DNA of 64,000 bases. Source: Ideonella paludis. Its GTDB lineage: Bacteria > Pseudomonadota > Gammaproteobacteria > Burkholderiales > Burkholderiaceae_C. Below, piece by piece: positions 1 to 64,000 of this stretch. Below the pieces are notes generated by a model. The model saw only the letters and a list, made by a program, of their open reading frames with translations. It ran no database searches and was not told the origin of the DNA. The position numbers and the translations under genes were made by a program. How positions within the stretch are numbered: the first letter of the stretch is position 1; every line of letters begins with the position of its first letter. The stretch covers positions 62,001 through 126,000 of the forward strand of contig NZ_JAGQDG010000001.1 in assembly GCF_018069865.1 (NCBI RefSeq), read 5' to 3'.

Positions 1-2372
1 CGCTGGCCACCTTGGCCCAACACAGCCCACACCTGAACGAGCTGGGCTTGACGGCACGCTGGCTGCAGCGCCTTTTGCCCCTGGCTGTGCGCAGCGCCCA
101 TGACCCGGACCGGGTGGTGCTGCACAGCGCTGTTCTGACGCTGGCCGTGCGCACAGTGGACCTGCCCGCCCTGCGCCGCTTGCTCGAAGCGATGTCCGCC
201 CACCAGCCCGCGCCCGCTTTGGAGCCGGCCTTGACCTCGGCCTTGAGCTGCCTGGCCCAGTTTGAACCCGACCCCCAGGTGGCGGCTTGGCTGGCCCAGG
301 CGAGCGACTGGTTTGAAGGCTCAGCCCCCGTGCTGCTGGAGCGCGCCCGCTGGGCCCAACGGCAAGGGGAAGCGCCCGAGGTGGCCATGCGTTTGGTGGA
401 GGCCATTGCACCCAGCCACCAAGGCTATCGCCGCGCCATGCTGTGGATGGCCGACGCGCTGTTCTTTGCGGGCCATGCACAGGACGCTGAACGCTTTTAT
501 CAGCGCGCTGGTGTGGTGAGGCCGCTGACGGGCGCCGAACAAGCCCGGATGGCGCACCTGCAAATGCGCCAAAGCTCCTCCGTCCAAGAGGCGCTGGAAA
601 CCCCGAGCGACCAAGCCGACAGCGACGCCGGCTGGCAGGGCGTAGACACCGGTGTGCTGAGCGAGGCCTTGTCCTTGGTGGGCAGTTGGCTGGGCGCAGA
701 GCCGGTGCGCAACAGCGGTGCACGGGTGGCGCTGGAGGGCCTGGCCGAGCGCTCCTTGGCGCATTGCCGCACCCAATGGCCGCAGCAAGACACGGTGCCC
801 GTGGACATGGTCTTGCAACTGGCCCGGACGCTGCAGCAGATCAGCGACCAGCGCTACGGCCATTTGTCGGAGATTGAAGCCGCCTACCCCCACCACCGTG
901 GCCCCGCTTATGGCGAGTTGGACCCGGCCCTCGGCGCCAGCCTGCGCCGCGCGGCCTTGCGCCATGTGGCCTTGATGGCCCAGATGGCCACCCAAACCGA
1001 GCGTGGCTTGACCCGCCAAGCGGGCTTGCGGGTGTGGCTGGAGCTGCTGCGTTGGGGCGTGCAGGCCTTGCTGACCCTGGAGCACCATGATGAGGCACTG
1101 GCCTGGGTGCGGGCCGCCCAATACAGCCTGGGCCCCACCATGGGCCGCAGCGTGCTGACGGCCTTGGAGGAGCGTTGCCTCTTGGCCCAAGGCTTGGTGG
1201 CCGAGGCCCAAGCCGTGCGCCTGGCCATGCCGCACGAAGCCAACGCGGAGGTGATGCCGCTGCGGGAGTGGGCCGAATGGGTGAGCGCGGCCTTGGGTGA
1301 AGCGCCGGGCCAAGCGCACAGCAGCGAATCGGCCTGGCAAGACCAAACTGTCAGCGGACGCTTTGAGACGGTGTCGCCCGAGGGCCATCTGACGGAACAT
1401 GCGCACACCACCGCCCCGGTGAGCTTAGAGGCGGTACGCCTGCCCGGCCTGCAGGTTCGGCTGTCTTATGGATTGATCCACCCCCAAGCTGGTTTGCTGC
1501 GCCCGCATGCCTGGCACCGCACCATGGGTGAGTTCCCCTACACCCACCCCGACGTGCTGAGCAGCAGCGCGCGCGGCACCAGCCTGCGCCGCCCTGCGGC
1601 GACGCGCACCGTGGATTTCCCCGTGGTGGTGCTGGCCAATATGGACGCGCTGGAGCACCGCAACTATTACCACTGGATGATGCTGATCCTGCCGCGCATC
1701 TTGGTGGCACAAGATGCCGGTTGGCTGCAAGGGCGCCAACTGCTGCTGCCTGCCGAGTTGTCGAGCTGGATGCTCAGCAGCTTGACGGACCTGGGTTTCA
1801 CCCCGGCGCAGTGGACCACGTACAGCAGAGATGAGGCCCTGAACCTCAGCGATGCGCTGGTCATCTCGCCCCTGGAGTTCACCAGCCCCACGCTGCTGGA
1901 GCTGCTGCGCAAGCGGCTGTGGCAAGCCGCGGGGCTGGACGTCACCCGGCCGCCCTATCCAGACAAGCGCGTTTTTGTCTCGCGCCGCAGCGAGAACCGC
2001 CGCCCGCTGATGAACGAGCCCGCTGTGGTGGCCCATGCCGAGTCCTTGGGCTTTGAAGTCGTGGCACCCGAAACCTTGCCGCTGCTGGACCAAGTTCGCC
2101 TCTTCGCCAGCGCCAGCGCAGTGGCCGGACCGCCGGGGGCAGCCTTCACCAACCTGGCCTGGGCACAGGCCGGCACCAAGGTGGTCGCGCTCTACAAACC
2201 CGATGTCCATTTGCCCACTTTTGTAGACATTTCGGTCATCCGCGGGCAAAAGCACCGCTGGCTCCTGGGCAAGCCCCTGCCGGGCTTTGAGCGCGCCAGC
2301 TTGGTCAACACGCCCTATGCCGTCCACATTGCCCAAGCCCATGACGCTTTGCGTTGGGCTTGTGGCCGCTGA
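1..2372 (+). CDS. GT61-family glycosyltransferase (DUF563), 5' end outside window
   Basis: The frame is open to the left edge; a TTG at position 12 is only an internal codon choice, so the true start is probably upstream. About 540 N-terminal residues are Leu/Ala-rich and helical, TPR-like in appearance. The C-terminal part (about residues 540-740 counted from position 12) looks like the GT61/DUF563 catalytic domain, with NYYHWMM near residue 549, a conserved LLPAELS segment, and GPPGAAFTNL near residue 705. Family members transfer sugars such as xylose or GlcNAc in eukaryotes; bacterial versions sit in LPS and capsule loci. It is followed 6 bp later by a paralogue and belongs to a four-gene run. 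The sugar donor and acceptor cannot be read from sequence. The family call is good; the role in surface glycan assembly is inferred from context. Confidence 0.8.
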   Translation, partial: LATLAQHSPHLNELGLTARWLQRLLPLAVRSAHDPDRVVLHSAVLTLAVRTVDLPALRRLLEAMSAHQPAPALEPALTSALSCLAQFEPDPQVAAWLAQASDWFEGSAPVLLERARWAQRQGEAPEVAMRLVEAIAPSHQGYRRAMLWMADALFFAGHAQDAERFYQRAGVVRPLTGAEQARMAHLQMRQSSSVQEALETPSDQADSDAGWQGVDTGVLSEALSLVGSWLGAEPVRNSGARVALEGLAERSLAHCRTQWPQQDTVPVDMVLQLARTLQQISDQRYGHLSEIEAAYPHHRGPAYGELDPALGASLRRAALRHVALMAQMATQTERGLTRQAGLRVWLELLRWGVQALLTLEHHDEALAWVRAAQYSLGPTMGRSVLTALEERCLLAQGLVAEAQAVRLAMPHEANAEVMPLREWAEWVSAALGEAPGQAHSSESAWQDQTVSGRFETVSPEGHLTEHAHTTAPVSLEAVRLPGLQVRLSYGLIHPQAGLLRPHAWHRTMGEFPYTHPDVLSSSARGTSLRRPAATRTVDFPVVVLANMDALEHRNYYHWMMLILPRILVAQDAGWLQGRQLLLPAELSSWMLSSLTDLGFTPAQWTTYSRDEALNLSDALVISPLEFTSPTLLELLRKRLWQAAGLDVTRPPYPDKRVFVSRRSENRRPLMNEPAVVAHAESLGFEVVAPETLPLLDQVRLFASASAVAGPPGAAFTNLAWAQAGTKVVALYKPDVHLPTFVDISVIRGQKHRWLLGKPLPGFERASLVNTPYAVHIAQAHDALRWACGR

Positions 2373-2378
2373 GCCGCG

Positions 2379-5087
2379 ATGCCTGACACCCTGGACTTGC
2401 CCGCCCGAGTGGCTGCGTTGGCCGCCCAGAGCGGCCACGCCTTTCCTGGCGGCGAGGATCTGCGCCCCAAGCTCCTACACCCCGCCGCTCTGCCCGCACC
2501 ACGGCGCCGCCTGGCCAAGGGCTTGGTGGCCTGGTGGCGTGAGAGCGACAGCCCCGCCCCCGAACTGACCCATTTGGTGGCCGAGGCCATAGCCTGGGCC
2601 TGGCAAGGCCAGACGGACGCCGAGTGCTTGGAGAGCGGCCTGCTGCCCGTCTACCTGCGTGTGCTGCGCCAGACCCAGCAGCACACACGCTTGCTCAGCA
2701 CCTTGGAGCGCTGGCCCCGCCGTCCCGAGCCTGAGGACGCTTGGCAGTCAGCCGCCGTGGCAGGCCTGGCCCACTGCGCACGGACCCACACGGCGCTGAG
2801 CAGCCTGCGCCGCATCGGGGCCCTGCTTGCCCAGTGGATGAATGCGCCTGATGCCGCGCAGTGGCTGTCGCGCCTGCCCGCCACCAGCCAGCAAGCCCTG
2901 GCGTCGGCAGCCTTGCGCACGGGGCTGCTGAGCAGCGTGGCGCTGTTCTGCAGCACCGAGCCTGCGCCAGAGATCGACGCCGACCTCACCGCCCGCCTGC
3001 TGCAGGCTTTGACACTCCACCTGGGCGGCGCCACCGTGCGGCCTTGGGCCCAACGTGCCGTGGCCCGGCACCCCACGCATCCGGGAGTGCGTCTGGCACT
3101 GCTGCAGGCCCTGGCCGCCAGTGGGGCCAGCCCCGCCGAGCTGGCTCCCTTGAGCCAAGGGGTGGACATGAGCCACGCCAGCGCCCCCGCATTTTTGAGT
3201 GGTGTGGCCACCTGGGCTTTTGAGTCGGGCCAAGCGGCGGTGGCGCGAGACTGCCTGCAAGCTCTGGCGCGCCTGGGGCCGCTGCCGCCCGCCAATGCAG
3301 CCCAATGGCAGCACTTGAGCGTGGCCCAGACAGGACAGACGCCCCACGCGGAGACACCCAGCCTGACGGCCCTGGCGCCGCTTGCTGCGGCCTTGTCACC
3401 GCTGGCCGATCTGCTCAAAACAGCGCCCCGACATGACAGCGCCCTCAGCGCGGCCGACCTGCAGCAACAAGGTCTCGCGGCCCTGGCGCACTTCGAGCGC
3501 CACCTCGAGACACCGCCTGGGCTGAGTGCGGCTCAGTGGGTCGATGCAGCAAGCACCTTGTGGGCCGTGGCCAATGCAGGTGCGCTGGAGCTGCGCCATT
3601 GGCAAGGCGTCTTTCCCTTTGACTTTGGCCCCGATCTGGGCTCCATCGACCCCTTGCGCGCCAGCGCCCAATGCGACGCAGTGCTGGCTCACTTGCTGAG
3701 CCTGTGCCGACTCGCCTTGCGAAGGCTAGATCACACCGAGGGCGCACAAGTCCAGGAGATCCTGCGCCTGGCCCGGTGGCAGTGCGAAGCGCAGTGGGCC
3801 GTGGGCCAAGCCAAGCAAGCGCTGCACGACATCACGCAGCTCCAAGCCCAACTTGCCCCGCTGGGCGATTGGGGGTTTGAAGCCTTGCGTGAGCGCTGCG
3901 CCCTGGAGGCCGGCGACACCGCCGCCGCACAGGCCTCCCGCCAGCACTTGCCCCTGGCCACGCTGAGCCGCGTTTGGCCCGCCCATGAATGGACGGATTG
4001 GCTGGCGGCCCAAGGGGCGCGTGAGCAGCACTTGTGTGCAGACCCGGCGCTGCCTGGCACCTGGAGCATTGCCAGCCCGGACGGCCAGGTGCGAGCGGCG
4101 CACTTCGCCACCTTGCCCGCGCAACTCAGCAGCGTCCGGCTGCAAGGGTTGCAAGTTCGGCATGGCCACCTGTTGCTGACGGCGGCGGGCGGCCTGCTGC
4201 TGCCCCATGCGTGGCACCGGCAGATGGGCGCGTTTCCCTTCCCGCACCCCGACCTGCTCAGCCGAGGCCTGGGCGCCGCCACGCTGCGCGAACCCGCCAG
4301 CCCGCAGCGCGTGAGTGAGCCGCTCTTGGTGCTGGCCAATCTGGACGCCACCTTCCACCGCAACTACTACCACTGGATGGTGTTGACCCTGGCGCGCTTG
4401 CACTGGGCCGCCTCGCAAGGTCTGCTGCAAGGCCGCCGCGCGCTGTTGCCCGCCGAGCTGTCGGGCTGGATGCTCCAAAGCCTGCAAGACGCAGGCATTC
4501 CGCCGGAGGCGATGCGTCTTTACCGACAAGATGAGGCCCTGGTCTTGGACGATGCGCTGGTGCTCTCGCCGCAAGAATGGGCCAGCGCCACCCAAGTCGA
4601 TGCCCTGCGCCACACCCTGTGGCGTGCCGCCGGGCTGAACCCGGCCGATCCGCCCCCGCCACAGCGCCTGCTCTACCTGACTCGGCGCGGCGAGCTGCGC
4701 CGGCCCTTTGCCCAAGAGCAGGCGGTGGCCGACCTCGCCACCCGGCTCGGCTTTGAGTGCGTGGCGCCAGAGACCCTGAGCTTGTTGGACCAGGTGCGGC
4801 TGTTTGCCCAAGCTCGCGGCATTGCGGGCCCACCGGGGGCGGCCTTCACCAACTTGATGTGGGCGCAAGCTGGCACCAAAGTGCTGACGCTGTTCAAAGA
4901 AGAAATCAATGGCCCGACCTTTCTGGACCTGTCCTTTATCCGCGGCCAGCAACACCGTTGGCTGCAAGGCCGCAGCCTGCCGGGCTTTGAACACACCTCG
5001 GTGGTGACTTCCCCCTACGACATCGACCTGCGGCTGGCCGAGCGCGAATTGCGCTGGGTGGCCGCGGCAGGAGACTCCAGCGCATGA
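2379..5087 (+). CDS. GT61-family glycosyltransferase (DUF563), paralogue of upstream gene
   Basis: This 902-residue protein is a diverged copy of the preceding gene. The helical, repeat-like N-terminal 600 residues are followed by a GT61 domain with NYYHWMV near residue 661, LLPAELSGWML, and GPPGAAFTNLMWAQAG near residue 817. The last 270 residues of the two proteins align almost without gaps by eye, while the N-terminal regions differ, so the pair looks like an old tandem duplication with separate acceptor or scaffold regions. The ATG at 2379 lies 6 bp after the previous stop, and the 3' end overlaps the aminotransferase start by 4 bp (ATGA), so the genes are probably translationally coupled. 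No signal peptide is visible, which suggests a cytoplasmic enzyme. Substrate unknown. Confidence 0.82.
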   Translation: MPDTLDLPARVAALAAQSGHAFPGGEDLRPKLLHPAALPAPRRRLAKGLVAWWRESDSPAPELTHLVAEAIAWAWQGQTDAECLESGLLPVYLRVLRQTQQHTRLLSTLERWPRRPEPEDAWQSAAVAGLAHCARTHTALSSLRRIGALLAQWMNAPDAAQWLSRLPATSQQALASAALRTGLLSSVALFCSTEPAPEIDADLTARLLQALTLHLGGATVRPWAQRAVARHPTHPGVRLALLQALAASGASPAELAPLSQGVDMSHASAPAFLSGVATWAFESGQAAVARDCLQALARLGPLPPANAAQWQHLSVAQTGQTPHAETPSLTALAPLAAALSPLADLLKTAPRHDSALSAADLQQQGLAALAHFERHLETPPGLSAAQWVDAASTLWAVANAGALELRHWQGVFPFDFGPDLGSIDPLRASAQCDAVLAHLLSLCRLALRRLDHTEGAQVQEILRLARWQCEAQWAVGQAKQALHDITQLQAQLAPLGDWGFEALRERCALEAGDTAAAQASRQHLPLATLSRVWPAHEWTDWLAAQGAREQHLCADPALPGTWSIASPDGQVRAAHFATLPAQLSSVRLQGLQVRHGHLLLTAAGGLLLPHAWHRQMGAFPFPHPDLLSRGLGAATLREPASPQRVSEPLLVLANLDATFHRNYYHWMVLTLARLHWAASQGLLQGRRALLPAELSGWMLQSLQDAGIPPEAMRLYRQDEALVLDDALVLSPQEWASATQVDALRHTLWRAAGLNPADPPPPQRLLYLTRRGELRRPFAQEQAVADLATRLGFECVAPETLSLLDQVRLFAQARGIAGPPGAAFTNLMWAQAGTKVLTLFKEEINGPTFLDLSFIRGQQHRWLQGRSLPGFEHTSVVTSPYDIDLRLAERELRWVAAAGDSSA

Positions 5088-6193
5088 CGGTGCCTTTTCT
5101 GGACTTGCAAGCCCTCTACCGCGAAGACGCCGCCGCCTACGACGCGGCCTATCACCGCGTGATGAACAGCGGGCGCTGGATCTTGGGGCCCGAGCTGAGC
5201 CGCTTTGAAGCGGCGTTTGCCAGCTACTGCGGCCGGCGCCATGCGGTGGGCGTGGGCAATGGCCTGGAGGCGCTGCGCCTGGCCCTGGTGGTGGCAGGCA
5301 TTGGGCCTGGTGATGAGGTGATCGTGCCGGCCCACACCTTCATCGCCACTTGGCTGGCGGTGCAGCAATGCGGTGCCACACCCGTGCCTGTGGAGCCCGA
5401 GGACGGCGGCTTCAACATTGGCCCCGCCGGCGTGCGCGCTGCCTTGAGCGCACGCACCCGCGCAGTCATCCCGGTTCATCTTTATGGCCATGCCGCCGAC
5501 GGCCCCGGCTTGGAGGCCTTGTGCGCCGAGCACGGCCTGGTGCTGATCGAGGATGCCGCACAAGCCCAAGGCGCGCGCTGGGGCGAGCGGCGTGTGGGCA
5601 GCTTTGGACAGCTCAGCGCCTTCAGCTTCTACCCCGGCAAGAACCTGGGGGCCTTTGGCGACGCGGGCGCGGTGCTGACCGACGACGACGAACTGGCCCA
5701 TGCCCTGCGCCAACAGCGCAATTACGGCAGCACCCAACGCTACGCCCACGAGAGCCTGGGCACCAACAGCCGGCTCGATGAGCTGCAAGCCGCCTGGCTG
5801 CAGGTACGCCTGGCCAAGCTGGACGCCCACAATGCGCGGCGCTCAGCGGTGGCCGCGCTGTACGCCCAGCACCTGGCCGGAGTACCGGGTTTGCGCCTGC
5901 CCGCCACGGCGCCGGGCAGCCAGCCGGTGTGGCATGTGTATGCGGTGCAGGCCACTGCCCGTGAGGAATTACAGCATTTCTTGAGTGAGTGCGGTGTGGA
6001 AACCCTGGTGCATTACCCTCGGCCCGTCTACGGCTTTGCGCCCTTTGCCGCCCACCGGCCCGCGGCGCACACCCGCAGCGATGAGCTCTGCGCGCAAGTA
6101 CTGAGCCTGCCCATGGGCCCGCACCTGAGCGATGCACAGGTGATGCAGGTCTGCGCCGCGGTGCACAGCTTCTTTGAGGCCCATCCCGCATGA
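5084..6193 (+). CDS. DegT/DnrJ/EryC1-family sugar aminotransferase, FdtB/QdtB-like
   Basis: A 369-residue PLP-dependent aminotransferase of the DegT family, which makes amino sugars on nucleotide carriers. Visible hallmarks are EDAAQAQG near residue 156 and the PLP lysine K186 in FYPGKNLGAFGD, followed by RNYGS and NSRLDELQAA. The segments PAHTFIATWLAV and VHLYGHAAD resemble FdtB/QdtB enzymes, which aminate C3 of dTDP-3-keto-6-deoxyhexose to give dTDP-Fuc3N or Qui3N. An FdtA-like isomerase (14294-14713) and RmlA (16640-17530) lie further along, supporting a 3-amino-3,6-dideoxyhexose pathway, though RmlB is absent from the window. ATG overlaps the upstream stop (ATGA) and the next gene overlaps its stop the same way. 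The family is certain; the exact sugar is inferred. Confidence 0.87.
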   Translation: MTVPFLDLQALYREDAAAYDAAYHRVMNSGRWILGPELSRFEAAFASYCGRRHAVGVGNGLEALRLALVVAGIGPGDEVIVPAHTFIATWLAVQQCGATPVPVEPEDGGFNIGPAGVRAALSARTRAVIPVHLYGHAADGPGLEALCAEHGLVLIEDAAQAQGARWGERRVGSFGQLSAFSFYPGKNLGAFGDAGAVLTDDDELAHALRQQRNYGSTQRYAHESLGTNSRLDELQAAWLQVRLAKLDAHNARRSAVAALYAQHLAGVPGLRLPATAPGSQPVWHVYAVQATAREELQHFLSECGVETLVHYPRPVYGFAPFAAHRPAAHTRSDELCAQVLSLPMGPHLSDAQVMQVCAAVHSFFEAHPA

Positions 6194-6981
6194 GCAGCCC
6201 ACCGCAAGGCAAGGCCCTGAGTGCCAACGACTATGCCGCCCGACACGATGCCGAGTTGGACTTTGAGTCGGTCTGCTTGCAAGCGCGCCAAGAGCACAAC
6301 CTGCGCTGGCTGCTGGCGCACCGCCCCGCCCGCGTCTTGGAGGTCGGCTGCGGCCCCGTCTTGCTCAGCACCGCCGCCCGCGCTGCAGGCTGTGAATTCA
6401 CTCAGTGGGTGACCGTAGAGCCGGCCACGGCCTGGGCCGCACAAGCCACCTCAGCCGCCGACGAGTGGCCTGCCTTGGCGGTGGTGAATGACTACATCGA
6501 GCAGGCCGATGCCGCGCTGGCGCGCCTCTGCGGCGCAGCCCCTTGGGCGGACATGGTGGTGATCTCCGGTGTGATCCATGAGACCGCGGCCCCCGAGGCC
6601 TTGCTGCAAGCGGCCTTGGCCCCCCTCAAGTTGGGCGGCTTGGCCCTGATCAGCGTGCCCAATGCTCACTCCTTTCACCGGCTGCTGGCGGTGGAAATGG
6701 GCTTGGCCGAGGCACCGGAGGCCTTGTCCGAGCGCAACCTGCGGCTGGGGCAACCCCGGGTGTTTCGCCCGCAAGACCTGCGCGAGCTGGCCGAGACTCA
6801 AGGCTTGATCACGCTGGCCCTGGAGGGCTACTTGTTCAAGCCCTTCACTCACCCGCAGATGGCCGCCGTGACGAGCGGCTGGAACGCGCGGCAGATCCAA
6901 GGCTTGATTGAGCTAGGACGTCGCTTTCCAGAGCAAGCGGCCGAGATGGCCCTCCTGGCCCGCAAAGCACCGCACCGCTAA
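6190..6981 (+). CDS. class I SAM-dependent methyltransferase
   Basis: A 263-residue Rossmann-fold methyltransferase of the Methyltransf_11/23 type. The SAM-binding glycine-rich motif I is visible as VLEVGCGPVLLS near residue 49, followed by an acidic strand end (TVEPATAW) and a motif with LKLGGLALISVPNAHSFHRL near residue 140-160, typical of small-molecule or sugar methylases. It is the last gene of the GT61-GT61-aminotransferase operon and starts inside the aminotransferase stop codon (ATGA). Methylation of the amino sugar or of the glycan end is the simplest role from context, but no substrate-specific motif is visible. No terminator with a T-run follows. Confidence 0.8.
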   Translation: MSSPPQGKALSANDYAARHDAELDFESVCLQARQEHNLRWLLAHRPARVLEVGCGPVLLSTAARAAGCEFTQWVTVEPATAWAAQATSAADEWPALAVVNDYIEQADAALARLCGAAPWADMVVISGVIHETAAPEALLQAALAPLKLGGLALISVPNAHSFHRLLAVEMGLAEAPEALSERNLRLGQPRVFRPQDLRELAETQGLITLALEGYLFKPFTHPQMAAVTSGWNARQIQGLIELGRRFPEQAAEMALLARKAPHR

Positions 6982-7039
6982 CGCACACGGTGAGTCCGTC
7001 CGGGCGTCCTGGCGCCCTCCGCTTGCATCGACGGCCGCG

Positions 7040-7068
7040 GCGCCGGGCTCAGCGCCGGGCTTAGCGCC
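7040..7068 (+). repeat. 12-bp GC-rich tandem repeat, about 2.4 copies
   Basis: Two adjacent copies of GCGCCGGGCTYA followed by GCGCC lie in the gap between the methyltransferase and the first chitinase. The unit can pair with itself into short GCGCC/GGCGC stems. No T-run follows, so it is not a classical terminator. Function unknown. Confidence 0.5.
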
Positions 7069-7095
7069 ATTCCACTGGCTCTATACACAATGGCT

Positions 7096-7107
7096 TTTGG
7101 TACCAAA
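7096..7107. promoter_or_regulatory. 12-bp palindrome TTTGGTACCAAA upstream of chitinase cluster
   Basis: A perfect 12-bp palindrome centred on GGTACC, followed at once by GTGG. The core TGGTAC/GTACCA is shared with two further sites downstream. GntR/HutC-type GlcNAc regulators (NagQ, DasR) bind related TGGT-ACCA sites. This is a probable operator site inferred from pattern only. Confidence 0.5.
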
Positions 7108-7171
7108 GTGGCACTCTTACAATCGTGACAAAACGCTGTTTTTGAGGGTTTTCCTGAGTTTAAATCTCAAA

Positions 7172-7196
7172 AGTGGTATCTAAAGTTAATACCACT
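7172..7196. promoter_or_regulatory. inverted repeat AGTGGTAT-N9-ATACCACT, probable chitinase operator
   Basis: Perfect 8-bp arms at 7172-7179 and 7189-7196 with a 9-bp AT-rich spacer. The arms contain AGTGGT, the half-site of the DasR-type dre element AGTGGTCTAGACCACT. The site lies 110 bp upstream of the GH19 chitinase start, in the only sizeable non-coding stretch before the cluster. Regulator identity is inferred. Confidence 0.55.
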
Positions 7197-7200
7197 ATAG

Positions 7201-7212
7201 ACCAAGTGGTAC
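7201..7212. promoter_or_regulatory. third AGTGGTA half-site (ACCA-AG-TGGTAC)
   Basis: ACCAAGTGGTAC repeats the AGTGGTA core of the inverted repeat just upstream and forms a short ACCA/TGGT dyad of its own. Three sites within 120 bp suggest cooperative binding by one regulator. The rest of 7213-7306 holds only the leader and a good ribosome site (AAGGAG at about 7291). Confidence 0.4.
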
Positions 7213-7306
7213 GGGTCAGCACCTCTCATTGCGGAGGGCGCCGAACCCCAGCCACCGGAGCGACTGCCCGGACAGATCGCGCCCCATAAACCAAGGAGAC
7301 ACCCTC

Positions 7307-9061
7307 ATGTTGACGGTTTGCGCACCCTCCCCTGCCCCCAAGACACCCCGCCTTCTCTGCGCGGGTCAAGCGGGCCAACGGCCCTTGGCCACCGGCCTGA
7401 TGGCCAGGGCCGCGCTCGGCACTCTGCTGATGTGCAGTGCGGCAGCTCAAGCACAGGTGGTGGACTGTTCAGCGCTCCCGATCTGGAATGCCAGTGCCAT
7501 CTACACGGGAGGCAAGCAAGCACAAGACAGCGGCAAAGCTTACCAAGCCAATTGGTGGACGCAGAACCAACCGCCGGCCAGCAACAGCGGCGCCGGCGCC
7601 GTTTGGAAGCTGCTCGGCACCTGCAACAGCGGTGGCGGAGGCGGGGGCCCCGGTGGCAACAAGGCCCCAGTCGCCAACTTCACAGCGACCATCGACCACT
7701 TGAGCGTTGCGCTGGACGGCAGCAGCTCGAAAGATGCCGATGGCAGCATCAGCAGCTACCAATGGAATTTTGGTGACGGCGGCAGTGGCACGGGCGCCAA
7801 AGCCAGCCGCAGCTACGCAACCCCCGGCACCTACCCCGTGACGCTGACTGTCACCGACAACCAGGGCGCTAAGAACAGCAAATCCCAGAGCGTCACGGTG
7901 GCCAGCGTGGTCAAGGACCCCGTCACTGGCAAGTACGTGCTCAAGCAAGCCGATGTGCTGGCCACCGAAGCCCGTCTGACGGACACGCCCCTGTTCCGCA
8001 GCGTCAAAGCATCAGTCGCGACCCGCGACAACACCGTGGTGGCAGCCGTGAAACCAGGCCTGGCCAGCAACCCAGAGAACGTCAAACGCGTCGAGCGCCT
8101 GCTGCCCGCCAGCCAGTGGGAGTATCTTTTCCCGCTGCGCGACCCGTCCTATACCTACACCGGGCTGCTGCAAGCCATGGCCAAGTTCTCCGGTGTGTGC
8201 ATGACCTACACCGACGGACGCGACTCCGACGCCATTTGCCGTAAGACTTTGGCCACGATGTTTGCCCATTTCACCCAAGAAACCGGCGCGCATGACCGCA
8301 ACAACCCCATTCCTGAGTGGCGCCAGGCCCTTTACTTCGTGCGTGAATCCGGCTGCAGCGAAAGCACCTACGGCTGCCCTTACAACAACGAATGCTTGCC
8401 CAGCACCTGGCAAGGTCAGACCTGGCCCTGCGGCAAGGATGCTCAAGGCCGCTTCAAGCAGTACTTTGGGCGTGGCGCCAAGCAACTCTCCTACAACTAC
8501 AACTATGGGCCGTTCTCGGACGCCATGTACGGCGACGTGAAGGTGCTGCTGAACAACCCCGAGCAAGTGGCGGACACCTGGCTGAATCTTGCCTCAGCGG
8601 TATTCTTCTATGTCTACCCGGCGTCTCCCAAACCCAGCATGCTGCATGTGGTCGATGGCACCTGGAAGCCCAATGCGGTGGACACGGCGGCCGGCATCAA
8701 ACCGGGCTTTGGCGCCACCACCAACATCATCAATGGTGGCATCGAATGCAACACCGGCGGCGTCGAGAAGCCGCAGTCGGTCAACCGCATCGCCTACTAC
8801 CGCCAGCATGCAGCCGCCTTGGGCGTGCCCATTGCGAGCACCGAAGAACTGGGCTGTGCGAACCAGCGGCCCTTCACCGTGGGCGGCGCCGGTGCGCTGG
8901 ACATCTACTGGGATCAAGACTGGTCCTACCAACCCAATATGCCTGAAGGCAAATCCTTTGCCTGCAAGCTGGTGGGCTACCAAACAGCCTACTTCTCACT
9001 CAAGGCCGGTGACTACCAACGCTGCGTCGAGCACTACTTCGATGTCGTTGTGAAGCCCTAA
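7307..9061 (+). CDS. secreted GH19 chitinase with CBM5/12 and PKD modules
   Basis: Chosen start is ATG 7307, about 10 nt after AAGGAG; an in-frame ATG at 7400 lacks such a site. The 584-residue product has a long N-region and a hydrophobic signal core ending in AAAQAQ near residue 49. Next come a CBM5/12 chitin-binding module (about 50-105, with YQANWWTQN and VWKLLGTC), a Gly-rich linker, a PKD domain (about 119-205, YQWNFGDGGSGTG and VTLTVTDNQGAK), and a GH19 catalytic domain (about 290-584). The GH19 acid is probably E325 in FTQETGAHD, matching the family HFxxETG motif. Many cysteines in the catalytic domain suggest disulfides in the exported protein. It should hydrolyse chitin with inversion, complementing the retaining GH18 enzymes next door. 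It is first in the chitinase cluster and nearest the operator-like sites. Confidence 0.92.
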   Translation: MLTVCAPSPAPKTPRLLCAGQAGQRPLATGLMARAALGTLLMCSAAAQAQVVDCSALPIWNASAIYTGGKQAQDSGKAYQANWWTQNQPPASNSGAGAVWKLLGTCNSGGGGGGPGGNKAPVANFTATIDHLSVALDGSSSKDADGSISSYQWNFGDGGSGTGAKASRSYATPGTYPVTLTVTDNQGAKNSKSQSVTVASVVKDPVTGKYVLKQADVLATEARLTDTPLFRSVKASVATRDNTVVAAVKPGLASNPENVKRVERLLPASQWEYLFPLRDPSYTYTGLLQAMAKFSGVCMTYTDGRDSDAICRKTLATMFAHFTQETGAHDRNNPIPEWRQALYFVRESGCSESTYGCPYNNECLPSTWQGQTWPCGKDAQGRFKQYFGRGAKQLSYNYNYGPFSDAMYGDVKVLLNNPEQVADTWLNLASAVFFYVYPASPKPSMLHVVDGTWKPNAVDTAAGIKPGFGATTNIINGGIECNTGGVEKPQSVNRIAYYRQHAAALGVPIASTEELGCANQRPFTVGGAGALDIYWDQDWSYQPNMPEGKSFACKLVGYQTAYFSLKAGDYQRCVEHYFDVVVKP

Positions 9062-9217
9062 GCGCGGCTCATCGCCGGACTCACGCCGGCGCATCCCTCA
9101 TCCCCCGACCCCTGCCCCTGCGGCACCCCTTAGGGTGGCCTGCAGGTGCTGGTGCGCCTGCGCGCGGCCTTAGCGCGCACCTCTCGATCCTTCCCTGCTC
9201 CCGAAAGGACTGAACCC

Positions 9218-12109
9218 ATGTGGCCTCCACGCCCTCTGCCCCTCGTCGCCGCGCTGATCGCCAGCGCCGCTGCCCCCGCCATGGCCTACGACTGCAAGAA
9301 CGTCAGTGAATGGCTCTCTGCCACCGCCTACAACGGTGGCGCCATCGTCAAACAAAACGCGCAGGCTTACCAGGCCAAGTGGTGGACGCAGAACGACAGC
9401 CCCGCGCTGAAGTCGGGGCCTTGGGATGTCTGGAAGCCACTCGGGGCCTGTGACGGCACGTCCGTCAACAAGCCACCGGTGGCCAGCTTCACCGCCAGCA
9501 GCAGCGGCCTGACCGTCAGCGTCAACGGCAGTGGCTCCAGCGATCCGGATGGCAGCATCGCCAGCTACGCCTGGACCTTTGGGGACGGTGGCAACGCCAC
9601 AGGCGTCAGTGCCCAGCGCACCTACGCCAAGGCCGGCAGCTACACCGTCACGCTCACCGTCACCGACAACCAAGGCGCTAAAACCAGCCAGGCGCAAACC
9701 GTCACGGTGGCCAGCGGCCCGGTCAACAAGCCCCCCACGGTCAGCCTCACCTCGCCCAGCCCGAACAGCAGCGCCAACATTGGCGATGTACTGACGCTGA
9801 GCGCCAACGCCGCCGACAGCGACGGCAGCGTGAGCAAGGTCAGCTTCTATGTCAACGGCGCGCTGGTGGCCGAGGACCAGACGGCCCCTTATGCGGTGAG
9901 CTGGACGGCCCGCGCCGGCGTGAATGACATCACCGCGCGCGCCACCGACGACAAAGGGGCCAGCACCGACAGCGCCGTGGCCCGCGTGACGGTGCAAGGC
10001 AGCGTGGCTGGCGATGAGAAGTGCCGTCCCGAAGGCCTCTACACCACCCCCGGCACCACACCCGCTTATTGCAAGGTGTACGACGACCAGGGCCGCGAGG
10101 TGATGGGCAGCGACAAGCCACGCCGCATCATTGGCTACTTCACCAGTTGGCGCACCGGCAAGAACGGCCAACCCGCCTACCTGGCCAGCAACATCCCGTG
10201 GAGCAAGCTCACCCACATCAACTACGCTTTTGCGCACGTGGATGGCAGCAACAAGCTCTCTGTGGGCAATGCCGCAGACGCCAGCAACCCCGCCACGGGC
10301 CTCACCTGGCCCGGCGTGGCCGGCGCTGAGATGGACCCGACCTTCAGCTACAAGGGCCACTTCAACCTGCTCAACAAGTTCAAGAAGCAATACCCCAAGG
10401 TCAAGACCTTCGTGTCGGTGGGCGGCTGGGCCGAGACCGGTGGCTACTTTGATGCCAACGGCAAGCGCATCGCCAGCGGTGGTTTCTACACCATGACGAC
10501 GAACAGCGATGGCAGCACCAACACCGCCGGCATCAACACCTTTGCCGACTCGGCCGTGGCCTTCATCCGTCAGTACGGCTTCGATGGCGTGGACATCGAC
10601 TATGAGTACGCAACGAGCATGAAGGATGCCGGCAACCCGGATGACTTCGCGATCAGCAACCCGCGCCGCGCGGCCTTGATGAAGAACTACGTGGTGCTGA
10701 TGCAGACTTTGCGCGCCCGGCTCGACGCCGCCAGCCAACAGGACCAACGCCACTATTTGCTGACCGTGGCAGCCCCGGCCTCCAGCTACTTGCTGCGCGG
10801 CATGGAGAACTACCAGGTCACCAAGTTCCTGGACTACGTGAACATCATGAGCTATGACCTGCATGGCGCGTGGAACCAGTTCGTCGGCCCCAACGCAGCC
10901 CTGTATGACGACGGCAAGGACGCTGAGCTCGCCGCCTGGAACTACTACACCTCCAACCAGTACGCACGCATCGGCTATCTCAACACCGACTGGGCTTACC
11001 ACTACTTCCGTGGCGCGATGCCCGCCGGCCGCATCAACATCGGCGTGCCCTACTACACCCGCGGCTGGAAGGATGTGACTGGTGGCACCAATGGCTTGTG
11101 GGGCTCGGCGGCTCAAGCCGACCAAACCAAGTGCCCTCCGGGAACCGGCGGAGGCACGGTGCAGAAGTGCGGTGCCGGCGCCATTGGCTTGGACAACCTC
11201 TGGCGTGACCTGGACGCCAACGGCCAAGAAGTGCCCGCGGGCTCCAACCCACTGTGGCACACCATGAATCTGGCCGCTGGCAAATCGGGCAGCTACCTTG
11301 CCGCCTATGGCCTGAACCCCGCTACCAACCCGCAAGATCAGTTGGTTGGCACCTACACCCGTTACTACGACAGCACCTTGGTGTCGCCCTGGCTGTGGAA
11401 CGCACAGAAACGCGTCTTCCTCTCCACCGAGGATGAGCAATCTCTGGGCGTTAAGGCGCAGTACGTGGCGGATCGCGGTATTGGCGGCGTGATGTTCTGG
11501 GAGTTGGCCGGGGACTATGGCTACGACAGCACGCGAGGCGAGTACTTCATGGGTAGCACTCTCACCAAGCTGCTGTATGACAAGTTCAAGAGCGCCACGC
11601 CCTATGGCAACCGCCTGACCAACGCGGCCATGCCCACGGAAGCCCTGGATGTGCAGGTCAGCATCGGTGGCTTCGCCTTGGGCGACGCCAACTACCCGAT
11701 CAACCCCACGCTGACACTGACCAACAAGAGCAGCCAAACCCTGCCCGGCGGCACTGACTTCAGCTTTGATGTGCCCACCGCCATCCCGGCCACGCTGACT
11801 GACCAAAGCGGCTTCGGCTTGAAGATCGTCACGAACGGCTCCAACCCGGCCGGTCACAACATCGGCGGGCTGAAGAACGACTTCCATCGCGCGGCCTTCA
11901 AGCTGCCGACCTGGCAGCCGCTGCCCCCCGGCGCCAGCGTGCAGATCAAGCTGAACTACTACTTGCCCATGCCCTCACCCAGCAACTGGATCGTGAGCTT
12001 CAACGGCAAGAGCTATGTGCTGGCCCAGGAGGGGCGCCGCGGCACCGTCCCGGTCGCACTGCGCAGTCCAATGCGTCAGAGCTTGCCAAGCACCGCAATG
12101 GGCCGCTGA
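9218..12109 (+). CDS. secreted multimodular GH18 chitinase (ChiA-like)
   Basis: ATG 9218 is preferred because it begins a signal peptide (cleavage after PAMA, about residue 22); upstream codons in frame lack one. The 963-residue protein has CBM5/12 (about 24-80), PKD (about 83-170), an Ig-like/Big_9 domain (about 171-262), a GH18 barrel from about residue 300, and a C-terminal ChiC-like beta domain (about 807-940). The catalytic motif DGVDIDYE spans 456-463, with E463 as the acid; all DxxDxDxE residues are intact. The barrel has inserts (PGTGGGTVQKCGAG) typical of processive bacterial ChiA enzymes. The CBM and PKD modules closely resemble those of the GH19 gene upstream. It should release chitooligosaccharides outside the cell. 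The 156 bp before it hold only GC-rich sequence and a weak ribosome site (GAAAGGA). Confidence 0.93.
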   Translation: MWPPRPLPLVAALIASAAAPAMAYDCKNVSEWLSATAYNGGAIVKQNAQAYQAKWWTQNDSPALKSGPWDVWKPLGACDGTSVNKPPVASFTASSSGLTVSVNGSGSSDPDGSIASYAWTFGDGGNATGVSAQRTYAKAGSYTVTLTVTDNQGAKTSQAQTVTVASGPVNKPPTVSLTSPSPNSSANIGDVLTLSANAADSDGSVSKVSFYVNGALVAEDQTAPYAVSWTARAGVNDITARATDDKGASTDSAVARVTVQGSVAGDEKCRPEGLYTTPGTTPAYCKVYDDQGREVMGSDKPRRIIGYFTSWRTGKNGQPAYLASNIPWSKLTHINYAFAHVDGSNKLSVGNAADASNPATGLTWPGVAGAEMDPTFSYKGHFNLLNKFKKQYPKVKTFVSVGGWAETGGYFDANGKRIASGGFYTMTTNSDGSTNTAGINTFADSAVAFIRQYGFDGVDIDYEYATSMKDAGNPDDFAISNPRRAALMKNYVVLMQTLRARLDAASQQDQRHYLLTVAAPASSYLLRGMENYQVTKFLDYVNIMSYDLHGAWNQFVGPNAALYDDGKDAELAAWNYYTSNQYARIGYLNTDWAYHYFRGAMPAGRINIGVPYYTRGWKDVTGGTNGLWGSAAQADQTKCPPGTGGGTVQKCGAGAIGLDNLWRDLDANGQEVPAGSNPLWHTMNLAAGKSGSYLAAYGLNPATNPQDQLVGTYTRYYDSTLVSPWLWNAQKRVFLSTEDEQSLGVKAQYVADRGIGGVMFWELAGDYGYDSTRGEYFMGSTLTKLLYDKFKSATPYGNRLTNAAMPTEALDVQVSIGGFALGDANYPINPTLTLTNKSSQTLPGGTDFSFDVPTAIPATLTDQSGFGLKIVTNGSNPAGHNIGGLKNDFHRAAFKLPTWQPLPPGASVQIKLNYYLPMPSPSNWIVSFNGKSYVLAQEGRRGTVPVALRSPMRQSLPSTAMGR

Positions 12110-12224
12110 GGCAGCCAGAACGCAACGCGGTCTGTGGGCTGCACTGCGTTCCCCCTTTCTTCAAGCGAAGGCTGCCCCAGCGGTGGCCTCAATCATCCAC
12201 CTATCGATGAATGGAGTGAGCACC

Positions 12225-14258
12225 ATGAAACATCCCAAGACCTCTCTGGCGCTGGCTGCCCTGGCCACGCTGATGGCCAGCGGCGCCGCCCTGGCCTACG
12301 ACTGCAAGGGCGTCACCACCTGGCAAAGCAGCGCCGCCTATGGCGGTGGCACCGTCGTCCAGCAAAACCAACAGGCCTATCAAGCCAAGTGGTGGACCCA
12401 AAACGAAAGCCCGGCCTTGAAGTCCGGCCAATGGGACGTCTGGAAGCCCCTGGGCGCCTGTGACGGCAGTAGTGCAGACACCACGCCGCCCAGCGTGCCC
12501 AGCGGCCTGTCCACCAGCAACGTCACCGCCAGCAGCCTGACGCTCAGCTGGAGCGAATCGACCGATGCGGGCAGCGGTGTGGCCAACTATGAGGTCTATC
12601 GTGGCGGCAGCCTGATCGCGTCGCCCATCGGCACCAGCTACAACGACAGCGGCTTGAGCGCCGGGACTGCCTACAGCTACACCGTCAAAGCCAAGGACAA
12701 GGCCGGCAATGTCTCAGCGTCCAGCAGCGCGCTGCTGACCAGCACCGCCAGCGGCAATTGCGCGGCCGCACCAGCCACGCCCGGCGGCCTGAGCTCGCCC
12801 GCCAAGACCAGCAGCAGCGTGTCGCTGAGCTGGAACGCCGTGGCCGCCGCGCCGAACTGCACCGTGCAGTACCGCGTTCTGCAGGGCAGCAGCACCGCCA
12901 CTCAGACGGCCAGCACAGCGGCCACGGTGAACGGTCTGGCCGCCGATACGTCCTACAGCTTCAGCATCGTCGCCTTCAACCAAGCCGGCAGCTCGGCACC
13001 ATCGGCGCCCATCACCGTGCGCACCGACAAAGTGGTGGCTGGCGGCGGCAAGACCGTGCTGGGCTACTTTGCGCAGTGGGGCATCTACGACCGCAAGTAC
13101 TTCGTGAAGAACATCGACACCAGCGGCTCGGCCCCCTTGCTGACCCACATCAACTATGCCTTTGGCAATGTGCGCAACAACAAGTGCGAGGTCGGCATCA
13201 CCACCCCCGTCAACGAGCACACCGGCGTGGGCGGCGACGCCTTCGCCGACTATACGAAGAGCTTTGATGCCGCCACCAGCGTGGACGGTGTGGCCGACAA
13301 GTGGAACAGCCCCTTGCGCGGCAATTGGGGGCAGCTCAAAAAGCTGAAAGCCAAGTACCCCAAGCTCAAAGTCTTGATCTCCTTGGGCGGCTGGACCTAC
13401 TCGCGGGGCTTCTCCGAGGCCGCACGCCCCGAGAACCGTGCCGCCTTTGTGAAGAGCTGCATTGACGCCTACATCAAGGGAGACCTGCCTCGCGTGGAGG
13501 ACGCGGGCGGCCCCGGCGCCTTGGCCGGCGTGTTTGATGGCATCGACATCGACTGGGAGTATCCCGTGGCTTGCGGGCTGGCTTGCGGCAGGCCTGAGGA
13601 CCGCGAGAACTTCACCGGCCTGTTGGCGGAATTCCGCAAGCAGCTCGATGCGGTCCGCCCTGGTCTGCTCTTGTCCATTGCAGCGCCCGCAGGCATCGAC
13701 AAGATCCGGGTCATCGACCCCGACAAGTTTCACCCTTACCTGAACTTTATCAATGTGATGACCTACGACTTCCACGGCACCTGGGAGCCTGCGACCAACT
13801 TCCACTCGCCGCTGTACGGCTCCAGCAATGACCCGTCGACAGGCGATGTTCGGTCCTACAACACCGATGCGGCGCTGCAGGCCTATCTGAATCGCGGCGT
13901 GCCAGCAGCCAAGCTGAACATCGGCATCGGCTTCTATGGTCGGGGCTGGACGCAGGTGCCCAATGTCAGCAACGGCCTCTACCAACCGGGCGTCGCCGCC
14001 CCCGCCAAGTACGAGGCGGGCAACGAGGACTACAAAGTCTTGAAAGCGCTGGGCTGGCCTAGCTATGTGGACCCACAAAGCCGCGCACAGTGGATCTTCA
14101 ATGGCAACACCTTCTGGAGCTTCGACACCCCGGTGCAGATCACCGAGAAGATGGGCTATGCCAAGTCCAAGGGCTTGGGCGGCGCCTTCTTCTGGGAGTT
14201 CAACGGCGATGACAGCCAAGCCACGCTGCTCAAAGCCATCAGCAACGGCTTGAAGTAA
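12225..14258 (+). CDS. secreted GH18 chitinase with CBM5/12 and two FN3 domains
   Basis: ATG 12225 begins a clean signal peptide (MKHPKTSLAL, cleavage after ALA near residue 23). The 677-residue protein contains CBM5/12 (about 25-81, nearly the same as in the preceding gene, including KWWTQNESPALKSG), two fibronectin type III domains (about 85-170 and 183-268), and a GH18 barrel from about residue 275 (KTVLGYFAQWGIYD). The catalytic motif DGIDIDWE is at 438-445 with E445 as proton donor. A short Cys-containing insert (ACGLACGRPED) follows it. No C-terminal accessory domain is present. FN3 linkers replace the PKD/Ig linkers of its neighbours, so the cluster mixes different spacer modules on one kind of binding module. 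Confidence 0.93.
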   Translation: MKHPKTSLALAALATLMASGAALAYDCKGVTTWQSSAAYGGGTVVQQNQQAYQAKWWTQNESPALKSGQWDVWKPLGACDGSSADTTPPSVPSGLSTSNVTASSLTLSWSESTDAGSGVANYEVYRGGSLIASPIGTSYNDSGLSAGTAYSYTVKAKDKAGNVSASSSALLTSTASGNCAAAPATPGGLSSPAKTSSSVSLSWNAVAAAPNCTVQYRVLQGSSTATQTASTAATVNGLAADTSYSFSIVAFNQAGSSAPSAPITVRTDKVVAGGGKTVLGYFAQWGIYDRKYFVKNIDTSGSAPLLTHINYAFGNVRNNKCEVGITTPVNEHTGVGGDAFADYTKSFDAATSVDGVADKWNSPLRGNWGQLKKLKAKYPKLKVLISLGGWTYSRGFSEAARPENRAAFVKSCIDAYIKGDLPRVEDAGGPGALAGVFDGIDIDWEYPVACGLACGRPEDRENFTGLLAEFRKQLDAVRPGLLLSIAAPAGIDKIRVIDPDKFHPYLNFINVMTYDFHGTWEPATNFHSPLYGSSNDPSTGDVRSYNTDAALQAYLNRGVPAAKLNIGIGFYGRGWTQVPNVSNGLYQPGVAAPAKYEAGNEDYKVLKALGWPSYVDPQSRAQWIFNGNTFWSFDTPVQITEKMGYAKSKGLGGAFFWEFNGDDSQATLLKAISNGLK

Positions 14259-14269
14259 GCACCCCTTGC

Positions 14270-14290
14270 GGGAGGGGCATGCCCCCTCCC
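14270..14290. terminator. GC-rich hairpin between convergent chitinase and fdtA-like genes
   Basis: GGGAGGGGC-AT-GCCCCCTCCC forms a strong stem with one bulged C, placed between the convergent ends at 14258 and 14294. There is no T-run on either strand, so it may be a bidirectional barrier rather than a standard intrinsic terminator. Confidence 0.45.
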
Positions 14291-14293
14291 TGC

Positions 14294-14713
14294 TCAGGGA
14301 CGCCCGGCACGGACCCAGGCAATGAAGTCGGCATGTTCGCGGATGTAGTCCGACTCATCAAACAGCTCGGACGCCAACACCAGCAAGCAGGCATTGGAGG
14401 AAAAGCCGTGCAGCTCCCGCCAAATGCCCGGCACCATCAGCAGGCCTTCGTTGGGGTGGCGCAAGGAGACGACACGCTGATGCTCGCCATCATCCAGGTG
14501 CACATCGAAAGAGCCGGAAATGGCGACATACAACTGACGCAACTGGCGGTGTGAGTGCCCCGCTCGGCTGGCGCGCGAAGGCACGTCATAAGTCCAGTAG
14601 GCGCGCTTGACGGGGAATTCGAAGTCCACGCCAGACTCGACAAAAGAGATGGAGCCGCGGTGGTCATAAATGGTCCGCAGCTCGACACTCTTGCAATCAT
14701 TCACATGGGCCAT
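14294..14713 (-). CDS. FdtA/QdtA-like dTDP-sugar 3,4-ketoisomerase (WxcM-like cupin)
   Basis: ATG at 14713 gives a 139-residue single cupin domain; the longer open frame upstream is shadow sequence of the neighbour. The hallmark is the cupin strand pair RAGHSHRQLRQLYVAISGSFDVHLDDG (H53 and H55), matching the FdtA/QdtA family pattern RGxHAHK...SGS..V.LDDG. These enzymes convert dTDP-4-keto-6-deoxyglucose to the 3-keto sugar used by FdtB/QdtB aminotransferases, and such an aminotransferase sits at 5084-6193. A ribosome site (CAGGAG) precedes the start, and the GNAT gene stops 1 bp before it. Together with the LpxA-like and GNAT genes it forms a three-gene minus-strand operon. The sugar epimer (fucose or quinovose type) cannot be told by eye. 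Confidence 0.83.
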   Translation of the reverse strand: MAHVNDCKSVELRTIYDHRGSISFVESGVDFEFPVKRAYWTYDVPSRASRAGHSHRQLRQLYVAISGSFDVHLDDGEHQRVVSLRHPNEGLLMVPGIWRELHGFSSNACLLVLASELFDESDYIREHADFIAWVRAGRP

Positions 14714-14714
14714 A

Positions 14715-15701
14715 TCAGGCTCCTGGGTCACATGGCAGAAGATAGTGGTCGTGGACCACGGTGCTGGCGCCGAAGCTCTCTTTGTAAAAGCACAAGCCCT
14801 CATTGAGCACCTGCCCGCCGGCTTCGTTGGAATGCCCAAAGTCAAACCATCGGCCTGCAGCCTGCGCCTGCACGATGGCTTGCTCAATCAACTGGTCTAG
14901 CGCTGCGCAGCGCCGGGCTGCCACACTGGCCGCCATGTACTGCACATGGGACACCGTGGCGGTTTCAAACAGCACCATGCCGGCAATCACGGCCTCGCCC
15001 TGCCAGGCCAGGCGCAGCTGGATGTGGCCTGCAAAGCGTTGGGCCAAAAGCAGCATCTCCTCCAGGCTGTGCACGGGTGCGCTCTGATGACGGGCGGCCA
15101 GCTCTGCCGTCAACATCGCCCAAAAGGCGCCCCAGGCTGCAGGCTGATCTGCGCCTTGCACCTGGGCCAGGGTGAGCCCGCCGCGTTGCCGCAAAGCGCC
15201 GGACAAGGGCTTGCGCCTCGCTTTGGGCCAGTGCGCGGGGCTCGGCCCGATGACGCTCAAGACCTCGCGCCGCACCAAACTCGCGTGGCAGCGGAACAAG
15301 GCATAGCGGTCGTCCTCGCAAGGCAGTTGGTGATAGATCGAAGGCACCGTTTTGTAGAGCAGGCTGCGCACGCCCTGGCCCGCCCAGTGGCGCTGCAAAC
15401 TCTGCATCAGCGCCAGCAGGGTGGCCGCCCCCAAGGGCTGGGCGAGCACCAGGCCGCCATAGCTGAGGCCAGCATGGCTGAGACAGTGATCGCCCACTCT
15501 GTGCGCCGGCAGCAGGGCCAGCAGGCGCTCACCGCGCCAGACAAGCAGCGAGGCGTCGTCGAAACGCTGGGCGTGGTATTCCATGAAGCCACGGTCGAAC
15601 AAGAACGTCCCGTTGACACTGCGGGCGACGAAGCTGTTCCAGCGCGCTCGCTGCGCGGGCGTATAGGGTTCAAAGCGAAAGTCGACGGCCCGGCCAGTCA
15701 A
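14715..15701 (-). CDS. GNAT/FemAB-like acyltransferase (Acetyltransf_6 type)
   Basis: The proposed start is a TTG at 15701-15699 whose last bases overlap the TGA of the upstream LpxA-like gene (TTGA), giving 328 residues; longer starts would run deep into that gene. The protein has the look of the FemAB/BioF2-like GNAT superfamily: an N-terminal half beginning WNSFVARSVNGTFLFDRGFMEYH, and a C-terminal half with QLRLAWQGEAVIAGMVLFETA, HVQYMAAS and FDFGHSNEAGGQVLNEGLCFYKESFG. Proteins of this kind in polysaccharide clusters acylate sugars or transfer aminoacyl groups. Lying between an LpxA-like acyltransferase and FdtA, it is a candidate N-acyltransferase for the 3-amino sugar. The superfamily call is fair; the substrate is inference. 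Confidence 0.7.
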   Translation of the reverse strand: MTGRAVDFRFEPYTPAQRARWNSFVARSVNGTFLFDRGFMEYHAQRFDDASLLVWRGERLLALLPAHRVGDHCLSHAGLSYGGLVLAQPLGAATLLALMQSLQRHWAGQGVRSLLYKTVPSIYHQLPCEDDRYALFRCHASLVRREVLSVIGPSPAHWPKARRKPLSGALRQRGGLTLAQVQGADQPAAWGAFWAMLTAELAARHQSAPVHSLEEMLLLAQRFAGHIQLRLAWQGEAVIAGMVLFETATVSHVQYMAASVAARRCAALDQLIEQAIVQAQAAGRWFDFGHSNEAGGQVLNEGLCFYKESFGASTVVHDHYLLPCDPGA

Positions 15702-16474
15702 CGCAACACACCTCGGGTCGAGGCCGCGGCAAAGGCAATGATCTCGCGCACCTGGGGCTGATCGCCCCAATGCTGCCGGAGATGCTCGAGCACCGATTGC
15801 GCAGTACGGCTGGTGTCCTTCCAGAGCTGCATCACCTGACGCAGGCGGTGCAGGTCGGCCTTGGCCACGCCGTGACGCTCCAGGCCAATCAGGTTGACGC
15901 CATGCAGATAGGCCGGGCAGGCCGTGCCAAAGGCCACCGAGTAAGGCAAGACATCTTGGGTGATAGCGGCATGGCCTGAGACAAAGGCATAGGCGCCGAC
16001 CCTCACAAACTGCTGCAGGCCCACCATGCCGGAAATCACCGCATGGTCACCGATTTGGCAATGGCCCGAGATACCGCAATAAGCGGTGATGCGGCTGCCG
16101 GTGCCGACTTGCACATCGTGCGCCAAATGGCTGTAGGCCATCACCATATTGTCATCGCCGAGACGGGTGCAGCCGTCGCCCCGCACCGTGCCGCGATGGA
16201 TGGAGACGTACTCAAAAATCTGATTGCGGTGACCAATTTCGACCCGCGTGGGCTCGTTTTGGTAAGCCGGGTCCTGCGGCCGACCGCCAATGGCCGTGTG
16301 TGCGCCAATGTGGTTGTCGGCGCCAATGCGCACATCGCCATAGACCGCCACGCCGTTCATCAGCACGGTGCGTGGGCCGATCTGCACCGGGCCATCGATG
16401 ACACACCAAGGGCCAATCTCGGCCGTGGGGTCGATGGCGGCGTGGGCGGAGATGACGGCGGTGGGGTGGATCAT
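15698..16474 (-). CDS. LpxA-like left-handed beta-helix acyltransferase
   Basis: ATG at 16474 gives 258 residues starting [14 protein letters not shown]. Hexapeptide repeats run from about residue 5 to 185, with an LpxA-like sequence including [17 protein letters not shown], the catalytic-type histidine in AYSHLAHDV, and a helical C-terminal domain ([17 protein letters not shown]). LpxA transfers hydroxyacyl chains from ACP to UDP-GlcNAc. This copy is not in an lpxD-fabZ-lpxA-lpxB setting but in a nucleotide-sugar operon, so it may act on an amino sugar nucleotide such as dTDP-Fuc3N or on a UDP-sugar for the capsule. Alternatively it is simply a second LpxA. It is divergent from rmlA; the 165-bp gap carries a TTGACA at 16565-16570 without a convincing -10. 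Confidence 0.78.
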
Positions 16475-16639
16475 GGCGACAGCAGCAAGATGGGCCTCAT
16501 GATGCCCTGGGCCCCCAAGATTAGGCAATTGGCAGAAGCGCACTGGCGGCGAATTGGCGGGGGATTGACATTTGTGCCTTGGGGTGGAGCAGCCACTCGG
16601 GCCACAATCTGGGCATCACCGATTCATGCAGAGGACTCC

Positions 16640-17530
16640 ATGAGCACAGCACCACGCAAGGGCATCATCTTGGCCGGCGGCAGCGGCACCCGCCTACACC
16701 CGGCCACTCTGGCCATCAGCAAGCAGCTGATCCCGGTGTATGACAAGCCGATGATTTACTACCCGCTGGCCGCCCTTTTGCTGGCGGGTGTGCGTGAGAT
16801 TTTGGTCATCAGCACCCCACAAGACACGCCGCGCTTTGAGCAACTGCTGGGCGACGGCTCGCGCTGGGGCATTCAGCTGAGTTACGCCGTGCAGCCCAGC
16901 CCCGATGGTTTGGCCCAAGCCTTTTTGATTGGCGAGCGCTTTTTGAATGGCGCCCCCAGCGCCTTGGTCTTGGGAGACAACATTTTTTACGGCCACGATC
17001 TGGGCCGCCGGCTGGAGGCCGCTGCGGCGCGCAGCCACGGCGCGACCGTGTTTGCCTACCCCGTCACCGACCCGGAGCGCTATGGCGTGGTCGAGTTCAA
17101 TGCCCAAGGGCAGGCTGTGAGCTTGGAAGAAAAGCCCGCCGCCCCCAGAAGCCGCTATGCGGTGACCGGCTTGTATTTTTATGATGAGCAGGTGGTGGAC
17201 CATGCCAAGGCCTTGAAGCCCAGCCCGCGCGGCGAGCTGGAGATCACCGACCTGAACCGCCGCTACCTGGATGCTCAGCAGTTGGATGTGCAGATCTTTG
17301 GCCGAGGTGACGCCTGGTTGGATACCGGCACCCACGACAGCCTGCTGGAGGCCAGTGCCTTTGTGCAAACCCTGGAGAAGCGCCAAGGCCTGAAGGTCTG
17401 CTGCCCCGAAGAGATTTGCTGGCGCAAAGGCTGGATCAACGACGCGCAGCTTGAAGCCTTGGCCACGCCGCTGGCCAAGAGCGGCTACGGGCAGTACCTG
17501 CTGAAGATCCTCAAGGAACAAGTCTTCTGA
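16640..17530 (+). CDS. rmlA: glucose-1-phosphate thymidylyltransferase
   Basis: ATG 16640 with an AGAGGA ribosome site gives 296 residues, the usual RmlA length. The nucleotidyltransferase signature [14 protein letters not shown] is at the N-terminus, followed by [35 protein letters not shown] and [12 protein letters not shown], all diagnostic for RmlA/RfbA. It converts glucose-1-phosphate and dTTP to dTDP-glucose, the entry to dTDP-6-deoxyhexoses. No rmlB, rmlC or rmlD follows; instead a GDP-fucose synthase gene begins 7 bp downstream. The dTDP-glucose probably feeds the FdtA/FdtB-like steps, with RmlB supplied from elsewhere in the genome. Confidence 0.95.
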
Positions 17531-17537
17531 GGCACCC

Positions 17538-18518
17538 ATGAGCGACGAACAGCCTCGGGTGTTTGTGGCGGGCCATCGCGGCATGGTGGGCTCCGCCGTG
17601 GTGAGAGCCCTGCATGGCCGCGCCACGCTCTTGCTGCGCGGCCGGGACGAGTTGGACCTGAGACGCCAAGACCAAGTTGCCGCGTTCTTTCAAGCCGAGC
17701 GTCCTGAGCATGTGGTGCTGGCCGCTGCGAAGGTAGGCGGCATCCAGGCCAACAACACTTACCCGGCGGATTTCATTCATGACAATCTGGTGATCGCCAG
17801 CACGGTGATCCATGAAGCTTGGCGCGCGGGCGTCAGCCGCTTGGTGTTTTTGGGTTCCAGTTGCATCTACCCCAGGCAGGCCGAACAACCGCTGCGCGAA
17901 GAAGCGCTGCTGACCGGCCTGCTGGAGCCCACCAACGAGCCTTATGCGATTGCCAAGATTGCGGGCATCAAGCTGTGCGAAAGCTACAGGCGCCAGCATG
18001 GCGCCGATTTCCGCAGCCTGATGCCCACCAATTTGTACGGCCCAGGGGACAACTACCACCCGCAGCACAGCCATGTCATCCCGGGCCTGCTGCGGCGCTT
18101 CCATGAGGCCAAGCTGGCGGCGGCGGACGAGGTCGTCGTTTGGGGCTCAGGCCGCCCGTTACGGGAGTTCTTGCATGTGGACGACTTGGCCCAGGCCTGC
18201 GTGACGGCGCTGGAGACCGCTCGCGACACCTGGGAGGCCCAAGCGCCCGCGACATGCTCGCACCTCAACGTGGGCAGCGGTGAAGAGCTCAGCATTGCCG
18301 AGCTGGCTGCACTGGTGGCTCGCACCGTGGGCTTTGAGGGCCGCTTGCGCTTTGATGCGCAGCAGCCAGACGGCACGCCGCGCAAACTGCTGGACAGCCG
18401 CCGCTTACGCTCCTTGGGCTGGGGCCCCAAGGTGAGCTTGGCGCAAGGCTTGGCAGCCGCCTACCAAGACTTTTTGCAGGGCACGGCCAGGCTCATTCAA
18501 AGCGCCGGTTCACGGTAA
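17538..18518 (+). CDS. fcl: GDP-L-fucose synthase (GDP-4-keto-6-deoxymannose epimerase/reductase)
   Basis: A 326-residue extended short-chain dehydrogenase. The NAD(P)-binding motif GHRGMVGSA is at the start, SSCIYP precedes the catalytic residues Y136 and K140 (in YAIAKIAG), and [31 protein letters not shown] is the typical Fcl/WcaG core. It epimerises and reduces GDP-4-keto-6-deoxymannose to GDP-L-fucose, directly after the Gmd step. The gmd gene lies on the opposite strand and the two 3' ends overlap by 26 bp (18493-18518), so partner enzymes of one pathway are convergently transcribed rather than in one operon. It is 7 bp after rmlA and probably cotranscribed with it. Confidence 0.95.
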
Positions 18519-19623
18519 AGCCAGCATCGCGCACCACCTGCTCGCGGCGCGCCTGTGCCAAGTCATGCGCCACCATCTCGGTCACCAAGGCCTCAAAGCT
18601 GACGGACGGCGCCCAGCCGAGTTCGGCGCGGGCCAGGCTGGCATCACCCAGCAAGGTATCGACCTCGGCGGGGCGCCAGTAGCGCGGGTCAATGCGCAGC
18701 AGCACCTGGCCCACTTGCGCCGTGATGCCCCATTCATCGGCGCGTGCTGTCCGCCCCGCCACGGTGCCAACTTCGTCGGGGCCGTGGCCTGAGAAGCTCA
18801 GCACCAATCCCAGCTCGGCCGCCGCCTGCTGCACAAACTCGCGCACGCTGTGCTGATGGCCGGTGGCAATCACATAGTCGCGCGGCTGCGCTTGCTGCAG
18901 CATCAGCCACTGTGCGTGCACGTAGTCGCGGGCATGGCCCCAGTCGCGGCGGGCCTCCAGATTGCCCAGGTAAAGGCATTCCTGCAAACCCAGTGCCACG
19001 CGCGCCAGACCCCGCGTGACTTTGCGGGTGACGAAGGTCTCGCCGCGTTGCGGGCTCTCGTGGTTGAACAAGATGCCGCTGACAGCAAAGAGCCCCCAGG
19101 CTTCCCGGTAGTTGACGGTGATCCAGTGGGCGTAGAGCTTGGCCACACCATAAGGGCTGCGCGGGTGAAACGGCGTCTGCTCGGTTTGCGGCGTCTGCTG
19201 CACCAGGCCAAACATCTCGGACGAGCTCGCTTGGTAAAAACGGGTCTTGGCCTGCAGCCCGCAAGAGCGAATGGCTTCCAGCAAACGCAGCGTGCCCAGG
19301 GCATCCACATTCGCCGTGTACTCAGGGGCCTCAAAGCTCACCGCCACATGGCTTTGCGCGCCGAGGTTATAGACCTCATCGGGCTGCACCTCGGCCACGA
19401 TGCGCGTCAGGTTGGCCGCGTCGGTCAAATCGCCGTAATGCAAGATCAGGCGGCGCCCATCGACATGCGGGTCTTGGTAGAGATGGTCGATGCGGTCGGT
19501 GTTGAACAGGCTGCTGCGGCGCTTGATGCCATGCACGATATAGCCCTTGGACAGCAAAAGCTCTGCCAGGTAGGCCCCGTCTTGACCTGTGATGCCGGTG
19601 ATCAGCGCTGTTTTGGTGCTCAT
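18493..19623 (-). CDS. gmd: GDP-mannose 4,6-dehydratase
   Basis: ATG at 19623 gives 376 residues. Motifs are [11 protein letters not shown] near residue 9 (nucleotide binding), the SSSE stretch at 133-136, and catalytic Y158/K162 in [12 protein letters not shown]. The C-terminal part contains the GETFVTRK segment and the [13 protein letters not shown] segment found in Gmd proteins. It turns GDP-mannose into GDP-4-keto-6-deoxymannose, the substrate of the convergent fcl product. The 78 bp upstream separates it from the actP stop and has no obvious strong promoter. Confidence 0.95.
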
Positions 19624-19701
19624 GAATGAAAAACTCGCACGGACCGTGAAGTGCGTGCGAGTGTAAGGGGCAGGCCCGCAGGCCTGCACAAAAAAGCGAG
19701 A

Positions 19702-21519
19702 TCAGTGACCGCTGGCGCCTGCAGCACCCAGGCCGGTTTCAGAGCGCACTTGCTGCGCTTCGAAATCCGCACGCTCCTTGGCGGCTTGCGGGCTCTTGTC
19801 CAGGATGGAGAACAGCCAGATACCGACGAAGCCGATGGTCATGGAGAACAGCGCAGGCGAGGTGTAGGGGAACCAGGCCGAGCCCTTGGGGTTGCCCAGC
19901 GTGGCTTCCCACACCGAGGGCGACACCACCGTCAGACCGACGGAAGAGATCAGGCCCAAGAAGCCGCCGATCACCGCACCCTTGGTGGTGCAATCCTTCC
20001 ACAGCACGCTCATGAAGAGCACCGGGAAGTTGGCCGACGCCGCAATCGCGAAAGCCAGCGACACCATGAAGGCGATGTTCTGCTTCTCGAAGGCAATGCC
20101 CAGGGTCACGGCCAGCACGCCCAGTGCCAGGGTGGTGATGCGCGAGACACGCAGCTCCGCAGCGCTGTCCGCCTTGCCGCCCTTGAACACCGTGGCGTAC
20201 AGGTCGTGCGACACGGCCGAGGCGCCCGAAAGGGTCAAGCCCGCCACCACGGCCAAGATGGTCGCGAAGGCCACGGCCGAGATGAAGCCGTAGAACACAT
20301 CGCCGCCCACGGCCTTGGCCACCAGCACCGCCGCCATATTGGCCGTGCCTGCGCCGCCCTTGATCACGCCCTTGGCGGTATCTGCGAACTCAGGGTTGGT
20401 CAGGACCAGGGTGATGGCGCCGAAGCCGATGATGAAGATCAGCACGTAGAAGTAGCCGATCCAGGTCGTGGCCCAGAACACCGACTTGCGGGCTTCCTTG
20501 GCATCAGGCACCGTGAAGAAGCGCATCAGGATGTGCGGCAGACCGGCGGTACCGAACATCAAAGCCATGCCGAAGCTGATGGCAGAGATGGGGTCCTTGA
20601 TGAAGCCGCCTGGGCCCATCAAGGCCAAGCCGACCTTCTCGGGGTTCACCGCCACGGCCTTGGCCATCGCCGCAGAGGCTGCAGCCGCCGCTTCCGGCGT
20701 TGCGGCGGCTGCCGCCGAGGCCGCGGCCGCTGCAATCGCTGCCTCCTTGCCGGTGGCTGCAATCGCGGCTTTGACGGCCACGCCCTTGGCGAACAGCGCT
20801 TCGGGCGAGAAGCCGAACTGCGCCATCACCATGAAGGCCATGAAGGTCACGCCTGCCAACAGCAGCACCGCCTTGATGATCTGCACCCAGGTGGTGGCGG
20901 TCATGCCACCGAACAGCACGTAAACCATCATCAGCGCGCCGACGATGACCACGGCCATCCAGTATTCCAAGCCGAACAGCAGCTTGATCAACTGACCCGC
21001 GCCGACCATCTGAGCGATCAGGTAGAAGGCCACCACGACCAGCGTGCCCGAGGCCGCAAAAGCGCGGATTGGGGTTTGCTTGAAGCGGTAACCGGCCACG
21101 TCCGCAAAGGTGAACTTGCCGAGGTTGCGCAGGCGCTCAGCCATCAAGAAGGTGATGACAGGCCAGCCGACCAAGAAGCCGATGGAGTAGATCAAGCCGT
21201 CGTAGCCCGAAGCCATCACCGCGGCAGAGATGCCCAGGAAGGACGCCGCAGACATATAGTCACCGGCAATGGCCAAGCCATTTTGGAAGCCCGTGATGCC
21301 GCCACCCGCGGTGTAGAAATCCGCCGCAGAGCGGGTCTTGGCCGCAGCCCACTTGGTGATCCAGAGCGTGCCGGCCACGAAGGCGCCGAACATGCCAATG
21401 GCCGTCCAGTTGGTGCTTTGCTTGGCCGCCTGGCCCACATCAGCGCCAGCCGCATAGGCACCGGCGGTCAGACCCGCCAGGCCCACGATGGCCAACAACG
21501 TTTTGAGAAGTTGGTTCAT
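19702..21519 (-). CDS. actP: cation/acetate symporter ActP (SSS family)
   Basis: A 605-residue sodium:solute symporter with about 13 hydrophobic segments and a cleavable-looking N-terminus ([10 protein letters not shown]). SSS-family signatures include [34 protein letters not shown] and HDLYA after the GASAVSHD segment. It would import acetate and similar short carboxylates. Compared with typical ActP of about 550 residues it has an Ala-rich insertion at about residues 243-293 ([19 protein letters not shown]), located in a loop between membrane segments. The start overlaps the stop of the yjcH-like gene by 4 bp, so the two are coupled. Confidence 0.92.
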
Positions 21520-21824
21520 TTGGAGGCGTCCTCAAGAATCTCTTTGGTCAACTGGTCGTACTCACTGTTGGCACGACGCACATAGATGCCCGTGATCACA
21601 ATGGTGAAGACGATCACGCCCATGCCGATCGGCACGCCGATGGTGGTCACGCCGGCGCCCAGAGGCTGCGCCAGGAACTCTTTGTTGAACGCGATGAGGG
21701 CGATGTAGCCGTAATAAACGACCATCATCAGTGCGGCCAGCCACCATCCAAACGCATTGCGCTTGGACTTCAGCAACTGGTACTTGGGATTGGCACGAAT
21801 GCGTGCCACCACGGGATCAGTCAT
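21516..21824 (-). CDS. yjcH: DUF485 inner-membrane protein (YjcH family)
   Basis: A 102-residue protein with two strong membrane helices (about 25-45 and 60-83) and a charged C-terminus ([12 protein letters not shown]). The motif [22 protein letters not shown] is typical of the DUF485/YjcH family. In proteobacteria this gene is regularly placed just before actP and is thought to assist acetate uptake. Here the stop overlaps the ActP start by 4 bp. The ribosome site is GGAGAG upstream of ATG. Confidence 0.9.
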
Positions 21825-21946
21825 GAGTCTCTCTCCATGTCAAAGATCAAGGGTCGCTGGCTATCCAGGGACCATTCACACCCGAAAGAGGTGCGGACCT
21901 TGAGGGAAAGTGTCTGAGCGGCGGCTGACCCCCGCCTGACCAGTCA

Positions 21947-21961
21947 TGCTGCATTGCAGCA
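21947..21961. promoter_or_regulatory. inverted repeat TGCTGC-ATT-GCAGCA upstream of yjcH-actP
   Basis: Perfect 6-bp arms with a 3-bp loop, about 125 bp upstream of the yjcH start. It is one of three separate dyads in this 212-bp gap and may be an operator for acetate-uptake control. Regulator unknown. Confidence 0.4.
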
Positions 21962-21963
21962 GT

Positions 21964-21982
21964 GTTTTCACCTAGGGAAAAC
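21964..21982. promoter_or_regulatory. inverted repeat GTTTTC-N7-GAAAAC upstream of yjcH-actP
   Basis: Perfect 6-bp arms around ACCTAGG, immediately next to the TGCTGC dyad. The spacing suits a dimeric DNA-binding protein. The neighbouring AraC-type gene is a possible but unproven regulator. Confidence 0.4.
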
Positions 21983-22013
21983 GATGCATTTGATGCACTG
22001 CACTATTTACCTG

Positions 22014-22030
22014 ACGCGACACTGTCGCGT
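22014..22030. promoter_or_regulatory. hairpin ACGCGAC-ACT-GTCGCGT after the araC-type gene
   Basis: Perfect 7-bp arms with a 3-base loop, starting 6 bp beyond the stop of the AraC-type gene on the minus strand. No T-run follows, so it is either a weak terminator for that gene or an operator in the yjcH upstream region. Confidence 0.4.
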
Positions 22031-22036
22031 TAGCGT

Positions 22037-23113
22037 TCATCGCCCCCGCGTGTCACTCGGGCGCTCGCCATAACGCTGTAAATAAGCGCTGCTGAATTTG
22101 CTCGCACTCTGGAAACCCCAGCGCAAAGCGATATCGCGCACCAAGCTCGGTGCGGCCGACTGCAGCTCGGCCCGGGCACGCTCTAAGCGGATGTCACGCA
22201 ACACGGCATAGGGTGTCTTGCCCATCACGGCAGAGAACTGGCGGGTCAGGCTGCTGACACTCAGATGTGCGGCCTCCGCAATGTCGGCCAACCCGATGGG
22301 TGCGTCCGCATGCGCATGCATATAGTCCAGCCCCCGCCGAACAGCGCCGCTGGCGCGCGGCTTGTGACCGGCCGCCGCAGGGCTCCATCGAGATTGCTCG
22401 TGCAGCACGGTCAAACCAATCATGTCAGCCCAGCGTCTGAACATCATGGCGGCCCCCGGCGTGCCCGCCCCGGCCTCCAGGTGCTGCGCCGCCTGCGTGG
22501 CCATGAACAAGATGCGTTGCGCCAATGCGGGCGACATCAAGGGCTCAAAGCGCAGTTGACGGCCATCCAAGCCAGGTTGCCACTCGGCCGCCAAGCGCGC
22601 CATGTCGCTCTTGAGCAAAAAGATCTCGACCATGTGAAAGCCCGCCGGCAGGAGGCTGTACTCCAGATGTGCCGGATCCACCAACACGCCCGCACCAGCC
22701 GGCACCTCCAGCAAACGCCCTTGCAATCGCAGGCTCACCTGCCCCGCCAAAGGCAAGCCAATGGAGTAGCACAGCGGCGCCACATCGGGACGGTGAAAGT
22801 CGATGAGCAGATCAAACGCCGACGACTGACTTTCGCCCAAGAAGCACTGCGGCAAGCGGGCTGAGGGGTGATCCGAGTGCGGCAGCCCTTGGCTGTCGCG
22901 GTGCACCACATAGGTCTGCGACAGTACTGCCCTGGCGCCGGCCCGGGCCTGCACCGTGCGGCGCGACAATGGCGCCGTCTGGTTGAGCCGGTCGAAGTAG
23001 GACTCCACGCCATCGACGCTGCTCCAGGCCCGCTGCACACCGCATGGTATTAAGGAGGGCCTGGCAAGCGCTGCAGCCGGCAGCAAGCGGGAACTCAAGG
23101 GCAGAGTAGGCAT
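22037..23113 (-). CDS. AraC-family transcriptional regulator
   Basis: ATG at 23113 gives 358 residues. The N-terminal 240 residues resemble the AraC_binding_2 (cupin-like) ligand domain found in regulators such as FeaR and AlkS-neighbour types (FDLLIDFHRPDVAPLCYSIGLPLAGQVSLRLQG). The C-terminal 100 residues hold the double helix-turn-helix: IGLADIAEAAHLSVSSLTRQF and VRDIALRWGFQSASKFSSAYLQRYGERPSD, the second being the classical AraC signature. It is transcribed toward yjcH-actP with a 212-bp gap containing several dyads. Ligand and targets are unknown; control of the acetate genes is only a positional guess. Confidence 0.88.
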   Translation of the reverse strand: MPTLPLSSRLLPAAALARPSLIPCGVQRAWSSVDGVESYFDRLNQTAPLSRRTVQARAGARAVLSQTYVVHRDSQGLPHSDHPSARLPQCFLGESQSSAFDLLIDFHRPDVAPLCYSIGLPLAGQVSLRLQGRLLEVPAGAGVLVDPAHLEYSLLPAGFHMVEIFLLKSDMARLAAEWQPGLDGRQLRFEPLMSPALAQRILFMATQAAQHLEAGAGTPGAAMMFRRWADMIGLTVLHEQSRWSPAAAGHKPRASGAVRRGLDYMHAHADAPIGLADIAEAAHLSVSSLTRQFSAVMGKTPYAVLRDIRLERARAELQSAAPSLVRDIALRWGFQSASKFSSAYLQRYGERPSDTRGR

Positions 23114-23228
23114 GTGAGCGCGACGACACCAAAACACTTGTGGCCTGCGCGGGAGGACCCGCGCGCCCTGGATGCCTGGATTCTGCGGCCGCCTCGTGCC
23201 GTCTACAAGCTGCGAACTGGGGAGAGCC

Positions 23229-23783
23229 TTACTTTCGGGTTCGCAGGGCCGGATTGGCAAAGCGCATCACGGTGCCCAGATCCACCCCACGTGGTGTGCC
23301 CGCTTGGTTGTAGAACAGCGTCCACTCCTCCATGAAAGAGCCGTCCTCAAACATGCACATGCCCGACTGATCGCCACCGGGCTTGAGGCTCCAGGAGCCC
23401 TGGAAGGACGGGGCAGCGCCGAGCTGCACGCAGTAGTCCTTGGCTGGCGTGGTTTTCAGCTTGCCATTCCACGCAGGCTTGCCGTAGTAGGCCAAAGCCG
23501 CGAGTGTGGGCTTGTCGGCATAGAGCGTGGCTAGGTCGATCAAGGCATGTCCATACGGGTCGGTGCCCGAGGCATCGGGGTAGTTGCAGACGCGCGCGGG
23601 CTTGGCGAACTCATGCCCACCGGCATCATAGAAACGGTAGGTCTCGACCTTTCCCCCTGTGCTCTTGCAGTAGCTGACCGCGTCTGCGGCCGACCCGGCC
23701 TGTACGCCGGCGGCGCCCAGCGCCAACAGGGCAGCGACAGCCCCCACACCCCAACGACGTCCTGCTCTTGTACTGTTCGACAT
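23229..23783 (-). CDS. secreted DUF333-like Cys-containing protein
   Basis: A 184-residue protein with a signal peptide (WGVGAVAALLALGAAGVQA, cleavage near residue 30). Two segments resemble the DUF333 (putative hemolysin) pattern of YC..xGG....C.F.DG..xxEW: YCKSTGGKVETY...ARVCNYPD (about 38-70) and YCVQLGA...GMCMFEDGSFMEEWTLFYN (about 118-162). This suggests a duplicated small disulfide domain. No catalytic residues are recognisable. It is divergent from rep, sharing a 154-bp promoter region. Role unknown. Confidence 0.7.
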   Translation of the reverse strand: MSNSTRAGRRWGVGAVAALLALGAAGVQAGSAADAVSYCKSTGGKVETYRFYDAGGHEFAKPARVCNYPDASGTDPYGHALIDLATLYADKPTLAALAYYGKPAWNGKLKTTPAKDYCVQLGAAPSFQGSWSLKPGGDQSGMCMFEDGSFMEEWTLFYNQAGTPRGVDLGTVMRFANPALRTRK

Positions 23784-23937
23784 GTGTGTCTCCGGAACAT
23801 TGGAAAGGCCTCCAATCTAGATCGGCGGGCCAAGGCGCCATGCTCCGGAATGCGCAGCAATGGCCTGAAATCGCCAAGCTGCGGGGGTGGAGGGCCTATC
23901 ATCCGCCACCTTCCGTTGTTGATCTCGCGTTTTCCCT

Positions 23938-25998
23938 ATGTCTGCAGCCACCCTGAACCCCGCCCAAATGGAAGCCGTGCATTACCTGGGTGGCCCCTGC
24001 TTGGTGCTGGCCGGTGCCGGCTCGGGCAAGACGCGGGTGATCACGCACAAGATCGCCCGGCTTTTGCAAACCGGGCTGCACCCGAAGCGCATCGCCGCCA
24101 TCACCTTCACCAACAAAGCCGCGCTGGAAATGCGCGAGCGCGCCAAGTCGCTGGTCGGCCCCAAGGCCGCCAAAGACTTGGCCATCAGCACCTTTCACTC
24201 CTTGGGCGTGCGCATGCTGCGCGAGGATGGCGAAAAGCTGGGGCTAAAGCCCAAATACTCGATCTTGGATGCCGATGATGTGCTGGGCGTGCTGCGCGAT
24301 GCGGGCTCTTGCACCGACAACGCCTTGGCCCGCCAGTGGCAGTGGACCATCAGCCTCTGGAAGAATCAGGGCCTGAACAGCAGCACCGCGATGGCCGCCG
24401 CCCAGAACGCCGACGAGGAATTGGCCGCCCGGGTGATGGCGCTGTATGAAGAGCGCCTCGTGGCCTATCAAGCGGTGGACTTTGATGACCTGATCAGCCT
24501 GCCGCTCAAGCTGCTGCGCAACAACGAAGAAGCCCGCCGCAAGTGGCAAGACCTGTTTGCCCATGTGCTGGTGGATGAATACCAGGACACCAACGTCGTG
24601 CAGTACGAACTGCTGAAGGCGCTGGTGGACCACCCGGATGAAGACCGGCGCGGCCGCTTTACCGCCGTGGGTGATGACGACCAGAGTATTTATGGCTGGC
24701 GCGGCGCGACCATCGAGAACCTGAAGAAGCTGCCCGAGGACTTCCCGGCGCTCAAGGTCATCCCGCTGGAGCAAAACTATCGATCGACCAGCGCCATCCT
24801 GCGGGCCGCCAATGCGGTGATCGCAGGCAACCCCAAGCTGTTCGAGAAAAAGCTCTGGAGCGACCTGGGCGACGGCGAGCCGGTGCGCGTCTCGGAGTGC
24901 GACACGGACGAGCACGAGGCCGAACGTGCGGTGTCCTTCATCCAAGGCCTGCGCGGCAATGATGGCCGGATCAAGTTCAGTGACTTCGCCATCCTCTACC
25001 GCACCAACTTTCAGGCGCGGACCTTTGAGAACAAACTGCGCGCAGCCCAGATTCCCTACAAGGTCTCGGGCGGCCAGAGCTTTTTTGACCGGGCTGAGAT
25101 CAAAGACCTCTGTGCCTGGCTGCGCCTGCTGGTGAACCAGGACGACGATCCGGCCTTTTTGCGTGCCGTCACCACGCCCAAGCGCGGCATCGGCCACCAG
25201 ACCTTGGGCGCCCTGGGTGAGTTCTCAGCCAAGTGGAAGGTCAGCATGTTTGAGGCGCTGTTCTCGCAGAGCCTGGCCACCTCGCTGAGCAAGAAGGCCA
25301 TCGACTCGCTGCATGAATTTGGCCGTTATGTGAACGACCTGGAATACAAGGCCCGCCACACCGTGGGCTCGGAAGATGCTCGCGCCGTGCTCACCACCTG
25401 GCTCACCGAGATCGACTACGAGAAGCACCTCTACGACAGCGAGGACAGCGAAAAGCTGGCCGCCTCGCGCTGGGGCAATGTGATGGACTTTGTGGATTGG
25501 GTGGCCAAGCGCTGCGGCGGCGAGATCAGCGCCGAAGGCGGGCTCACTCAAGAAACAGAGCGCAAGAGCCTGCTGGATGTGGCGCAAACCATCAGCGTGA
25601 TCTTGAGCCTAGCCGAGCGCGGCGACGCCGAGCAAGACATGGTGACACTGACCACCTTGCATGCCTCCAAAGGGCTGGAGTGGCCGCATGTGGTGCTGGC
25701 CGGTGTGAACGAGGGCATCTTGCCCTTCAAGAGCGACACCGAGGAGATGACGCCCGAGCGCCTGGAGGAAGAGCGGCGGCTGATGTATGTGGGCATCACC
25801 CGCGCTCAGCGCACCTTGGTGGTCAGCACCCTGCGGCGCCGCAAAAAAGGCCGCGAGATGGTGCCCGGCATTCCCAGCCGCTTCATCAAGGAGATGAAGC
25901 TCGATGAAGCGGGCAGCAAAGAAGACCCCAAGGACCGGCTCAAGCGCATCCGCGCAGAGCTGGCGGCCAAAGCGGCCGGGGCCTTGCCGCCGGCCTAA
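23938..25998 (+). CDS. rep: ATP-dependent DNA helicase Rep (UvrD/Rep superfamily 1)
   Basis: A 686-residue SF1A helicase. Walker A GAGSGKT is at residues 26-32, the Q-motif-like start LNPAQMEAVHYL precedes it, Walker B DEYQDTN is near residue 212, and GDDDQSIYGWRGA, QNYRST, TLHASKGLEWPHV and EERRLMYVGITRAQ follow in the expected order. The DDQSIYGWRGA form and the length fit Rep rather than the longer UvrD. It unwinds DNA 3' to 5' and helps replication forks pass bound proteins. The gene ends 1 bp from the convergent SOD gene, with no terminator between. Confidence 0.93.
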   Translation: MSAATLNPAQMEAVHYLGGPCLVLAGAGSGKTRVITHKIARLLQTGLHPKRIAAITFTNKAALEMRERAKSLVGPKAAKDLAISTFHSLGVRMLREDGEKLGLKPKYSILDADDVLGVLRDAGSCTDNALARQWQWTISLWKNQGLNSSTAMAAAQNADEELAARVMALYEERLVAYQAVDFDDLISLPLKLLRNNEEARRKWQDLFAHVLVDEYQDTNVVQYELLKALVDHPDEDRRGRFTAVGDDDQSIYGWRGATIENLKKLPEDFPALKVIPLEQNYRSTSAILRAANAVIAGNPKLFEKKLWSDLGDGEPVRVSECDTDEHEAERAVSFIQGLRGNDGRIKFSDFAILYRTNFQARTFENKLRAAQIPYKVSGGQSFFDRAEIKDLCAWLRLLVNQDDDPAFLRAVTTPKRGIGHQTLGALGEFSAKWKVSMFEALFSQSLATSLSKKAIDSLHEFGRYVNDLEYKARHTVGSEDARAVLTTWLTEIDYEKHLYDSEDSEKLAASRWGNVMDFVDWVAKRCGGEISAEGGLTQETERKSLLDVAQTISVILSLAERGDAEQDMVTLTTLHASKGLEWPHVVLAGVNEGILPFKSDTEEMTPERLEEERRLMYVGITRAQRTLVVSTLRRRKKGREMVPGIPSRFIKEMKLDEAGSKEDPKDRLKRIRAELAAKAAGALPPA

Positions 25999-25999
25999 G

Positions 26000-26560
26000 T
26001 CAGTGGGCCGCGATCACACCGCAGGCAATGCGTGCGCCTGAGTTGCCCGTGGGCTGGGTCTTGTAGTCATCCGGCCCGATGTGGACGATGAGGCTGCGGC
26101 CGTTGATGCTGGCGGGGCCGGCGGCAATCGTGGGGCCATGCAGCATGAACTTTTGGTCGGCCACACCTTTGCTGTCAGATTTCAGGGCCGGCATGTCACC
26201 CACATGGCGCGGGCCATCTTGCGGGCCATGGGGCTTGCCATCGGGGTTGAAGTGGCCACCAGCGCTGGTGCCATCGGTTGACGCACAGTCGCCCTTCTCA
26301 TGGATATGGAAGCCATGCTCAGCATTGGGCTTCAAGCCGCTGACCTTGGCGTGGACCATCAAATGGCCATCCATCTCGTGGAACATGACCAAACCGGTGA
26401 CCGCGCTGCCTTGCGTCGGGCCCAAGGAGGCGGCCGCCATGGCGCCCTTGCCCATGGCATGGGGGCCGTGTCCGCCCTCGCCGCCCTTAGAGGCGCAGCC
26501 CCCCAAGAAAGCGACCGAGGCCGCCGCCAGAACCAAGCCTGCTTTGCCGATGATGGACAT
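26000..26560 (-). CDS. sodC: Cu/Zn superoxide dismutase-like lipoprotein
   Basis: ATG at 26560 with AGGAG gives 186 residues. The N-terminus has a lipobox (FLGGC, Cys22), so the protein is likely anchored in the periplasm or outer membrane. The SOD fold shows metal-ligand motifs GFHIHEKGDC, GGHFNPDGKPHG, and RHVGDMPAL, plus TGNSGARIACGVI at the C-terminus with the second disulfide cysteine. A His/Gly-rich stretch (GGEGGHGPHAMGKG) follows the lipobox. It would dismutate superoxide outside the cytoplasm. It is convergent with rep and divergent from the gfcA-like gene across 262 bp. Confidence 0.9.
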   Translation of the reverse strand: MSIIGKAGLVLAAASVAFLGGCASKGGEGGHGPHAMGKGAMAAASLGPTQGSAVTGLVMFHEMDGHLMVHAKVSGLKPNAEHGFHIHEKGDCASTDGTSAGGHFNPDGKPHGPQDGPRHVGDMPALKSDSKGVADQKFMLHGPTIAAGPASINGRSLIVHIGPDDYKTQPTGNSGARIACGVIAAH

Positions 26561-26822
26561 GCTCACTCCTTGTGTAGAGATCAAAGACGCCGACTGTAGC
26601 CTCTGCGTGCGGGGCTGACCAGCTTGCAGCGCAACCCAGCTCGCTGGGAATAGTCCGCAGGACTGTCGCTCAGACACCTCAGTTGAGGCCCAAGCTTGAA
26701 TACTCCTGCGTGGCCCAGCGCACAGAAACAATGTCCGCAAGGTGGCTTGGTGCCTCCGCTCACTATGCTGGTTGGCATTGCGGTGCCTCGTGCCGCTGTT
26801 ATTCCTTTGGAGGGACTTCATC

Positions 26823-27596
26823 TTGACACGCAAAACTCTGACGTTGTGGGCCTTGGGTGCCACCGTGCTGGCCTGTGGCACAGCGAGCGCTGGCATGGTC
26901 ACGGACAGCCATGGCAATGTCGGCTACGACACCGCCGCCGAGTGTGATGCGGCCGTGGCCGCGGGCACGGCCAAGTTCTACACCTCCTTCACCCACAAGC
27001 CGCCCCTCAAGCGCGCGGGCGAAGCCAGCGTGAAGTCCATGCCCCTCAAGGAGCTGGGCTTGCCCGCCGAAGCTGCTCAGGCCCTCAATTACAGCGGTAA
27101 AGACTACAGCCGTGGGGCTTGCGACATTGGCGCAGGTCGCTCCGGCGGGCGTGACGGCGTGGCCAAAGAGCTGCAAGGCAAGTACGTGCCCTACAGCCCG
27201 GAGATGATGGTCAATGTCTATTACGACAAGCAGGGCGTGCCGGTGCGCGCCTCGATGAAGCAGTGCGACAACTGGTTTGGCGCACGCCTGCCCCGCCCCA
27301 TTCCCGCACCGGTACCTGTGGCCAAGCCGGCTCCCGCGCCAGCACCGGCACCGGCACCCGCCCCTGTGGTGACAGCGCCACCGGCGCCGCCGGCGCCGCC
27401 CGTGGCCCAAGCCCCCGTGGTCCCCAAGCCCGTCGCCCCAGCTCCGGTGAAGGCCGCCGTGACCGCCGCCAAGGGCGGTATTGGCTGGACCGAAGTGCTG
27501 GGCACGGCCGCCGTGATCGGCGTGGGCGCGGTGCTGCTGAACAGCGATGGTGACACCGGGACGACCGGCACCACGGGCACCACCGGCACGAACTGA
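26823..27596 (+). CDS. secreted Pro/Ala-rich protein with GfcA/YjbE-like C-terminal tail
   Basis: The start is taken as TTG 26823 because GGAGGG lies about 8 nt upstream and a signal peptide begins there (TLWALGATVLACGTASA); an upstream GTG at 26742 would bury it. The 257-residue product has an unrecognised N-terminal domain of about 150 residues (YDTAAECDAAVA, two cysteines near CDIGAG and KQCDNWFG), a 60-residue Pro/Ala/Val linker (APAPAPAPAPVV), and a C-terminal hydrophobic segment ending NSDGDTGTTGTTGTTGTN. That tail resembles E. coli YjbE/GfcA, which ends in a hydrophobic stretch, GGDGSNTG and Thr repeats. Position before gfcB and a gfcC-gfcD fusion supports the match. Function of YjbE/GfcA is itself poorly known; the N-terminal extension is unusual. 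Confidence 0.6.
   Translation: MTRKTLTLWALGATVLACGTASAGMVTDSHGNVGYDTAAECDAAVAAGTAKFYTSFTHKPPLKRAGEASVKSMPLKELGLPAEAAQALNYSGKDYSRGACDIGAGRSGGRDGVAKELQGKYVPYSPEMMVNVYYDKQGVPVRASMKQCDNWFGARLPRPIPAPVPVAKPAPAPAPAPAPAPVVTAPPAPPAPPVAQAPVVPKPVAPAPVKAAVTAAKGGIGWTEVLGTAAVIGVGAVLLNSDGDTGTTGTTGTTGTN
27300..27480 (+). repeat. low-complexity Pro/Ala-coding repeat within gfcA-like gene
   Basis: GCACCGGCACC-type hexamer repeats encode alternating Ala-Pro and then Ala-Pro-Val runs. This looks like an extended periplasm-spanning linker, in the style of TonB. Repeat number may vary between strains. Confidence 0.6.
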
Positions 27597-27622
27597 CGCA
27601 AGCGTCTGCGGCGAGAACGCCA

Positions 27623-28249
27623 GTGAGTTGTCGAGCACTGGCCACCGCCGTGGCCTGCGTGAGCCTGGGCTTGACGGGCTGCAGCCCCACCCTGCGTGCG
27701 GGCTGGCAAACCGTGGAGCAAGCGTGGAGCACCGCCGCGCCAGTGCGCGACAGCGCCCTGAACCCGGCCCTGCGCTACCTCTTGGTGCAGCAGCAAGGCC
27801 GCGAGGCCTTGTTGGTCTGGGTCGGCGATGAGCCCGGTGCCCTGGGCCGCACCAGCGTGTGGGTCGGCGCGGACGGCGTGGTGCTGCGCACCGCACAGGG
27901 CCGCTTGGTGGGCGTCTCCGAGCCCACCCGCAACTGGCGGGTGATCCGCCAGACAAGCACGGGTTCAAGCACCGTGACTGAGACCGTGGATGTTCAACCG
28001 GGTCATCGCATGGGCCTGCGCCAGACCGGGCAACGCTCGCTCCTCAGCGCACCGCCCACGGCTCACCGATGGGTGGGGTCGCTGGACGGCTTGCGCTGGC
28101 AAGAAGATTCCTGGATGGATGCTTTGCTGCCACCCAGCCACGTGGCACTCAATGCCCAAGATCAGGTGGTCTATGGCCAGCGCTGCTTGGCCGCGGACTG
28201 GTGCCTGAGCTGGCAAGTCTGGCCCGCAGAGCGCCAAGTTTCACCATGA
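27623..28249 (+). CDS. gfcB: YjbF/GfcB-family polysaccharide lipoprotein
   Basis: GTG 27623 start, 208 residues. A lipobox (LGLTGC, Cys about 20) marks an outer-membrane lipoprotein. The body carries YjbF/GfcB features: ALRYLLVQQQGREALLVWVGDEPG, WVGADGVVLRTAQGRLVG, and SWQVWPAERQV near the end. Family members belong to the yjbEFGH and group 4 capsule (gfc) operons and act in exopolysaccharide export. Its stop overlaps the start of the next gene (ATGA), as in other gfcB-gfcC pairs. Confidence 0.85.
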   Translation: MSCRALATAVACVSLGLTGCSPTLRAGWQTVEQAWSTAAPVRDSALNPALRYLLVQQQGREALLVWVGDEPGALGRTSVWVGADGVVLRTAQGRLVGVSEPTRNWRVIRQTSTGSSTVTETVDVQPGHRMGLRQTGQRSLLSAPPTAHRWVGSLDGLRWQEDSWMDALLPPSHVALNAQDQVVYGQRCLAADWCLSWQVWPAERQVSP

Positions 28250-31041
28250 GCCGCTCGCTACCAGTGGGGCTGACGGCCCTGGCCTGGGCCGCCATGCAGG
28301 CGGTGCAGGCCCAAGACGCGCCAACCTCACTGACCGTGACGCCGCCGCCGGGGCAGCGTCTGGGCGCTTGGCTGACCCAGCATCACCCCGAGGCTGCCGC
28401 AACGGTCTATGAGCCGGGCTTGATGTGGCAGTCCACCGCAGCGCGCCGTGCCCAGCGTCAAGCGCGCGAAGCCCTGCTGCGCGACATCAGCGCATGGGCC
28501 GCCGACGACGCGCTGCGCAAGGCGCAGACCGGCCCGCTGCTGGCCCTGCTGCGCGAGCTCCCCCTCACCGGCCGCCGCCCCCTGGCCAGCACCGACCCCT
28601 GGCGCATGCAAACCGCCTCGGGGCTGGAGCCTTTGACGGCTGAGGGCGATGTGCTGGTGCTACCGCAACGCCCTGAACGTCTGCGGGTCGTCACGGCCAA
28701 GGGCTTGGCGTGCGATGTGCAGGCCCAGCCCGAGCGCATCGCCGCCGATGTGCTGCGGGCCTGCGGGGTCAGCACGGACTGGGTGTGGCTGGTGCAAGCC
28801 GATGGCAGCACCCAGCGGCTTGGTGTGGCCGACTGGAATGCCCAGCGCCAGCAAGCCCCCGCCCCCGGCGCTTGGCTGTGGGTGCCCCCGGACACGCCAG
28901 ATTGGCCCGAACACTTCAACACCCGCATCGCTCAGGTGCTGGCCGAGCAAGGTGTGGCCGAGGGCACGCCTGCCCCGCGCCCCTTGAGCGAGACGATCAG
29001 CCCGCCTCCGCGGGATCTGCCCCTGAGCACCAATGATTGGGGCATGACCGGGCTGCTGCAAACACCGTCGGCGCGCATGCCTGAGGCCGGCCGAGTGGCG
29101 CTCACCGTGAGCCGCACCTGGCCCTACACCCAGACCAGCGCCACGCTCAGCCCCTTTGACGGGTTGGAGCTGGCCGTGCGCTACACGCACATCAGCAACA
29201 AGCTCTATGGCCCCAGCATCGCGGGCGATCAAGGCTACAAGGACAAGTCCTCTGAGATCAAACTGCGGCTGTTGGACGAAGGCCGCTGGCAGCCCGCCTT
29301 GGCGCTGGGCTTGCGTGACCCCGGCGGCACTGGCCTGTTTGCGGGCGAGTACCTGGTGGCCTCCAAGCGTTGGGGCTCGCTGGACCTGAGCCTGGGGCTG
29401 GGCTGGGGCTATCTGGGCGCACGCGGCAACCTGGCCAACCCTTTAGCCGTGCTGGGCGATCGCTTCCAGCAACGCGCCCAAGCGGACGTGGGCCGTGGTG
29501 GCACCGCCCACCTCAAGGGCCTGTTCACCGGCCGCACGGCCCTCTTCGGTGGCGTGCAATGGCACACACCCTGGGATGGCTTGAGCTTGAAGGCTGAGCT
29601 GGACGGCAATGACTATCAACATGAGCCCCTCAACAACAACGTTGATGGTGCACGCAGCCCCGTGAACCTGGGGCTGGTCTGGCAGCGCGGCCCCTGGGCG
29701 CTGAGCCTGGGGCTGGAGCGCGGCCGGCAATGGATGCTGGGCCTGAGCCTGCACACCAACGTGGCCCAGATGTCGCGCAGCAAGAGCGCTGAGCCAGCGC
29801 CCTGGCCGGTCAGCCGCCCTGCCCTCCTGCCAGCCCCCTCCGCAGCGAGGTCCACAGCAGGCCCCAGCGCCGACACACTACAAGCCCTCGCGCTGCAGAC
29901 CGGCTGGCCCGTGGCACGCGCATGGCAAGACGGCGCCACCTGGGTGGTCGAGCTGGACAACAGCCAGGGCAACAGCTTGGACGAGCGTCTCGATCGCGGC
30001 GTCGCCGTCTTGCATGAACGCGCACCGGATGAGGTCCAGCAGTTCCAGTTCATCCTGATGCAGCAAGGTGTGGCCGTCAGCAGCCGCTCGGTGGCGCGCC
30101 AAGCTTGGGCCGCACCGCGCTGGTCGTGGACGGGCCATGCGCCGGTGCTGGACAGCACCCCAGAGAGCGTACAGCGCCCAGCCCCCGACAGCGCGGAGGC
30201 GCACCGCCCAGCGCGCCAAGGCAATGGGGGCTTCAGCCTGGGTTATCAGCAGCATGTGGGCGGCCCCGATGGCTACCTCTATGCCTTGAGCGCCCGCGCG
30301 CAAGGCCAACTCCCACTGTGGGAGGGGGCCTGGGCCCAAGGCACGCTGCAGGCCCGCCTCTTGGACAACTACGAGCGCTACCGCTACACCGCGCCCAGTG
30401 CCTTGCCACGCGTTCGCACCTTGGTGCGGGAGTACTTGACCCAGGCCCGCGTGACCCTGCCTTATGCGCAACTGAGCCAGCTGAACCGCTGGGGTGAAGA
30501 TGTCTTCAGCCTAGCCTATGTGGGCGCTTTGGAGCCCATGTTTGCGGGCGCTGGGGCGGAGGTCTTATGGCGACCCCAAGGCGGGCGCTGGGCCTTAGGG
30601 CTGGATGTGAACCGCGTGGCCCAGCGCGAGTTTGACCAGCGCTGGGATGTGCGCGACTACCGCGTCACCACGGGCCACGTCAGCGCCTACTGGGACACGG
30701 GCTGGCAGGGCCTGGAGGCCAAGGTCTCGGTGGGCCAATACCTGGCTGGGGACCGCGGGGCCACCATGGAGGTATCGCGGCGCTTTGCCAACGGGGCGCG
30801 CATCGGCGCCTGGGTCACCAAAACCAATGTGTCCTCGGCGGCGTTTGGAGAAGGCAGCTTTGACAAAGCGGTGTATGTCTCCATCCCCTTCGACGCCTTC
30901 TTGTCCGCCTGGTCCACGCAAACCCTGAGCGTGGCCTGGCAGCCGCTGATCCGCGATGGCGGCGCGCGGCTCAACAAGCTGCACACGCTCTGGAACTTGA
31001 CCGGCAGCCGTGACCCACGGGCTTGGCGCCAGGCGGAGTAA
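28246..31041 (+). CDS. GfcC-GfcD (YjbG-YjbH) fusion, outer-membrane exopolysaccharide protein
   Basis: ATG 28246 overlaps the gfcB stop. The 931-residue protein begins with a signal peptide (cleavage after VQAQ). Residues about 30-240 match GfcC/YjbG in order: RLGAWLTQHHPEAA, LRELPLTGRRPL, GDVLVLPQRPERLRVV, VSTDWVWLVQADGS and PAPGAWLWVPP. From about residue 255 it matches the YjbH/GfcD beta-barrel: TNDWGMTGLLQTPSARM, RYTHISNKLYG, YKDKSSEIKLRLL, later AYVGALEPMFAGAGAEVLWRP, DYRVTTGHVSAYWDTG, VGQYLAGDRGATMEVSRRF and FGEGSFDKAVYVSIPFD. In E. coli these are two genes. GfcC is periplasmic and YjbH is an outer-membrane protein, so fusion would tether the GfcC domain at the barrel. A less conserved Ser/Pro/Ala-rich stretch (about 515-560) interrupts the barrel region. 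Confidence 0.85.
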   Translation: MSRSLPVGLTALAWAAMQAVQAQDAPTSLTVTPPPGQRLGAWLTQHHPEAAATVYEPGLMWQSTAARRAQRQAREALLRDISAWAADDALRKAQTGPLLALLRELPLTGRRPLASTDPWRMQTASGLEPLTAEGDVLVLPQRPERLRVVTAKGLACDVQAQPERIAADVLRACGVSTDWVWLVQADGSTQRLGVADWNAQRQQAPAPGAWLWVPPDTPDWPEHFNTRIAQVLAEQGVAEGTPAPRPLSETISPPPRDLPLSTNDWGMTGLLQTPSARMPEAGRVALTVSRTWPYTQTSATLSPFDGLELAVRYTHISNKLYGPSIAGDQGYKDKSSEIKLRLLDEGRWQPALALGLRDPGGTGLFAGEYLVASKRWGSLDLSLGLGWGYLGARGNLANPLAVLGDRFQQRAQADVGRGGTAHLKGLFTGRTALFGGVQWHTPWDGLSLKAELDGNDYQHEPLNNNVDGARSPVNLGLVWQRGPWALSLGLERGRQWMLGLSLHTNVAQMSRSKSAEPAPWPVSRPALLPAPSAARSTAGPSADTLQALALQTGWPVARAWQDGATWVVELDNSQGNSLDERLDRGVAVLHERAPDEVQQFQFILMQQGVAVSSRSVARQAWAAPRWSWTGHAPVLDSTPESVQRPAPDSAEAHRPARQGNGGFSLGYQQHVGGPDGYLYALSARAQGQLPLWEGAWAQGTLQARLLDNYERYRYTAPSALPRVRTLVREYLTQARVTLPYAQLSQLNRWGEDVFSLAYVGALEPMFAGAGAEVLWRPQGGRWALGLDVNRVAQREFDQRWDVRDYRVTTGHVSAYWDTGWQGLEAKVSVGQYLAGDRGATMEVSRRFANGARIGAWVTKTNVSSAAFGEGSFDKAVYVSIPFDAFLSAWSTQTLSVAWQPLIRDGGARLNKLHTLWNLTGSRDPRAWRQAE

Positions 31042-31090
31042 GAACCCCTGCGCGAGCACGCTTCGGCGAGATCGGCAGACAATCCACGCC

Positions 31091-31747
31091 ATGAAAATCG
31101 ATCTCGTCTCCGATGTGGTCTGCCCCTGGTGCGTGGTGGGCCTGAAGTCTCTGGACATCGCGCTGCAGCGCTTGGGCCCCAGCTTTGAGCCCGTGACCTT
31201 GAGCTTTCAGCCCTTTGAGCTGAACCCGCAGATGCCGCCCGAAGGCGAAGACATCACCGAGCACTTGTCGCGCAAATACGGCCTGACACCGGAACAGGTC
31301 AAGGCCAACCAGCAGAACATTCGCGAGCGCGCGGCCGCCGTGGGCTTTGACTTCCGCATGGACAAGCGCAGCCGCACCTGGAACACCTTTGACGCGCACC
31401 GGCTGCTGCACTGGGCTCATGAGGTCAACCCCGCCCAGCAGCGCGCCTTGAAGGAAGCCTTGTTCAGCGCCTACTTCACCGACGGTCTGAACCCTGGCAG
31501 CCACGAGGTCTTGCTGGGTTTGTGTGGCGAAGTGGGCTTGGACACGCAGGAGGCTCAAGGCCTCTTGAGCAGTGATCGCTTTGCCGCCGAAGTGCGCGAG
31601 GCCGAGGCCTTTTGGCAGCAGGCCGGCATCCGCTCGGTGCCGGCCTTCATCATCAACGACAAGCACTTGATCTCCGGCGGTCAGCCACCGGAGGTGTTTG
31701 AGCAGGCCTTGCGTCAGATCGCTGCGGAAGGCTCAGCAGTGGCTTGA
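31091..31747 (+). CDS. DsbA-family oxidoreductase, FrnE-like
   Basis: ATG 31091 gives 218 residues. The thioredoxin-type active site CPWC is at residues 11-14 in DVVCPWCVVG, followed by a helical insert and the cis-Pro segment RSVPAFIINDKHLISGGQP near residue 180. This is the FrnE/2-hydroxychromene isomerase-like DsbA group, cytoplasmic because no signal peptide is present. Likely roles are thiol-disulfide exchange or stress defence; no specific substrate can be assigned. Its 3' end overlaps the convergent VOC gene by 15 bp. Confidence 0.88.
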   Translation: MKIDLVSDVVCPWCVVGLKSLDIALQRLGPSFEPVTLSFQPFELNPQMPPEGEDITEHLSRKYGLTPEQVKANQQNIRERAAAVGFDFRMDKRSRTWNTFDAHRLLHWAHEVNPAQQRALKEALFSAYFTDGLNPGSHEVLLGLCGEVGLDTQEAQGLLSSDRFAAEVREAEAFWQQAGIRSVPAFIINDKHLISGGQPPEVFEQALRQIAAEGSAVA

Positions 31748-32404
31748 CAGCGCGACCTCGCCGCGCGGGGTATTCAGCGTCACACTGAGTGCTGCGCCAG
31801 GCAAGGCTTCACGCCGCACCGCCGGCCGTAACCGCAACACCTGCGCCGCTTGGTCGGGTAGGCCGCGCACGGTCAGGAGCTTCAGGCTGACGCCGCTGTC
31901 AGGCATCGCAGCGGTCGGGTGCAGGCCACTCCACTGGATCAAGGTGGGCACCGCGCCCCCGGCCAAGGGCAGACCATCGTCGGGCACCACAATCTGCCAC
32001 TCCAGCACACCCTGGGCGGTTTGACGGCTGGCTCGCAAAAGCGGACCAGGCTGCAGCCGGCTTTGGATCAGGCCATGACGATGCATCTCCACCATGGCAG
32101 AGCGCGCCACATAAGCCACCAACTCCGGGCCTTGCTCACGCAGCCGCGCTTGCAGCGCGGGCTGGTCCAGGCCAAACCAGCGCGCCCGGGCTGGGGCGGG
32201 TGCATCCGGGTCGATAGCGATGATCTCCAAGTAGCACTGGGGCGCGCCGGCGCTGCTGAGGTTGAGCAGGCGGTTGTGCGTGCCCATCAGCGCATGGACG
32301 CCGCCCGGCAGGCTGGCCACGCCCAGGGTGGCCTCACACCAAGCCGCCCCTTGGGCAAGGCTGTCGGCGGCAATGACCAGATGGTCGATCTCGGTGTGTG
32401 GCAT
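31733..32404 (-). CDS. VOC/glyoxalase-like domain protein
   Basis: A 223-residue protein starting IDHLVIAADSLAQGAAWCEATLGV, the typical first beta-alpha-beta unit of the Glyoxalase_3 type of the VOC superfamily, with ALMGTHNRLLNLSS, YLEIIAIDPDA and a second module near residue 130 (LEWQIVVPDDGLPLAGG). Many homologues are listed only as VOC family proteins. The metal-binding residues cannot be assigned with confidence. Substrate unknown. Confidence 0.75.
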   Translation of the reverse strand: MPHTEIDHLVIAADSLAQGAAWCEATLGVASLPGGVHALMGTHNRLLNLSSAGAPQCYLEIIAIDPDAPAPARARWFGLDQPALQARLREQGPELVAYVARSAMVEMHRHGLIQSRLQPGPLLRASRQTAQGVLEWQIVVPDDGLPLAGGAVPTLIQWSGLHPTAAMPDSGVSLKLLTVRGLPDQAAQVLRLRPAVRREALPGAALSVTLNTPRGEVALSSHC

Positions 32405-32546
32405 GGGGCAGCGCTACAAAGTTAGGGAAGCCTCAAGCCTACCTTAGGGGCCTTGAAGCCAGGGCCAAGGGATGGGGCGGTGAGGGCCGCGGCCAGACAC
32501 TGGCGGCGCAGCACCAGGCTGCGCCCATAAAACCCAGGAGAGTCTC

Positions 32547-33245
32547 ATGTCTGTCATCACCCGCGCCCTGCGCACCCTCGGCCTCAGCACCGTGCTGGCC
32601 GTCTCTGCCCTCTCAGCCCAGGCCCAGTCCAGCACGGTCTGTGGCCCCGATGTGCTGGCCACCATTGCCAAGCAACTGGCGCCTAACCCCAAAATCAGTG
32701 AAGCTGAAAACCTGAAGCTGCAGGCGCAGTTGTACGAGCAATACAGCTTCTGCGGCACCGGGGACGCCAAGAACATTCCGCCCACCGACCCGTTTTATGC
32801 GGCCGCCAACCAGTGCGGTGCCAAGGCCACCTACACCGGCAGCCTCTACTACGAAGAAATGAGCTGCTGCGGCTATGACCCGCAGCGTCGTGCCTTTGCC
32901 TGCCCGGTCAAGATCAAGCAGAACTTTGGTTTCGGCTTGGCCGCCAACCCAGGCAGCCGCGAGTATGTGCTGCACTGCGTCGATGCCGGCGCAGGCTTTG
33001 TGCCGGTGGGCCAAGACAGCGTGCACCTGGCCGACTCCACCTTGGCGCCAAGCTGGCAGTTTGCGGTGATTGCAAATGCCGTGGACAACCTGCAAACCGT
33101 GCAGCCCACCACCGGCTTGGCTCGCAATGCCCGCTCCATCTTGTCGTGGAACTTCAAGCCCGTGAATGCCGCGGGCCAACTGGATTGCAACTACAAGCCG
33201 ATCTGGGGCAATGTGCTGGAGTACAAGATCCGCCTGAACCAGTGA
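32547..33245 (+). CDS. secreted Cys-containing protein of unknown function
   Basis: 232 residues with AGGAG before ATG and a signal peptide (LSTVLAVSALSAQAQ, cleavage near 27). The mature part has at least eight cysteines (STVCGPD, YSFCGTG, ANQCGAK, EMSCCGYD, FACPVK, LHCVDAG, LDCNYKP), suggesting a disulfide-stabilised exported protein. The remainder looks beta-rich (VNAAGQLDCNYKPIWGNVLEYKIRLNQ at the end). I do not recognise a family. It stands alone between the VOC gene and gshA, which converge on either side. Confidence 0.6.
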   Translation: MSVITRALRTLGLSTVLAVSALSAQAQSSTVCGPDVLATIAKQLAPNPKISEAENLKLQAQLYEQYSFCGTGDAKNIPPTDPFYAAANQCGAKATYTGSLYYEEMSCCGYDPQRRAFACPVKIKQNFGFGLAANPGSREYVLHCVDAGAGFVPVGQDSVHLADSTLAPSWQFAVIANAVDNLQTVQPTTGLARNARSILSWNFKPVNAAGQLDCNYKPIWGNVLEYKIRLNQ

Positions 33246-33264
33246 TCAGCGCCTCCCAACGCGG

Positions 33265-34560
33265 TCAGTCATAGACCTCGGCATCGGGGTCTGTGGCTTC
33301 CAGCTCATAGGCCGCCGCCAGCATGGCCAAGCGGCCGATCACGCCATACATGTAAAAGCGATTGGGGGCACTGGCCCCTGGCCGCTCGCCCGGCTTGGGC
33401 AATTGGTGGCTGTTAGCAAAGGCCAGCGGCACAAAGCTGGCGCCCGGCGCGTTGAGGTTCTCGTCAATGCCGCGGTCGGCATGCACACGGTAGAAGCCGC
33501 CGACCACATAGCGGTCGATCATGTAGACCACCGGCTCGGCCACGGCTTCGTTCACGCGCTCATAGGTCGGCACCCCTTCTTGGATGATGACCTCGGTCAC
33601 GGCCTGGCCGTCCTTCACCACACCCATCTTGTTGCGGGTGCGGCGGCTGACTTCATCCAGCTCTTTGGCATCGCGCACCGTCATGATGCCCATGCCATAG
33701 GTGCCGTTGTTGGCCTTGACGACCACAAAGGGCTTGTCGGCAATGCCGTACTCTTTGTGCTTGCGGCGGATCTTGGTGAGCAGGGCATCGACCTGGGTCT
33801 GCACGCATTCCAGGCCGGTGCCCTCCTCCCAGTTGACCTCGCCGCAGTGCGCGTACATGGGGTTGATCAACCAAGGGTCCATGCCCAAAAGCTTGGCGAA
33901 TTTCTTGGCCACCTCTTCGTAGCTGCGGAAGTGGTTGGTCTTGCGGCGCGTGGCCCAGCCGGCATGCAGCGGGGGCAGCAGGTATTGCTCGTGCAGGTTT
34001 TCCAAGACCTTGGGCACACCCGCGGAGAGGTCGTTGTTGAGCAGAATCGTGCAGGGGTCGAAATGCTTGAGCCCCAAGCGGTGCTTGGTGCGCACCAAGG
34101 GCTCCAGCGTCAGGCTCGAGCCATCGGGCAGGTCCAGTGCGGTGGGCTCGGTGATGGATTCATCCAAAGTGCCCAGCCGCACATTCAAGCCCGCTTGCCC
34201 GAAGAGCTGCATCAGCCGCTGCACGTTCATCAGGTAGAACATATTGCGGGTGTGTCGCTCCGGGATGAGCAGCAGGTTCTTGGCCTCGGGGCAAATCTTC
34301 TCAATCGCCGCCATGGCCGCCTGCACGGCCAGCGGCAGCATCTCAGGGGTCAAGTTGTTGAAGCCGCCCGGGAACAGGTTGGTGTCCACTGGCGCCAAGC
34401 GATAGCCTGCATTGCGGATGTCCACCGAGCTGTAGAAGGGCGGCGTGTGCTCCATCCATTCCAGGCGAAACCAGCGCTCGATGGCGGGCATGGACTCCAG
34501 AATGCGCTGCTCCAGCTCGTTGATGGGGCCAGTGAGAGCGGTGACGAGGTGAGGAACCAT
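33265..34560 (-). CDS. gshA: glutamate-cysteine ligase, Acidithiobacillus-type
   Basis: A 431-residue protein matching the TIGR02049-type glutamate-cysteine ligase found in many betaproteobacteria, distinct from the E. coli GshA fold family. Recognisable stretches are PHLVTALTGPINELE at the N-terminus, LFPGGFNNL, FVVVKANNGTYGMGIMTVRDA (ATP-grasp-like) and VVYMIDRYVVGGFYRVHADRGIDENLNAPG. It makes gamma-glutamylcysteine, the first step of glutathione synthesis. No gshB follows in the window. An ATG at 34560 with a modest purine-rich leader is used. Confidence 0.87.
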   Translation of the reverse strand: MVPHLVTALTGPINELEQRILESMPAIERWFRLEWMEHTPPFYSSVDIRNAGYRLAPVDTNLFPGGFNNLTPEMLPLAVQAAMAAIEKICPEAKNLLLIPERHTRNMFYLMNVQRLMQLFGQAGLNVRLGTLDESITEPTALDLPDGSSLTLEPLVRTKHRLGLKHFDPCTILLNNDLSAGVPKVLENLHEQYLLPPLHAGWATRRKTNHFRSYEEVAKKFAKLLGMDPWLINPMYAHCGEVNWEEGTGLECVQTQVDALLTKIRRKHKEYGIADKPFVVVKANNGTYGMGIMTVRDAKELDEVSRRTRNKMGVVKDGQAVTEVIIQEGVPTYERVNEAVAEPVVYMIDRYVVGGFYRVHADRGIDENLNAPGASFVPLAFANSHQLPKPGERPGASAPNRFYMYGVIGRLAMLAAAYELEATDPDAEVYD

Positions 34561-34642
34561 GATGGTTGGCCAATGAAAGTGGGCTTAAGGAGGCGATTCT
34601 TGCAGATCGGTCCGTGAGGCCTTGGTTTCAAGTTGTCGTCAC

Positions 34643-34680
34643 AAAAAAAACGGGGGAGGCCCTTGCAGGCACTCCCCCGA
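34643..34680 (-). terminator. rho-independent terminator after amtB
   Basis: On the minus strand, CGGGGGAG...CTCCCCCG arms (34651-34658 and 34672-34679) form a hairpin with a 13-base loop, followed directly by a run of eight T (34650-34643). It lies 30 bp past the amtB stop and ends the porin-glnK-amtB operon. Confidence 0.88.
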
Positions 34681-34709
34681 ACTCGCTTTAGGACGTTAAC
34701 CGGAGACGT

Positions 34710-36248
34710 TCAGCGGCCGTAAGCCGTCTCGCCGTGAGAGCTGATGTCCAGACCTTCGCGCTCTTCTTCTTCAGTGACACGCAGACCCAGGGTCATGTCT
34801 ACCAGCTTGAAGGCGATGACCGAAACCACAGCCGACCAGACCACGGTGATCAGCACCGCCTTGGCCTGCACCCAGACTTGGCCGGCAATGGTGTAGGCGT
34901 CGGGTGTGATCATGGCAACCGTGGTCCAGTCAGCCACCGCGCTGGGGCCACCCAGGTTGGGGCTGTTAAAGATGCCCGTCAACAGCGCGCCGAGGATGCC
35001 GCAGACGCCGTGCACACCGAAGACATCCAAGGAATCGTCGGCCTTCAAGATGCGCTTCAGACCCGACACACCCCACAGGCCGGCAAAGCCTGCCAGTGCG
35101 CCGATGATCAAGGCACCGCCCACGCCCACATTGCCGGCCGCCGGGGTGATGGCCACCAAGCCTGCGACAGCGCCGGAAGCCGCACCCAACATCGAAGCCT
35201 TGCCTTTGTGCAGGGCTTCACCGATGGACCAGGTCAGCACCGCAGCGGCGGTGGCGATGAAGGTGTTGACGAAGGCCAGGGCCGCAAAGCCGTTGGCTTC
35301 CAGGGCCGAGCCGGCATTGAAGCCAAACCAGCCCACCCACAGCAGCGAAGCGCCCACCATGGTCAGAGTCAGGCTGTGCGGTGCCATGGCTTCTTTGCCG
35401 TAGCCCACGCGCTTGCCCACCATGTAAGCACCCACCAAGCCCGCCACCGCGGCGTTGATGTGCACCACCGTGCCGCCGGCAAAGTCCAGCGCACCCATCT
35501 GCCAGATGTAGCCGGCCTTGGCGTTCATGGCCTCCACCACATCGGCGCCGGTGTAGGCGTCAGGGCCCATCCAGAACCAGACCATGTGGGCAATCGGCAA
35601 GTAGCTGAAGGTGAACCACAGGGCGGTGAAGAGCAACACGGCCGAGAACTTGATGCGCTCGGCAAACGCACCGACGATCAGCGCGCAGGTGATACCGGCG
35701 AAGGTCGCCTGGAAGGCGACAAACACGATCTCAGGAATGACCACACCCTTGCTGAAGGTGGCGGCGTTCGCAAAGGTGCCGGCCACGTTGTCCCAGGTGC
35801 CTTTGAGGAAGAGGCGATCAAAACCACCGATGAAGGCGTTGTTCTCGGTGAAGGCCAGGCTGTAGCCGTAAATGGCCCAGAGCACGACGATCATCGAGAA
35901 GGTGACCAGCACCTGCATCAGCACAGACAGCATGTTTTTGCTGCGCACCAGGCCGCCGTAGAACAGCGCAAGGCCAGGCACGGTCATCAAGATGACCAGC
36001 AAGGTGGCCACCATCATCCAAGCGGTGTCGCCCTTGTTCGGGGTGGGCGCTGCGGCTGCCGGTGCAGCGGCGGCTTCAGCCACAGCAGCAGAGGCTGCCG
36101 CAACAGGCGCCGAGGCTGCTTCGACCACAGCAGCCACCACGGGGGCGGCTGCGGATGCGGCGGAAGCGGCGGCGTCTTGCGCCGACGAGGTCATCGCAAA
36201 TCCCAGGGCCGCTAGCCCCAGCGCGATGTGAGCAATCAGAGTTCTCAT
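34710..36248 (-). CDS. amtB: ammonium transporter AmtB
   Basis: 512 residues with a signal peptide (LGLAALGFAMTSSAQ) and a long Ala-rich segment (about 25-72) before the transport domain begins at NKGDTAWMMVATLLVILMTVPGLALFYGGLVRSKN. Eleven hydrophobic helices follow. Typical Amt motifs are visible: GTVVHINAAVAGLVGAYMVG (with the pore His), WVGWFGFNAGSA, and FGVHGVCGILGALLTGIF (second pore His). It imports ammonium under nitrogen limitation and is gated by GlnK, encoded just upstream. The Ala-rich N-terminal spacer of about 45 residues is longer than in E. coli AmtB. Expression is likely from the sigma54 promoter ahead of the porin gene. Confidence 0.95.
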   Translation of the reverse strand: MRTLIAHIALGLAALGFAMTSSAQDAAASAASAAAPVVAAVVEAASAPVAAASAAVAEAAAAPAAAAPTPNKGDTAWMMVATLLVILMTVPGLALFYGGLVRSKNMLSVLMQVLVTFSMIVVLWAIYGYSLAFTENNAFIGGFDRLFLKGTWDNVAGTFANAATFSKGVVIPEIVFVAFQATFAGITCALIVGAFAERIKFSAVLLFTALWFTFSYLPIAHMVWFWMGPDAYTGADVVEAMNAKAGYIWQMGALDFAGGTVVHINAAVAGLVGAYMVGKRVGYGKEAMAPHSLTLTMVGASLLWVGWFGFNAGSALEANGFAALAFVNTFIATAAAVLTWSIGEALHKGKASMLGAASGAVAGLVAITPAAGNVGVGGALIIGALAGFAGLWGVSGLKRILKADDSLDVFGVHGVCGILGALLTGIFNSPNLGGPSAVADWTTVAMITPDAYTIAGQVWVQAKAVLITVVWSAVVSVIAFKLVDMTLGLRVTEEEEREGLDISSHGETAYGR

Positions 36249-36286
36249 AGCAAAGTTCTCACGTCTAGATTCGAAGGGGGCTGCGG

Positions 36287-36649
<363 letters not shown>

Positions 36650-37372
36650 TCAGAACGCGTACTTCACCGCCAAGACCGCACCGGTCTTGCCCAGCTTTTT
36701 GTCATTGGCGCCCACATAGGCGTCCGTGCTGGTGCTGACCAGCGTCAGGCTGGGCACCCAGCCTGAGAAGTCCTTGCTCAGAGACACCGAGTAATCGGTG
36801 TAGCTGAAGTCACCGCTGTTCTTGACCGTTTGGCGGCCAATGTGCGGCGCCAGCATGAGGCCACCACCCAGGTCAAAGCTGGCGCTCAGGTCCAGGTAGC
36901 CGCTTTGCTTGCTGTCGGCAAAGCCGAACAGATTGGTCAGGCTGTGCGAGTACTTGAGGGTGAACATCTCGTAGCTCAGCGCGCCGTAGATCTCGCCCGT
37001 GTTCGGGCTCACGGCCAGGTCGTGGCTCGGGTAGACATAGGCCAGAGCGCCCACATCCAAGGTCAGGCCCTTGGCGACTTCGCCCTTCCAGCCACCATAG
37101 AGGTCGACTTCGACGTTGGCACCGCCGCCGCTGTCCTTGACCCACTTGATCGTCGAGGCCCATGCGCCGGCGTACAGGCCGTTGGGGCCCGCCAGGTCCA
37201 CACCGCCTTGCAGCGCAGGCTTGAGGCGCGACTGCGAAATGCCGCGATAGCGGTAGTCGGTGGTGGCGCTGACGTTGTAGCTCAGGGAGAAGTCATCGGC
37301 TGCCAGTGCGGGCACGGCAGAGGCACCGAGAGCGGCCACGAGACTGAGGGAGAGCAAGGAAGGCTTGAACAT
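36650..37372 (-). CDS. TorF-family putative outer-membrane porin
   Basis: ATG at 37372 gives 240 residues with a signal peptide (LLSLSLVAALGASAVPALA). The mature protein is a beta-barrel of the TorF/TIGR02001 type: FSLSYNVSATTDYRYRGISQSRLKPALQGGVDLA at the start and a C-terminal aromatic residue (AVKYAF), as expected for BAM substrates. It is the first gene of the operon with glnK and amtB, so it probably passes a nitrogen source across the outer membrane. It carries the sigma54 promoter about 50-65 bp upstream of its start. Confidence 0.9.
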   Translation of the reverse strand: MFKPSLLSLSLVAALGASAVPALAADDFSLSYNVSATTDYRYRGISQSRLKPALQGGVDLAGPNGLYAGAWASTIKWVKDSGGGANVEVDLYGGWKGEVAKGLTLDVGALAYVYPSHDLAVSPNTGEIYGALSYEMFTLKYSHSLTNLFGFADSKQSGYLDLSASFDLGGGLMLAPHIGRQTVKNSGDFSYTDYSVSLSKDFSGWVPSLTLVSTSTDAYVGANDKKLGKTGAVLAVKYAF

Positions 37373-37421
37373 GGTGGACTCCTGGAAGTGATGGCAAAGA
37401 AACAGGGTTTGCCCGGAGAAA

Positions 37422-37438
37422 AGCAGCTTCCGTGCCAA
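37422..37438 (-). promoter_or_regulatory. sigma54 (RpoN) promoter of porin-glnK-amtB operon
   Basis: The minus strand reads TTGGCACGGAAGCTGCT, a close match to TTGGCACG-N4-TTGCT with the essential GG and GC dinucleotides spaced exactly 10 bp apart; only one T of the -12 element is changed. The start would be about 37411, giving a leader of about 40 nt before the porin ATG. Confidence 0.82.
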
Positions 37439-37556
37439 CCATGCCAACACCTCCGACCGTCGGCCACACCCTGAGGGCTGTCGGGTCGCACCGTCTTCGC
37501 GCAGCCCCGCGCCAGCGCCTCTTTGTGGTGCGAGAGTGCGGGATACCCCCAAGATC

Positions 37557-37571
37557 GCACCGCGGCGGTGC
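37557..37571 (-). promoter_or_regulatory. NtrC-type enhancer site GCAC-N7-GTGC
   Basis: GCACCGCGGCGGTGC fits the NtrC consensus (GCAC, 7 bp, GTGC) with full dyad symmetry. It sits about 150 bp upstream of the inferred sigma54 start, a usual distance for NtrC enhancers. The rest of 37373-37735 contains no gene and only the yifB leader with GGGAGGAGG before its start. Confidence 0.7.
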
Positions 37572-37735
37572 ACCAAGAGCCACCCCCACTCCCCCGAATT
37601 CCCTCCTTTGGGGGGGATTGGTGGCCTCCCCGGCCAGCCCACAATCGACCGCGCAGTTGAGGAGTACGTGCGGGAAGGCACAACCTCCCAATGGACAGGG
37701 CGCCGGGCGATAGCCCAGGCCGGGAGGAGGCAGCG

Positions 37736-39292
37736 ATGTCGCTGGCGGTGGTCAGGAGCAGGGCACTCGATGGGTTGTCTGCGCCTGAGGTGCAAGTGGA
37801 GGTGCACCTGGCCAATGGTCTACCCAGCTTTACGCTGGTGGGCTTGGCCGACACCGAAGTCAAAGAGGCCCGAGAGCGCGTTCGAGCAGCTCTGTCTGAA
37901 AGTGGTTTTGCCTTTCCGCACAATCGCCGGATCACCGTGAATCTGGCTCCGGCTGACTTGCCCAAAGAGTCCGGCCGCTTCGATCTGCCCATTGCGCTGG
38001 GCATCTTGGCCGCCCAAGAGTTGCTGGACAGCACACTGCTGGCCCACTGCGAGTTTGCGGGCGAGCTCTCTTTGGCCGGTGAGTTACGCCCCATCAGGGG
38101 GGCGCTCCCTCTGGCACTAGCCTCCCGTCAAGCGGCTGCAGGGCGCATCTTGGTGCTCCCCCAGGCCAGCGCCGTCGAGGCTGCCCGCGTGGAGGGTGTT
38201 GATGTGCGCGGTGCCTGTCATTTGACCGATGTCGTGGAGGCGCTGCTGCCCAGGCCCCCGCAAGACGCTGCCCGCAGCGAGCCCAGCGGCCTGCGCTTGC
38301 CCCGCCCAGCAGCCCTGCCGCGCAGTGCTCGCCGCACCTCGCTCGACTTGGCAGATGTGCGCGGCCAAGCCCAAGCCAAGCGCGCCCTGGAGATTGCAGC
38401 GGCCGGGGGCCACAGCCTCTTGCTCGTGGGCCCGCCGGGCTCGGGCAAATCCATGCTGGCGCAAAGGCTGGCAGGGCTGCTGCCCGACATGGCCGACGAC
38501 GAAGCCCTGGCCAGCGCCGCCTTGGCCAGTGTGTCAGCCAGCGGCTTTGACCCGGCGCAGTTTGGGCAACGGCCTTTTCGCAGCCCCCACCACAGCGCCA
38601 GCGCGGTGGCCTTGGTGGGCGGGGGCTCGCCGCCAAGCCCTGGCGAAATCTCCCTGGCCCACGGCGGCGTGCTGTTCTTGGATGAACTGCCTGAATTCCC
38701 TCGTCAAGCCTTGGAGGCCTTGCGAGAGCCCTTGGAAACCGGCCATGTCACCATCTCGCGCGCCGCGCGCCAGGCGCACTTTCCGGCCCGCTTTCAGCTC
38801 GTTGCCGCGATGAACCCTTGCCCCTGCGGCTGGCTCGGTGCGGGCAGCCACGCGGCCAAGGCTTGCCGCTGCAGCCCGGATGTCGTAGCCCGCTACCAGG
38901 GCCGGCTCTCGGGCCCTTTGCTGGACCGTATTGACATGCAAGTCGAGGTGCCGGCCGTGCCGGCTCAAGCCCTGCTGAGTGCAGCCGGTGCCGAGGAAGC
39001 GAGTGCGGTGGTGATGGCGCGCGTGGCCCAGGCCAGAGGCCTGCAGCAAGCCCGCCAAGCGTGCACCAACAGCCTGCTAGCCCCGGGCGACTTGGAGCTG
39101 CACAGCCGTCTGCACCCCAGTGCGCGCGGCCTGCTGGAGGCAGCTGCTATGCGGCTGGGCTGGTCGGGCCGTAGCCTGCACCGCGTGATCCGCCTCGCCC
39201 GCACCATTGCAGATTTAGGGCACTGCGCCGAGGTGGAGACAGCGCATATCGCAGAGGCCATTCAATACCGGCGCGCACTGCCCGGGGGATGA
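37736..39292 (+). CDS. yifB: YifB/ComM-family Mg-chelatase-like AAA+ ATPase
   Basis: ATG 37736, preceded by GGAGGAGG, gives 518 residues. N-terminal ChlI-like domain (LAVVRSRALDGLSAPEVQVEVHLANGLPSF), Walker A GPPGSGKSM near residue 232, Walker B LFLDELPEF near 312, the MNPCPCGW motif near 357, and RIDMQVEVP are all typical of YifB/ComM. ComM is a hexameric helicase that promotes branch migration during natural transformation. It is followed by a gene in the opposite direction; the 3' end is intact. Confidence 0.94.
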   Translation: MSLAVVRSRALDGLSAPEVQVEVHLANGLPSFTLVGLADTEVKEARERVRAALSESGFAFPHNRRITVNLAPADLPKESGRFDLPIALGILAAQELLDSTLLAHCEFAGELSLAGELRPIRGALPLALASRQAAAGRILVLPQASAVEAARVEGVDVRGACHLTDVVEALLPRPPQDAARSEPSGLRLPRPAALPRSARRTSLDLADVRGQAQAKRALEIAAAGGHSLLLVGPPGSGKSMLAQRLAGLLPDMADDEALASAALASVSASGFDPAQFGQRPFRSPHHSASAVALVGGGSPPSPGEISLAHGGVLFLDELPEFPRQALEALREPLETGHVTISRAARQAHFPARFQLVAAMNPCPCGWLGAGSHAAKACRCSPDVVARYQGRLSGPLLDRIDMQVEVPAVPAQALLSAAGAEEASAVVMARVAQARGLQQARQACTNSLLAPGDLELHSRLHPSARGLLEAAAMRLGWSGRSLHRVIRLARTIADLGHCAEVETAHIAEAIQYRRALPGG

Positions 39293-39349
39293 CTGGCGCC
39301 CCCAGCAGGGGCGCTTGTGGGGCATGTGGGGCCTGGCGGCGACAGGCGG

Positions 39350-40360
39350 TCAGCCCGGCCCGCTCAGCGCTCGGGCCTGCGCCCCCTTTGCCAAGTGCTG
39401 GCGCAGCTCTGCGTCTTGGCCGAGCTGCAACAAAGTTTGAACCCACTGCTCGACCTCCATGGGCAGCAGCAAGCCGTCATGGCCATGCTGCACAAAGCCC
39501 CGGTAGGGCGGCACGTCGGCATAGACCCCAAAGGCGCCCATGCGCGCGTAGTCGTAGAACTTCACTGCGCCACGGCCCTGGTTGAAGGCCGTGGGCTGCA
39601 GGGGCGCCAAGCCAATGTCCAGGCGATGGCTGGCGGTGTAGTGCTGATAGCGCTCCCAACTCATGGGATGCAAGACGGAGACGCGAGGCAGGTCGCGGAA
39701 CTGCCGGTTGATGGCGAGGTCACCGAACAACTCCACATGCAAGGTGGTGCTGCGGGCCATCAGCGAGACCAAGACTTGGTGCAGCCAGGCCAGCTCTGCA
39801 TGGTGCGAGGCTGTGCCGTGATAGCCCAAAAGCAAGGCCTCAGGCTGCGCCCGCGTGAGTGCGGGCGGCGGCGCCAGGGGCAGCAGCACGGGCGCATGCG
39901 ATGCATATTTAGCGGCCAAAGCCGAGGTCGACACCCAAAGCTGAGCCTGCATTTGCGCGCACCAATGGCGGTGGCGCAGGGCGTGGCTGCTGATTTTGCG
40001 GGCATAGGCTTTGGGCAAGCCCGGCAGGACCGCCGGGTCCCACAGGTCATCGTCCATGAACCAGGCCAGACCCGCGAGTTGGGGCCGCGCCAGCCCGAGC
40101 GGCTTGAGCCAAGCAGAGGGCAAATAGCGCAGGATGACGACAAAGTCGCCCGCCTCCAGCAACCCGGCCTGGGGCGGCAAACGGGAATCACAGCGATGCA
40201 CAGGCAGCCCGCGCTGCGCCAACCAGGGATAGAGCAGGTAGTCGCCACTGGGGCTGGCGCCCTCCTCCAGCACCACGATGCGCCGCGCCGACTGCAGGTC
40301 GCTGGCGGGCGGCTGAGCCTGTGGGGCCCGCCAACGCCGCAGGAGTTGTCGCACCGTCAC
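39350..40360 (-). CDS. glycosyltransferase, GT4-like (GT-B fold)
   Basis: The start is taken as GTG 40360, overlapping the TGA of the upstream glycosyltransferase (GTGA); 336 residues. The protein has an N-terminal Rossmann-like half (RIVVLEEGASPSGDYLLYPWLAQRG, FVVILRYLPS, AWFMDDDLWDP) and a C-terminal half with LLGYHGTASHHAELAWL, VSVLHPMSWERYQHYTASHRLDIGLAPLQPTAFNQGRGAVKFYDYARMGAFGVYADVPPY. The acidic/Lys-containing C-terminal pattern resembles GT4 nucleotide-sugar binding. Substrate unknown. It and its partner form a minus-strand two-gene unit divergent from the capsule export operon. Confidence 0.72.
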   Translation of the reverse strand: MTVRQLLRRWRAPQAQPPASDLQSARRIVVLEEGASPSGDYLLYPWLAQRGLPVHRCDSRLPPQAGLLEAGDFVVILRYLPSAWLKPLGLARPQLAGLAWFMDDDLWDPAVLPGLPKAYARKISSHALRHRHWCAQMQAQLWVSTSALAAKYASHAPVLLPLAPPPALTRAQPEALLLGYHGTASHHAELAWLHQVLVSLMARSTTLHVELFGDLAINRQFRDLPRVSVLHPMSWERYQHYTASHRLDIGLAPLQPTAFNQGRGAVKFYDYARMGAFGVYADVPPYRGFVQHGHDGLLLPMEVEQWVQTLLQLGQDAELRQHLAKGAQARALSGPG

Positions 40361-41589
40361 ACCGGACTCCCCATCGTGCGAGACAGAACGGACCGCCACT
40401 GGGGCAGACAGACTGTGCGCAGGTCGCAGCGGCTGACCGCGGTCTGCCGCGCCGCTTGGCGCAAGGCGGCGTCCTGCCCGCGCTGCGCCAAGGCACGGAT
40501 CATGGCCTCGGCCAGCGCCTCCGTGTCGAAAAAGTCCACCAAATGGCCATTGATGCCGTCCTCAATGTATTCCTGCACTGGCGCCGTGCGGCTGCCAATG
40601 ACATGACAGCCCAGGCTCATGGCCTCCAGGCAACTCCAGGACAGCACAAAGGGATAGGTCAGATACACATGTGCCGCCGAGACTTGCAGCAGCTTTTGGT
40701 AGTCCGCGTAGGGCAGTTGGCCCACAAAGTGGACCCGGCTCGCGTCCAGCTGCGCGGCCACCTCGCCCCAGTAAATCTGCTTCCACGTCTGACCTTGGGG
40801 TGCAGGAGCGCCGTAGCTCACGCCGTCCCCACCGACCAAGACCACCTGCGCGTCGGGGACTTGCTTCAGCACCGTGGGCAAGGCGCGCAGGAAGCGGTGG
40901 TAGCCCCGGTAGGGCTCCAGATTGCGGTTCACAAAGGTGATCAAGGGGGCGCCCGCCGCGAAGGCCAAGCCCAGGGCGGGCAGCTCAAAGCGTGCCTGCG
41001 GGTCAGGACGCAAGGCCTGGGTGTCGATGCCGTCAAACACCACCTCCACCTTGGGCTGAAATGGGTTGGGCAGGCGCGAGGCTTGCCAGGCCGTCGGCGC
41101 AACCCCCTGATCCATGGTCAAAAGCGCCTCGGTCAGGGCCATGTTCTTCATGCGCTGGCGCAGGCGGGACTCCACGCCTCCCACCGGGAACTCGGGGTCA
41201 AAACCCACGTCAGCGTCCGGCGTGCCGTAGAAAAACTCCATCAGGCAGACCAGGCGCGCGGCAGGGAATACATCCTTCACATACAGCGCCTCGCCCCAGG
41301 CCGGGTTGCAAACGACCAGATCGGGCACAAAGCCTTCTCTGGCCAAGGCCAACATGGCCACGGCGCAGGCCTCACCGCGCAAGACCTTGGCCTCGCTTTC
41401 GCGCAACAAGGCGTGCTGGCCTGCCACGGGCCGCCGCTGCACGGCGTAGGTCCGATGATCCACCCCTTTGAGCCCCGGGCGGGCATGCATGCCCAGCGCC
41501 ACCACCCGGTGCCCAGCCGCCGCGAGAGTGGGCGCCAGGTGCCGAAACTGCCCCGGGAAGTTCTGGTGAATGAACAGGATGTTGAGCAT
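40357..41589 (-). CDS. glycosyltransferase family 4 protein
   Basis: ATG at 41589 gives 410 residues beginning LNILFIHQNFPGQFRHLAPTLAAAGHRV, a characteristic start of a bacterial GT4 group. The C-terminal domain has PLITFVNRNLEPYRGYHRFLRALP, VVLVGGDGVSYG, VHFVGQLPYADYQKLLQVSAAHVYLTYPFVLSWSCLEAMSLGCHVIGSRTAPVQEYIEDGINGHLVDFFD, the usual GT4 donor-site E7-type region. It probably adds a sugar to the capsule or EPS chain. It is divergent from kpsM across 245 bp, which contain no further gene; a short GGGG/CCCC dyad lies near 41645 but no clear promoter was found. Confidence 0.87.
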   Translation of the reverse strand: MLNILFIHQNFPGQFRHLAPTLAAAGHRVVALGMHARPGLKGVDHRTYAVQRRPVAGQHALLRESEAKVLRGEACAVAMLALAREGFVPDLVVCNPAWGEALYVKDVFPAARLVCLMEFFYGTPDADVGFDPEFPVGGVESRLRQRMKNMALTEALLTMDQGVAPTAWQASRLPNPFQPKVEVVFDGIDTQALRPDPQARFELPALGLAFAAGAPLITFVNRNLEPYRGYHRFLRALPTVLKQVPDAQVVLVGGDGVSYGAPAPQGQTWKQIYWGEVAAQLDASRVHFVGQLPYADYQKLLQVSAAHVYLTYPFVLSWSCLEAMSLGCHVIGSRTAPVQEYIEDGINGHLVDFFDTEALAEAMIRALAQRGQDAALRQAARQTAVSRCDLRTVCLPQWRSVLSRTMGSPV

Positions 41590-41834
41590 GGGCGGATTGT
41601 CAGGCCGCGATTGCTCCGTGTTTACCCGCACAATCCAGGCCTTGGGGTGTCCATCCCCTGTTTAACGGGCGCGTGGGGCCATCGACTCCGCGACAATGCG
41701 CCCTGGTGGTCCAATGGGAGGCATTGCGTCACCGTAAGCAGGTCCAGCCTGTGGAGGGGTCACGAAACGATGTCGTCACCCTGGCCCACAAGCGAGAATC
41801 CCGCCTTCCTTGAAGGCGCAGGTGTCAAGCAACA

Positions 41835-42623
41835 ATGAAAAGAACTCCGTTTCAGATCCAGAAAGCCGTGTGGCTTGCGCTCATTCTCAGAGAGCTCAAG
41901 ACACGGTTTGGCGGGCGCCTGATCGGTTTGTTCTGGGTGCTGCTGGAGCCCTTGATCCACATTGGTGTGATGCTGGGCTTGCGGGTCGCGCTGCGTGACC
42001 GCTATGTGGGAGTGATGATCGAGCCCGCCGTCTACCTGGTGGTGGCCATGATCCCATTTTTTGCTTGCCGCAATATGTGGATGCAAGGCATGTCCGCGGT
42101 GGAGGCCAATGGCGGCCTGCTGGCGTATAGGCAGGTCAAACCGCTGGATGCCATGGCCTCTCGATGGGCCATGGAGGGTATTTTGTACGCCTTCGTTTTT
42201 GTGATGCTGTCTGTGGGTTTTGCGTGGTGGGGCTATCGCTACTTCCCGAACAAACCGCTGGAGTTCTTGGGCATTTGCGCCCTGTTTGCGATGTGGGGCA
42301 TTGCGCTCTCCCTGATCTCGGCCGTGGTGGGGCATCGCCGGCCCGGCGTGAAGTTCTTCATCCGTGCCATCTCCACGCCCCTGTATTTGATGTCGGGCGT
42401 GCTGATTCCCCTGAGCAGCTTCCCGCACTTTTTGTATGAGTACCTGCTGTGGAACCCGTTTTTGCACCTGGTCGAGCTGAGCCGCGTTCACTATTTCTCC
42501 ACGTACATTCCGCACCGAGGCATCAATCTGACTTACCCGCTGTGCCTCGGCTTGGGCTTGTTGTTCACGGGCGCGGTGCTCTACCACGTCAATCGGATTC
42601 GTCTGTTGTCCAAGACCACCTGA
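41835..42623 (+). CDS. kpsM: capsule polysaccharide ABC exporter, permease (KpsM/Wzm-like)
   Basis: 262 residues with six hydrophobic helices and the ABC2-type start FQIQKAVWLALILRELKTRFGGRLIGLFWVLLEPLIHIGVML typical of KpsM/CtrC/BexB. The conserved IPFFACRNMWMQG and SGVLIPLSSFPHFLYEYLLWNPFLHLVELSR segments match this group. With the KpsT-like ATPase 10 bp downstream it would carry the finished polysaccharide across the inner membrane. It opens the export operon kpsM-kpsT-kpsE-kpsD. KpsC, KpsS, KpsF and KpsU are not in the window. Confidence 0.92.
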   Translation: MKRTPFQIQKAVWLALILRELKTRFGGRLIGLFWVLLEPLIHIGVMLGLRVALRDRYVGVMIEPAVYLVVAMIPFFACRNMWMQGMSAVEANGGLLAYRQVKPLDAMASRWAMEGILYAFVFVMLSVGFAWWGYRYFPNKPLEFLGICALFAMWGIALSLISAVVGHRRPGVKFFIRAISTPLYLMSGVLIPLSSFPHFLYEYLLWNPFLHLVELSRVHYFSTYIPHRGINLTYPLCLGLGLLFTGAVLYHVNRIRLLSKTT

Positions 42624-42633
42624 GGCCTAGACC

Positions 42634-43308
42634 ATGATCGAACTCCGCAACCTGACCAAGTCCTATCCGACGCCCGCCGGGCGCCGCTATGTCTTCAAGA
42701 ACCTGAATTTCAAGCTGCCCACAGGCTCGGGCATAGGCTTGATCGGCCGCAACGGAGCGGGTAAGTCCACCCTGCTGCGGCTGCTGGGCGGCATCGACGC
42801 GCCAGACAGTGGCCAAGTCATCACCGACCAAAGCATTTCGTGGCCTGTCGCGTTGGGTGGCGGCTTCCAAGGCTCCTTGACGGCGCGCGACAACGTCCGC
42901 TTCGTCTGCCGCATCATGGGGGCCACAGGCGCCGCCATGAAAGAAAAAGTAGAGTACGTCGAGCGCTTTGCCGAGATCGGCGATTGGTTTGACCTGCCGA
43001 TGGGCTCCTACTCGCCCGGCATGCGCTCACGCGTCACCTTCGGGTGCAGCATGGCGTTTGACTTTGACTACTACCTGATCGACGAAGTGCTGGCTGTCGG
43101 AGACCCCATCTTTCGCCAGAAGGCTTCCCGCGTCTTCAAAGAGAAGTTGGAGCGTGCTGGCGTGATCTTGGTCAGCCACAACCACAAGGAGATCAAAGAT
43201 CTGTGTAGCTCGGTCATCATGGTGCATAACGGGCAAGCCATGACTTTTGACGATGTTGATGAGGGCATTGCCGCCTTCAAGGAATTGATGGAGGAGTCCG
43301 AATCATGA
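42634..43308 (+). CDS. kpsT: capsule polysaccharide ABC exporter, ATPase (KpsT-like)
   Basis: 224 residues, the usual short KpsT/CtrD length without a Wzt-type C-terminal glycan-binding domain. Walker A GRNGAGKST is at 38-46, the signature YSPGMRSRVTFG near 126-137, Walker B YYLIDE at 146-151, followed by the switch His in VSHNHKEI. The lack of the extra domain points to a group 2/3 capsule-type exporter rather than O-antigen export. The stop overlaps the start of the next gene (ATGA). Confidence 0.94.
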   Translation: MIELRNLTKSYPTPAGRRYVFKNLNFKLPTGSGIGLIGRNGAGKSTLLRLLGGIDAPDSGQVITDQSISWPVALGGGFQGSLTARDNVRFVCRIMGATGAAMKEKVEYVERFAEIGDWFDLPMGSYSPGMRSRVTFGCSMAFDFDYYLIDEVLAVGDPIFRQKASRVFKEKLERAGVILVSHNHKEIKDLCSSVIMVHNGQAMTFDDVDEGIAAFKELMEESES

Positions 43309-44399
43309 AGGCTGCGTCTTTCACCCCCAAGCGTTTGCAGCTGGCCCTGATTGCCCTGCCCATGGCCTTGGCCACGATCTATTACACGCTGATCGCCTCA
43401 GACCGCTATGTCAGCGAGTCCATCGTGGCGGTAGGCTCGGCCTCTGTGGCCAGCGGCTCGTCGCCACTGGCCGTCGGCACGGGCACCAGCTTGGCCGCGT
43501 ACGTGGACACGCTCTACCTGATCGACTACATCCAGTCGCAGGCAGTGCTGCGCGAGCTTGATACCAAGCTGAAGCTGCGCGAGCACTACTCGGCGCCCCG
43601 CGCCGACTTGTTGTTCCGCCTCTGGCCCAGCGCCAGCCAAGAGTGGTTTCAGCGCTACTGGAAGTCTCGGGTCGAGCTGGAGTTCAACGACCTCAACGGC
43701 TTGTTGAAAATTCGCACCCAAGGCTTTGACCCCGCCACGGCCGAGGCCATCAATCTGGCTTTGCTCGAGACCTGCGAACGCTTCGTCAATGAGTTTTCTC
43801 GTCGCATTGGCCGTGAGCAAATGAAGTTCTCTGAGGCCGAATTGGCCAGCGCCTCGGCGCGCCTGCAGGCCGCTAAAGACAAGGTCGTGCAGTTCCAAAG
43901 CACGCACAAGGTTCTGGACCCACAGGCGCAGCAGACAGCTGCCAACGCCTTGACGGCCGAACTGCAAGCCACCATCGCGCGTCTTGAGGCGGACCTGAAG
44001 AACAAACAGGCCTTCATGCAGAACGACGCGCCGGCGGTACAGGCTGTGCGCGACCAAATTGCTGCCAACCGTGCCCAGTTGGAGGCGGAAAAGGCCCGCA
44101 CCACCTCGGCGCAAGCGGGCGACAAGATTGGCGCCTTGAGCGTGGAGTTCCAGAACCTCCAGCTTCAAGCGGCCTTCGCCGAAGACGCTTATCGCTCGGC
44201 CAATACAGGCCTGGAAGCGGCCCGCATTGAGGCCAGCAAGAAGCTCAAGAGCCTGATCGTGGTGGGTGCTCCCGCCAAAGCGGAGACGGCGGAGTACCCC
44301 GCCAAGCTCTACAACCTCTTCACCATTTTGGTGCTCTGCATCATTGTCTACACCGTCGTGCGACTGATGGTTGCCGCGATCCGTGAACACCAGGACTGA
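43305..44399 (+). CDS. kpsE: capsule export inner-membrane protein (KpsE/BexC-like PCP)
   Basis: 364 residues with membrane helices near residues 12-30 and 335-355 and a long alpha-helical coiled coil between (about 155-290, EQMKFSEAELASASARLQAAKDKVVQF, ATIARLEADLKNKQAF). This is the polysaccharide co-polymerase architecture of KpsE/CtrB/BexC. Motifs AAYVDTLYLIDYIQSQAVLRELD and KLYNLFTILVLCIIVYTVVRLM are typical. It would bridge the ABC exporter to the outer-membrane channel encoded next. Confidence 0.9.
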   Translation: MKAASFTPKRLQLALIALPMALATIYYTLIASDRYVSESIVAVGSASVASGSSPLAVGTGTSLAAYVDTLYLIDYIQSQAVLRELDTKLKLREHYSAPRADLLFRLWPSASQEWFQRYWKSRVELEFNDLNGLLKIRTQGFDPATAEAINLALLETCERFVNEFSRRIGREQMKFSEAELASASARLQAAKDKVVQFQSTHKVLDPQAQQTAANALTAELQATIARLEADLKNKQAFMQNDAPAVQAVRDQIAANRAQLEAEKARTTSAQAGDKIGALSVEFQNLQLQAAFAEDAYRSANTGLEAARIEASKKLKSLIVVGAPAKAETAEYPAKLYNLFTILVLCIIVYTVVRLMVAAIREHQD

Positions 44400-44403
44400 A
44401 GCC

Positions 44404-46110
44404 ATGACTGCCATGAAGAATCGCCTCATCATTGCCCTGGCTTTGGGCACCAGCCTTTGCGCCGCCCTGCAAGCCCAGACGCCGGTCACCCCGACGACCA
44501 CGGGCACCGCCACCACAACACAGCAAGCCCCTGCCGCCACGGCGCCCACCCCGGCGCCGACCAGCAGCACGGTCATGGCCCCCGGCCCACTGCCCGCCCA
44601 GCCCAACGCCGGGGCAGGACTGCCGGTGATGTTTGGCTCGCAAATGTTCAGCGGGCGCTTTGGCTCGGTGACCTTCACTGGTTTCAACCCCGACTACACC
44701 TTGGCGACGGGTGACCGCGTGTTGGTGCGCCTGTGGGGCGCAGTGACCCATGAGTCCACCCAGCTCGTCGACCCGCAGGGCAATATCTTCATTCCCAATG
44801 TGGGCCCGGTGAAGGTGGCAGGGGTGCGGAACGGCGAGTTGAACCAGTCGGTCGAGACCACCATCAAGCGCGTGTTCCGCGCCAATGTGGGGGTCTATGC
44901 CACTCTGGAAGCGGCGCAGCCCGTCAAGGTCTATGTCACGGGCTTTGTGCGCGCCCCCGGCCTCTACGGCGGCCTGTCCTCTGACTCGGTGCTCTACTAC
45001 CTGGACAAGGCTGGCGGCATCGACACCGAGCGCGGCAGCTACCTGAGCGTGGATGTGATGCGCAACGGCAAGCTGCGCTCGCGCCTGAACCTTTATAACT
45101 TCTTGCTCAAGGGCCAGATCGAGCAGATGCAGTTGCATGACGGCGACACCGTGGTGGTGGCCGCACGCAAGCACACGGTGACGGTGCAAGGGGAAGCCCA
45201 GAACGCCTACCGTTTTGAGCTGGCCGAGGCCCGCATCAAAGCAGCCGACTTGCTGGCCATGGCCTCGCCCACCCCCAATGCGACGCACATCAACATCGTG
45301 CGCTCCATTGGCCCAGAAAAGCGCAGCGAATATCACCCGCTGGCCAAGGCCAATGAAGTGATGGTGGAAGCAGGGGACGAAGTCACGCTGACCGCCGACA
45401 AATTCCCATCGACCATTCAGGTCCGGATCGACGGCGCCCACCAAGGCGAGCGCACCTTCATCTTGCCCTACGGTGCACGCCTGAAGGATGTGATTGAGCG
45501 CATCAACCCCGCACCGCAAGCCAATATGGACGCGCTGCAGTTGTACCGTCGCTCAGTGGCCCAACGTCAAAAGGAAAACCTGGACTCCACCCTGCGTGGT
45601 CTGGAGGCCGCCGCACTGACGGGCCGCTCTGCCACCAACGAGGAAGCCACGTTGCGCAAGAGCGAGTCCGAGATGATCATGCAGTTCATCGAACGCGCCA
45701 AGACCATCCAGCCCAAGGGCCAGGTGGTGTTGAGCTCCAAGGAGGCTGCTGCGGAGACGCTGATGGAAGACGGCGACGTGGTCCGTCTGCCGGAGCGCAG
45801 CAATGTCGTGTCCGTGTCCGGCGAAGTGCTCTTCCCCAACACCATGGTCTACACGCCCAATGCGGCTGCTGCGGACTATGTCGAGTTGGTGGGCGGTTTC
45901 ACCCAACGCGCCGACCGCAACAAGCTCTTGATCTTGAAGACCAATGGCACGATCGACACCAATGGCGGCATCCCTGGCCCCGGCGACGAGATCATGGTGT
46001 TCCCGAAGGTGGAAACCAAGTGGGTTGAAGTGGCCCGTGGCATCACTTCCGTGCTGTACCAGTTGGCGGTGTCGGCGGGCGTCTTGAACGGCTCGATCTC
46101 CGCCAAGTAA
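44404..46110 (+). CDS. kpsD: capsule export outer-membrane protein (KpsD/Wza-like, SLBB domains)
   Basis: ATG 44404 gives 568 residues with a signal peptide (IIALALGTSLCAALQAQ), then a Thr/Pro/Ala-rich spacer (about 26-75). A polysaccharide export (Poly_export) domain follows (FNPDYTLATGDRVLVRLWGAV, DPQGNIFIPNVGPVKVAGV), and SLBB repeats (VYVTGFVRAPGLYGG near 180; VTVQGEAQNAYRF; VSVSGEVLFPNTMVY near 480). This is the KpsD-type channel or periplasmic adaptor. A small CGCTG/CAGCG hairpin lies just after the stop (46112-46123) but lacks a T-run, so transcription may continue into the next gene. Confidence 0.92.
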   Translation: MTAMKNRLIIALALGTSLCAALQAQTPVTPTTTGTATTTQQAPAATAPTPAPTSSTVMAPGPLPAQPNAGAGLPVMFGSQMFSGRFGSVTFTGFNPDYTLATGDRVLVRLWGAVTHESTQLVDPQGNIFIPNVGPVKVAGVRNGELNQSVETTIKRVFRANVGVYATLEAAQPVKVYVTGFVRAPGLYGGLSSDSVLYYLDKAGGIDTERGSYLSVDVMRNGKLRSRLNLYNFLLKGQIEQMQLHDGDTVVVAARKHTVTVQGEAQNAYRFELAEARIKAADLLAMASPTPNATHINIVRSIGPEKRSEYHPLAKANEVMVEAGDEVTLTADKFPSTIQVRIDGAHQGERTFILPYGARLKDVIERINPAPQANMDALQLYRRSVAQRQKENLDSTLRGLEAAALTGRSATNEEATLRKSESEMIMQFIERAKTIQPKGQVVLSSKEAAAETLMEDGDVVRLPERSNVVSVSGEVLFPNTMVYTPNAAAADYVELVGGFTQRADRNKLLILKTNGTIDTNGGIPGPGDEIMVFPKVETKWVEVARGITSVLYQLAVSAGVLNGSISAK

Positions 46111-46149
46111 GCGCTGGTCAGCGTACGCCTAGAGTAGTAGCAGGCGGTC

Positions 46150-48819
46150 ATGGGCGTCGTCATTGAGGTTCCACGCAAGCGCTCGCACGCACAGGTCATG
46201 CTGCAAAGCATCCGTGTGCTGCGTGCCGCCGGCAGGCTCTTGGGGCGAGGCCAGACGCTGATTGACTTTGAAGTCAAAGTCACTCGAAGTTTGGGCTTGT
46301 TTGACCGCAAGCACTACTTGGCTCAAATCAATACGGCAGACCTGAAAGGTCTGTCGGCCTTGCGGCACTACGTGCTGTATGGCGATGCTGCGGGGCTCAC
46401 CCCCAGCCCGATGTTTGACCTCAAACATTACGACGCCCACTGCGGTGAGCGTCACGGCCTGAATCGCCTGCTGCATTACGGCCTGGTGTTGAGGCATCAG
46501 GGCATTTATCCGACAGCGTGGTTCGACGGCGAGTACTACCTGCAAGCCAACCCCGATGTGATGCAGTCAGGGCGCGACCCCCTGGAGCACTTCCAGAACT
46601 GGGGCTGGCGGGAAGGCCGCAGCCCGCTGCCAGGGCTGGACCTGCGGCGCCTGTTGAACAGCCAGCCGCAGCTTCGCGTGGCCAAGGACAACCCCCTGGC
46701 CTTGCTGGCCAGTGGCGCACTGGCTCACCTGCTGCATGACCAAGCGCTGCAGAGCGCCAACAGCAAGCCAGGACAGGCTGTAGCGGCCCACGCCCACCCG
46801 CACGATGAGGCCGACCAAGATTTACTCGACCCGACGTACTGGGTCGACTTGCAGCCCCGAACTTGGCCCAGCACACCGCTGGTCGACGTGATCATTCCGG
46901 TTCACGGCGGAGCGATAGAAACCTTGCGCTGCCTGTGGTCCGTGTTGACAGCGCCGGTGCAGACGCCGCACCGCGTGGTGGTGATCAATGACGCTGGCCC
47001 CGACCAAATCCTCAACGCCAAGCTGCGCAATTTGGCGGCGCGCGATTTGTTCACGCTGGAGCAAAACAAGACCAACTTGGGTTTTGTGAAGACCGTCAAC
47101 CTTGGGCTTCGGCTGCAGCGCGACCGAGATGTCGTCATCCTCAACAGCGACACCGAGGTCTATGGCAATTGGTTGGACCGGCTGGTGCAGATCGCCCAGC
47201 GCCGGCCCGAGTTGGCCACCATCACGCCGCTGTCCAACAATGCGACGATTTGCAGCTACCCGGAACCCCAGGCCGACAACCGCAGCCCACTCGAAGTCAC
47301 CCATGCGGAGATCGACGCACTGGCTGCGGAGGTGAATGCCGACCAAGTGGCCTACACCCCCACCGGGGTTGGCTTTTGCATGTTCATCCGCCGTGATGCT
47401 TTGAACGAAGTGGGGCTGCTGGACGAGCGTCGATTTGGGCGCGGGTACGGTGAGGAAAACGATCTATGCCAGCGCATGCTGCGACACGGCTGGCGACATG
47501 GCATTGCATGCGGTGTGTATGTGCGCCATGTGGGATCGGTGAGCTTCAAGGGAGAGGCGTCCGTGCGTACCGCAGCTGCACTCAAGACGCTGAGTAGGCT
47601 CTACCCAAACTACGAAGCGGACATTCATCGGCACATCGCTTCCGACCCGGCCTGGATCTATCGCGCTCAGATCGACTTGGCTCGACTCAAGCGCTGCGCC
47701 GAACGCAGCAACGTGCTATTGGTATGCCACAACCGTGGTGGAGGTACAGAAAGGCACATCGTCGAGCAAACCAAAGCACTACAAGATCAAGGCAAAGGCG
47801 TTTTTGAGCTACGCCCTTCCCACCAACCAGGTTGTGTCGCACTGGTCAACCCCGCTCTGTATCGTTTGCATAGCTTGGCCGCCTTGCCGCCTCTACCTTC
47901 GCAGTTTTTTGAGGAAGTGCTGGAGGCTCTCTCTATCGACGAAATCCATGTTCACCATCTGATTGATTTCCCGAGCGGAATGGGAGACCTGTTGATTGCC
48001 TGCAGCCGCAAACTCAATGTGCGCTTACGCATGGCAATCCATGATTACTATGCGATATGTCCTCGCGTAAATCTTGTGAACTCAGAGGGGCAGTACTGCG
48101 CACAGCCGCCAGAACATGTTTGCAATGCATGCCTCGAAAAAGACGATCTTCTGCGCACCACTGGCACTATCCAGACTTGGCGCTCTGGTGCACTTCGGCT
48201 CCTAGAGGCCGCCGATCGAGTGATTGTGCCCTCCAATGATGTTAAGCAAAGGCTGCAACACATGGCACCTCACATTGAGATGCACGTCGAGCCACACGAG
48301 GTGATTCAATCTGCAGAAGGAATGGTCTTCCCGACCCCGAGGCCCGACGAGCCCTTGCGTGTGCTCGCCATCGGTGCGATCAGCAGAATCAAGGGATACG
48401 ACGTACTGCGCCGCCTAGCACTCTCCATTCAAAATCGCAAGCTGCCGATGGAACTAGCGCTCCTAGGATACTCAATGGACGATGCTTGCCTCAATGACGC
48501 TGGGGTCGAACTGCTGGGCCGATACTTTGATCAGGAACTACCAGATCGCATCAGCGACCACGCTCCTCATCTGATCTTTATCCCCTCAATTTGGCCTGAA
48601 ACCTACTGCTACGTACTGTCTGCAGCACTTCAAAGCAACCGACGCGTTGCGGTTTTTGACTTGGGAGCGCAAGCAGCGCGAACTCAAGATCACAGTTGTC
48701 AGCACCTTGTGCTTCCTCTGTGGCTCGCCTCCGCTCCTGAAGAATTGGCAGCTCGACTGATGACTGCACATCCAGATGCAGCGCAACACACACACTTTGA
48801 CCTGTACAAGGCAGCATAG
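46150..48819 (+). CDS. bifunctional GT2-GT4 glycosyltransferase with N-terminal YYL..NPDV repeats
   Basis: 889 residues in three parts. Residues about 49-160 contain repeated FDxxxYL...L.HY...G motifs (LFDRKHYL, MFDLKHYD, WFDGEYYLQANPDV, then HFQNWGWREGRSPLPGLD), a module common in polysaccharide GTs. Residues about 245-500 form a GT2/GT-A domain (VDVIIPVHGGAIETLRCLWSVL, LNSDTEVYGNWLDRL near 330, GYGEENDLCQRML). Residues about 520-870 form a GT4/GT-B domain (VLLVCHNRGGGTERHIVEQTKAL, then VLAIGAISRIKGYDVL and PSIWPETYCYVLSAAL). GC content falls from about 65% to about 50% at nt 47,700, just at the GT2/GT4 border. It is likely a chain-elongating or repeat-unit enzyme with two activities. The gene ends 3 bp before the next start. 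Confidence 0.85.
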   Translation: MGVVIEVPRKRSHAQVMLQSIRVLRAAGRLLGRGQTLIDFEVKVTRSLGLFDRKHYLAQINTADLKGLSALRHYVLYGDAAGLTPSPMFDLKHYDAHCGERHGLNRLLHYGLVLRHQGIYPTAWFDGEYYLQANPDVMQSGRDPLEHFQNWGWREGRSPLPGLDLRRLLNSQPQLRVAKDNPLALLASGALAHLLHDQALQSANSKPGQAVAAHAHPHDEADQDLLDPTYWVDLQPRTWPSTPLVDVIIPVHGGAIETLRCLWSVLTAPVQTPHRVVVINDAGPDQILNAKLRNLAARDLFTLEQNKTNLGFVKTVNLGLRLQRDRDVVILNSDTEVYGNWLDRLVQIAQRRPELATITPLSNNATICSYPEPQADNRSPLEVTHAEIDALAAEVNADQVAYTPTGVGFCMFIRRDALNEVGLLDERRFGRGYGEENDLCQRMLRHGWRHGIACGVYVRHVGSVSFKGEASVRTAAALKTLSRLYPNYEADIHRHIASDPAWIYRAQIDLARLKRCAERSNVLLVCHNRGGGTERHIVEQTKALQDQGKGVFELRPSHQPGCVALVNPALYRLHSLAALPPLPSQFFEEVLEALSIDEIHVHHLIDFPSGMGDLLIACSRKLNVRLRMAIHDYYAICPRVNLVNSEGQYCAQPPEHVCNACLEKDDLLRTTGTIQTWRSGALRLLEAADRVIVPSNDVKQRLQHMAPHIEMHVEPHEVIQSAEGMVFPTPRPDEPLRVLAIGAISRIKGYDVLRRLALSIQNRKLPMELALLGYSMDDACLNDAGVELLGRYFDQELPDRISDHAPHLIFIPSIWPETYCYVLSAALQSNRRVAVFDLGAQAARTQDHSCQHLVLPLWLASAPEELAARLMTAHPDAAQHTHFDLYKAA

Positions 48820-48822
48820 CCA

Positions 48823-51800
48823 ATGAAAAGAATTAGCGAACTTCTGGGCAAGAAAGCAGTTCACAGCGGGCCACCTGTCATTACCTACAAGATCACTGTA
48901 GAACAAGTCCTTGCAACTTCAGTCATTGGATGGGCTGCCTCTTCCGAATTAGCTCCAGCTGAAGCATTCCACCTTCTCGTTGATGACGTCGTTCAAGAAG
49001 TCACCGCGACTCACATTCATCGGCTTGATGTCTGCCGAGCCATCGGCGCATCAGACCAACTCAGCTTTGGCTTCAGGATAGCCTTGCCCCTGTCGCTCTG
49101 GGATGACTCGGGCGAACTCCAAGCTCGGGAAGTAATGCTATGCGCCGGCAACGAAAGAAAACATTTAGAGCTGGCTCACACATTAAGTGATTGGCCATCC
49201 GAACTAGAAGCGAATTCCAGTCACACAGAGTTTTCGAATATTTCGCTCGCATTATTAAATCAATTGGCAGCGAAAGATAGACAAAGCCAGCTAAAGGAAG
49301 AGGACCTTTCGTACTTTAAATTATTAGCCCGAAAACTTGGCTGGAGAGATTGGCCTAAACTCCAACAGCCCGCCCCGGAGGGATTGCTAGAGCAATCAGG
49401 ATCCTTGGTTTGGACAGGATGGATCGCAGATGATTCAAATTTGGCCCAAGCATTCCAACTGTTCGTCAATGGGCATGAGGTTCAGATCGAACCCATCAGA
49501 GTAAACCGATCAGATGTTGCAGAAGCCAAATCTCTTAATCGCACAGATCTAGGCTTTGAAATCTCTATTCCCGCCAGCATTTGGGGCCACGCATCAGAGA
49601 AATCATCTGTCTCGTTGGAGCTTTGGGCGGGCTCGTGCAGACTCACCCAGGAAAATATTGTATGGGATCTATCGAAACTTACCAGCATCCTGAAGGATTG
49701 TTACCTTAAATCAGGTGGCACACAGTTTCCAAGGGAAGTACTTACCCTCTCAGGAGAAGGTCAATACTATTTTTTACTGTGCCTAGAGCATTTCCTTGCA
49801 TGCAGGCAAGAAGTAAAGCTGGAGAGATCTGTCCGAAGCTGGTTCCGTCACCATGCTGAAATATACGGGGTCAAGGTAGAAGAAGAGCTTAAGGACGAAG
49901 CGCCATTACTCAATCCACCTCGCCATGCAATCTCAACTATTGAACTCTGGAGATTGCTGCGTGCCTTCAATGCAGCAGTCCAAGAGGATGGCTCGAATGC
50001 CAAAGAGGCCTTCCAGGAAATTTGGCAGCGCTCTGATATCGACGCGGAAGTTAGGCATCAGTTGACATGCGCCTTAATTCCATATTTTTGTGGCATAGAT
50101 CGATACTTTGAAATACGGCCGTTTCTTGACATTTCAAGATTGAAGGTCATGGCTGCCGATACCAATGCTTGGAGTTTGTCACTTCAAATTCCCGAGGCCA
50201 CTTGGACTGCAGATTATGCGTTAGCAACTCAGCTGACTTCCAAGATCGCGTATGAGGCAAAGGGATGGATCAACACGGAATGCATCGCCACAGCATGCCG
50301 TCGACTACTGCACGCATGGCCGTCTACGCCACAGCATCAGTATGAAGCAGAAACAACCGCGTCGGCAATTCTAAATGTTCTAGAAGCCCAGTCTTTTGAT
50401 TACTGGCGTCGCAGCCATGACAAGCATCTGGTTGATGCCGCCACCTCTCTCATTATGCTGAGCAGAAGGATCACCTCGTCATTTGCATACAAAGCGTTGA
50501 CGACAATCATACTTCATTACGAATTCAATCCCCACTTTTGGAAGACCCTGGCAGAGCGCTGGGACGGTTTTTCATTTTGGCCGGCCGAGTTGAAGATTGC
50601 TCATCGGAATTTCATTCGCTTTCGTTACGCTCTTACTGAATCAACGCCGCAGCTCAGCACCGTTATAGAGGCGGTTCTACCCGCTGCTTTGAAAGGATCG
50701 TTGGATGCGAGCATTGCGCTGAGGGATGCCGCCCTGTGCGCCGCTCTGAACACCAAGCCAAATAGCGAGACTGAGCTACAAAAGGGTGTTTCGGCCGCCT
50801 GTACGACATCTCCGAATGAAATTATTCGATTCTTGTCGCACTTCCATGCGTCTTCTGTCGACAACATTGAAACAGCGGCTGCAACCGAGATAGTTGAACG
50901 CTGCTCAGGCGTCCCCCGAACCTATTTTACTTCGAGAAAAAATTCACTGATCGAAGGGCTGTGGAAACAGTCACCAATTCAGGCAAATATTACCCCCAAA
51001 GAGCTTCCGCTATTGTGCGGCATTGAGGCTCATGGCATTGGAGTCCTGATCGCTGCTCTATTTGCAGAACGGCAGCATAGATTCAACGAAACCAACAGCG
51101 ATCAAGTCACACTTGCGGAAGTTAGCAGGCATTGGCTCAAACTTTTCCACGACACCGCAAATCAATCAGTACCGCCATCTGCATTGTTACAGGCATGTCA
51201 ATTACTTATTGACTGGCAAGCCAACCCAAATGCACCCAAAGATGTGGCCCGCATAGCCTTTGAATTTAGAAGGCTTCTTTGCGAAAGGTATGGTGATGAT
51301 ATTTCTGAGGTATGCTCAGGCCCGACCAAGCTTGCGCATCCAACCGTAAGATCACGGGATCCAGTTAAAAGTACACTTGTAGCCATCTACACATGCAACA
51401 AGTATCTATCATCCAGAATCGCTGCCATACAGAACACGTGGGCCAAGAAGCTGGATGAGCTTGAAATTCCTTGGATAATTGTTGTTGGCAACGGCGATGA
51501 CTCTTTTGATGGAAGAGTGCTTTCACTTAACGTTCTCGACAACTATGAGTCCTTACCGCAAAAGTCAATTGCGCTAATTAAGTGGGTCTACAACAACACA
51601 AACTTCAGCCATCTATTCAAGATCGATGATGATTGCCACGTGGCAGTCGAGCGACTGTTCCATCAGTCCCCTCAATGGGGCCACCATTACCTTGGGCGCA
51701 AGTTAACTCGCGGACTTGGTACGACTGACCGAAGTTGGCATCGTGCACGCTCCGAGTCTACGCTCGCCAAAAACTCTCTGGACAAGTCACCCGAGCCATC

Positions 51801-53100
51801 AGTTTATGCTGACGGTGGTTCTGGGTATTTCCTTTCTAGATTTGCCATGTTTTCGGTTCTGCAAGCACTGTCTTCGACCGAAGGCGCTAGACTCACGCGA
51901 AGCGCCTATATGGAAGATAAACTGATTGGCGATTTGTTATCGCTCAAGGGCATAAACTTGTCTGAAGAAGGTTATGACACGCTGGTAAGGAGACGGTTTG
52001 GCGATGATCCTGTCCGCGTCTGCGCCTTCAGCAACAGCTTCTACCCCTCACAGGTGTCTCCCACAATGGTCTGCCATCTCGATGATGCAGAGAAGATACC
52101 TGAGATTTCCGATCTTCAGTCAAGCTCAATCTTGAGGCCAGAAAAAATATGGCCAAGCTACGCCGAGCCCAAAGTCTACGCAGCGGACGGCACCAATCAA
52201 CTTGAATTATTGAGCGATCATGACAAGGTTACCAAGGCCATAGACGCAGAGGTGATTGTCGTCTCTGTTGCCCGGAATGAAATGACACTGATGCCTCACT
52301 TTCTGGCACATTACAGATCGATTGGCGTGCAGTGTTTTATTATTGTCGACAATCTATCCGATGATGGTACTCGCGCATATTTGCTCCAGCAGCCTGATGT
52401 TTTGCTTTACAGCGCCGATACCGAGTATAAGAAATCCCATTATGGCGTAGCATGGCAGCAAGCGGTGCTGTCTTCGCATGCTTTGGGGAAATGGGTAATA
52501 TTGGCAGACATAGATGAATTTCTCGTCTTCCCATCGACGGAAGAGCAAGATGTCAGTGCATGGCTTGGCGAGATCTCAAAGACTGGCCATACCGCGGTAA
52601 ATGTTTTTATGATTGACATGTACCCTGGTGGTTCCCTAGATGATTGCGACTTTCGAATGGGCCCGCCTTTCGAATTGGCACCACTTTTTGAAGGTGAACC
52701 GCTGATTCGTTGGAAATTGGGCTCTGGCTGCTTCTCTAACAGCGCAACATGGCTAAGTGGGCTGCGTCATCGATTGATAGAAGATTCCGCACCAAATCTC
52801 TATACTTCACAGAAAGTCGCCATTCTAAAGTATTTCCCGTGGATGCGTCTTTCGGAAGGATTGCACTATGTCTCCAATATAGAGGCATGTGCGTCGCCGT
52901 GCTATTTTGCGCACTTCAAATATCATGCAGGATTTAAGCAAAAGGTCTTGAACGAGGTGCAACGGCGGCAGCATTTCAACGATGCAGAGGAGTATCAGAA
53001 GTATCTTGGCATGCTCACAGAGGGCAACAGCCCTCTATCAACAGAGACTTCAAAGAAATTCAGCTCTTATCTAGATTACAAGAATGCCACGGGCAACTAA
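48823..53100 (+). CDS. 1425-residue multidomain glycosyltransferase with duplicated N-terminal modules
   Basis: A very large protein coded in DNA of clearly lower GC (some rows below 40%). Two related modules of about 90 residues lie at about 33-125 and 195-286; each has GW.A....A.AF.L.V..........H/R..R.DV......L.F.I.LP.S.W. A helical central region of unknown type follows (about 290-840). Residues about 850-1010 resemble GT31/fringe-like galactosyltransferases (VAIYTCNKYLSSRIAAIQNTW, IDDDCHVA near 933, YADGGSGYFLSR). Residues about 1140-1400 resemble GT92/Glyco_tranf_2_4 enzymes (SVARNEMTLMPHFLAHYRSIG, DNLSDDGTRAYL, ADIDEFLVFP near 1228, FAHFKYHAGF). Each domain keeps its acidic metal motif. 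It probably acts in capsule repeat-unit synthesis. Family calls are by eye; substrate unknown. Confidence 0.72.
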   Translation: MKRISELLGKKAVHSGPPVITYKITVEQVLATSVIGWAASSELAPAEAFHLLVDDVVQEVTATHIHRLDVCRAIGASDQLSFGFRIALPLSLWDDSGELQAREVMLCAGNERKHLELAHTLSDWPSELEANSSHTEFSNISLALLNQLAAKDRQSQLKEEDLSYFKLLARKLGWRDWPKLQQPAPEGLLEQSGSLVWTGWIADDSNLAQAFQLFVNGHEVQIEPIRVNRSDVAEAKSLNRTDLGFEISIPASIWGHASEKSSVSLELWAGSCRLTQENIVWDLSKLTSILKDCYLKSGGTQFPREVLTLSGEGQYYFLLCLEHFLACRQEVKLERSVRSWFRHHAEIYGVKVEEELKDEAPLLNPPRHAISTIELWRLLRAFNAAVQEDGSNAKEAFQEIWQRSDIDAEVRHQLTCALIPYFCGIDRYFEIRPFLDISRLKVMAADTNAWSLSLQIPEATWTADYALATQLTSKIAYEAKGWINTECIATACRRLLHAWPSTPQHQYEAETTASAILNVLEAQSFDYWRRSHDKHLVDAATSLIMLSRRITSSFAYKALTTIILHYEFNPHFWKTLAERWDGFSFWPAELKIAHRNFIRFRYALTESTPQLSTVIEAVLPAALKGSLDASIALRDAALCAALNTKPNSETELQKGVSAACTTSPNEIIRFLSHFHASSVDNIETAAATEIVERCSGVPRTYFTSRKNSLIEGLWKQSPIQANITPKELPLLCGIEAHGIGVLIAALFAERQHRFNETNSDQVTLAEVSRHWLKLFHDTANQSVPPSALLQACQLLIDWQANPNAPKDVARIAFEFRRLLCERYGDDISEVCSGPTKLAHPTVRSRDPVKSTLVAIYTCNKYLSSRIAAIQNTWAKKLDELEIPWIIVVGNGDDSFDGRVLSLNVLDNYESLPQKSIALIKWVYNNTNFSHLFKIDDDCHVAVERLFHQSPQWGHHYLGRKLTRGLGTTDRSWHRARSESTLAKNSLDKSPEPSVYADGGSGYFLSRFAMFSVLQALSSTEGARLTRSAYMEDKLIGDLLSLKGINLSEEGYDTLVRRRFGDDPVRVCAFSNSFYPSQVSPTMVCHLDDAEKIPEISDLQSSSILRPEKIWPSYAEPKVYAADGTNQLELLSDHDKVTKAIDAEVIVVSVARNEMTLMPHFLAHYRSIGVQCFIIVDNLSDDGTRAYLLQQPDVLLYSADTEYKKSHYGVAWQQAVLSSHALGKWVILADIDEFLVFPSTEEQDVSAWLGEISKTGHTAVNVFMIDMYPGGSLDDCDFRMGPPFELAPLFEGEPLIRWKLGSGCFSNSATWLSGLRHRLIEDSAPNLYTSQKVAILKYFPWMRLSEGLHYVSNIEACASPCYFAHFKYHAGFKQKVLNEVQRRQHFNDAEEYQKYLGMLTEGNSPLSTETSKKFSSYLDYKNATGN

Positions 53101-53103
53101 TCT

Positions 53104-54810
53104 ATGAACCTCACCCACAGAAACACCGCGAAGCATTGGATCTGGACGGATCGGACCCTTCACGCCTCAGAAATTGCGTTCTTAAATCCGGATCTGGCGA
53201 AGTTGAGTTTCGCTTTGAATCCACTTGATATTGACCATATCACTGATCAAGATAGTGGCTGGGGGTCCGCCTGGCATTCTAAAAATCTATCTCAAAAGGC
53301 ACTTAAACTTCTCCCGGATGTGCCATATGTTCTTCAACAGATCCCGTGCGATACCCATCAGGATTTCGTTTACGCTTGCATTTCAAGCTTGACACGTGCT
53401 GGTTACACGCAGTCCTTCCTTTACCTGCATGATCCCTTTCTGCGACTTAGGCATTACATCAGTATTTGCGCCAATTTTAAGGAAAGGGATCGGGAAATAT
53501 GTTCAGCTGCCATAAAATGTGAGCTTCAAGATCGGTTACTCATTCGAGGGGCCATTGATCTCTTGGAGTCGAAGTCTACGCACTTTCACGACCTCCCATT
53601 GACAAACCTCTCGGATATCGATCAGGCGCCATGGAGGCTAGACAATGACTCCTCTACAGAGTTCACTTCATTATTGCGTCAACATCTTTCTCGCGTATTC
53701 GAATTCAACCCTAATTATGACGGGGAACTACTGGGGGATCTTTCTCGAGCTGAATCGTACTGGTTGCCGGACGTCCGCAAGACAGTAAAACCACTTCGCC
53801 CCATTTTCAGGATTACCGATGAGAAAGATATGGTGAAGGAGTTTAGATCGTCACCTCTGCCACACAATGTATGGCCGAACCAGTCCTTCAATTGGGCAGG
53901 ATCTGTTTATCTCAAAGAACAAAAAGCCTCAGATCAATTGTACTTAGAGATGAATAAGACTCTGCACCCACTGATATGGGGGCAGTCATCTCCAGTCATT
54001 GCGAAGATCTATCCAGATGATGCAGCGGCCAAGTTTTGCAGATTCAGAGAAGTAAAATTGATAGCAAATCAGTCGCCCAGAATTGAAGTTCTTGCGGCCT
54101 CAGGCGATGAGCGCTCAAGTATTGGCGCCATAGAGTTTAGCGCCCCTTCACCAGCATACATCGACGGAATACTGGTTAACAGTCATTCCTTAGGATATAC
54201 ACCGATCCCTAAAGTTGCATGCACATCAATTAAAGAGTTCTTATTTGAACTTATGCATGGCGAACCATTTACTCCATCACTGATCGACGACTCCACTCAT
54301 GTACATCAATTCTTTGATCGTCGATTAGTGCCTATTAATTTTGCCGATCATCGGATCATCGTCGTTCGAGACCCAATCCAGCGCTTTCTCTCGGGCTACT
54401 CGAATCGAGTGTTGCATCACAAAGAGTTGACTGAAGAGTACATTCTGCGACAGCCAAACGGCGCGGCATTCCTTGCAAAAAACTTGCCGACCACCCCGGA
54501 TATAGATGTGTTTGTCGAGAATTTTGAGTCTTACCGGGCTGTCGCCACCATCGATCATCATTTTAGACCCATTTCAGAATACATCCCAACTTTGGAATGC
54601 TACACAAATGTATACCCCTTCGAGCGCCTCAATGATTTTTTCTCGGATTTAATGCAAATAACAAAAAAATCAGCCGCCATTAGACACGCTCAAAGAGGAG
54701 GGTCAAAAATTGATAAGTCGCGCCTCTCGCCTGATTCATTGATAAAGTTGAAGCGAATTTTCGCAGCCGATTACGATTTATTAGGACAGCACTACAGGGC
54801 ACCAGAGTAA
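53104..54810 (+). CDS. sulfotransferase (family 2-like) with large unknown N-terminal region
   Basis: 568 residues starting 3 bp after the previous gene. The C-terminal 200 residues look like a sulfotransferase of the carbohydrate (HNK-1/Sulfotransfer_2) kind: the 5'-PAPS loop IPKVACTSIKEFLFEL near residue 368, the 3'-phosphate site VVRDPIQRFLSGYSNRV near 420, and the FVENF...DHHFRPISEYI stretch near 460-490. The N-terminal 360 residues match nothing I know; they include HDPFLRLRHYIS and a beta-rich part before the catalytic region. It likely sulfates the capsule glycan. It converges with the GT90 gene (1-bp gap). Codon use is AT-rich like its neighbours. Confidence 0.78.
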   Translation: MNLTHRNTAKHWIWTDRTLHASEIAFLNPDLAKLSFALNPLDIDHITDQDSGWGSAWHSKNLSQKALKLLPDVPYVLQQIPCDTHQDFVYACISSLTRAGYTQSFLYLHDPFLRLRHYISICANFKERDREICSAAIKCELQDRLLIRGAIDLLESKSTHFHDLPLTNLSDIDQAPWRLDNDSSTEFTSLLRQHLSRVFEFNPNYDGELLGDLSRAESYWLPDVRKTVKPLRPIFRITDEKDMVKEFRSSPLPHNVWPNQSFNWAGSVYLKEQKASDQLYLEMNKTLHPLIWGQSSPVIAKIYPDDAAAKFCRFREVKLIANQSPRIEVLAASGDERSSIGAIEFSAPSPAYIDGILVNSHSLGYTPIPKVACTSIKEFLFELMHGEPFTPSLIDDSTHVHQFFDRRLVPINFADHRIIVVRDPIQRFLSGYSNRVLHHKELTEEYILRQPNGAAFLAKNLPTTPDIDVFVENFESYRAVATIDHHFRPISEYIPTLECYTNVYPFERLNDFFSDLMQITKKSAAIRHAQRGGSKIDKSRLSPDSLIKLKRIFAADYDLLGQHYRAPE

Positions 54811-54811
54811 A

Positions 54812-55987
54812 TTATTTCGGCCTAGCGAATGATCCATTTACATTCCTACCGAAAGGGAATATCAACTTTTCGGAGTACTCTTTAAGCGTCAGATAGTCCA
54901 CCGCCTCTCTCAGTCTAACATTTAAATTTGGCTTCAATAGCTTATGGGCATCATTGATCATTTCAAGACAGCGCTCCTCGTCGCCTGCCAAGCGATCAAT
55001 GGCAGCCTCAATAGAATCTAGACTGGGCTCAACGGGGACAAAATGCTTCTCAGGCACAAGCCCCGCATCCAAAGCGGTTTCCCACTGACTCCTTACCATG
55101 AGTACCACGGAATTAGAGAGAAGGCTCCAGTATTTATTGGTACCGATATCATTACCATCCACCACCAACAAGAACTTTGATTTCCTCTGTTCACTTATTG
55201 GAATTCTGGTCGCGGTGCACCCTGCAAAAAGTGAGCTCAGTAATTTATTTTTTATTACAGCCTCTGCCTCACGAGGTGTGGTTATTAGTTTGACATCAGC
55301 CCATTGTTTTCCTTTCAGGGCATTTACAATTTTCATTCGATCGCAGGAATTAATACGTAGCACATCCTCTTCGCTTATCTCAGCCGCTTCCCTGAACATG
55401 GATTCCGCCCACCACATCTCTGAATTCCAATCGCTGTAAGTTCCGCTGAACCTACCCCTCCAAGTCAAAACGTTTTTCTTCTCTTTAAATGGAATCAAAT
55501 CAGGACCTTCAGGTATATTTCCGCTACCCGGCCCCATATAGTCGTATCCGAGCGGCATTAAGCAGACCTGATCCCGCTGAGCCACTCGCCTGCAGTACTG
55601 TATGATCGGCAGCCCATTCATCCCCGGTAGTGTCTTTTTATAATTCCACCCCTGCGCATCACACCAGTTGCTTATATAGATTCCACTCATATTCATTGCG
55701 ATTAACAGATTAGCAAATTCTGAATTTCTCCGCCCTATGGCCGGGCGATATTTTGGATTCACTGGGGAAAATCGTTTACTCTCAACATTTAAAGCAAGCG
55801 TCCGGTCAAAATTATTAACACTCAAAAACTCCACTCTCCCGGCATCAAAAATACTGATGTCTTTTAGCGAATCCATCTCCACCAACGCAGCGTCATCGAT
55901 GATGAATTGCCTAATATTCTGAAAATCAGCAGGTAGCCGATGCTTAAGTTGAGCCTCAATCCATGTGTCGATTTGATGTGCATTCAT
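54812..55987 (-). CDS. GT90/CAP10-like glycosyltransferase
   Basis: ATG at 55987 is fixed by a strong ribosome site (AAGGAGGTG) 8 bp upstream; 391 residues. Features of the CAP10/GT90 (LpsA-type) family: NVLTWRGRFSGTYSD near residue 180, KFLLVVDGNDIGTNKYWSLLSNSVVLMVRS near 275-305, and LVPEKHFVPVEPSLDSIEAAI near 315. GT90 enzymes add xylose or glucose-type sugars in capsules and LPS. It is the only minus-strand gene inside the AT-rich capsule block, with its own promoter (see 56014-56043), so it was probably inserted or is regulated on its own. GC is among the lowest of the window. Confidence 0.8.
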   Translation of the reverse strand: MNAHQIDTWIEAQLKHRLPADFQNIRQFIIDDAALVEMDSLKDISIFDAGRVEFLSVNNFDRTLALNVESKRFSPVNPKYRPAIGRRNSEFANLLIAMNMSGIYISNWCDAQGWNYKKTLPGMNGLPIIQYCRRVAQRDQVCLMPLGYDYMGPGSGNIPEGPDLIPFKEKKNVLTWRGRFSGTYSDWNSEMWWAESMFREAAEISEEDVLRINSCDRMKIVNALKGKQWADVKLITTPREAEAVIKNKLLSSLFAGCTATRIPISEQRKSKFLLVVDGNDIGTNKYWSLLSNSVVLMVRSQWETALDAGLVPEKHFVPVEPSLDSIEAAIDRLAGDEERCLEMINDAHKLLKPNLNVRLREAVDYLTLKEYSEKLIFPFGRNVNGSFARPK

Positions 55988-56013
55988 ACCGGTCCACCTC
56001 CTTTCAGACACCA

Positions 56014-56043
56014 AATGTAGACATTATTCTTCTACATTGTCAA
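56014..56043 (-). promoter_or_regulatory. sigma70-type promoter of GT90 gene, overlapped by an 8-bp inverted repeat
   Basis: On the minus strand a perfect TTGACA (56043-56038) is followed 18 bp later by TACATT (56019-56014). The inverted repeat AATGTAGA-N9-TCTACATT (56014-56038) fills the space from -35 to -10, exactly where a repressor dimer would block RNA polymerase. Confidence 0.6.
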
Positions 56044-56048
56044 TACTT

Positions 56049-56068
56049 CAGGGGCATTAACACCCCTG
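56049..56068. promoter_or_regulatory. inverted repeat CAGGGG-N8-CCCCTG in the divergent gap
   Basis: Perfect 6-bp arms at 56049-56054 and 56063-56068 between the divergent GT90 and sulfotransferase genes. It lies about 30 bp before the sulfotransferase start. It could be an operator or a leader hairpin of the plus-strand transcript. Confidence 0.4.
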
Positions 56069-56097
56069 GGCTAGAGCAATCTTGAACGACAACACCT

Positions 56098-56907
56098 ATG
56101 CCACCAATAACAAGCCCCGCCCCGTTTTTTATTGTCGGATGCGTACGCTCAGGCACCACGATGCTCCGAGATGCGCTTAGGCTTCATGATAATTTGGGTT
56201 GCCCTGAAGAGACTCATTTTTTCCGGTGGGGAGACCCCTTCGGTACTGACGCCTTGAATCGGACGCTCAGTAACAATCAGGTTCTCAAGAAGCATCGCGA
56301 GTTGGACGGAGTTACGGAAGATGAGTTCAGGGAACTGCTCGCCAAAAGCAACAGTCGGGCGGATCTGTATCATCGATACATGCGTCTCTATCTGGCGAAG
56401 AACAAGCCCAGCGCGACCAGATGGTTCGACAAGACTCCACAAAACGTTTACGGCGCAATGCTGATCGCCACCACCATGCCCAGGGTGAAGTTCGTTCATA
56501 TCGTGCGAGACCCTAGAAATGTTGCCGCCAGTCTGCGAATCGGCAAGGTGGTGAAGGTTGAGAGTATCGTGGGGTCTGCGAACTATTGGCACGAATCCGT
56601 GCAGATCATCAAGGGCCTGAAGCGCGCCTTTCCCGAACGCGTTCATGAATTGCGCTATGAGGACTTTGTGGCTAACCCCTTGGTTCACATCGAGTCCATT
56701 CTGAGTTTCCTGGGTGAGCCGTTTAACGCCGCCACTTTTGCGGATCTCAACATCAGAAACTCCGATCACGCGGAGGAGTCACTGCTCACCCCAGAAGAGC
56801 TGCAGCGACTTGAATCCATCTGCCAGCTTGGCATGAAGCGCTACAAGTACAAGATTGAAGGGCCAACCAGCAGCAGTCAATCGACTACATCTCAACTTTC
56901 AGAGTAG
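56098..56907 (+). CDS. sulfotransferase (Sulfotransfer_3 type)
   Basis: 269 residues. The PAPS-binding loop is VGCVRSGTT at residues 13-21, DKTP is at 111-114, and the 3'-phosphate motif VRDPRNVAASL is at 136-146. Together these give a confident sulfotransferase fold. A typical C-terminal segment LRYEDFVANPLVHIESILSFLGEPF is also present. Small bacterial members of this kind sulfate carbohydrates or lipids. It is the last gene of the lower-GC block; composition rises sharply after its stop. No PAPS synthesis genes are in the window. Confidence 0.87.
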   Translation: MPPITSPAPFFIVGCVRSGTTMLRDALRLHDNLGCPEETHFFRWGDPFGTDALNRTLSNNQVLKKHRELDGVTEDEFRELLAKSNSRADLYHRYMRLYLAKNKPSATRWFDKTPQNVYGAMLIATTMPRVKFVHIVRDPRNVAASLRIGKVVKVESIVGSANYWHESVQIIKGLKRAFPERVHELRYEDFVANPLVHIESILSFLGEPFNAATFADLNIRNSDHAEESLLTPEELQRLESICQLGMKRYKYKIEGPTSSSQSTTSQLSE

Positions 56908-56970
56908 GGATGCCCGGATCAGCCCTTGCGAGCTACCATGACTGGTCATTTTTTCCAAAGAGATCAGTTC

Positions 56971-57906
56971 ATGTACCAAATCAAACCGGAAGCCCCTGAT
57001 GAAGCCGTAAGCGCCCTCGGCACCAAGCGTGATTGGGTACAGGAGCCCGCCACCGTCTTGACCATGGACGAAGACTGGGGCCTCGCGGGCAGCGAAGACA
57101 TGCGCGTGTTGCGCGTCAAGACGGGCCACTTCACCGTCACCTCATCCCTGAATACGCGCCAGAAGGCTGATCGCCTCTTGGTGATCTTGAGCGGCGCGCG
57201 CGGCGCTGGCAAAGACACCGATGTCAAGCGCATGCAGTTCCTGCGTCGCGACTGGGATGCGCTCTACAAGATGCCGATTCTGGCCGTTTCTGACCCAGCG
57301 ACCGAAACCTACTGGGGCGGCGAAGTGCCGCGCGCTGGCCTGTATTTGGGCAGCGCATCCCACGACTTGGTGCCCGAGTTGAACGCCATGATCGACAAGG
57401 TCTGCAAGGAACTTGGCATCAGCACTGATCGCGTGATCATCATGGGTGCATCGGCCGGCGGCACTGCGGCCATGTTGATTGCCACTCAACGCAAGGTGGC
57501 TCGGGCTGTCGCCATTTGCGCCCCCTTCTTCACCGAGAAGTTCCGCAAGATCATCGCAGCCGCCATGGAAGCCATGGGCGGCACCACGGATGACTGGGTC
57601 CGCATGGCCAATGAAACACCGTGGCGCACACACCCGATGTCGGCCATCAAGCGCGCCGCCGAGCAGGGCAATGATGTCCGCATCGTTTGCGCACAAAACC
57701 TGCAAGACCCGCCCATGTACAACAAGCACTTCTCCAAGATGTGCAAGTTCATGTCCATCAACCCGTCAGCTGGCGGCGTGTCCACGGACGGCACCATGAT
57801 GGGCCTGCTGTATGACGACTGGGAAGGTGGTCACGGCTTCGAGTCCAAGAACTTCTCTGGCCCGATCTGGCGCCGTTCGTTGGAGTATTTCGACTCCGGC
57901 AAATAA
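56971..57906 (+). CDS. alpha/beta-hydrolase-fold protein in capsule locus
   Basis: ATG 56971 with AAAGAGA upstream gives 311 residues; an earlier in-frame ATG at 56938 is possible. The nucleophile elbow GASAGG is at 159-164 (S161), and GGHGFESKN near residue 290 may supply the histidine. The body has LLVILSGARG, ILAVSDPATETYWGG and AVAICAPFF. Similar hydrolase-like proteins occur in capsule and glycoprotein export loci (for example Asp2/XcbB-like groups), often as O-acyl transferases or esterases. GC is high again here, in contrast to the gene before it. Two hairpins follow it. Confidence 0.7.
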   Translation: MYQIKPEAPDEAVSALGTKRDWVQEPATVLTMDEDWGLAGSEDMRVLRVKTGHFTVTSSLNTRQKADRLLVILSGARGAGKDTDVKRMQFLRRDWDALYKMPILAVSDPATETYWGGEVPRAGLYLGSASHDLVPELNAMIDKVCKELGISTDRVIIMGASAGGTAAMLIATQRKVARAVAICAPFFTEKFRKIIAAAMEAMGGTTDDWVRMANETPWRTHPMSAIKRAAEQGNDVRIVCAQNLQDPPMYNKHFSKMCKFMSINPSAGGVSTDGTMMGLLYDDWEGGHGFESKNFSGPIWRRSLEYFDSGK

Positions 57907-57913
57907 GCACCGT

Positions 57914-57934
57914 GGCGGCACCTCTCATGCCGCC
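57914..57934 (+). terminator. hairpin GGCGGCA-N7-TGCCGCC after hydrolase gene
   Basis: Perfect 7-bp arms beginning 8 bp after the stop codon at 57906. No T-run follows directly; it may act together with the next hairpin. Confidence 0.4.
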
Positions 57935-57950
57935 GCCCCACGTGCAAGCT

Positions 57951-57976
57951 CGCCCCGCCCTCGCGCGGGGCGCTTT
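57951..57976 (+). terminator. probable terminator CGCCCCG-N8-CGGGGCG-CTTT
   Basis: Perfect 7-bp GC arms followed by CTTTA. The short T-run makes it a moderate intrinsic terminator. It separates the hydrolase gene from the ACP-KAS pair, which would then use its own promoter or read-through. Confidence 0.5.
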
Positions 57977-58018
57977 ACTCCAGGGCTCGATCGCTCCCGT
58001 ACTGCGACGTACCGACTC

Positions 58019-58267
58019 ATGACTCCCGTTCACCAAAAAGTCGCTGACTTGATTCTGGAATACACCCGCGGCAAGACCCTCGAGGACGTTCAGAAAGCCC
58101 AAGGATTCCAAGACTTGGAGCTGGACTCTGTCGCCGTGGTCAGCCTGCTGGACGAGATTGAAGACGAGCTGAACATCGAGTTCGTCGAACTGCCCAAGCT
58201 CGCCATCACGCTGCCGGAGTTTTTGGCCTTGGTTGATCACCTCGTCGCCACCCAGCATGCGCAATGA
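58019..58267 (+). CDS. acyl carrier protein
   Basis: 82 residues. The phosphopantetheine site is S37 in LELDSVAVVSLLDEIEDELNIEF, with the usual acidic helix II. The overall helical pattern and length fit an ACP. It is not next to fab genes but to a ketoacyl synthase that overlaps its end by 11 bp, inside a capsule locus. It may carry an acyl group used to decorate or anchor the polysaccharide. A short leader precedes ATG with no strong ribosome site. Confidence 0.87.
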   Translation: MTPVHQKVADLILEYTRGKTLEDVQKAQGFQDLELDSVAVVSLLDEIEDELNIEFVELPKLAITLPEFLALVDHLVATQHAQ

Positions 58268-59471
58268 GGTGGTCATCACGGGCGTAGGCCTGCGCACCCC
58301 GATGGGGAATACGCTGCAGGACGTTCGCGCTGTCTTTGCATCAGGCACCCCCGTCGTGGCCAGCCATGCGGCACCCGATGGCCATTTGCGCGCTGTGGCC
58401 CGCCTGACAGAGGACTACGCCAGTGCCTTTTCTCGGCTGGACCGCAGCCTGATTGACCCTGTCGCGCAACTCTCCATCCTTGCGGCTGAGGCAGCCGTTG
58501 CCGACGCCGGGCTCGACCTGAGCACAGCGGACCGCGAGCGCATTGGCGTCTTTGTGGGGACGGGCCAGAACACGGCCCACACCTTCATGGAGGGCAGTAT
58601 CTCCTTGCAGGAGAAAAACACCCTCAAGACCTTCACCATCGCCCGGGGCTTGGCCAACGGAGTGGCGAATCATGTCTCTATCCGGCTTGGACTCCAAGGC
58701 GAGGCCCAAGCCATTGCTCTGGCCTGCGCCTCCTCCAACACAGCCATCGGCAATGCGGTTCGGCTGATTCGATCTGGCGAGTTGGATGGCGCATTGGCGG
58801 GCGGTAGCGACGCCACATACTCCGAGTTCATTTACCGAGGCTGGGAGGCCATGCGCATGTTGGCCCCCGTCCACCCCGATGGGGCCGAGCGCTCATGCCG
58901 CCCTTTTGCCAAGGATCGCAACGGCATCGTCTTGGGCGAAGGTGCGGTGATCTTCATGCTGGAGTCAGAGCGGCAGGCCAAAGCCAGAGGTGCCCGCATT
59001 CTGGCCCGCATTGCGGGCTATGGGGCCACCTCTGACGGCACGCACTTGCTGCAACCCGACGCACAGGGTCAAGCGCGCGCCATGACGAATGGCTTGCGTG
59101 ATGCAGGCCTGCAAGCACAGGATATTCAGTACCTGAACGCCCACGGCGCGGCCTCCACACTGGGCGACGCCACAGAGGTTCAGGCCATTCGATTGGCTTT
59201 TGGCTCGCACGCCCATGGCCTGCCCATCAGCTCAACCAAGGCACTGCATGGCCACATGCTTGGCGCCACAGGGGCGGCTGAATTGCTGGCCTTGATCGTG
59301 GCCCTCAATGACGGCTTGATCGCACCGACGGCCAATCTCTACGAGCCTGATCCGGCGTTAGACCTCGACTTCGTTCCACTTCACGCACGTCATGGCCCGC
59401 CACTGCAGGCCGCCATGTCCAGTAATTTTGCCTTTGGTGGCTCCAACGCCTGCCTTGTGCTGACTCGCTGA
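58257..59471 (+). CDS. beta-ketoacyl-ACP synthase (KAS II-like)
   Basis: 404 residues, standard KAS length. The Cys-His-His triad is visible: C157 in LACASSNTAIG, H296 in YLNAHGAAS, and H333 in STKALHGHMLGATGA; the GEGAVIFMLE and FAFGGSNACLVLTR segments are also typical. The active-site context ACASSN differs slightly from the common ACASG/ACATG of FabF. All catalytic residues are present, so it should condense acyl-ACPs. ATG 58257 lies inside the ACP gene end, implying coupled expression with that ACP. Confidence 0.9.
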   Translation: MRNEVVITGVGLRTPMGNTLQDVRAVFASGTPVVASHAAPDGHLRAVARLTEDYASAFSRLDRSLIDPVAQLSILAAEAAVADAGLDLSTADRERIGVFVGTGQNTAHTFMEGSISLQEKNTLKTFTIARGLANGVANHVSIRLGLQGEAQAIALACASSNTAIGNAVRLIRSGELDGALAGGSDATYSEFIYRGWEAMRMLAPVHPDGAERSCRPFAKDRNGIVLGEGAVIFMLESERQAKARGARILARIAGYGATSDGTHLLQPDAQGQARAMTNGLRDAGLQAQDIQYLNAHGAASTLGDATEVQAIRLAFGSHAHGLPISSTKALHGHMLGATGAAELLALIVALNDGLIAPTANLYEPDPALDLDFVPLHARHGPPLQAAMSSNFAFGGSNACLVLTR

Positions 59472-59504
59472 CCCACCACCCTTTCCCCTAGCAGGAGCCC
59501 TCTC

Positions 59505-60404
59505 GTGTTCGTCTCCGATAAACTGATTTTCATTGAGCTGCAGAAGACCGGCTCAACGCACGTACGGCATCTGCTCACAGAGTTGCTTGGCGGCTCGCTC
59601 GAAGGCAAACACAATGCGCCGACGCCAGAAATCTTGGCCAAGGGCTTACCCATTCTGGGCTCGGTGCGTAACCCTTGGAGCTGGTACGTCTCGCTGTGGA
59701 CCTATGGCTGCCAGAAGAAGGGCGTGCTCTATCAGCGACTGATCGACCCTGCCCGCTGGCAAACCAAGGGCAAGCAAGCTGCAGCGTCTGATGACGAGGA
59801 CGAGGACGACAGCCCCAGCGCCAAGCCTCAGGCCGGATTGAAAAAAGGCAAGGGCATGGGTATGAGAAAGCCACTGCCCGCACTGGCCTCTGCGGAGCGT
59901 GCCGCAAACTTTTGGTACGCAGACCCCGGCAATGTCGACGCCTTTCGCGAGTGGATGGCCGTGGTGATGTCCCCTGCGGCTCGACGTATCGTGGAGTCTG
60001 GCTACCGCCGCAACCCCCTGAGCAAGAGCTGCGGGCTGATGAGCTACCGCTACTTCAAACTGTTTGTGCGCGATACCGACCAACTGGGCCCGGAATACAA
60101 GTCGCTCGCCATGGCCAAGCGGCTGGACGCAGAGCGCTGCTGGGTCAATCACTTCATCCAAAGTGAGCACCTGGAAGACGACTTCCTCAAAGCACTGGCC
60201 GCCTCCGGCGTGGTCTTGACCGAGGAGCAGATCGCCAATGTGCGCTCGGCTCGCAAACGCAATGTGTCGGAGCGCCCCTTGCCCACCAACGCCTATTACG
60301 ACGAAGCGACGATCCGCTTAGTTCAAGAGCGCGAACGCTTCATCATCGAAAAGTTTGGCTACCAAGCCCCCACCCTCCCAAGTGCAGAGCAAGGCCCCGC
60401 CTGA
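59505..60404 (+). CDS. sulfotransferase-like protein with acidic/basic insertion
   Basis: GTG 59505 start (AGGAG 8-10 nt upstream) gives 299 residues. The PAPS loop QKTGST is at 13-18 (preceded by KLIFIEL) and the second motif VRNPWSWYVSLW at 54-65; this pattern resembles sulfotransferase family proteins in capsule loci. An unusual low-complexity insertion (about 93-125) has a DDEDEDD run followed by KPQAGLKKGKGMGMRK. The C-terminal part (CGLMSYRYFKLF, ERPLPTNAYYDE) is as expected for substrate binding. The third sulfotransferase in this locus. Confidence 0.77.
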   Translation: MFVSDKLIFIELQKTGSTHVRHLLTELLGGSLEGKHNAPTPEILAKGLPILGSVRNPWSWYVSLWTYGCQKKGVLYQRLIDPARWQTKGKQAAASDDEDEDDSPSAKPQAGLKKGKGMGMRKPLPALASAERAANFWYADPGNVDAFREWMAVVMSPAARRIVESGYRRNPLSKSCGLMSYRYFKLFVRDTDQLGPEYKSLAMAKRLDAERCWVNHFIQSEHLEDDFLKALAASGVVLTEEQIANVRSARKRNVSERPLPTNAYYDEATIRLVQERERFIIEKFGYQAPTLPSAEQGPA

Positions 60405-60417
60405 TTCAATGGATCTA

Positions 60418-60440
60418 GGGGATGGCGGCCGCCGATCCCC
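60418..60440 (+). terminator. dyad GGGGAT-N11-ATCCCC after sulfotransferase gene
   Basis: A GC-rich dyad with inner GGCGGCCGCC palindrome lies 14 bp after the stop at 60404. No T-run follows, so termination is uncertain. Confidence 0.35.
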
Positions 60441-60506
60441 CCATTAGCATCCGAAGCTTCTGCACCGCTCAGCCCTTCGCCACGAGCCCAACCACTCTGT
60501 ACCGCC

Positions 60507-61253
60507 ATGAGCCATCAGGACAGCCCTCCGCGACTCGCCAAAGCCCACTTGCTGACTGCTGAGTTGCGCGCCTTGCAACACCGAATGAATGAGACCGTCG
60601 ATCAGCTTTGCGAACTGGTCGGGGGAGCGTCAGCGTCGTTGCTGCTGAGAGCCGATACCAACCCTCTGAACGGCCAAGGAAAGCTGTGTCTGACGCCGGG
60701 CTTCTTGATGAGCCCCTCTGCCCAAACTTATCGACGCAACCCCCCCGCTGGAGAAATGCTGTCCGCTGAGACTCACTTTTATTGTGATCAGCACCAAGGC
60801 CTTGTGCAGCTCGTTCAGCAGCCCTTGGCAAGGCAAGCTGATTCCCGTTACAGCTTGATCATTAATTTTGCAGAGTTTCATGGCGACTGGCTGTCACTTG
60901 TCGTTGACGCCCGCTCTTTCCTGGCAGGCTTTGATGCGGGCAAGTGCGAACTCGGAATGCTGATCGAGGTCAGCAGCACAGCACAAGTGACATTGAGCAG
61001 CAAGGTCAGCATCAACGTCGGCGGTGAGTGGACAGAGACTCATCTGGATGTCCGAACCAATCAGGTTTGCATCAGCAAAGCATCTTTGGGGCGTATCAGT
61101 GCATCGGACATCCAGGCATTTGACATTCATTTTGTGTTCAACCCGACGCCGCGAGGAAGTATCGAGATTCGCCGCATGACATTCACGCTTGACGTTGAAG
61201 CCGAGCCTGTAGCAGCCCCTCGGCTGGAAGGCGTCTTTGAGGATGGTCTGTGA
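60507..61253 (+). CDS. uncharacterised capsule-locus protein
   Basis: 248 residues without a signal peptide or membrane segment. The N-terminal part is helical (LAKAHLLTAELRALQHRMNETVDQL). The rest looks like a beta-sandwich or jelly-roll (YSLIINFAEFHGDWLSLVVDARSFLAGF, EVSSTAQVTLSSKVSINVGGEWTETHLDV, DIHFVFNPTPRGSIEIRRMTFTLDVE). I recognise no family or catalytic motif. Its place among sulfotransferase and glycosyltransferase genes suggests a role with glycan binding or assembly. GC is typical of the surroundings. Confidence 0.6.
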   Translation: MSHQDSPPRLAKAHLLTAELRALQHRMNETVDQLCELVGGASASLLLRADTNPLNGQGKLCLTPGFLMSPSAQTYRRNPPAGEMLSAETHFYCDQHQGLVQLVQQPLARQADSRYSLIINFAEFHGDWLSLVVDARSFLAGFDAGKCELGMLIEVSSTAQVTLSSKVSINVGGEWTETHLDVRTNQVCISKASLGRISASDIQAFDIHFVFNPTPRGSIEIRRMTFTLDVEAEPVAAPRLEGVFEDGL

Positions 61254-61324
61254 CAGACACCTGAGACACAAGGTCTCACTTGCGCTGAGCCGTAGCCGAG
61301 TAACCCACTTCTAAGTCGCAGTCC

Positions 61325-62248
61325 ATGAACAAATCCGACACCGCCGCTAGTAGCGTGGCGCCACACATGACACCTGCCGAGGCCCGCATCGATTGGAGCC
61401 TGGGTCGTGTGATTGGTTTCTCGGTTCCCGCCGATGTAGATGCAGCCTTCGATGTCGTGCAATTGCTGCTCGACGGTCAATGTGTCAACACCGCTGTCGC
61501 TAACTTGTCTGTCTTCGAGCTGGCTCGGGACCTTTCTGGGCTGCGCCTACCCTCGAGAGAAAACTCAGCCTTCGAGCTCAGAATTCCTCAAGAATGCCTG
61601 TTGCCATCGCACCTCAGTGCGATGTCCTTGCGCCTAGAGCTGCGTAGCTCCCGGGGCGCCACTTTCTTTGAACATGCGCTACAGGGCCCCCACGAGTTGA
61701 TGCGCTTGACGCAAGGCACGCCCGCGGACCTGCTCTTCGAAGTGCAGTTCAAGCATCTCAATGCCGGCTATGTGCATGGCGTGGTCAAGGACAAGCTCGG
61801 CACGGGTGTTCGCCCGAACTTGCAAGTCAAGCTCAACGAGCATGCCGCCGATCCACTGCCGATCTACGAGCAGTCTGCCGATGGTCGCGTCCATCTGTTT
61901 TCTGTGCCGCTGCGCGCGGACAGGCTCAAGGATGGCCTGAATCACTTGCACATCATCAGTGCCTCGGGGCAGCCCATGGCCAGCTACCCGGTGCACATCG
62001 GTAATCAAGTGCTCGGCGAAGCCGACCGCCGAATCGCCAGCCTGGAAGCCGAAGTGGCCTTTCTCAAGCACATGGTGCTGAACCAGAACAATGAAGCCTT
62101 GCCAGCACGTCTGGCCTTCATGAAGAGCGAAATCATTGCCATCTGTTCAGACATGTTGAGCCTGCAGAGAACGAATCTTGAGCGCGAATCTTCCGCCGCC
62201 AAGACCGCGTCGCTGCCCGCCAGCAGCCTGCGCGCCACGAGTCGCTAA
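61325..62248 (+). CDS. uncharacterised protein with two beta modules and C-terminal coiled coil
   Basis: 307 residues. Two consecutive segments (about 23-120, LGRVIGFSVPADVDAAFDVVQLLLDG...FELRIPQECL, and about 135-225, GYVHGVVKDKLGTGVRPNLQVKLNEH...FSVPLRADRL) share the pattern of a G.V.G start, a V/L-rich strand with D/N-G/E, and a closing F..P/VPL strand. This echoes the duplicated modules at the N-terminus of the 1425-residue protein. A coiled coil follows (EADRRIASLEAEVAFLKHMVLNQNN). No enzyme motif is visible. It may be a glycan-binding or scaffold protein. The 71 bp upstream contain no ribosome site of note. Confidence 0.6.
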   Translation: MNKSDTAASSVAPHMTPAEARIDWSLGRVIGFSVPADVDAAFDVVQLLLDGQCVNTAVANLSVFELARDLSGLRLPSRENSAFELRIPQECLLPSHLSAMSLRLELRSSRGATFFEHALQGPHELMRLTQGTPADLLFEVQFKHLNAGYVHGVVKDKLGTGVRPNLQVKLNEHAADPLPIYEQSADGRVHLFSVPLRADRLKDGLNHLHIISASGQPMASYPVHIGNQVLGEADRRIASLEAEVAFLKHMVLNQNNEALPARLAFMKSEIIAICSDMLSLQRTNLERESSAAKTASLPASSLRATSR

Positions 62249-62272
62249 GCCCAAAGCCTGCAGCAGTTTCAC

Positions 62273-63565
62273 GTGCCAGACATCGCCCCCCCTATTCGAG
62301 AAGGCGTCGCTCGGCGGCGTCTGTATGTCTTCTCGCCGCTGCCGCCTCAGCGCAACGGGCTTGCCGACTACATCGTGGAGTACCTGCCCCTGTTGGCGCG
62401 CGACTTTCAAGTCTGCGTGGTCTCAGAAAGTGGGCATGCGGCCGAGACGCGCCGAGCCATGGAGCAAATGCCTCACGTTGAAGTCGTGAGCGAAGCGCAT
62501 TTCTTGGCACGGCAACCCGACCGCCAGGCTCAGGTGCTCTACAACGTGGGCAACAACGGGGACTGCGCCTATATGCTGGACCATGTCCACCAGTTCCCGG
62601 GCGCCGTCATCATCCATGACGTCTCCCTGTTTTATCTGCACCAAGTGGCCGCTCAGCAATCGCGCAGCAATGCCATCATGGGCGCTTGGTTAGCCGCGGA
62701 TGACTATGCCGTCCCCACTGACTTTCTCCATGGTGATGGCAGCCTGGCCAAAACTCCTGGGCTGGTCTATCAAGAGTGCCTGATGGTGAAGCGCCTATGC
62801 CAGTCAGCCCAAGGGGTGATGGTGCACACCGCCTATGCTGAGCGGCGCTTGCGTGGCGGTGCCACCGGTGTCGCGCTCGGGCACAGCCAAGGCCGGCCCT
62901 TGCTGCGTATGCCGCATTTTGTGCTGCCCCCTCCACCACCGACGGACGCTGCGCAAGTGGCTGAGGTCTTGGCGCGATACGCCATCCAGCCCGAAGACTT
63001 CCTCATCTTGGTCCCAGGTTTTCTGAGCGGCAACAAGATGCTCTATGAGATCTTGATGGCCTTTCGAGAAGCCTCGGCGCAAGGTCACCCGGACATGAAG
63101 CTGCTCTTTGCTGGCGAAGAGCGCGAGCAAGAGTACCGCCTCTCAGAGCGGATCAATGCGCTCTGGCCCACGGGCATCCGCCCTCAGGTCACGGGCTATC
63201 TCAGCGCCCAAGACCTGGACATCTTGCTGGGCCGCGCCGATCTCTCCTTGGTGCTGCGCTTTCCGACCTATGGCGAGTCATCCGGCATCTTGCCCCGCGC
63301 CGCCATGGGCGGTGGCGACGTCATCACCGTCAACATCGGCGCCTATCCGGAGTTCGAGTCGGCCGCAGTTCAAACCATTCCTGTGGGAGCGGGTGCAGTC
63401 GCCGCACTGACCGATGGCCTGTTGCGCAGCCATGCCCAGCGTGGGCGAGGTGAAGCACGTCAGTCACGCCAAAACAAGGAAGCCACCCAAGCCAAGGCCT
63501 TGAGCCCACAGGCGCTGTATCCGCGCCTACGCCAATGGCTCGATGATGTGTGGGCCATGCAATGA
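62273..63565 (+). CDS. glycosyltransferase family 4-like protein
   Basis: GTG 62273 start, 430 residues. It begins RLYVFSPLPPQRNGLADYIVEYLPLLARDFQVCVV, a typical GT4 N-terminal domain with the NGLADY acceptor loop. The C-terminal half has ILVPGFLSGNKMLYEILMAF, LLFAGEEREQEY, VTGYLSAQDLDILLGRADLSLVLRFPTYGESSGILPRAAMGGG, the GT4 donor site with GE..G. A Lys/Arg/Gln-rich tail (RGEARQSRQNKEATQAK) is near the end. The last gene overlaps its stop (ATGA). Probably a capsule-chain enzyme; donor unknown. Confidence 0.84.
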   Translation: MPDIAPPIREGVARRRLYVFSPLPPQRNGLADYIVEYLPLLARDFQVCVVSESGHAAETRRAMEQMPHVEVVSEAHFLARQPDRQAQVLYNVGNNGDCAYMLDHVHQFPGAVIIHDVSLFYLHQVAAQQSRSNAIMGAWLAADDYAVPTDFLHGDGSLAKTPGLVYQECLMVKRLCQSAQGVMVHTAYAERRLRGGATGVALGHSQGRPLLRMPHFVLPPPPPTDAAQVAEVLARYAIQPEDFLILVPGFLSGNKMLYEILMAFREASAQGHPDMKLLFAGEEREQEYRLSERINALWPTGIRPQVTGYLSAQDLDILLGRADLSLVLRFPTYGESSGILPRAAMGGGDVITVNIGAYPEFESAAVQTIPVGAGAVAALTDGLLRSHAQRGRGEARQSRQNKEATQAKALSPQALYPRLRQWLDDVWAMQ

Positions 63566-64000
63566 GTCACGCCGAAGCTTGGATCGACCTGCTGGCCACC
63601 GCCGCCAGCCCCTTGCTGCCACCAGGACCGGTGGTGGTCATGCACAAGGCCCATCGCATCTTCCCTCTGATCGAGTCCTGCCGACAAGTCGCCTGGGTAC
63701 AAGCTCAGTTGGGCCCGTTCCAGGACTTCGTGGCACATGGCGAGGCCAATCCGAGCTTGCGCCTGCGCTTGGATGCCCAGCGCCAAGCCGCCGAGTCTGT
63801 CGAGTTACTCGGTCAAGCCGCCTTGCGCATGGTGTGCATCCCACATCAGCCGCGCGACGCTGCCGACTTGTTGCGTGTGGTCGAGGCCTGCGCTGACCGC
63901 CCAGGGGCTTGGCTGGTCTATGGGGAGCCGAGCGCCGGCGGCTGGAGTACCTTTGACGCTTGGTTGCGCCAACATGCTCTGCATGAAGCCGCCGACTCCA
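63562..64000 (+). CDS. protein of unknown function, cut by right edge
   Basis: ATG 63562 overlaps the stop of the GT4 gene (ATGA) and the frame stays open to the end of the window, giving at least 146 residues (start MSHAEAWIDLLATAASPLL). Visible sequence includes PPGPVVVMHKAHRIFPLIE, a Gln/Arg-rich helical stretch (RLRLDAQRQAAESVELLGQAALRMV) and AWLVYGEPSAGGWSTFDAWL. No family could be recognised from the partial sequence. Codon use is typical of the surrounding DNA, and translational coupling suggests the same pathway. Confidence 0.6.
   Translation, partial: MSHAEAWIDLLATAASPLLPPGPVVVMHKAHRIFPLIESCRQVAWVQAQLGPFQDFVAHGEANPSLRLRLDAQRQAAESVELLGQAALRMVCIPHQPRDAADLLRVVEACADRPGAWLVYGEPSAGGWSTFDAWLRQHALHEAADS

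Follow-up and report, generated by a model that had tools for sequence, protein, structure and literature searches.

A two-headed GT31-type glycosyltransferase as a candidate capsule polymerase in a low-GC cassette of Ideonella paludis

The capsule locus and its low-GC cassette

The window, a stretch of 64,000 nucleotides from contig NZ_JAGQDG010000001.1 of Ideonella paludis, contains capsule export genes together with glycosyltransferase (GT) and sulfotransferase genes (Table 1). The KpsM-, KpsT- and KpsD-like proteins reach their Pfam cut-offs and the KpsE-like protein does not (Wzz, 14.1 vs. 25.5). Among the matches listed, all four export proteins stay below the NCBIfam cut-offs (KpsM, 161 vs. 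300; KpsE, 297 vs. 437.5).

The two-headed GT gene encodes 1425 residues, in agreement with the initial annotation, and is separated by gaps of 3 nt from both the upstream GT gene and the downstream sulfotransferase gene. The protein has no hydrophobic N-terminal stretch; its hydrophobicity peak falls at residues 730–748. With the next two genes, this gene makes up a low-GC cassette: the GC-content of the three genes is 0.45–0.48, compared to 0.53–0.63 for 12 other measured genes. The cassette differs from the corresponding region of a close relative, locus L031, and the flanks are conserved. The DNA identity to L031 is 78% up to position 48680 and 75% from position 56114; between these positions lie two patches of 64% and 69%. 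At the protein level, the identity is 45% for the two-headed GT, 96% for KpsE and 79% for the GT2-GT4 protein.

Table 1. Features of the capsule locus and of the two-headed GT gene (positions in the window)
Feature	Position	Strand	Evidence
Capsule export, KpsM-like	41835-42623	+	profiles
Capsule export, KpsT-like	42634-43308	+	profiles
Capsule export, KpsE-like	43305-44399	+	profiles
Capsule export, KpsD/Wza-like	44371-46110	+	profiles
GT2-GT4 fusion, 889 aa	46150-48819	+	Pfam
Two-headed GT gene, 1425 aa	48823-53100	+	ORF, hydrophobicity scan
Beta module 1, residues 20-122	48880-49188	+	structure model, hhalign
Beta module 2, residues 183-290, homologous to module 1	49369-49692	+	structure model, hhalign
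All-helical middle, residues 283-830, weak solenoid-type fold matches	49669-51312	+	structure model, fold search
GT31-type domain, about residues 850-1115 (borders approximate)	51370-52167	+	Pfam, model, fold search
DDD motif, residues 935-937	51625-51633	+	alignments
ED of xED motif, residues 1031-1032, candidate catalytic base	51913-51918	+	alignments; PMC7185993 (excerpt)
Glyco_tranf_2_4 (GT92-like) domain, about residues 1125-1405 (borders approximate)	52195-53037	+	Pfam, model
DIDE motif, residues 1229-1232	52507-52518	+	alignments
Sulfotransferase PF03567, in low-GC cassette	53104-54810	+	Pfam, GC
GT90-type PF05686, in low-GC cassette	54812-56014	-	Pfam, GC
Sulfotransferase PF13469	56098-56907	+	Pfam

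Domain architecture of the 1425-residue protein

The protein combines two homologous beta modules, a helical arm and two different GT-A-type domains. This order is not due to chance, since it recurs in other genomes; a chimera or assembly artefact is ruled out by the identical domain order in other genera.

The modules comprise about 95 residues each. The initial annotation had seen two copies of a roughly 90-residue module here, and the two are indeed homologous. The hhalign comparison of profiles from 11 sequences (module 1, L033 left out) and 12 sequences (module 2) gave a probability of 99.57 and an E-value of 9.8e-24 over 94 columns, with a maximum of 1.32 in 30 column shuffles. In the predicted structure, the order of elements is alike in both modules, and module 2 has one short extra helix. 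By sequence, the modules fall into no known family and have no solved relative, the best PDB profile match being urease beta (E 0.11).

Residues 283–830, previously described as an unassigned centre of about 550 residues, are helical throughout in the model and have no Pfam match, including TPR. This middle is retained between the Ideonella/gamma set and the Rhodobacterales set (hhalign 99.95 over 426 columns; maximum of 0.3 in 20 shuffles). The domain arrangement of the N-terminal half is not fixed by the model, as its pTM is 0.44. Foldseek gave no matches for this half at E ≤ 0.001; the best 50 matches, starting from E 2.3e-3, are mostly helical solenoids. A handful are immunoglobulin-type chains (MHC, antibody, Fc receptor), which might have been picked up through the beta modules.

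GT31-kind sugar-adding domains are best known from animals and plants. The first head of the protein exceeds the cut-offs of PF01762 (32.2 bits, cut-off 23) and PF02434 (24.1 bits, cut-off 21) and bears the motifs KIDDD (933–937) and MED (1030–1032), so that the earlier reading as a GT31/fringe-like domain with a DDD motif stands. A two-head profile matched B3GALT6 (2.7e-9) and B3GALT5 (4.9e-7) over this head. The GT-A fold of the predicted structure and the DxD and xED motifs in the alignments are those of GT31, and the domain is probably inverting and beta-1,3-specific. The protein is the sole PF01762 match in its own genome at E ≤ 0.1, and none of the 14 control prokaryote genomes has a match over the cut-off.

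The last domain belongs to Glyco_tranf_2_4 (PF13704, 87 bits, cut-off 27.5) and carries ADIDE at residues 1228–1232. It had been annotated as a GT92/GT2_4-like domain with DIDEF; the second family name and the motif were confirmed, and GT92 proved too loose and was ruled out by Pfam. PF01697 (Glyco_transf_92) is not listed for the protein at E ≤ 10, a range in which HMMER filters drop most matches above ~0.1, and is weak in relatives (E 0.049 in L067 and 0.059 in L070). A GT7 head, which is a trait of chondroitin synthase, is absent: the family listed for the C-terminal region at E ≤ 10 is PF13704.

The presence of GT-A folds in the middle and C-terminal regions had been named beforehand as a check, and such folds were found in the model of the C-terminal half. 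The predicted half (pLDDT 80.5, pTM 0.68) has human CHSY3-CHPF chains as its three best fold matches (E 2.9e-13 to 2.0e-12), followed by B3GNT2, LARGE1 and B3GalT6, with the E. coli K4 chondroitin polymerase at rank 8; whole-length TM-scores against two-headed enzymes are low.

The DDD, ED and DxDE motifs are invariant in all rows of alignment A3 (14/14, window protein included) and are all present in 23 of the 24 rows of a wider alignment. Retention of both motif sets speaks for two active heads and makes it improbable that just one works, with the other being structural or acceptor-binding, like CHPF beside CHSY. Such a division would fit L012 (G008), in which the GT31 DDD has become LDDVS and ED has become AD while the second domain retains VDLDE. 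It would also fit the loss of DxD in CHPF (PMC12748766, excerpt) and COSMC (PMC7185993, excerpt), according to which GT31 domains can turn non-catalytic.

Relatives, the galectin exchange and known systems

Near-full-length copies occur in 9 of 16 genomes of the genus, and relatives are found in Methylobacter, Marinobacterium and Rhodobacterales. Some of the genome searches scored 3, 4 or 15 first-look candidates per genome, and the counts from those searches are lower bounds. No phage record matched at E 1e-5. One paralogue combines the same modules with a GT2 instead.

Among the marine Rhodobacterales, 12 complete relatives have a galectin-type domain at the position of module 1. With hmmscan, PF00337 is over the cut-off in five of them, under it in another five (E ≤ 0.032) and without a match in two (L042, L067); the genome search gave 22.6 bits for L044 (over the cut-off) and 15.9 bits for L042 (under). 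The galectin signature H-x-S-x-R / N / W, a pattern written after inspection of the alignment, is present in 12/12 of these sequences (with Q for R in L044) and in 0/12 of the module group. A profile of four galectin-type domains matched galectin-9 in the PDB (1.5e-10). The tree of 24 sequences shows one switch between module and galectin. Kept outside the 12 rows and the tree were L039 (no galectin match), L040 (gene cut by a contig end), L072 (no GT31 head or galectin), L073 (second head only, another ORF) and L074 (broken frame). L041 matches a single GT domain only, and L035 is the same gene as L012, which was retained.

The galectin-type domain suggests that the Rhodobacterales chain contains galactose. 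Module 1 of the window protein is not galectin kin: hhalign against the galectin set gave 2%, PF00337 is not listed for the protein and the signature is absent. The initial annotation had proposed that the modules hold the chain. This appears strengthened, because relatives carry the galectin-type domain at the module 1 position and because known capsule polymerases, as far as the excerpted sources below go, rely on non-catalytic domains to stay processive or to bind the polymer; the lack of galectin kinship weakens it, and it is the position of the window protein's modules that points to a binding role. Overall, the earlier interpretation is partly supported. It holds for the domain order, the two different GT-A-type domains and the homologous repeats, and the fold matches bear out a likeness to two-headed enzymes; the complete disaccharide step that it raised would be a joint act of both domains.

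CHSY1 and CHSY3 with CHPF (GT31 + GT7) likewise unite two heads in one polypeptide, GT31 first and another GT-A domain after it. The window protein differs in having Glyco_tranf_2_4 instead of GT7 and no visible hydrophobic N-terminal stem, and its family adds the helical arm and the beta modules (or galectin). The K4 polymerase and Pasteurella heparosan synthase 2 are two-headed and lie within the best 31 fold matches, but have no such N-terminal modules, and their whole-length TM-scores are 0.16–0.23. Neither is known to have a GT31 head. DxD motifs are described in both heads of CHSY3 (PMC12748766, excerpt).

Cps3D and Cps7D of the Actinobacillus pleuropneumoniae group 2 capsule also have a helical region, a TPR domain, ahead of two catalytic domains; this arm is required for processive elongation, and how it sets elongation is left open in PMC11666461 (excerpt). 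Unlike the window protein, they combine a glycerol-phosphate transferase with a GT-B galactosyltransferase, and their TPR has no counterpart among the Pfam matches of its helical region. Hib Bcs3 joins several enzymes and a polymer-binding SH3b domain in one chain (PMC10299916, excerpt), which resembles the multi-enzyme plan with a small beta domain, although the enzymes are others and SH3b is not the module found here. Among plant GT31 galactosyltransferases, six Arabidopsis proteins, GALT2 and GALT5 included, pair galectin (PF00337) with Galactosyl_T (PF01762), as the Rhodobacterales relatives do; these plant enzymes galactosylate hydroxyproline of arabinogalactan-proteins. As excerpted in PMC4431829, they have a single GALT domain and no second head, whereas the window protein has modules and no galectin. 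Among the matches listed for open-licence papers, we found no GT31 + Glyco_tranf_2_4 protein, no bacterial galectin-GT fusion and no account of this capsule, which is weak evidence of absence.

Proposed role in capsule synthesis

We consider it fairly probable that this two-headed enzyme acts as the polymerase that defines the serotype of an ABC-exported (KpsMTED-type), perhaps sulfated capsule. Other enzymes would prime the chain; the GT31-type and Glyco_tranf_2_4 heads would then take turns in extending its non-reducing end by two sugars from nucleotide donors. As it grows, the chain would be bound and guided by the beta modules and the helical arm, with sulfation by the neighbouring sulfotransferases and export by KpsMTED. 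Against this reading, other GT genes of the locus (46150, 54812, 40357-41631 and 62273) could encode the polymerase, and the modules have neither galectin kinship nor a solved relative.

The GT2-GT4 protein in particular is two-headed by Pfam and has a strong relative (>300 bits) in the flank of 9/17 related loci, in L030 about 7 kb off and on the opposite strand. It might be the true polymerase, with the two domains of the 1425-residue protein adding a linker or a decoration as a transition or side-branch transferase. The paralogue pairing the same modules with GT2 would suit this, and transition transferases have been described as a class of their own (PMC11666461, excerpt). We nevertheless regard this alternative as unlikely, since it is the two-headed GT that varies between the window and L031, and the DNA similarity breaks near the borders of its gene. 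A capsule gene that varies usually encodes a polymerase, and one that is conserved usually encodes an enzyme for the anchor or linker.

A broader proposal, going beyond the polymerase reading and put forward only tentatively, is that of a bacterial family of glycosaminoglycan-like polymerases that read their own product by a lectin. The two heads would produce an alternating chain that contains galactose and is sulfated. Acceptor recognition and chain length would be set by an exchangeable lectin position ahead of the helical arm, occupied by either galectin or beta module. This plan would be partly common to animal chondroitin synthases and plant galectin-GT31 enzymes, by descent or convergence. 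A bacterial GT31 head joined to a second head would be a convenient model for chondroitin synthase and other two-headed polymerases that alternate, and the natural exchange of beta module and galectin at one position allows a direct test of how non-catalytic domains affect acceptor choice and chain length. The protein might also become a tool for the synthesis of defined polysaccharides.

The capsule setting recurs among the 17 related loci. KpsM- and KpsT-like genes are present in the fetched flank of 10 and were not found in that of seven, some of these flanks being short; a relative of either sulfotransferase occurs in 10, or in 13 with the annotated sulfotransferases of L042–L044. Export and sulfotransferase genes adjoin the gene in several bacterial groups, and it belongs to a block in which loci that are otherwise similar diverge. 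Both make it very improbable that this setting is incidental and the real target lies in protein or lipid glycosylation, as the action of the plant galectin-GT31 enzymes on arabinogalactan-protein hydroxyproline (PMC4431829, excerpt) might suggest. PF05159, the family of KpsC/KpsS-type anchor enzymes, was not matched in Methylobacter luteus (G470) or in two plasmid records, where the plasmids alone were searched, and was matched in 4/7 genomes or records. In the genome of I. paludis itself, two such ORFs of 738 and 427 aa (G000:C11:241274-244535) are located ~126 kb away from the two-headed GT gene.

Domain structure of the two-head protein

The ORF 48823-53100 product, hereafter the two-head protein, consists of two beta modules, a helical middle and two glycosyltransferase (GT) heads. 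The Pfam matches in its C-terminal half all exceed curated cut-offs; therefore, both GT domains proposed in the initial annotation are real, and of the GT92/GT2_4-like assignment of the last domain, Glyco_tranf_2_4 is retained rather than PF01697. Residues 1-849 matched no Pfam family (E limit 10, HMMER filters on), and NCBIfam profiles gave nothing at E ≤ 1 against the protein.

Features of the two-head protein, its paralogue and the surrounding locus
Feature	Coordinates	Details
Two-head gene	window 48823-53100	+ strand, 1425 codons
Module 1	residues 20-122	beta module
Module 2	residues 183-290	beta module
Middle region	residues 283-830	helices (predicted)
Hydrophobic stretch	residues 730-748	Kyte-Doolittle 1.97 over 19 residues
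PF02434 Fringe	residues 850-1012	24.1 bits, above curated cut-off
PF01762 Galactosyl_T	residues 899-1045	32.2 bits, above curated cut-off
PF13704 Glyco_tranf_2_4	residues 1151-1248	87 bits, above curated cut-off
Low-GC cassette	window 48823-56014	three adjoining genes
Alpha/beta hydrolase	window 56926-57906	
Beta-ketoacyl synthase	window 58233-59471	
Paralogue	L108 4933-8649	own genome, contig C11, about 808-812 kb; 1239 aa

The repetition of the N-terminal module, also claimed initially, was confirmed as homology. Profiles of module 1 (11 sequences) and module 2 (12 sequences) were aligned by hhalign over 94 columns with a probability of 99.57 (E 9.8e-24), the maximum of 30 column-shuffled controls being 1.32. 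In the predicted structure, both modules have the same order of elements (five strands, helix, strand, two more strands), with one additional short helix in module 2. G-W, R-x-D-V, one G and one P are invariant or nearly so across 18 module rows. A profile search of the PDB yielded no solved relative of the modules (best E 0.11). Module matches were found in at least 6 of 300 genomes of the order, including the own genome, where the two-head protein and one paralogue carry two each. In the paralogue, the modules are followed by a GT2-containing part; the gene adjoins a potassium-transporter-like ORF, and visual inspection of the 17 kb read there revealed no gene for capsule export.

The 845-residue N-terminal model has a mean pLDDT of 79.1 and a pTM of 0.44, the latter being low, so that the modelled placing of the modules and the helical arm is tentative. 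Foldseek returned no match to it at E ≤ 0.001; the matches listed were mostly HEAT/ARM-type solenoids and a few immunoglobulin-type chains. Profiles of the middle from Ideonella/gammaproteobacterial and Rhodobacterales proteins (11 sequences each) aligned at 99.95% over 426 columns in hhalign (at most 0.3 in 20 shuffled controls), which identifies the middle as a conserved domain. The hydrophobic stretch lies inside it; the Kyte-Doolittle maxima of relatives L031 (1.86), L036 (1.22) and L030 (1.28) are at other places.

The structure predicted for residues 841-1425 (pLDDT 80.5, pTM 0.68) gave 100 PDB matches at E ≤ 0.001, which supports the GT-A-type folds anticipated for this half. CHSY3-CHPF chains occupied ranks 1-3 (E 2.9e-13 to 2.0e-12), followed by B3GNT2, LARGE1 and B3GalT6, with E. 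coli K4 chondroitin polymerase at rank 8. Target TM-scores were 0.57-0.60 for C1GALT1 and 0.54 for Manic Fringe. Two-headed enzymes gave low whole-length TM-scores (0.16-0.29) and high rmsd; hence the heads match, but their mutual placing does not. The nearest solved sequences by profile, over the first head, were B3GALT6 (2.7e-9) and B3GALT5 (4.9e-7). DDD and ED of the first head and D-x-D-E of the second are invariant in all 14 aligned sequences, the two-head protein included; DxD, G-loop, xED and C-His are listed as common GT-A motifs in PMC7185993. In one full-length genus-mate (L012/L035, a single gene), DDD and ED are gone from the GT31-type head and the second-head motif is retained, a state resembling CHPF or COSMC.

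Distribution and the galectin-type N-terminus

The tandem of two heads is uncommon. Of 16 genomes from the genus, 9 have near-full-length matches, two of which extend across a TGA located before the ORF start used. Among 100 relatives searched, 10 had any match, all from the genus and one module-only. As few candidates were scored per genome, the wider counts are lower bounds: the tandem occurs in at least 1/369 genomes of the class (the own one), at least 2/398 of the phylum (the remaining 29 genomes with a match show it over the second head alone) and at least 11/295 of the family of the Shimia genome, three of them incomplete or rearranged. A pattern-limited scan named 15 loci, from Ideonella, Burkholderiales, Vitreoscilla-labelled and unclassified MAGs, Methylobacter, Marinobacterium, Shimia, Pseudooceanicola, Stagnihabitans and a Rhodobacteraceae MAG; also among the 15 is a Clostridium MAG that has just a single domain. 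Twenty plasmid records matched, five covering both heads (Tropicibacter, two Sulfitobacter, Thalassococcus and Palleronia).

The 12 complete Rhodobacterales relatives, up to about 2050 aa long, have a galectin-type domain at the start or behind one or two additional GT2 domains. PF00337 was above the cut-off in five and below it in five by hmmscan, which found none in L042 and L067; L042 reached 15.9 bits in the genome search. L039, likewise from Rhodobacterales but with no PF00337 match, was excluded from the 12. The signature H-x-S-x-R ... N ... W, composed after the alignment was viewed, is present in 12/12 (L044 having Q in place of R), compared with 0/12 module-group rows. A profile of four galectin-type domains matched galectin-9 in the PDB (1.5e-10). 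The domain that follows is a beta module, with hhalign probabilities of 98.4% (five sequences) and 97.8% (all 12) to module 2 and of 97.0% and 95.5% to module 1. Module 1 and the galectin-type domain therefore occupy the same first position, with no kinship detectable by hhalign (2%). The tree of the two heads (24 rows; the two-head protein and L012 flagged for unlike composition) places a single module/galectin switch with support of 100/100. Galectin and GT31 within one chain are described in plants (PMC4431829), a combination that the Rhodobacterales relatives share.

Five Rhodobacterales relatives (L042, L044, L067, L069 and L070), with one or two additional N-terminal GT2 domains, are three- or four-headed and about 1800-2050 aa long. 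Two other bacterial ORFs have galectin-type N-termini. One, from Methylobacter, scores 24 bits with PF00337, above the cut-off, and also carries TPR and GT4-type domains; the other, from Stagnihabitans, scores 18.7 bits, below it, and continues with GT2-like sequence as judged by eye.

Capsule locus and proposed function

The two-head gene is preceded by KpsM-, KpsT-, KpsE- and KpsD/Wza-like genes and a gene for an 889-aa GT2-GT4 protein, and followed by two sulfotransferase genes and a GT90-type gene. Among the matches listed, none of the four export proteins reached an NCBIfam cut-off. KpsM- and KpsT-like genes were found in the fetched flank of 10/17 related loci; a relative of either sulfotransferase was found in 10/17 (13/17 counting annotated sulfotransferases of L042-L044). 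In the own genome, the genes matching PF05159 (KpsC/KpsS-type) are some 126 kb from the two-head gene; the family was found in 4/7 genomes or records and not in Methylobacter luteus or two plasmid records.

The two-head protein is most likely the capsule polymerase. Its heads would alternate at the non-reducing end of the chain, while the helical arm and modules would hold the growing chain. Two characterised capsule polymerases lend plausibility to this scheme: truncation of the TPR arm in Cps3D/Cps7D is reported to make elongation more distributive (PMC11666461) and the SH3b domain of Bcs3 to bind the polymer (PMC10299916). Glycan binding at the N-terminus is most strongly suggested by the galectin swap. 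Chondroitin synthases have been proposed to be non-processive (PMC12748766), so likeness to them is no argument for processivity here. The matches listed in the literature search included no description of this architecture. The protein would be a new version of the multi-domain capsule polymerase, and two of its parts are best known from eukaryotes.

In group 2 capsules, serotype-specific genes stand between conserved export genes, and the cassette of the two-head, sulfotransferase (53104) and GT90-type genes has this pattern. The GC-content of the three genes is 0.48, 0.46 and 0.45, compared with 0.53-0.63 for 12 other genes measured. DNA identity to the Ideonella MAG2 relative (L031) is 78% up to 48680 and 75% from 56114 onward; in between, the alignment is reduced to two patches in the GT heads (64 and 69%), and no counterparts of the sulfotransferase and GT90-type genes were found in the fetched 24 kb. 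Protein identity is 96% for KpsE, 79% for the GT2-GT4 protein and 45% for the two-head protein. Genes for an alpha/beta hydrolase and for a beta-ketoacyl synthase are also part of the capsule locus; identity to L031 is 97% for the hydrolase and 83% for the synthase.
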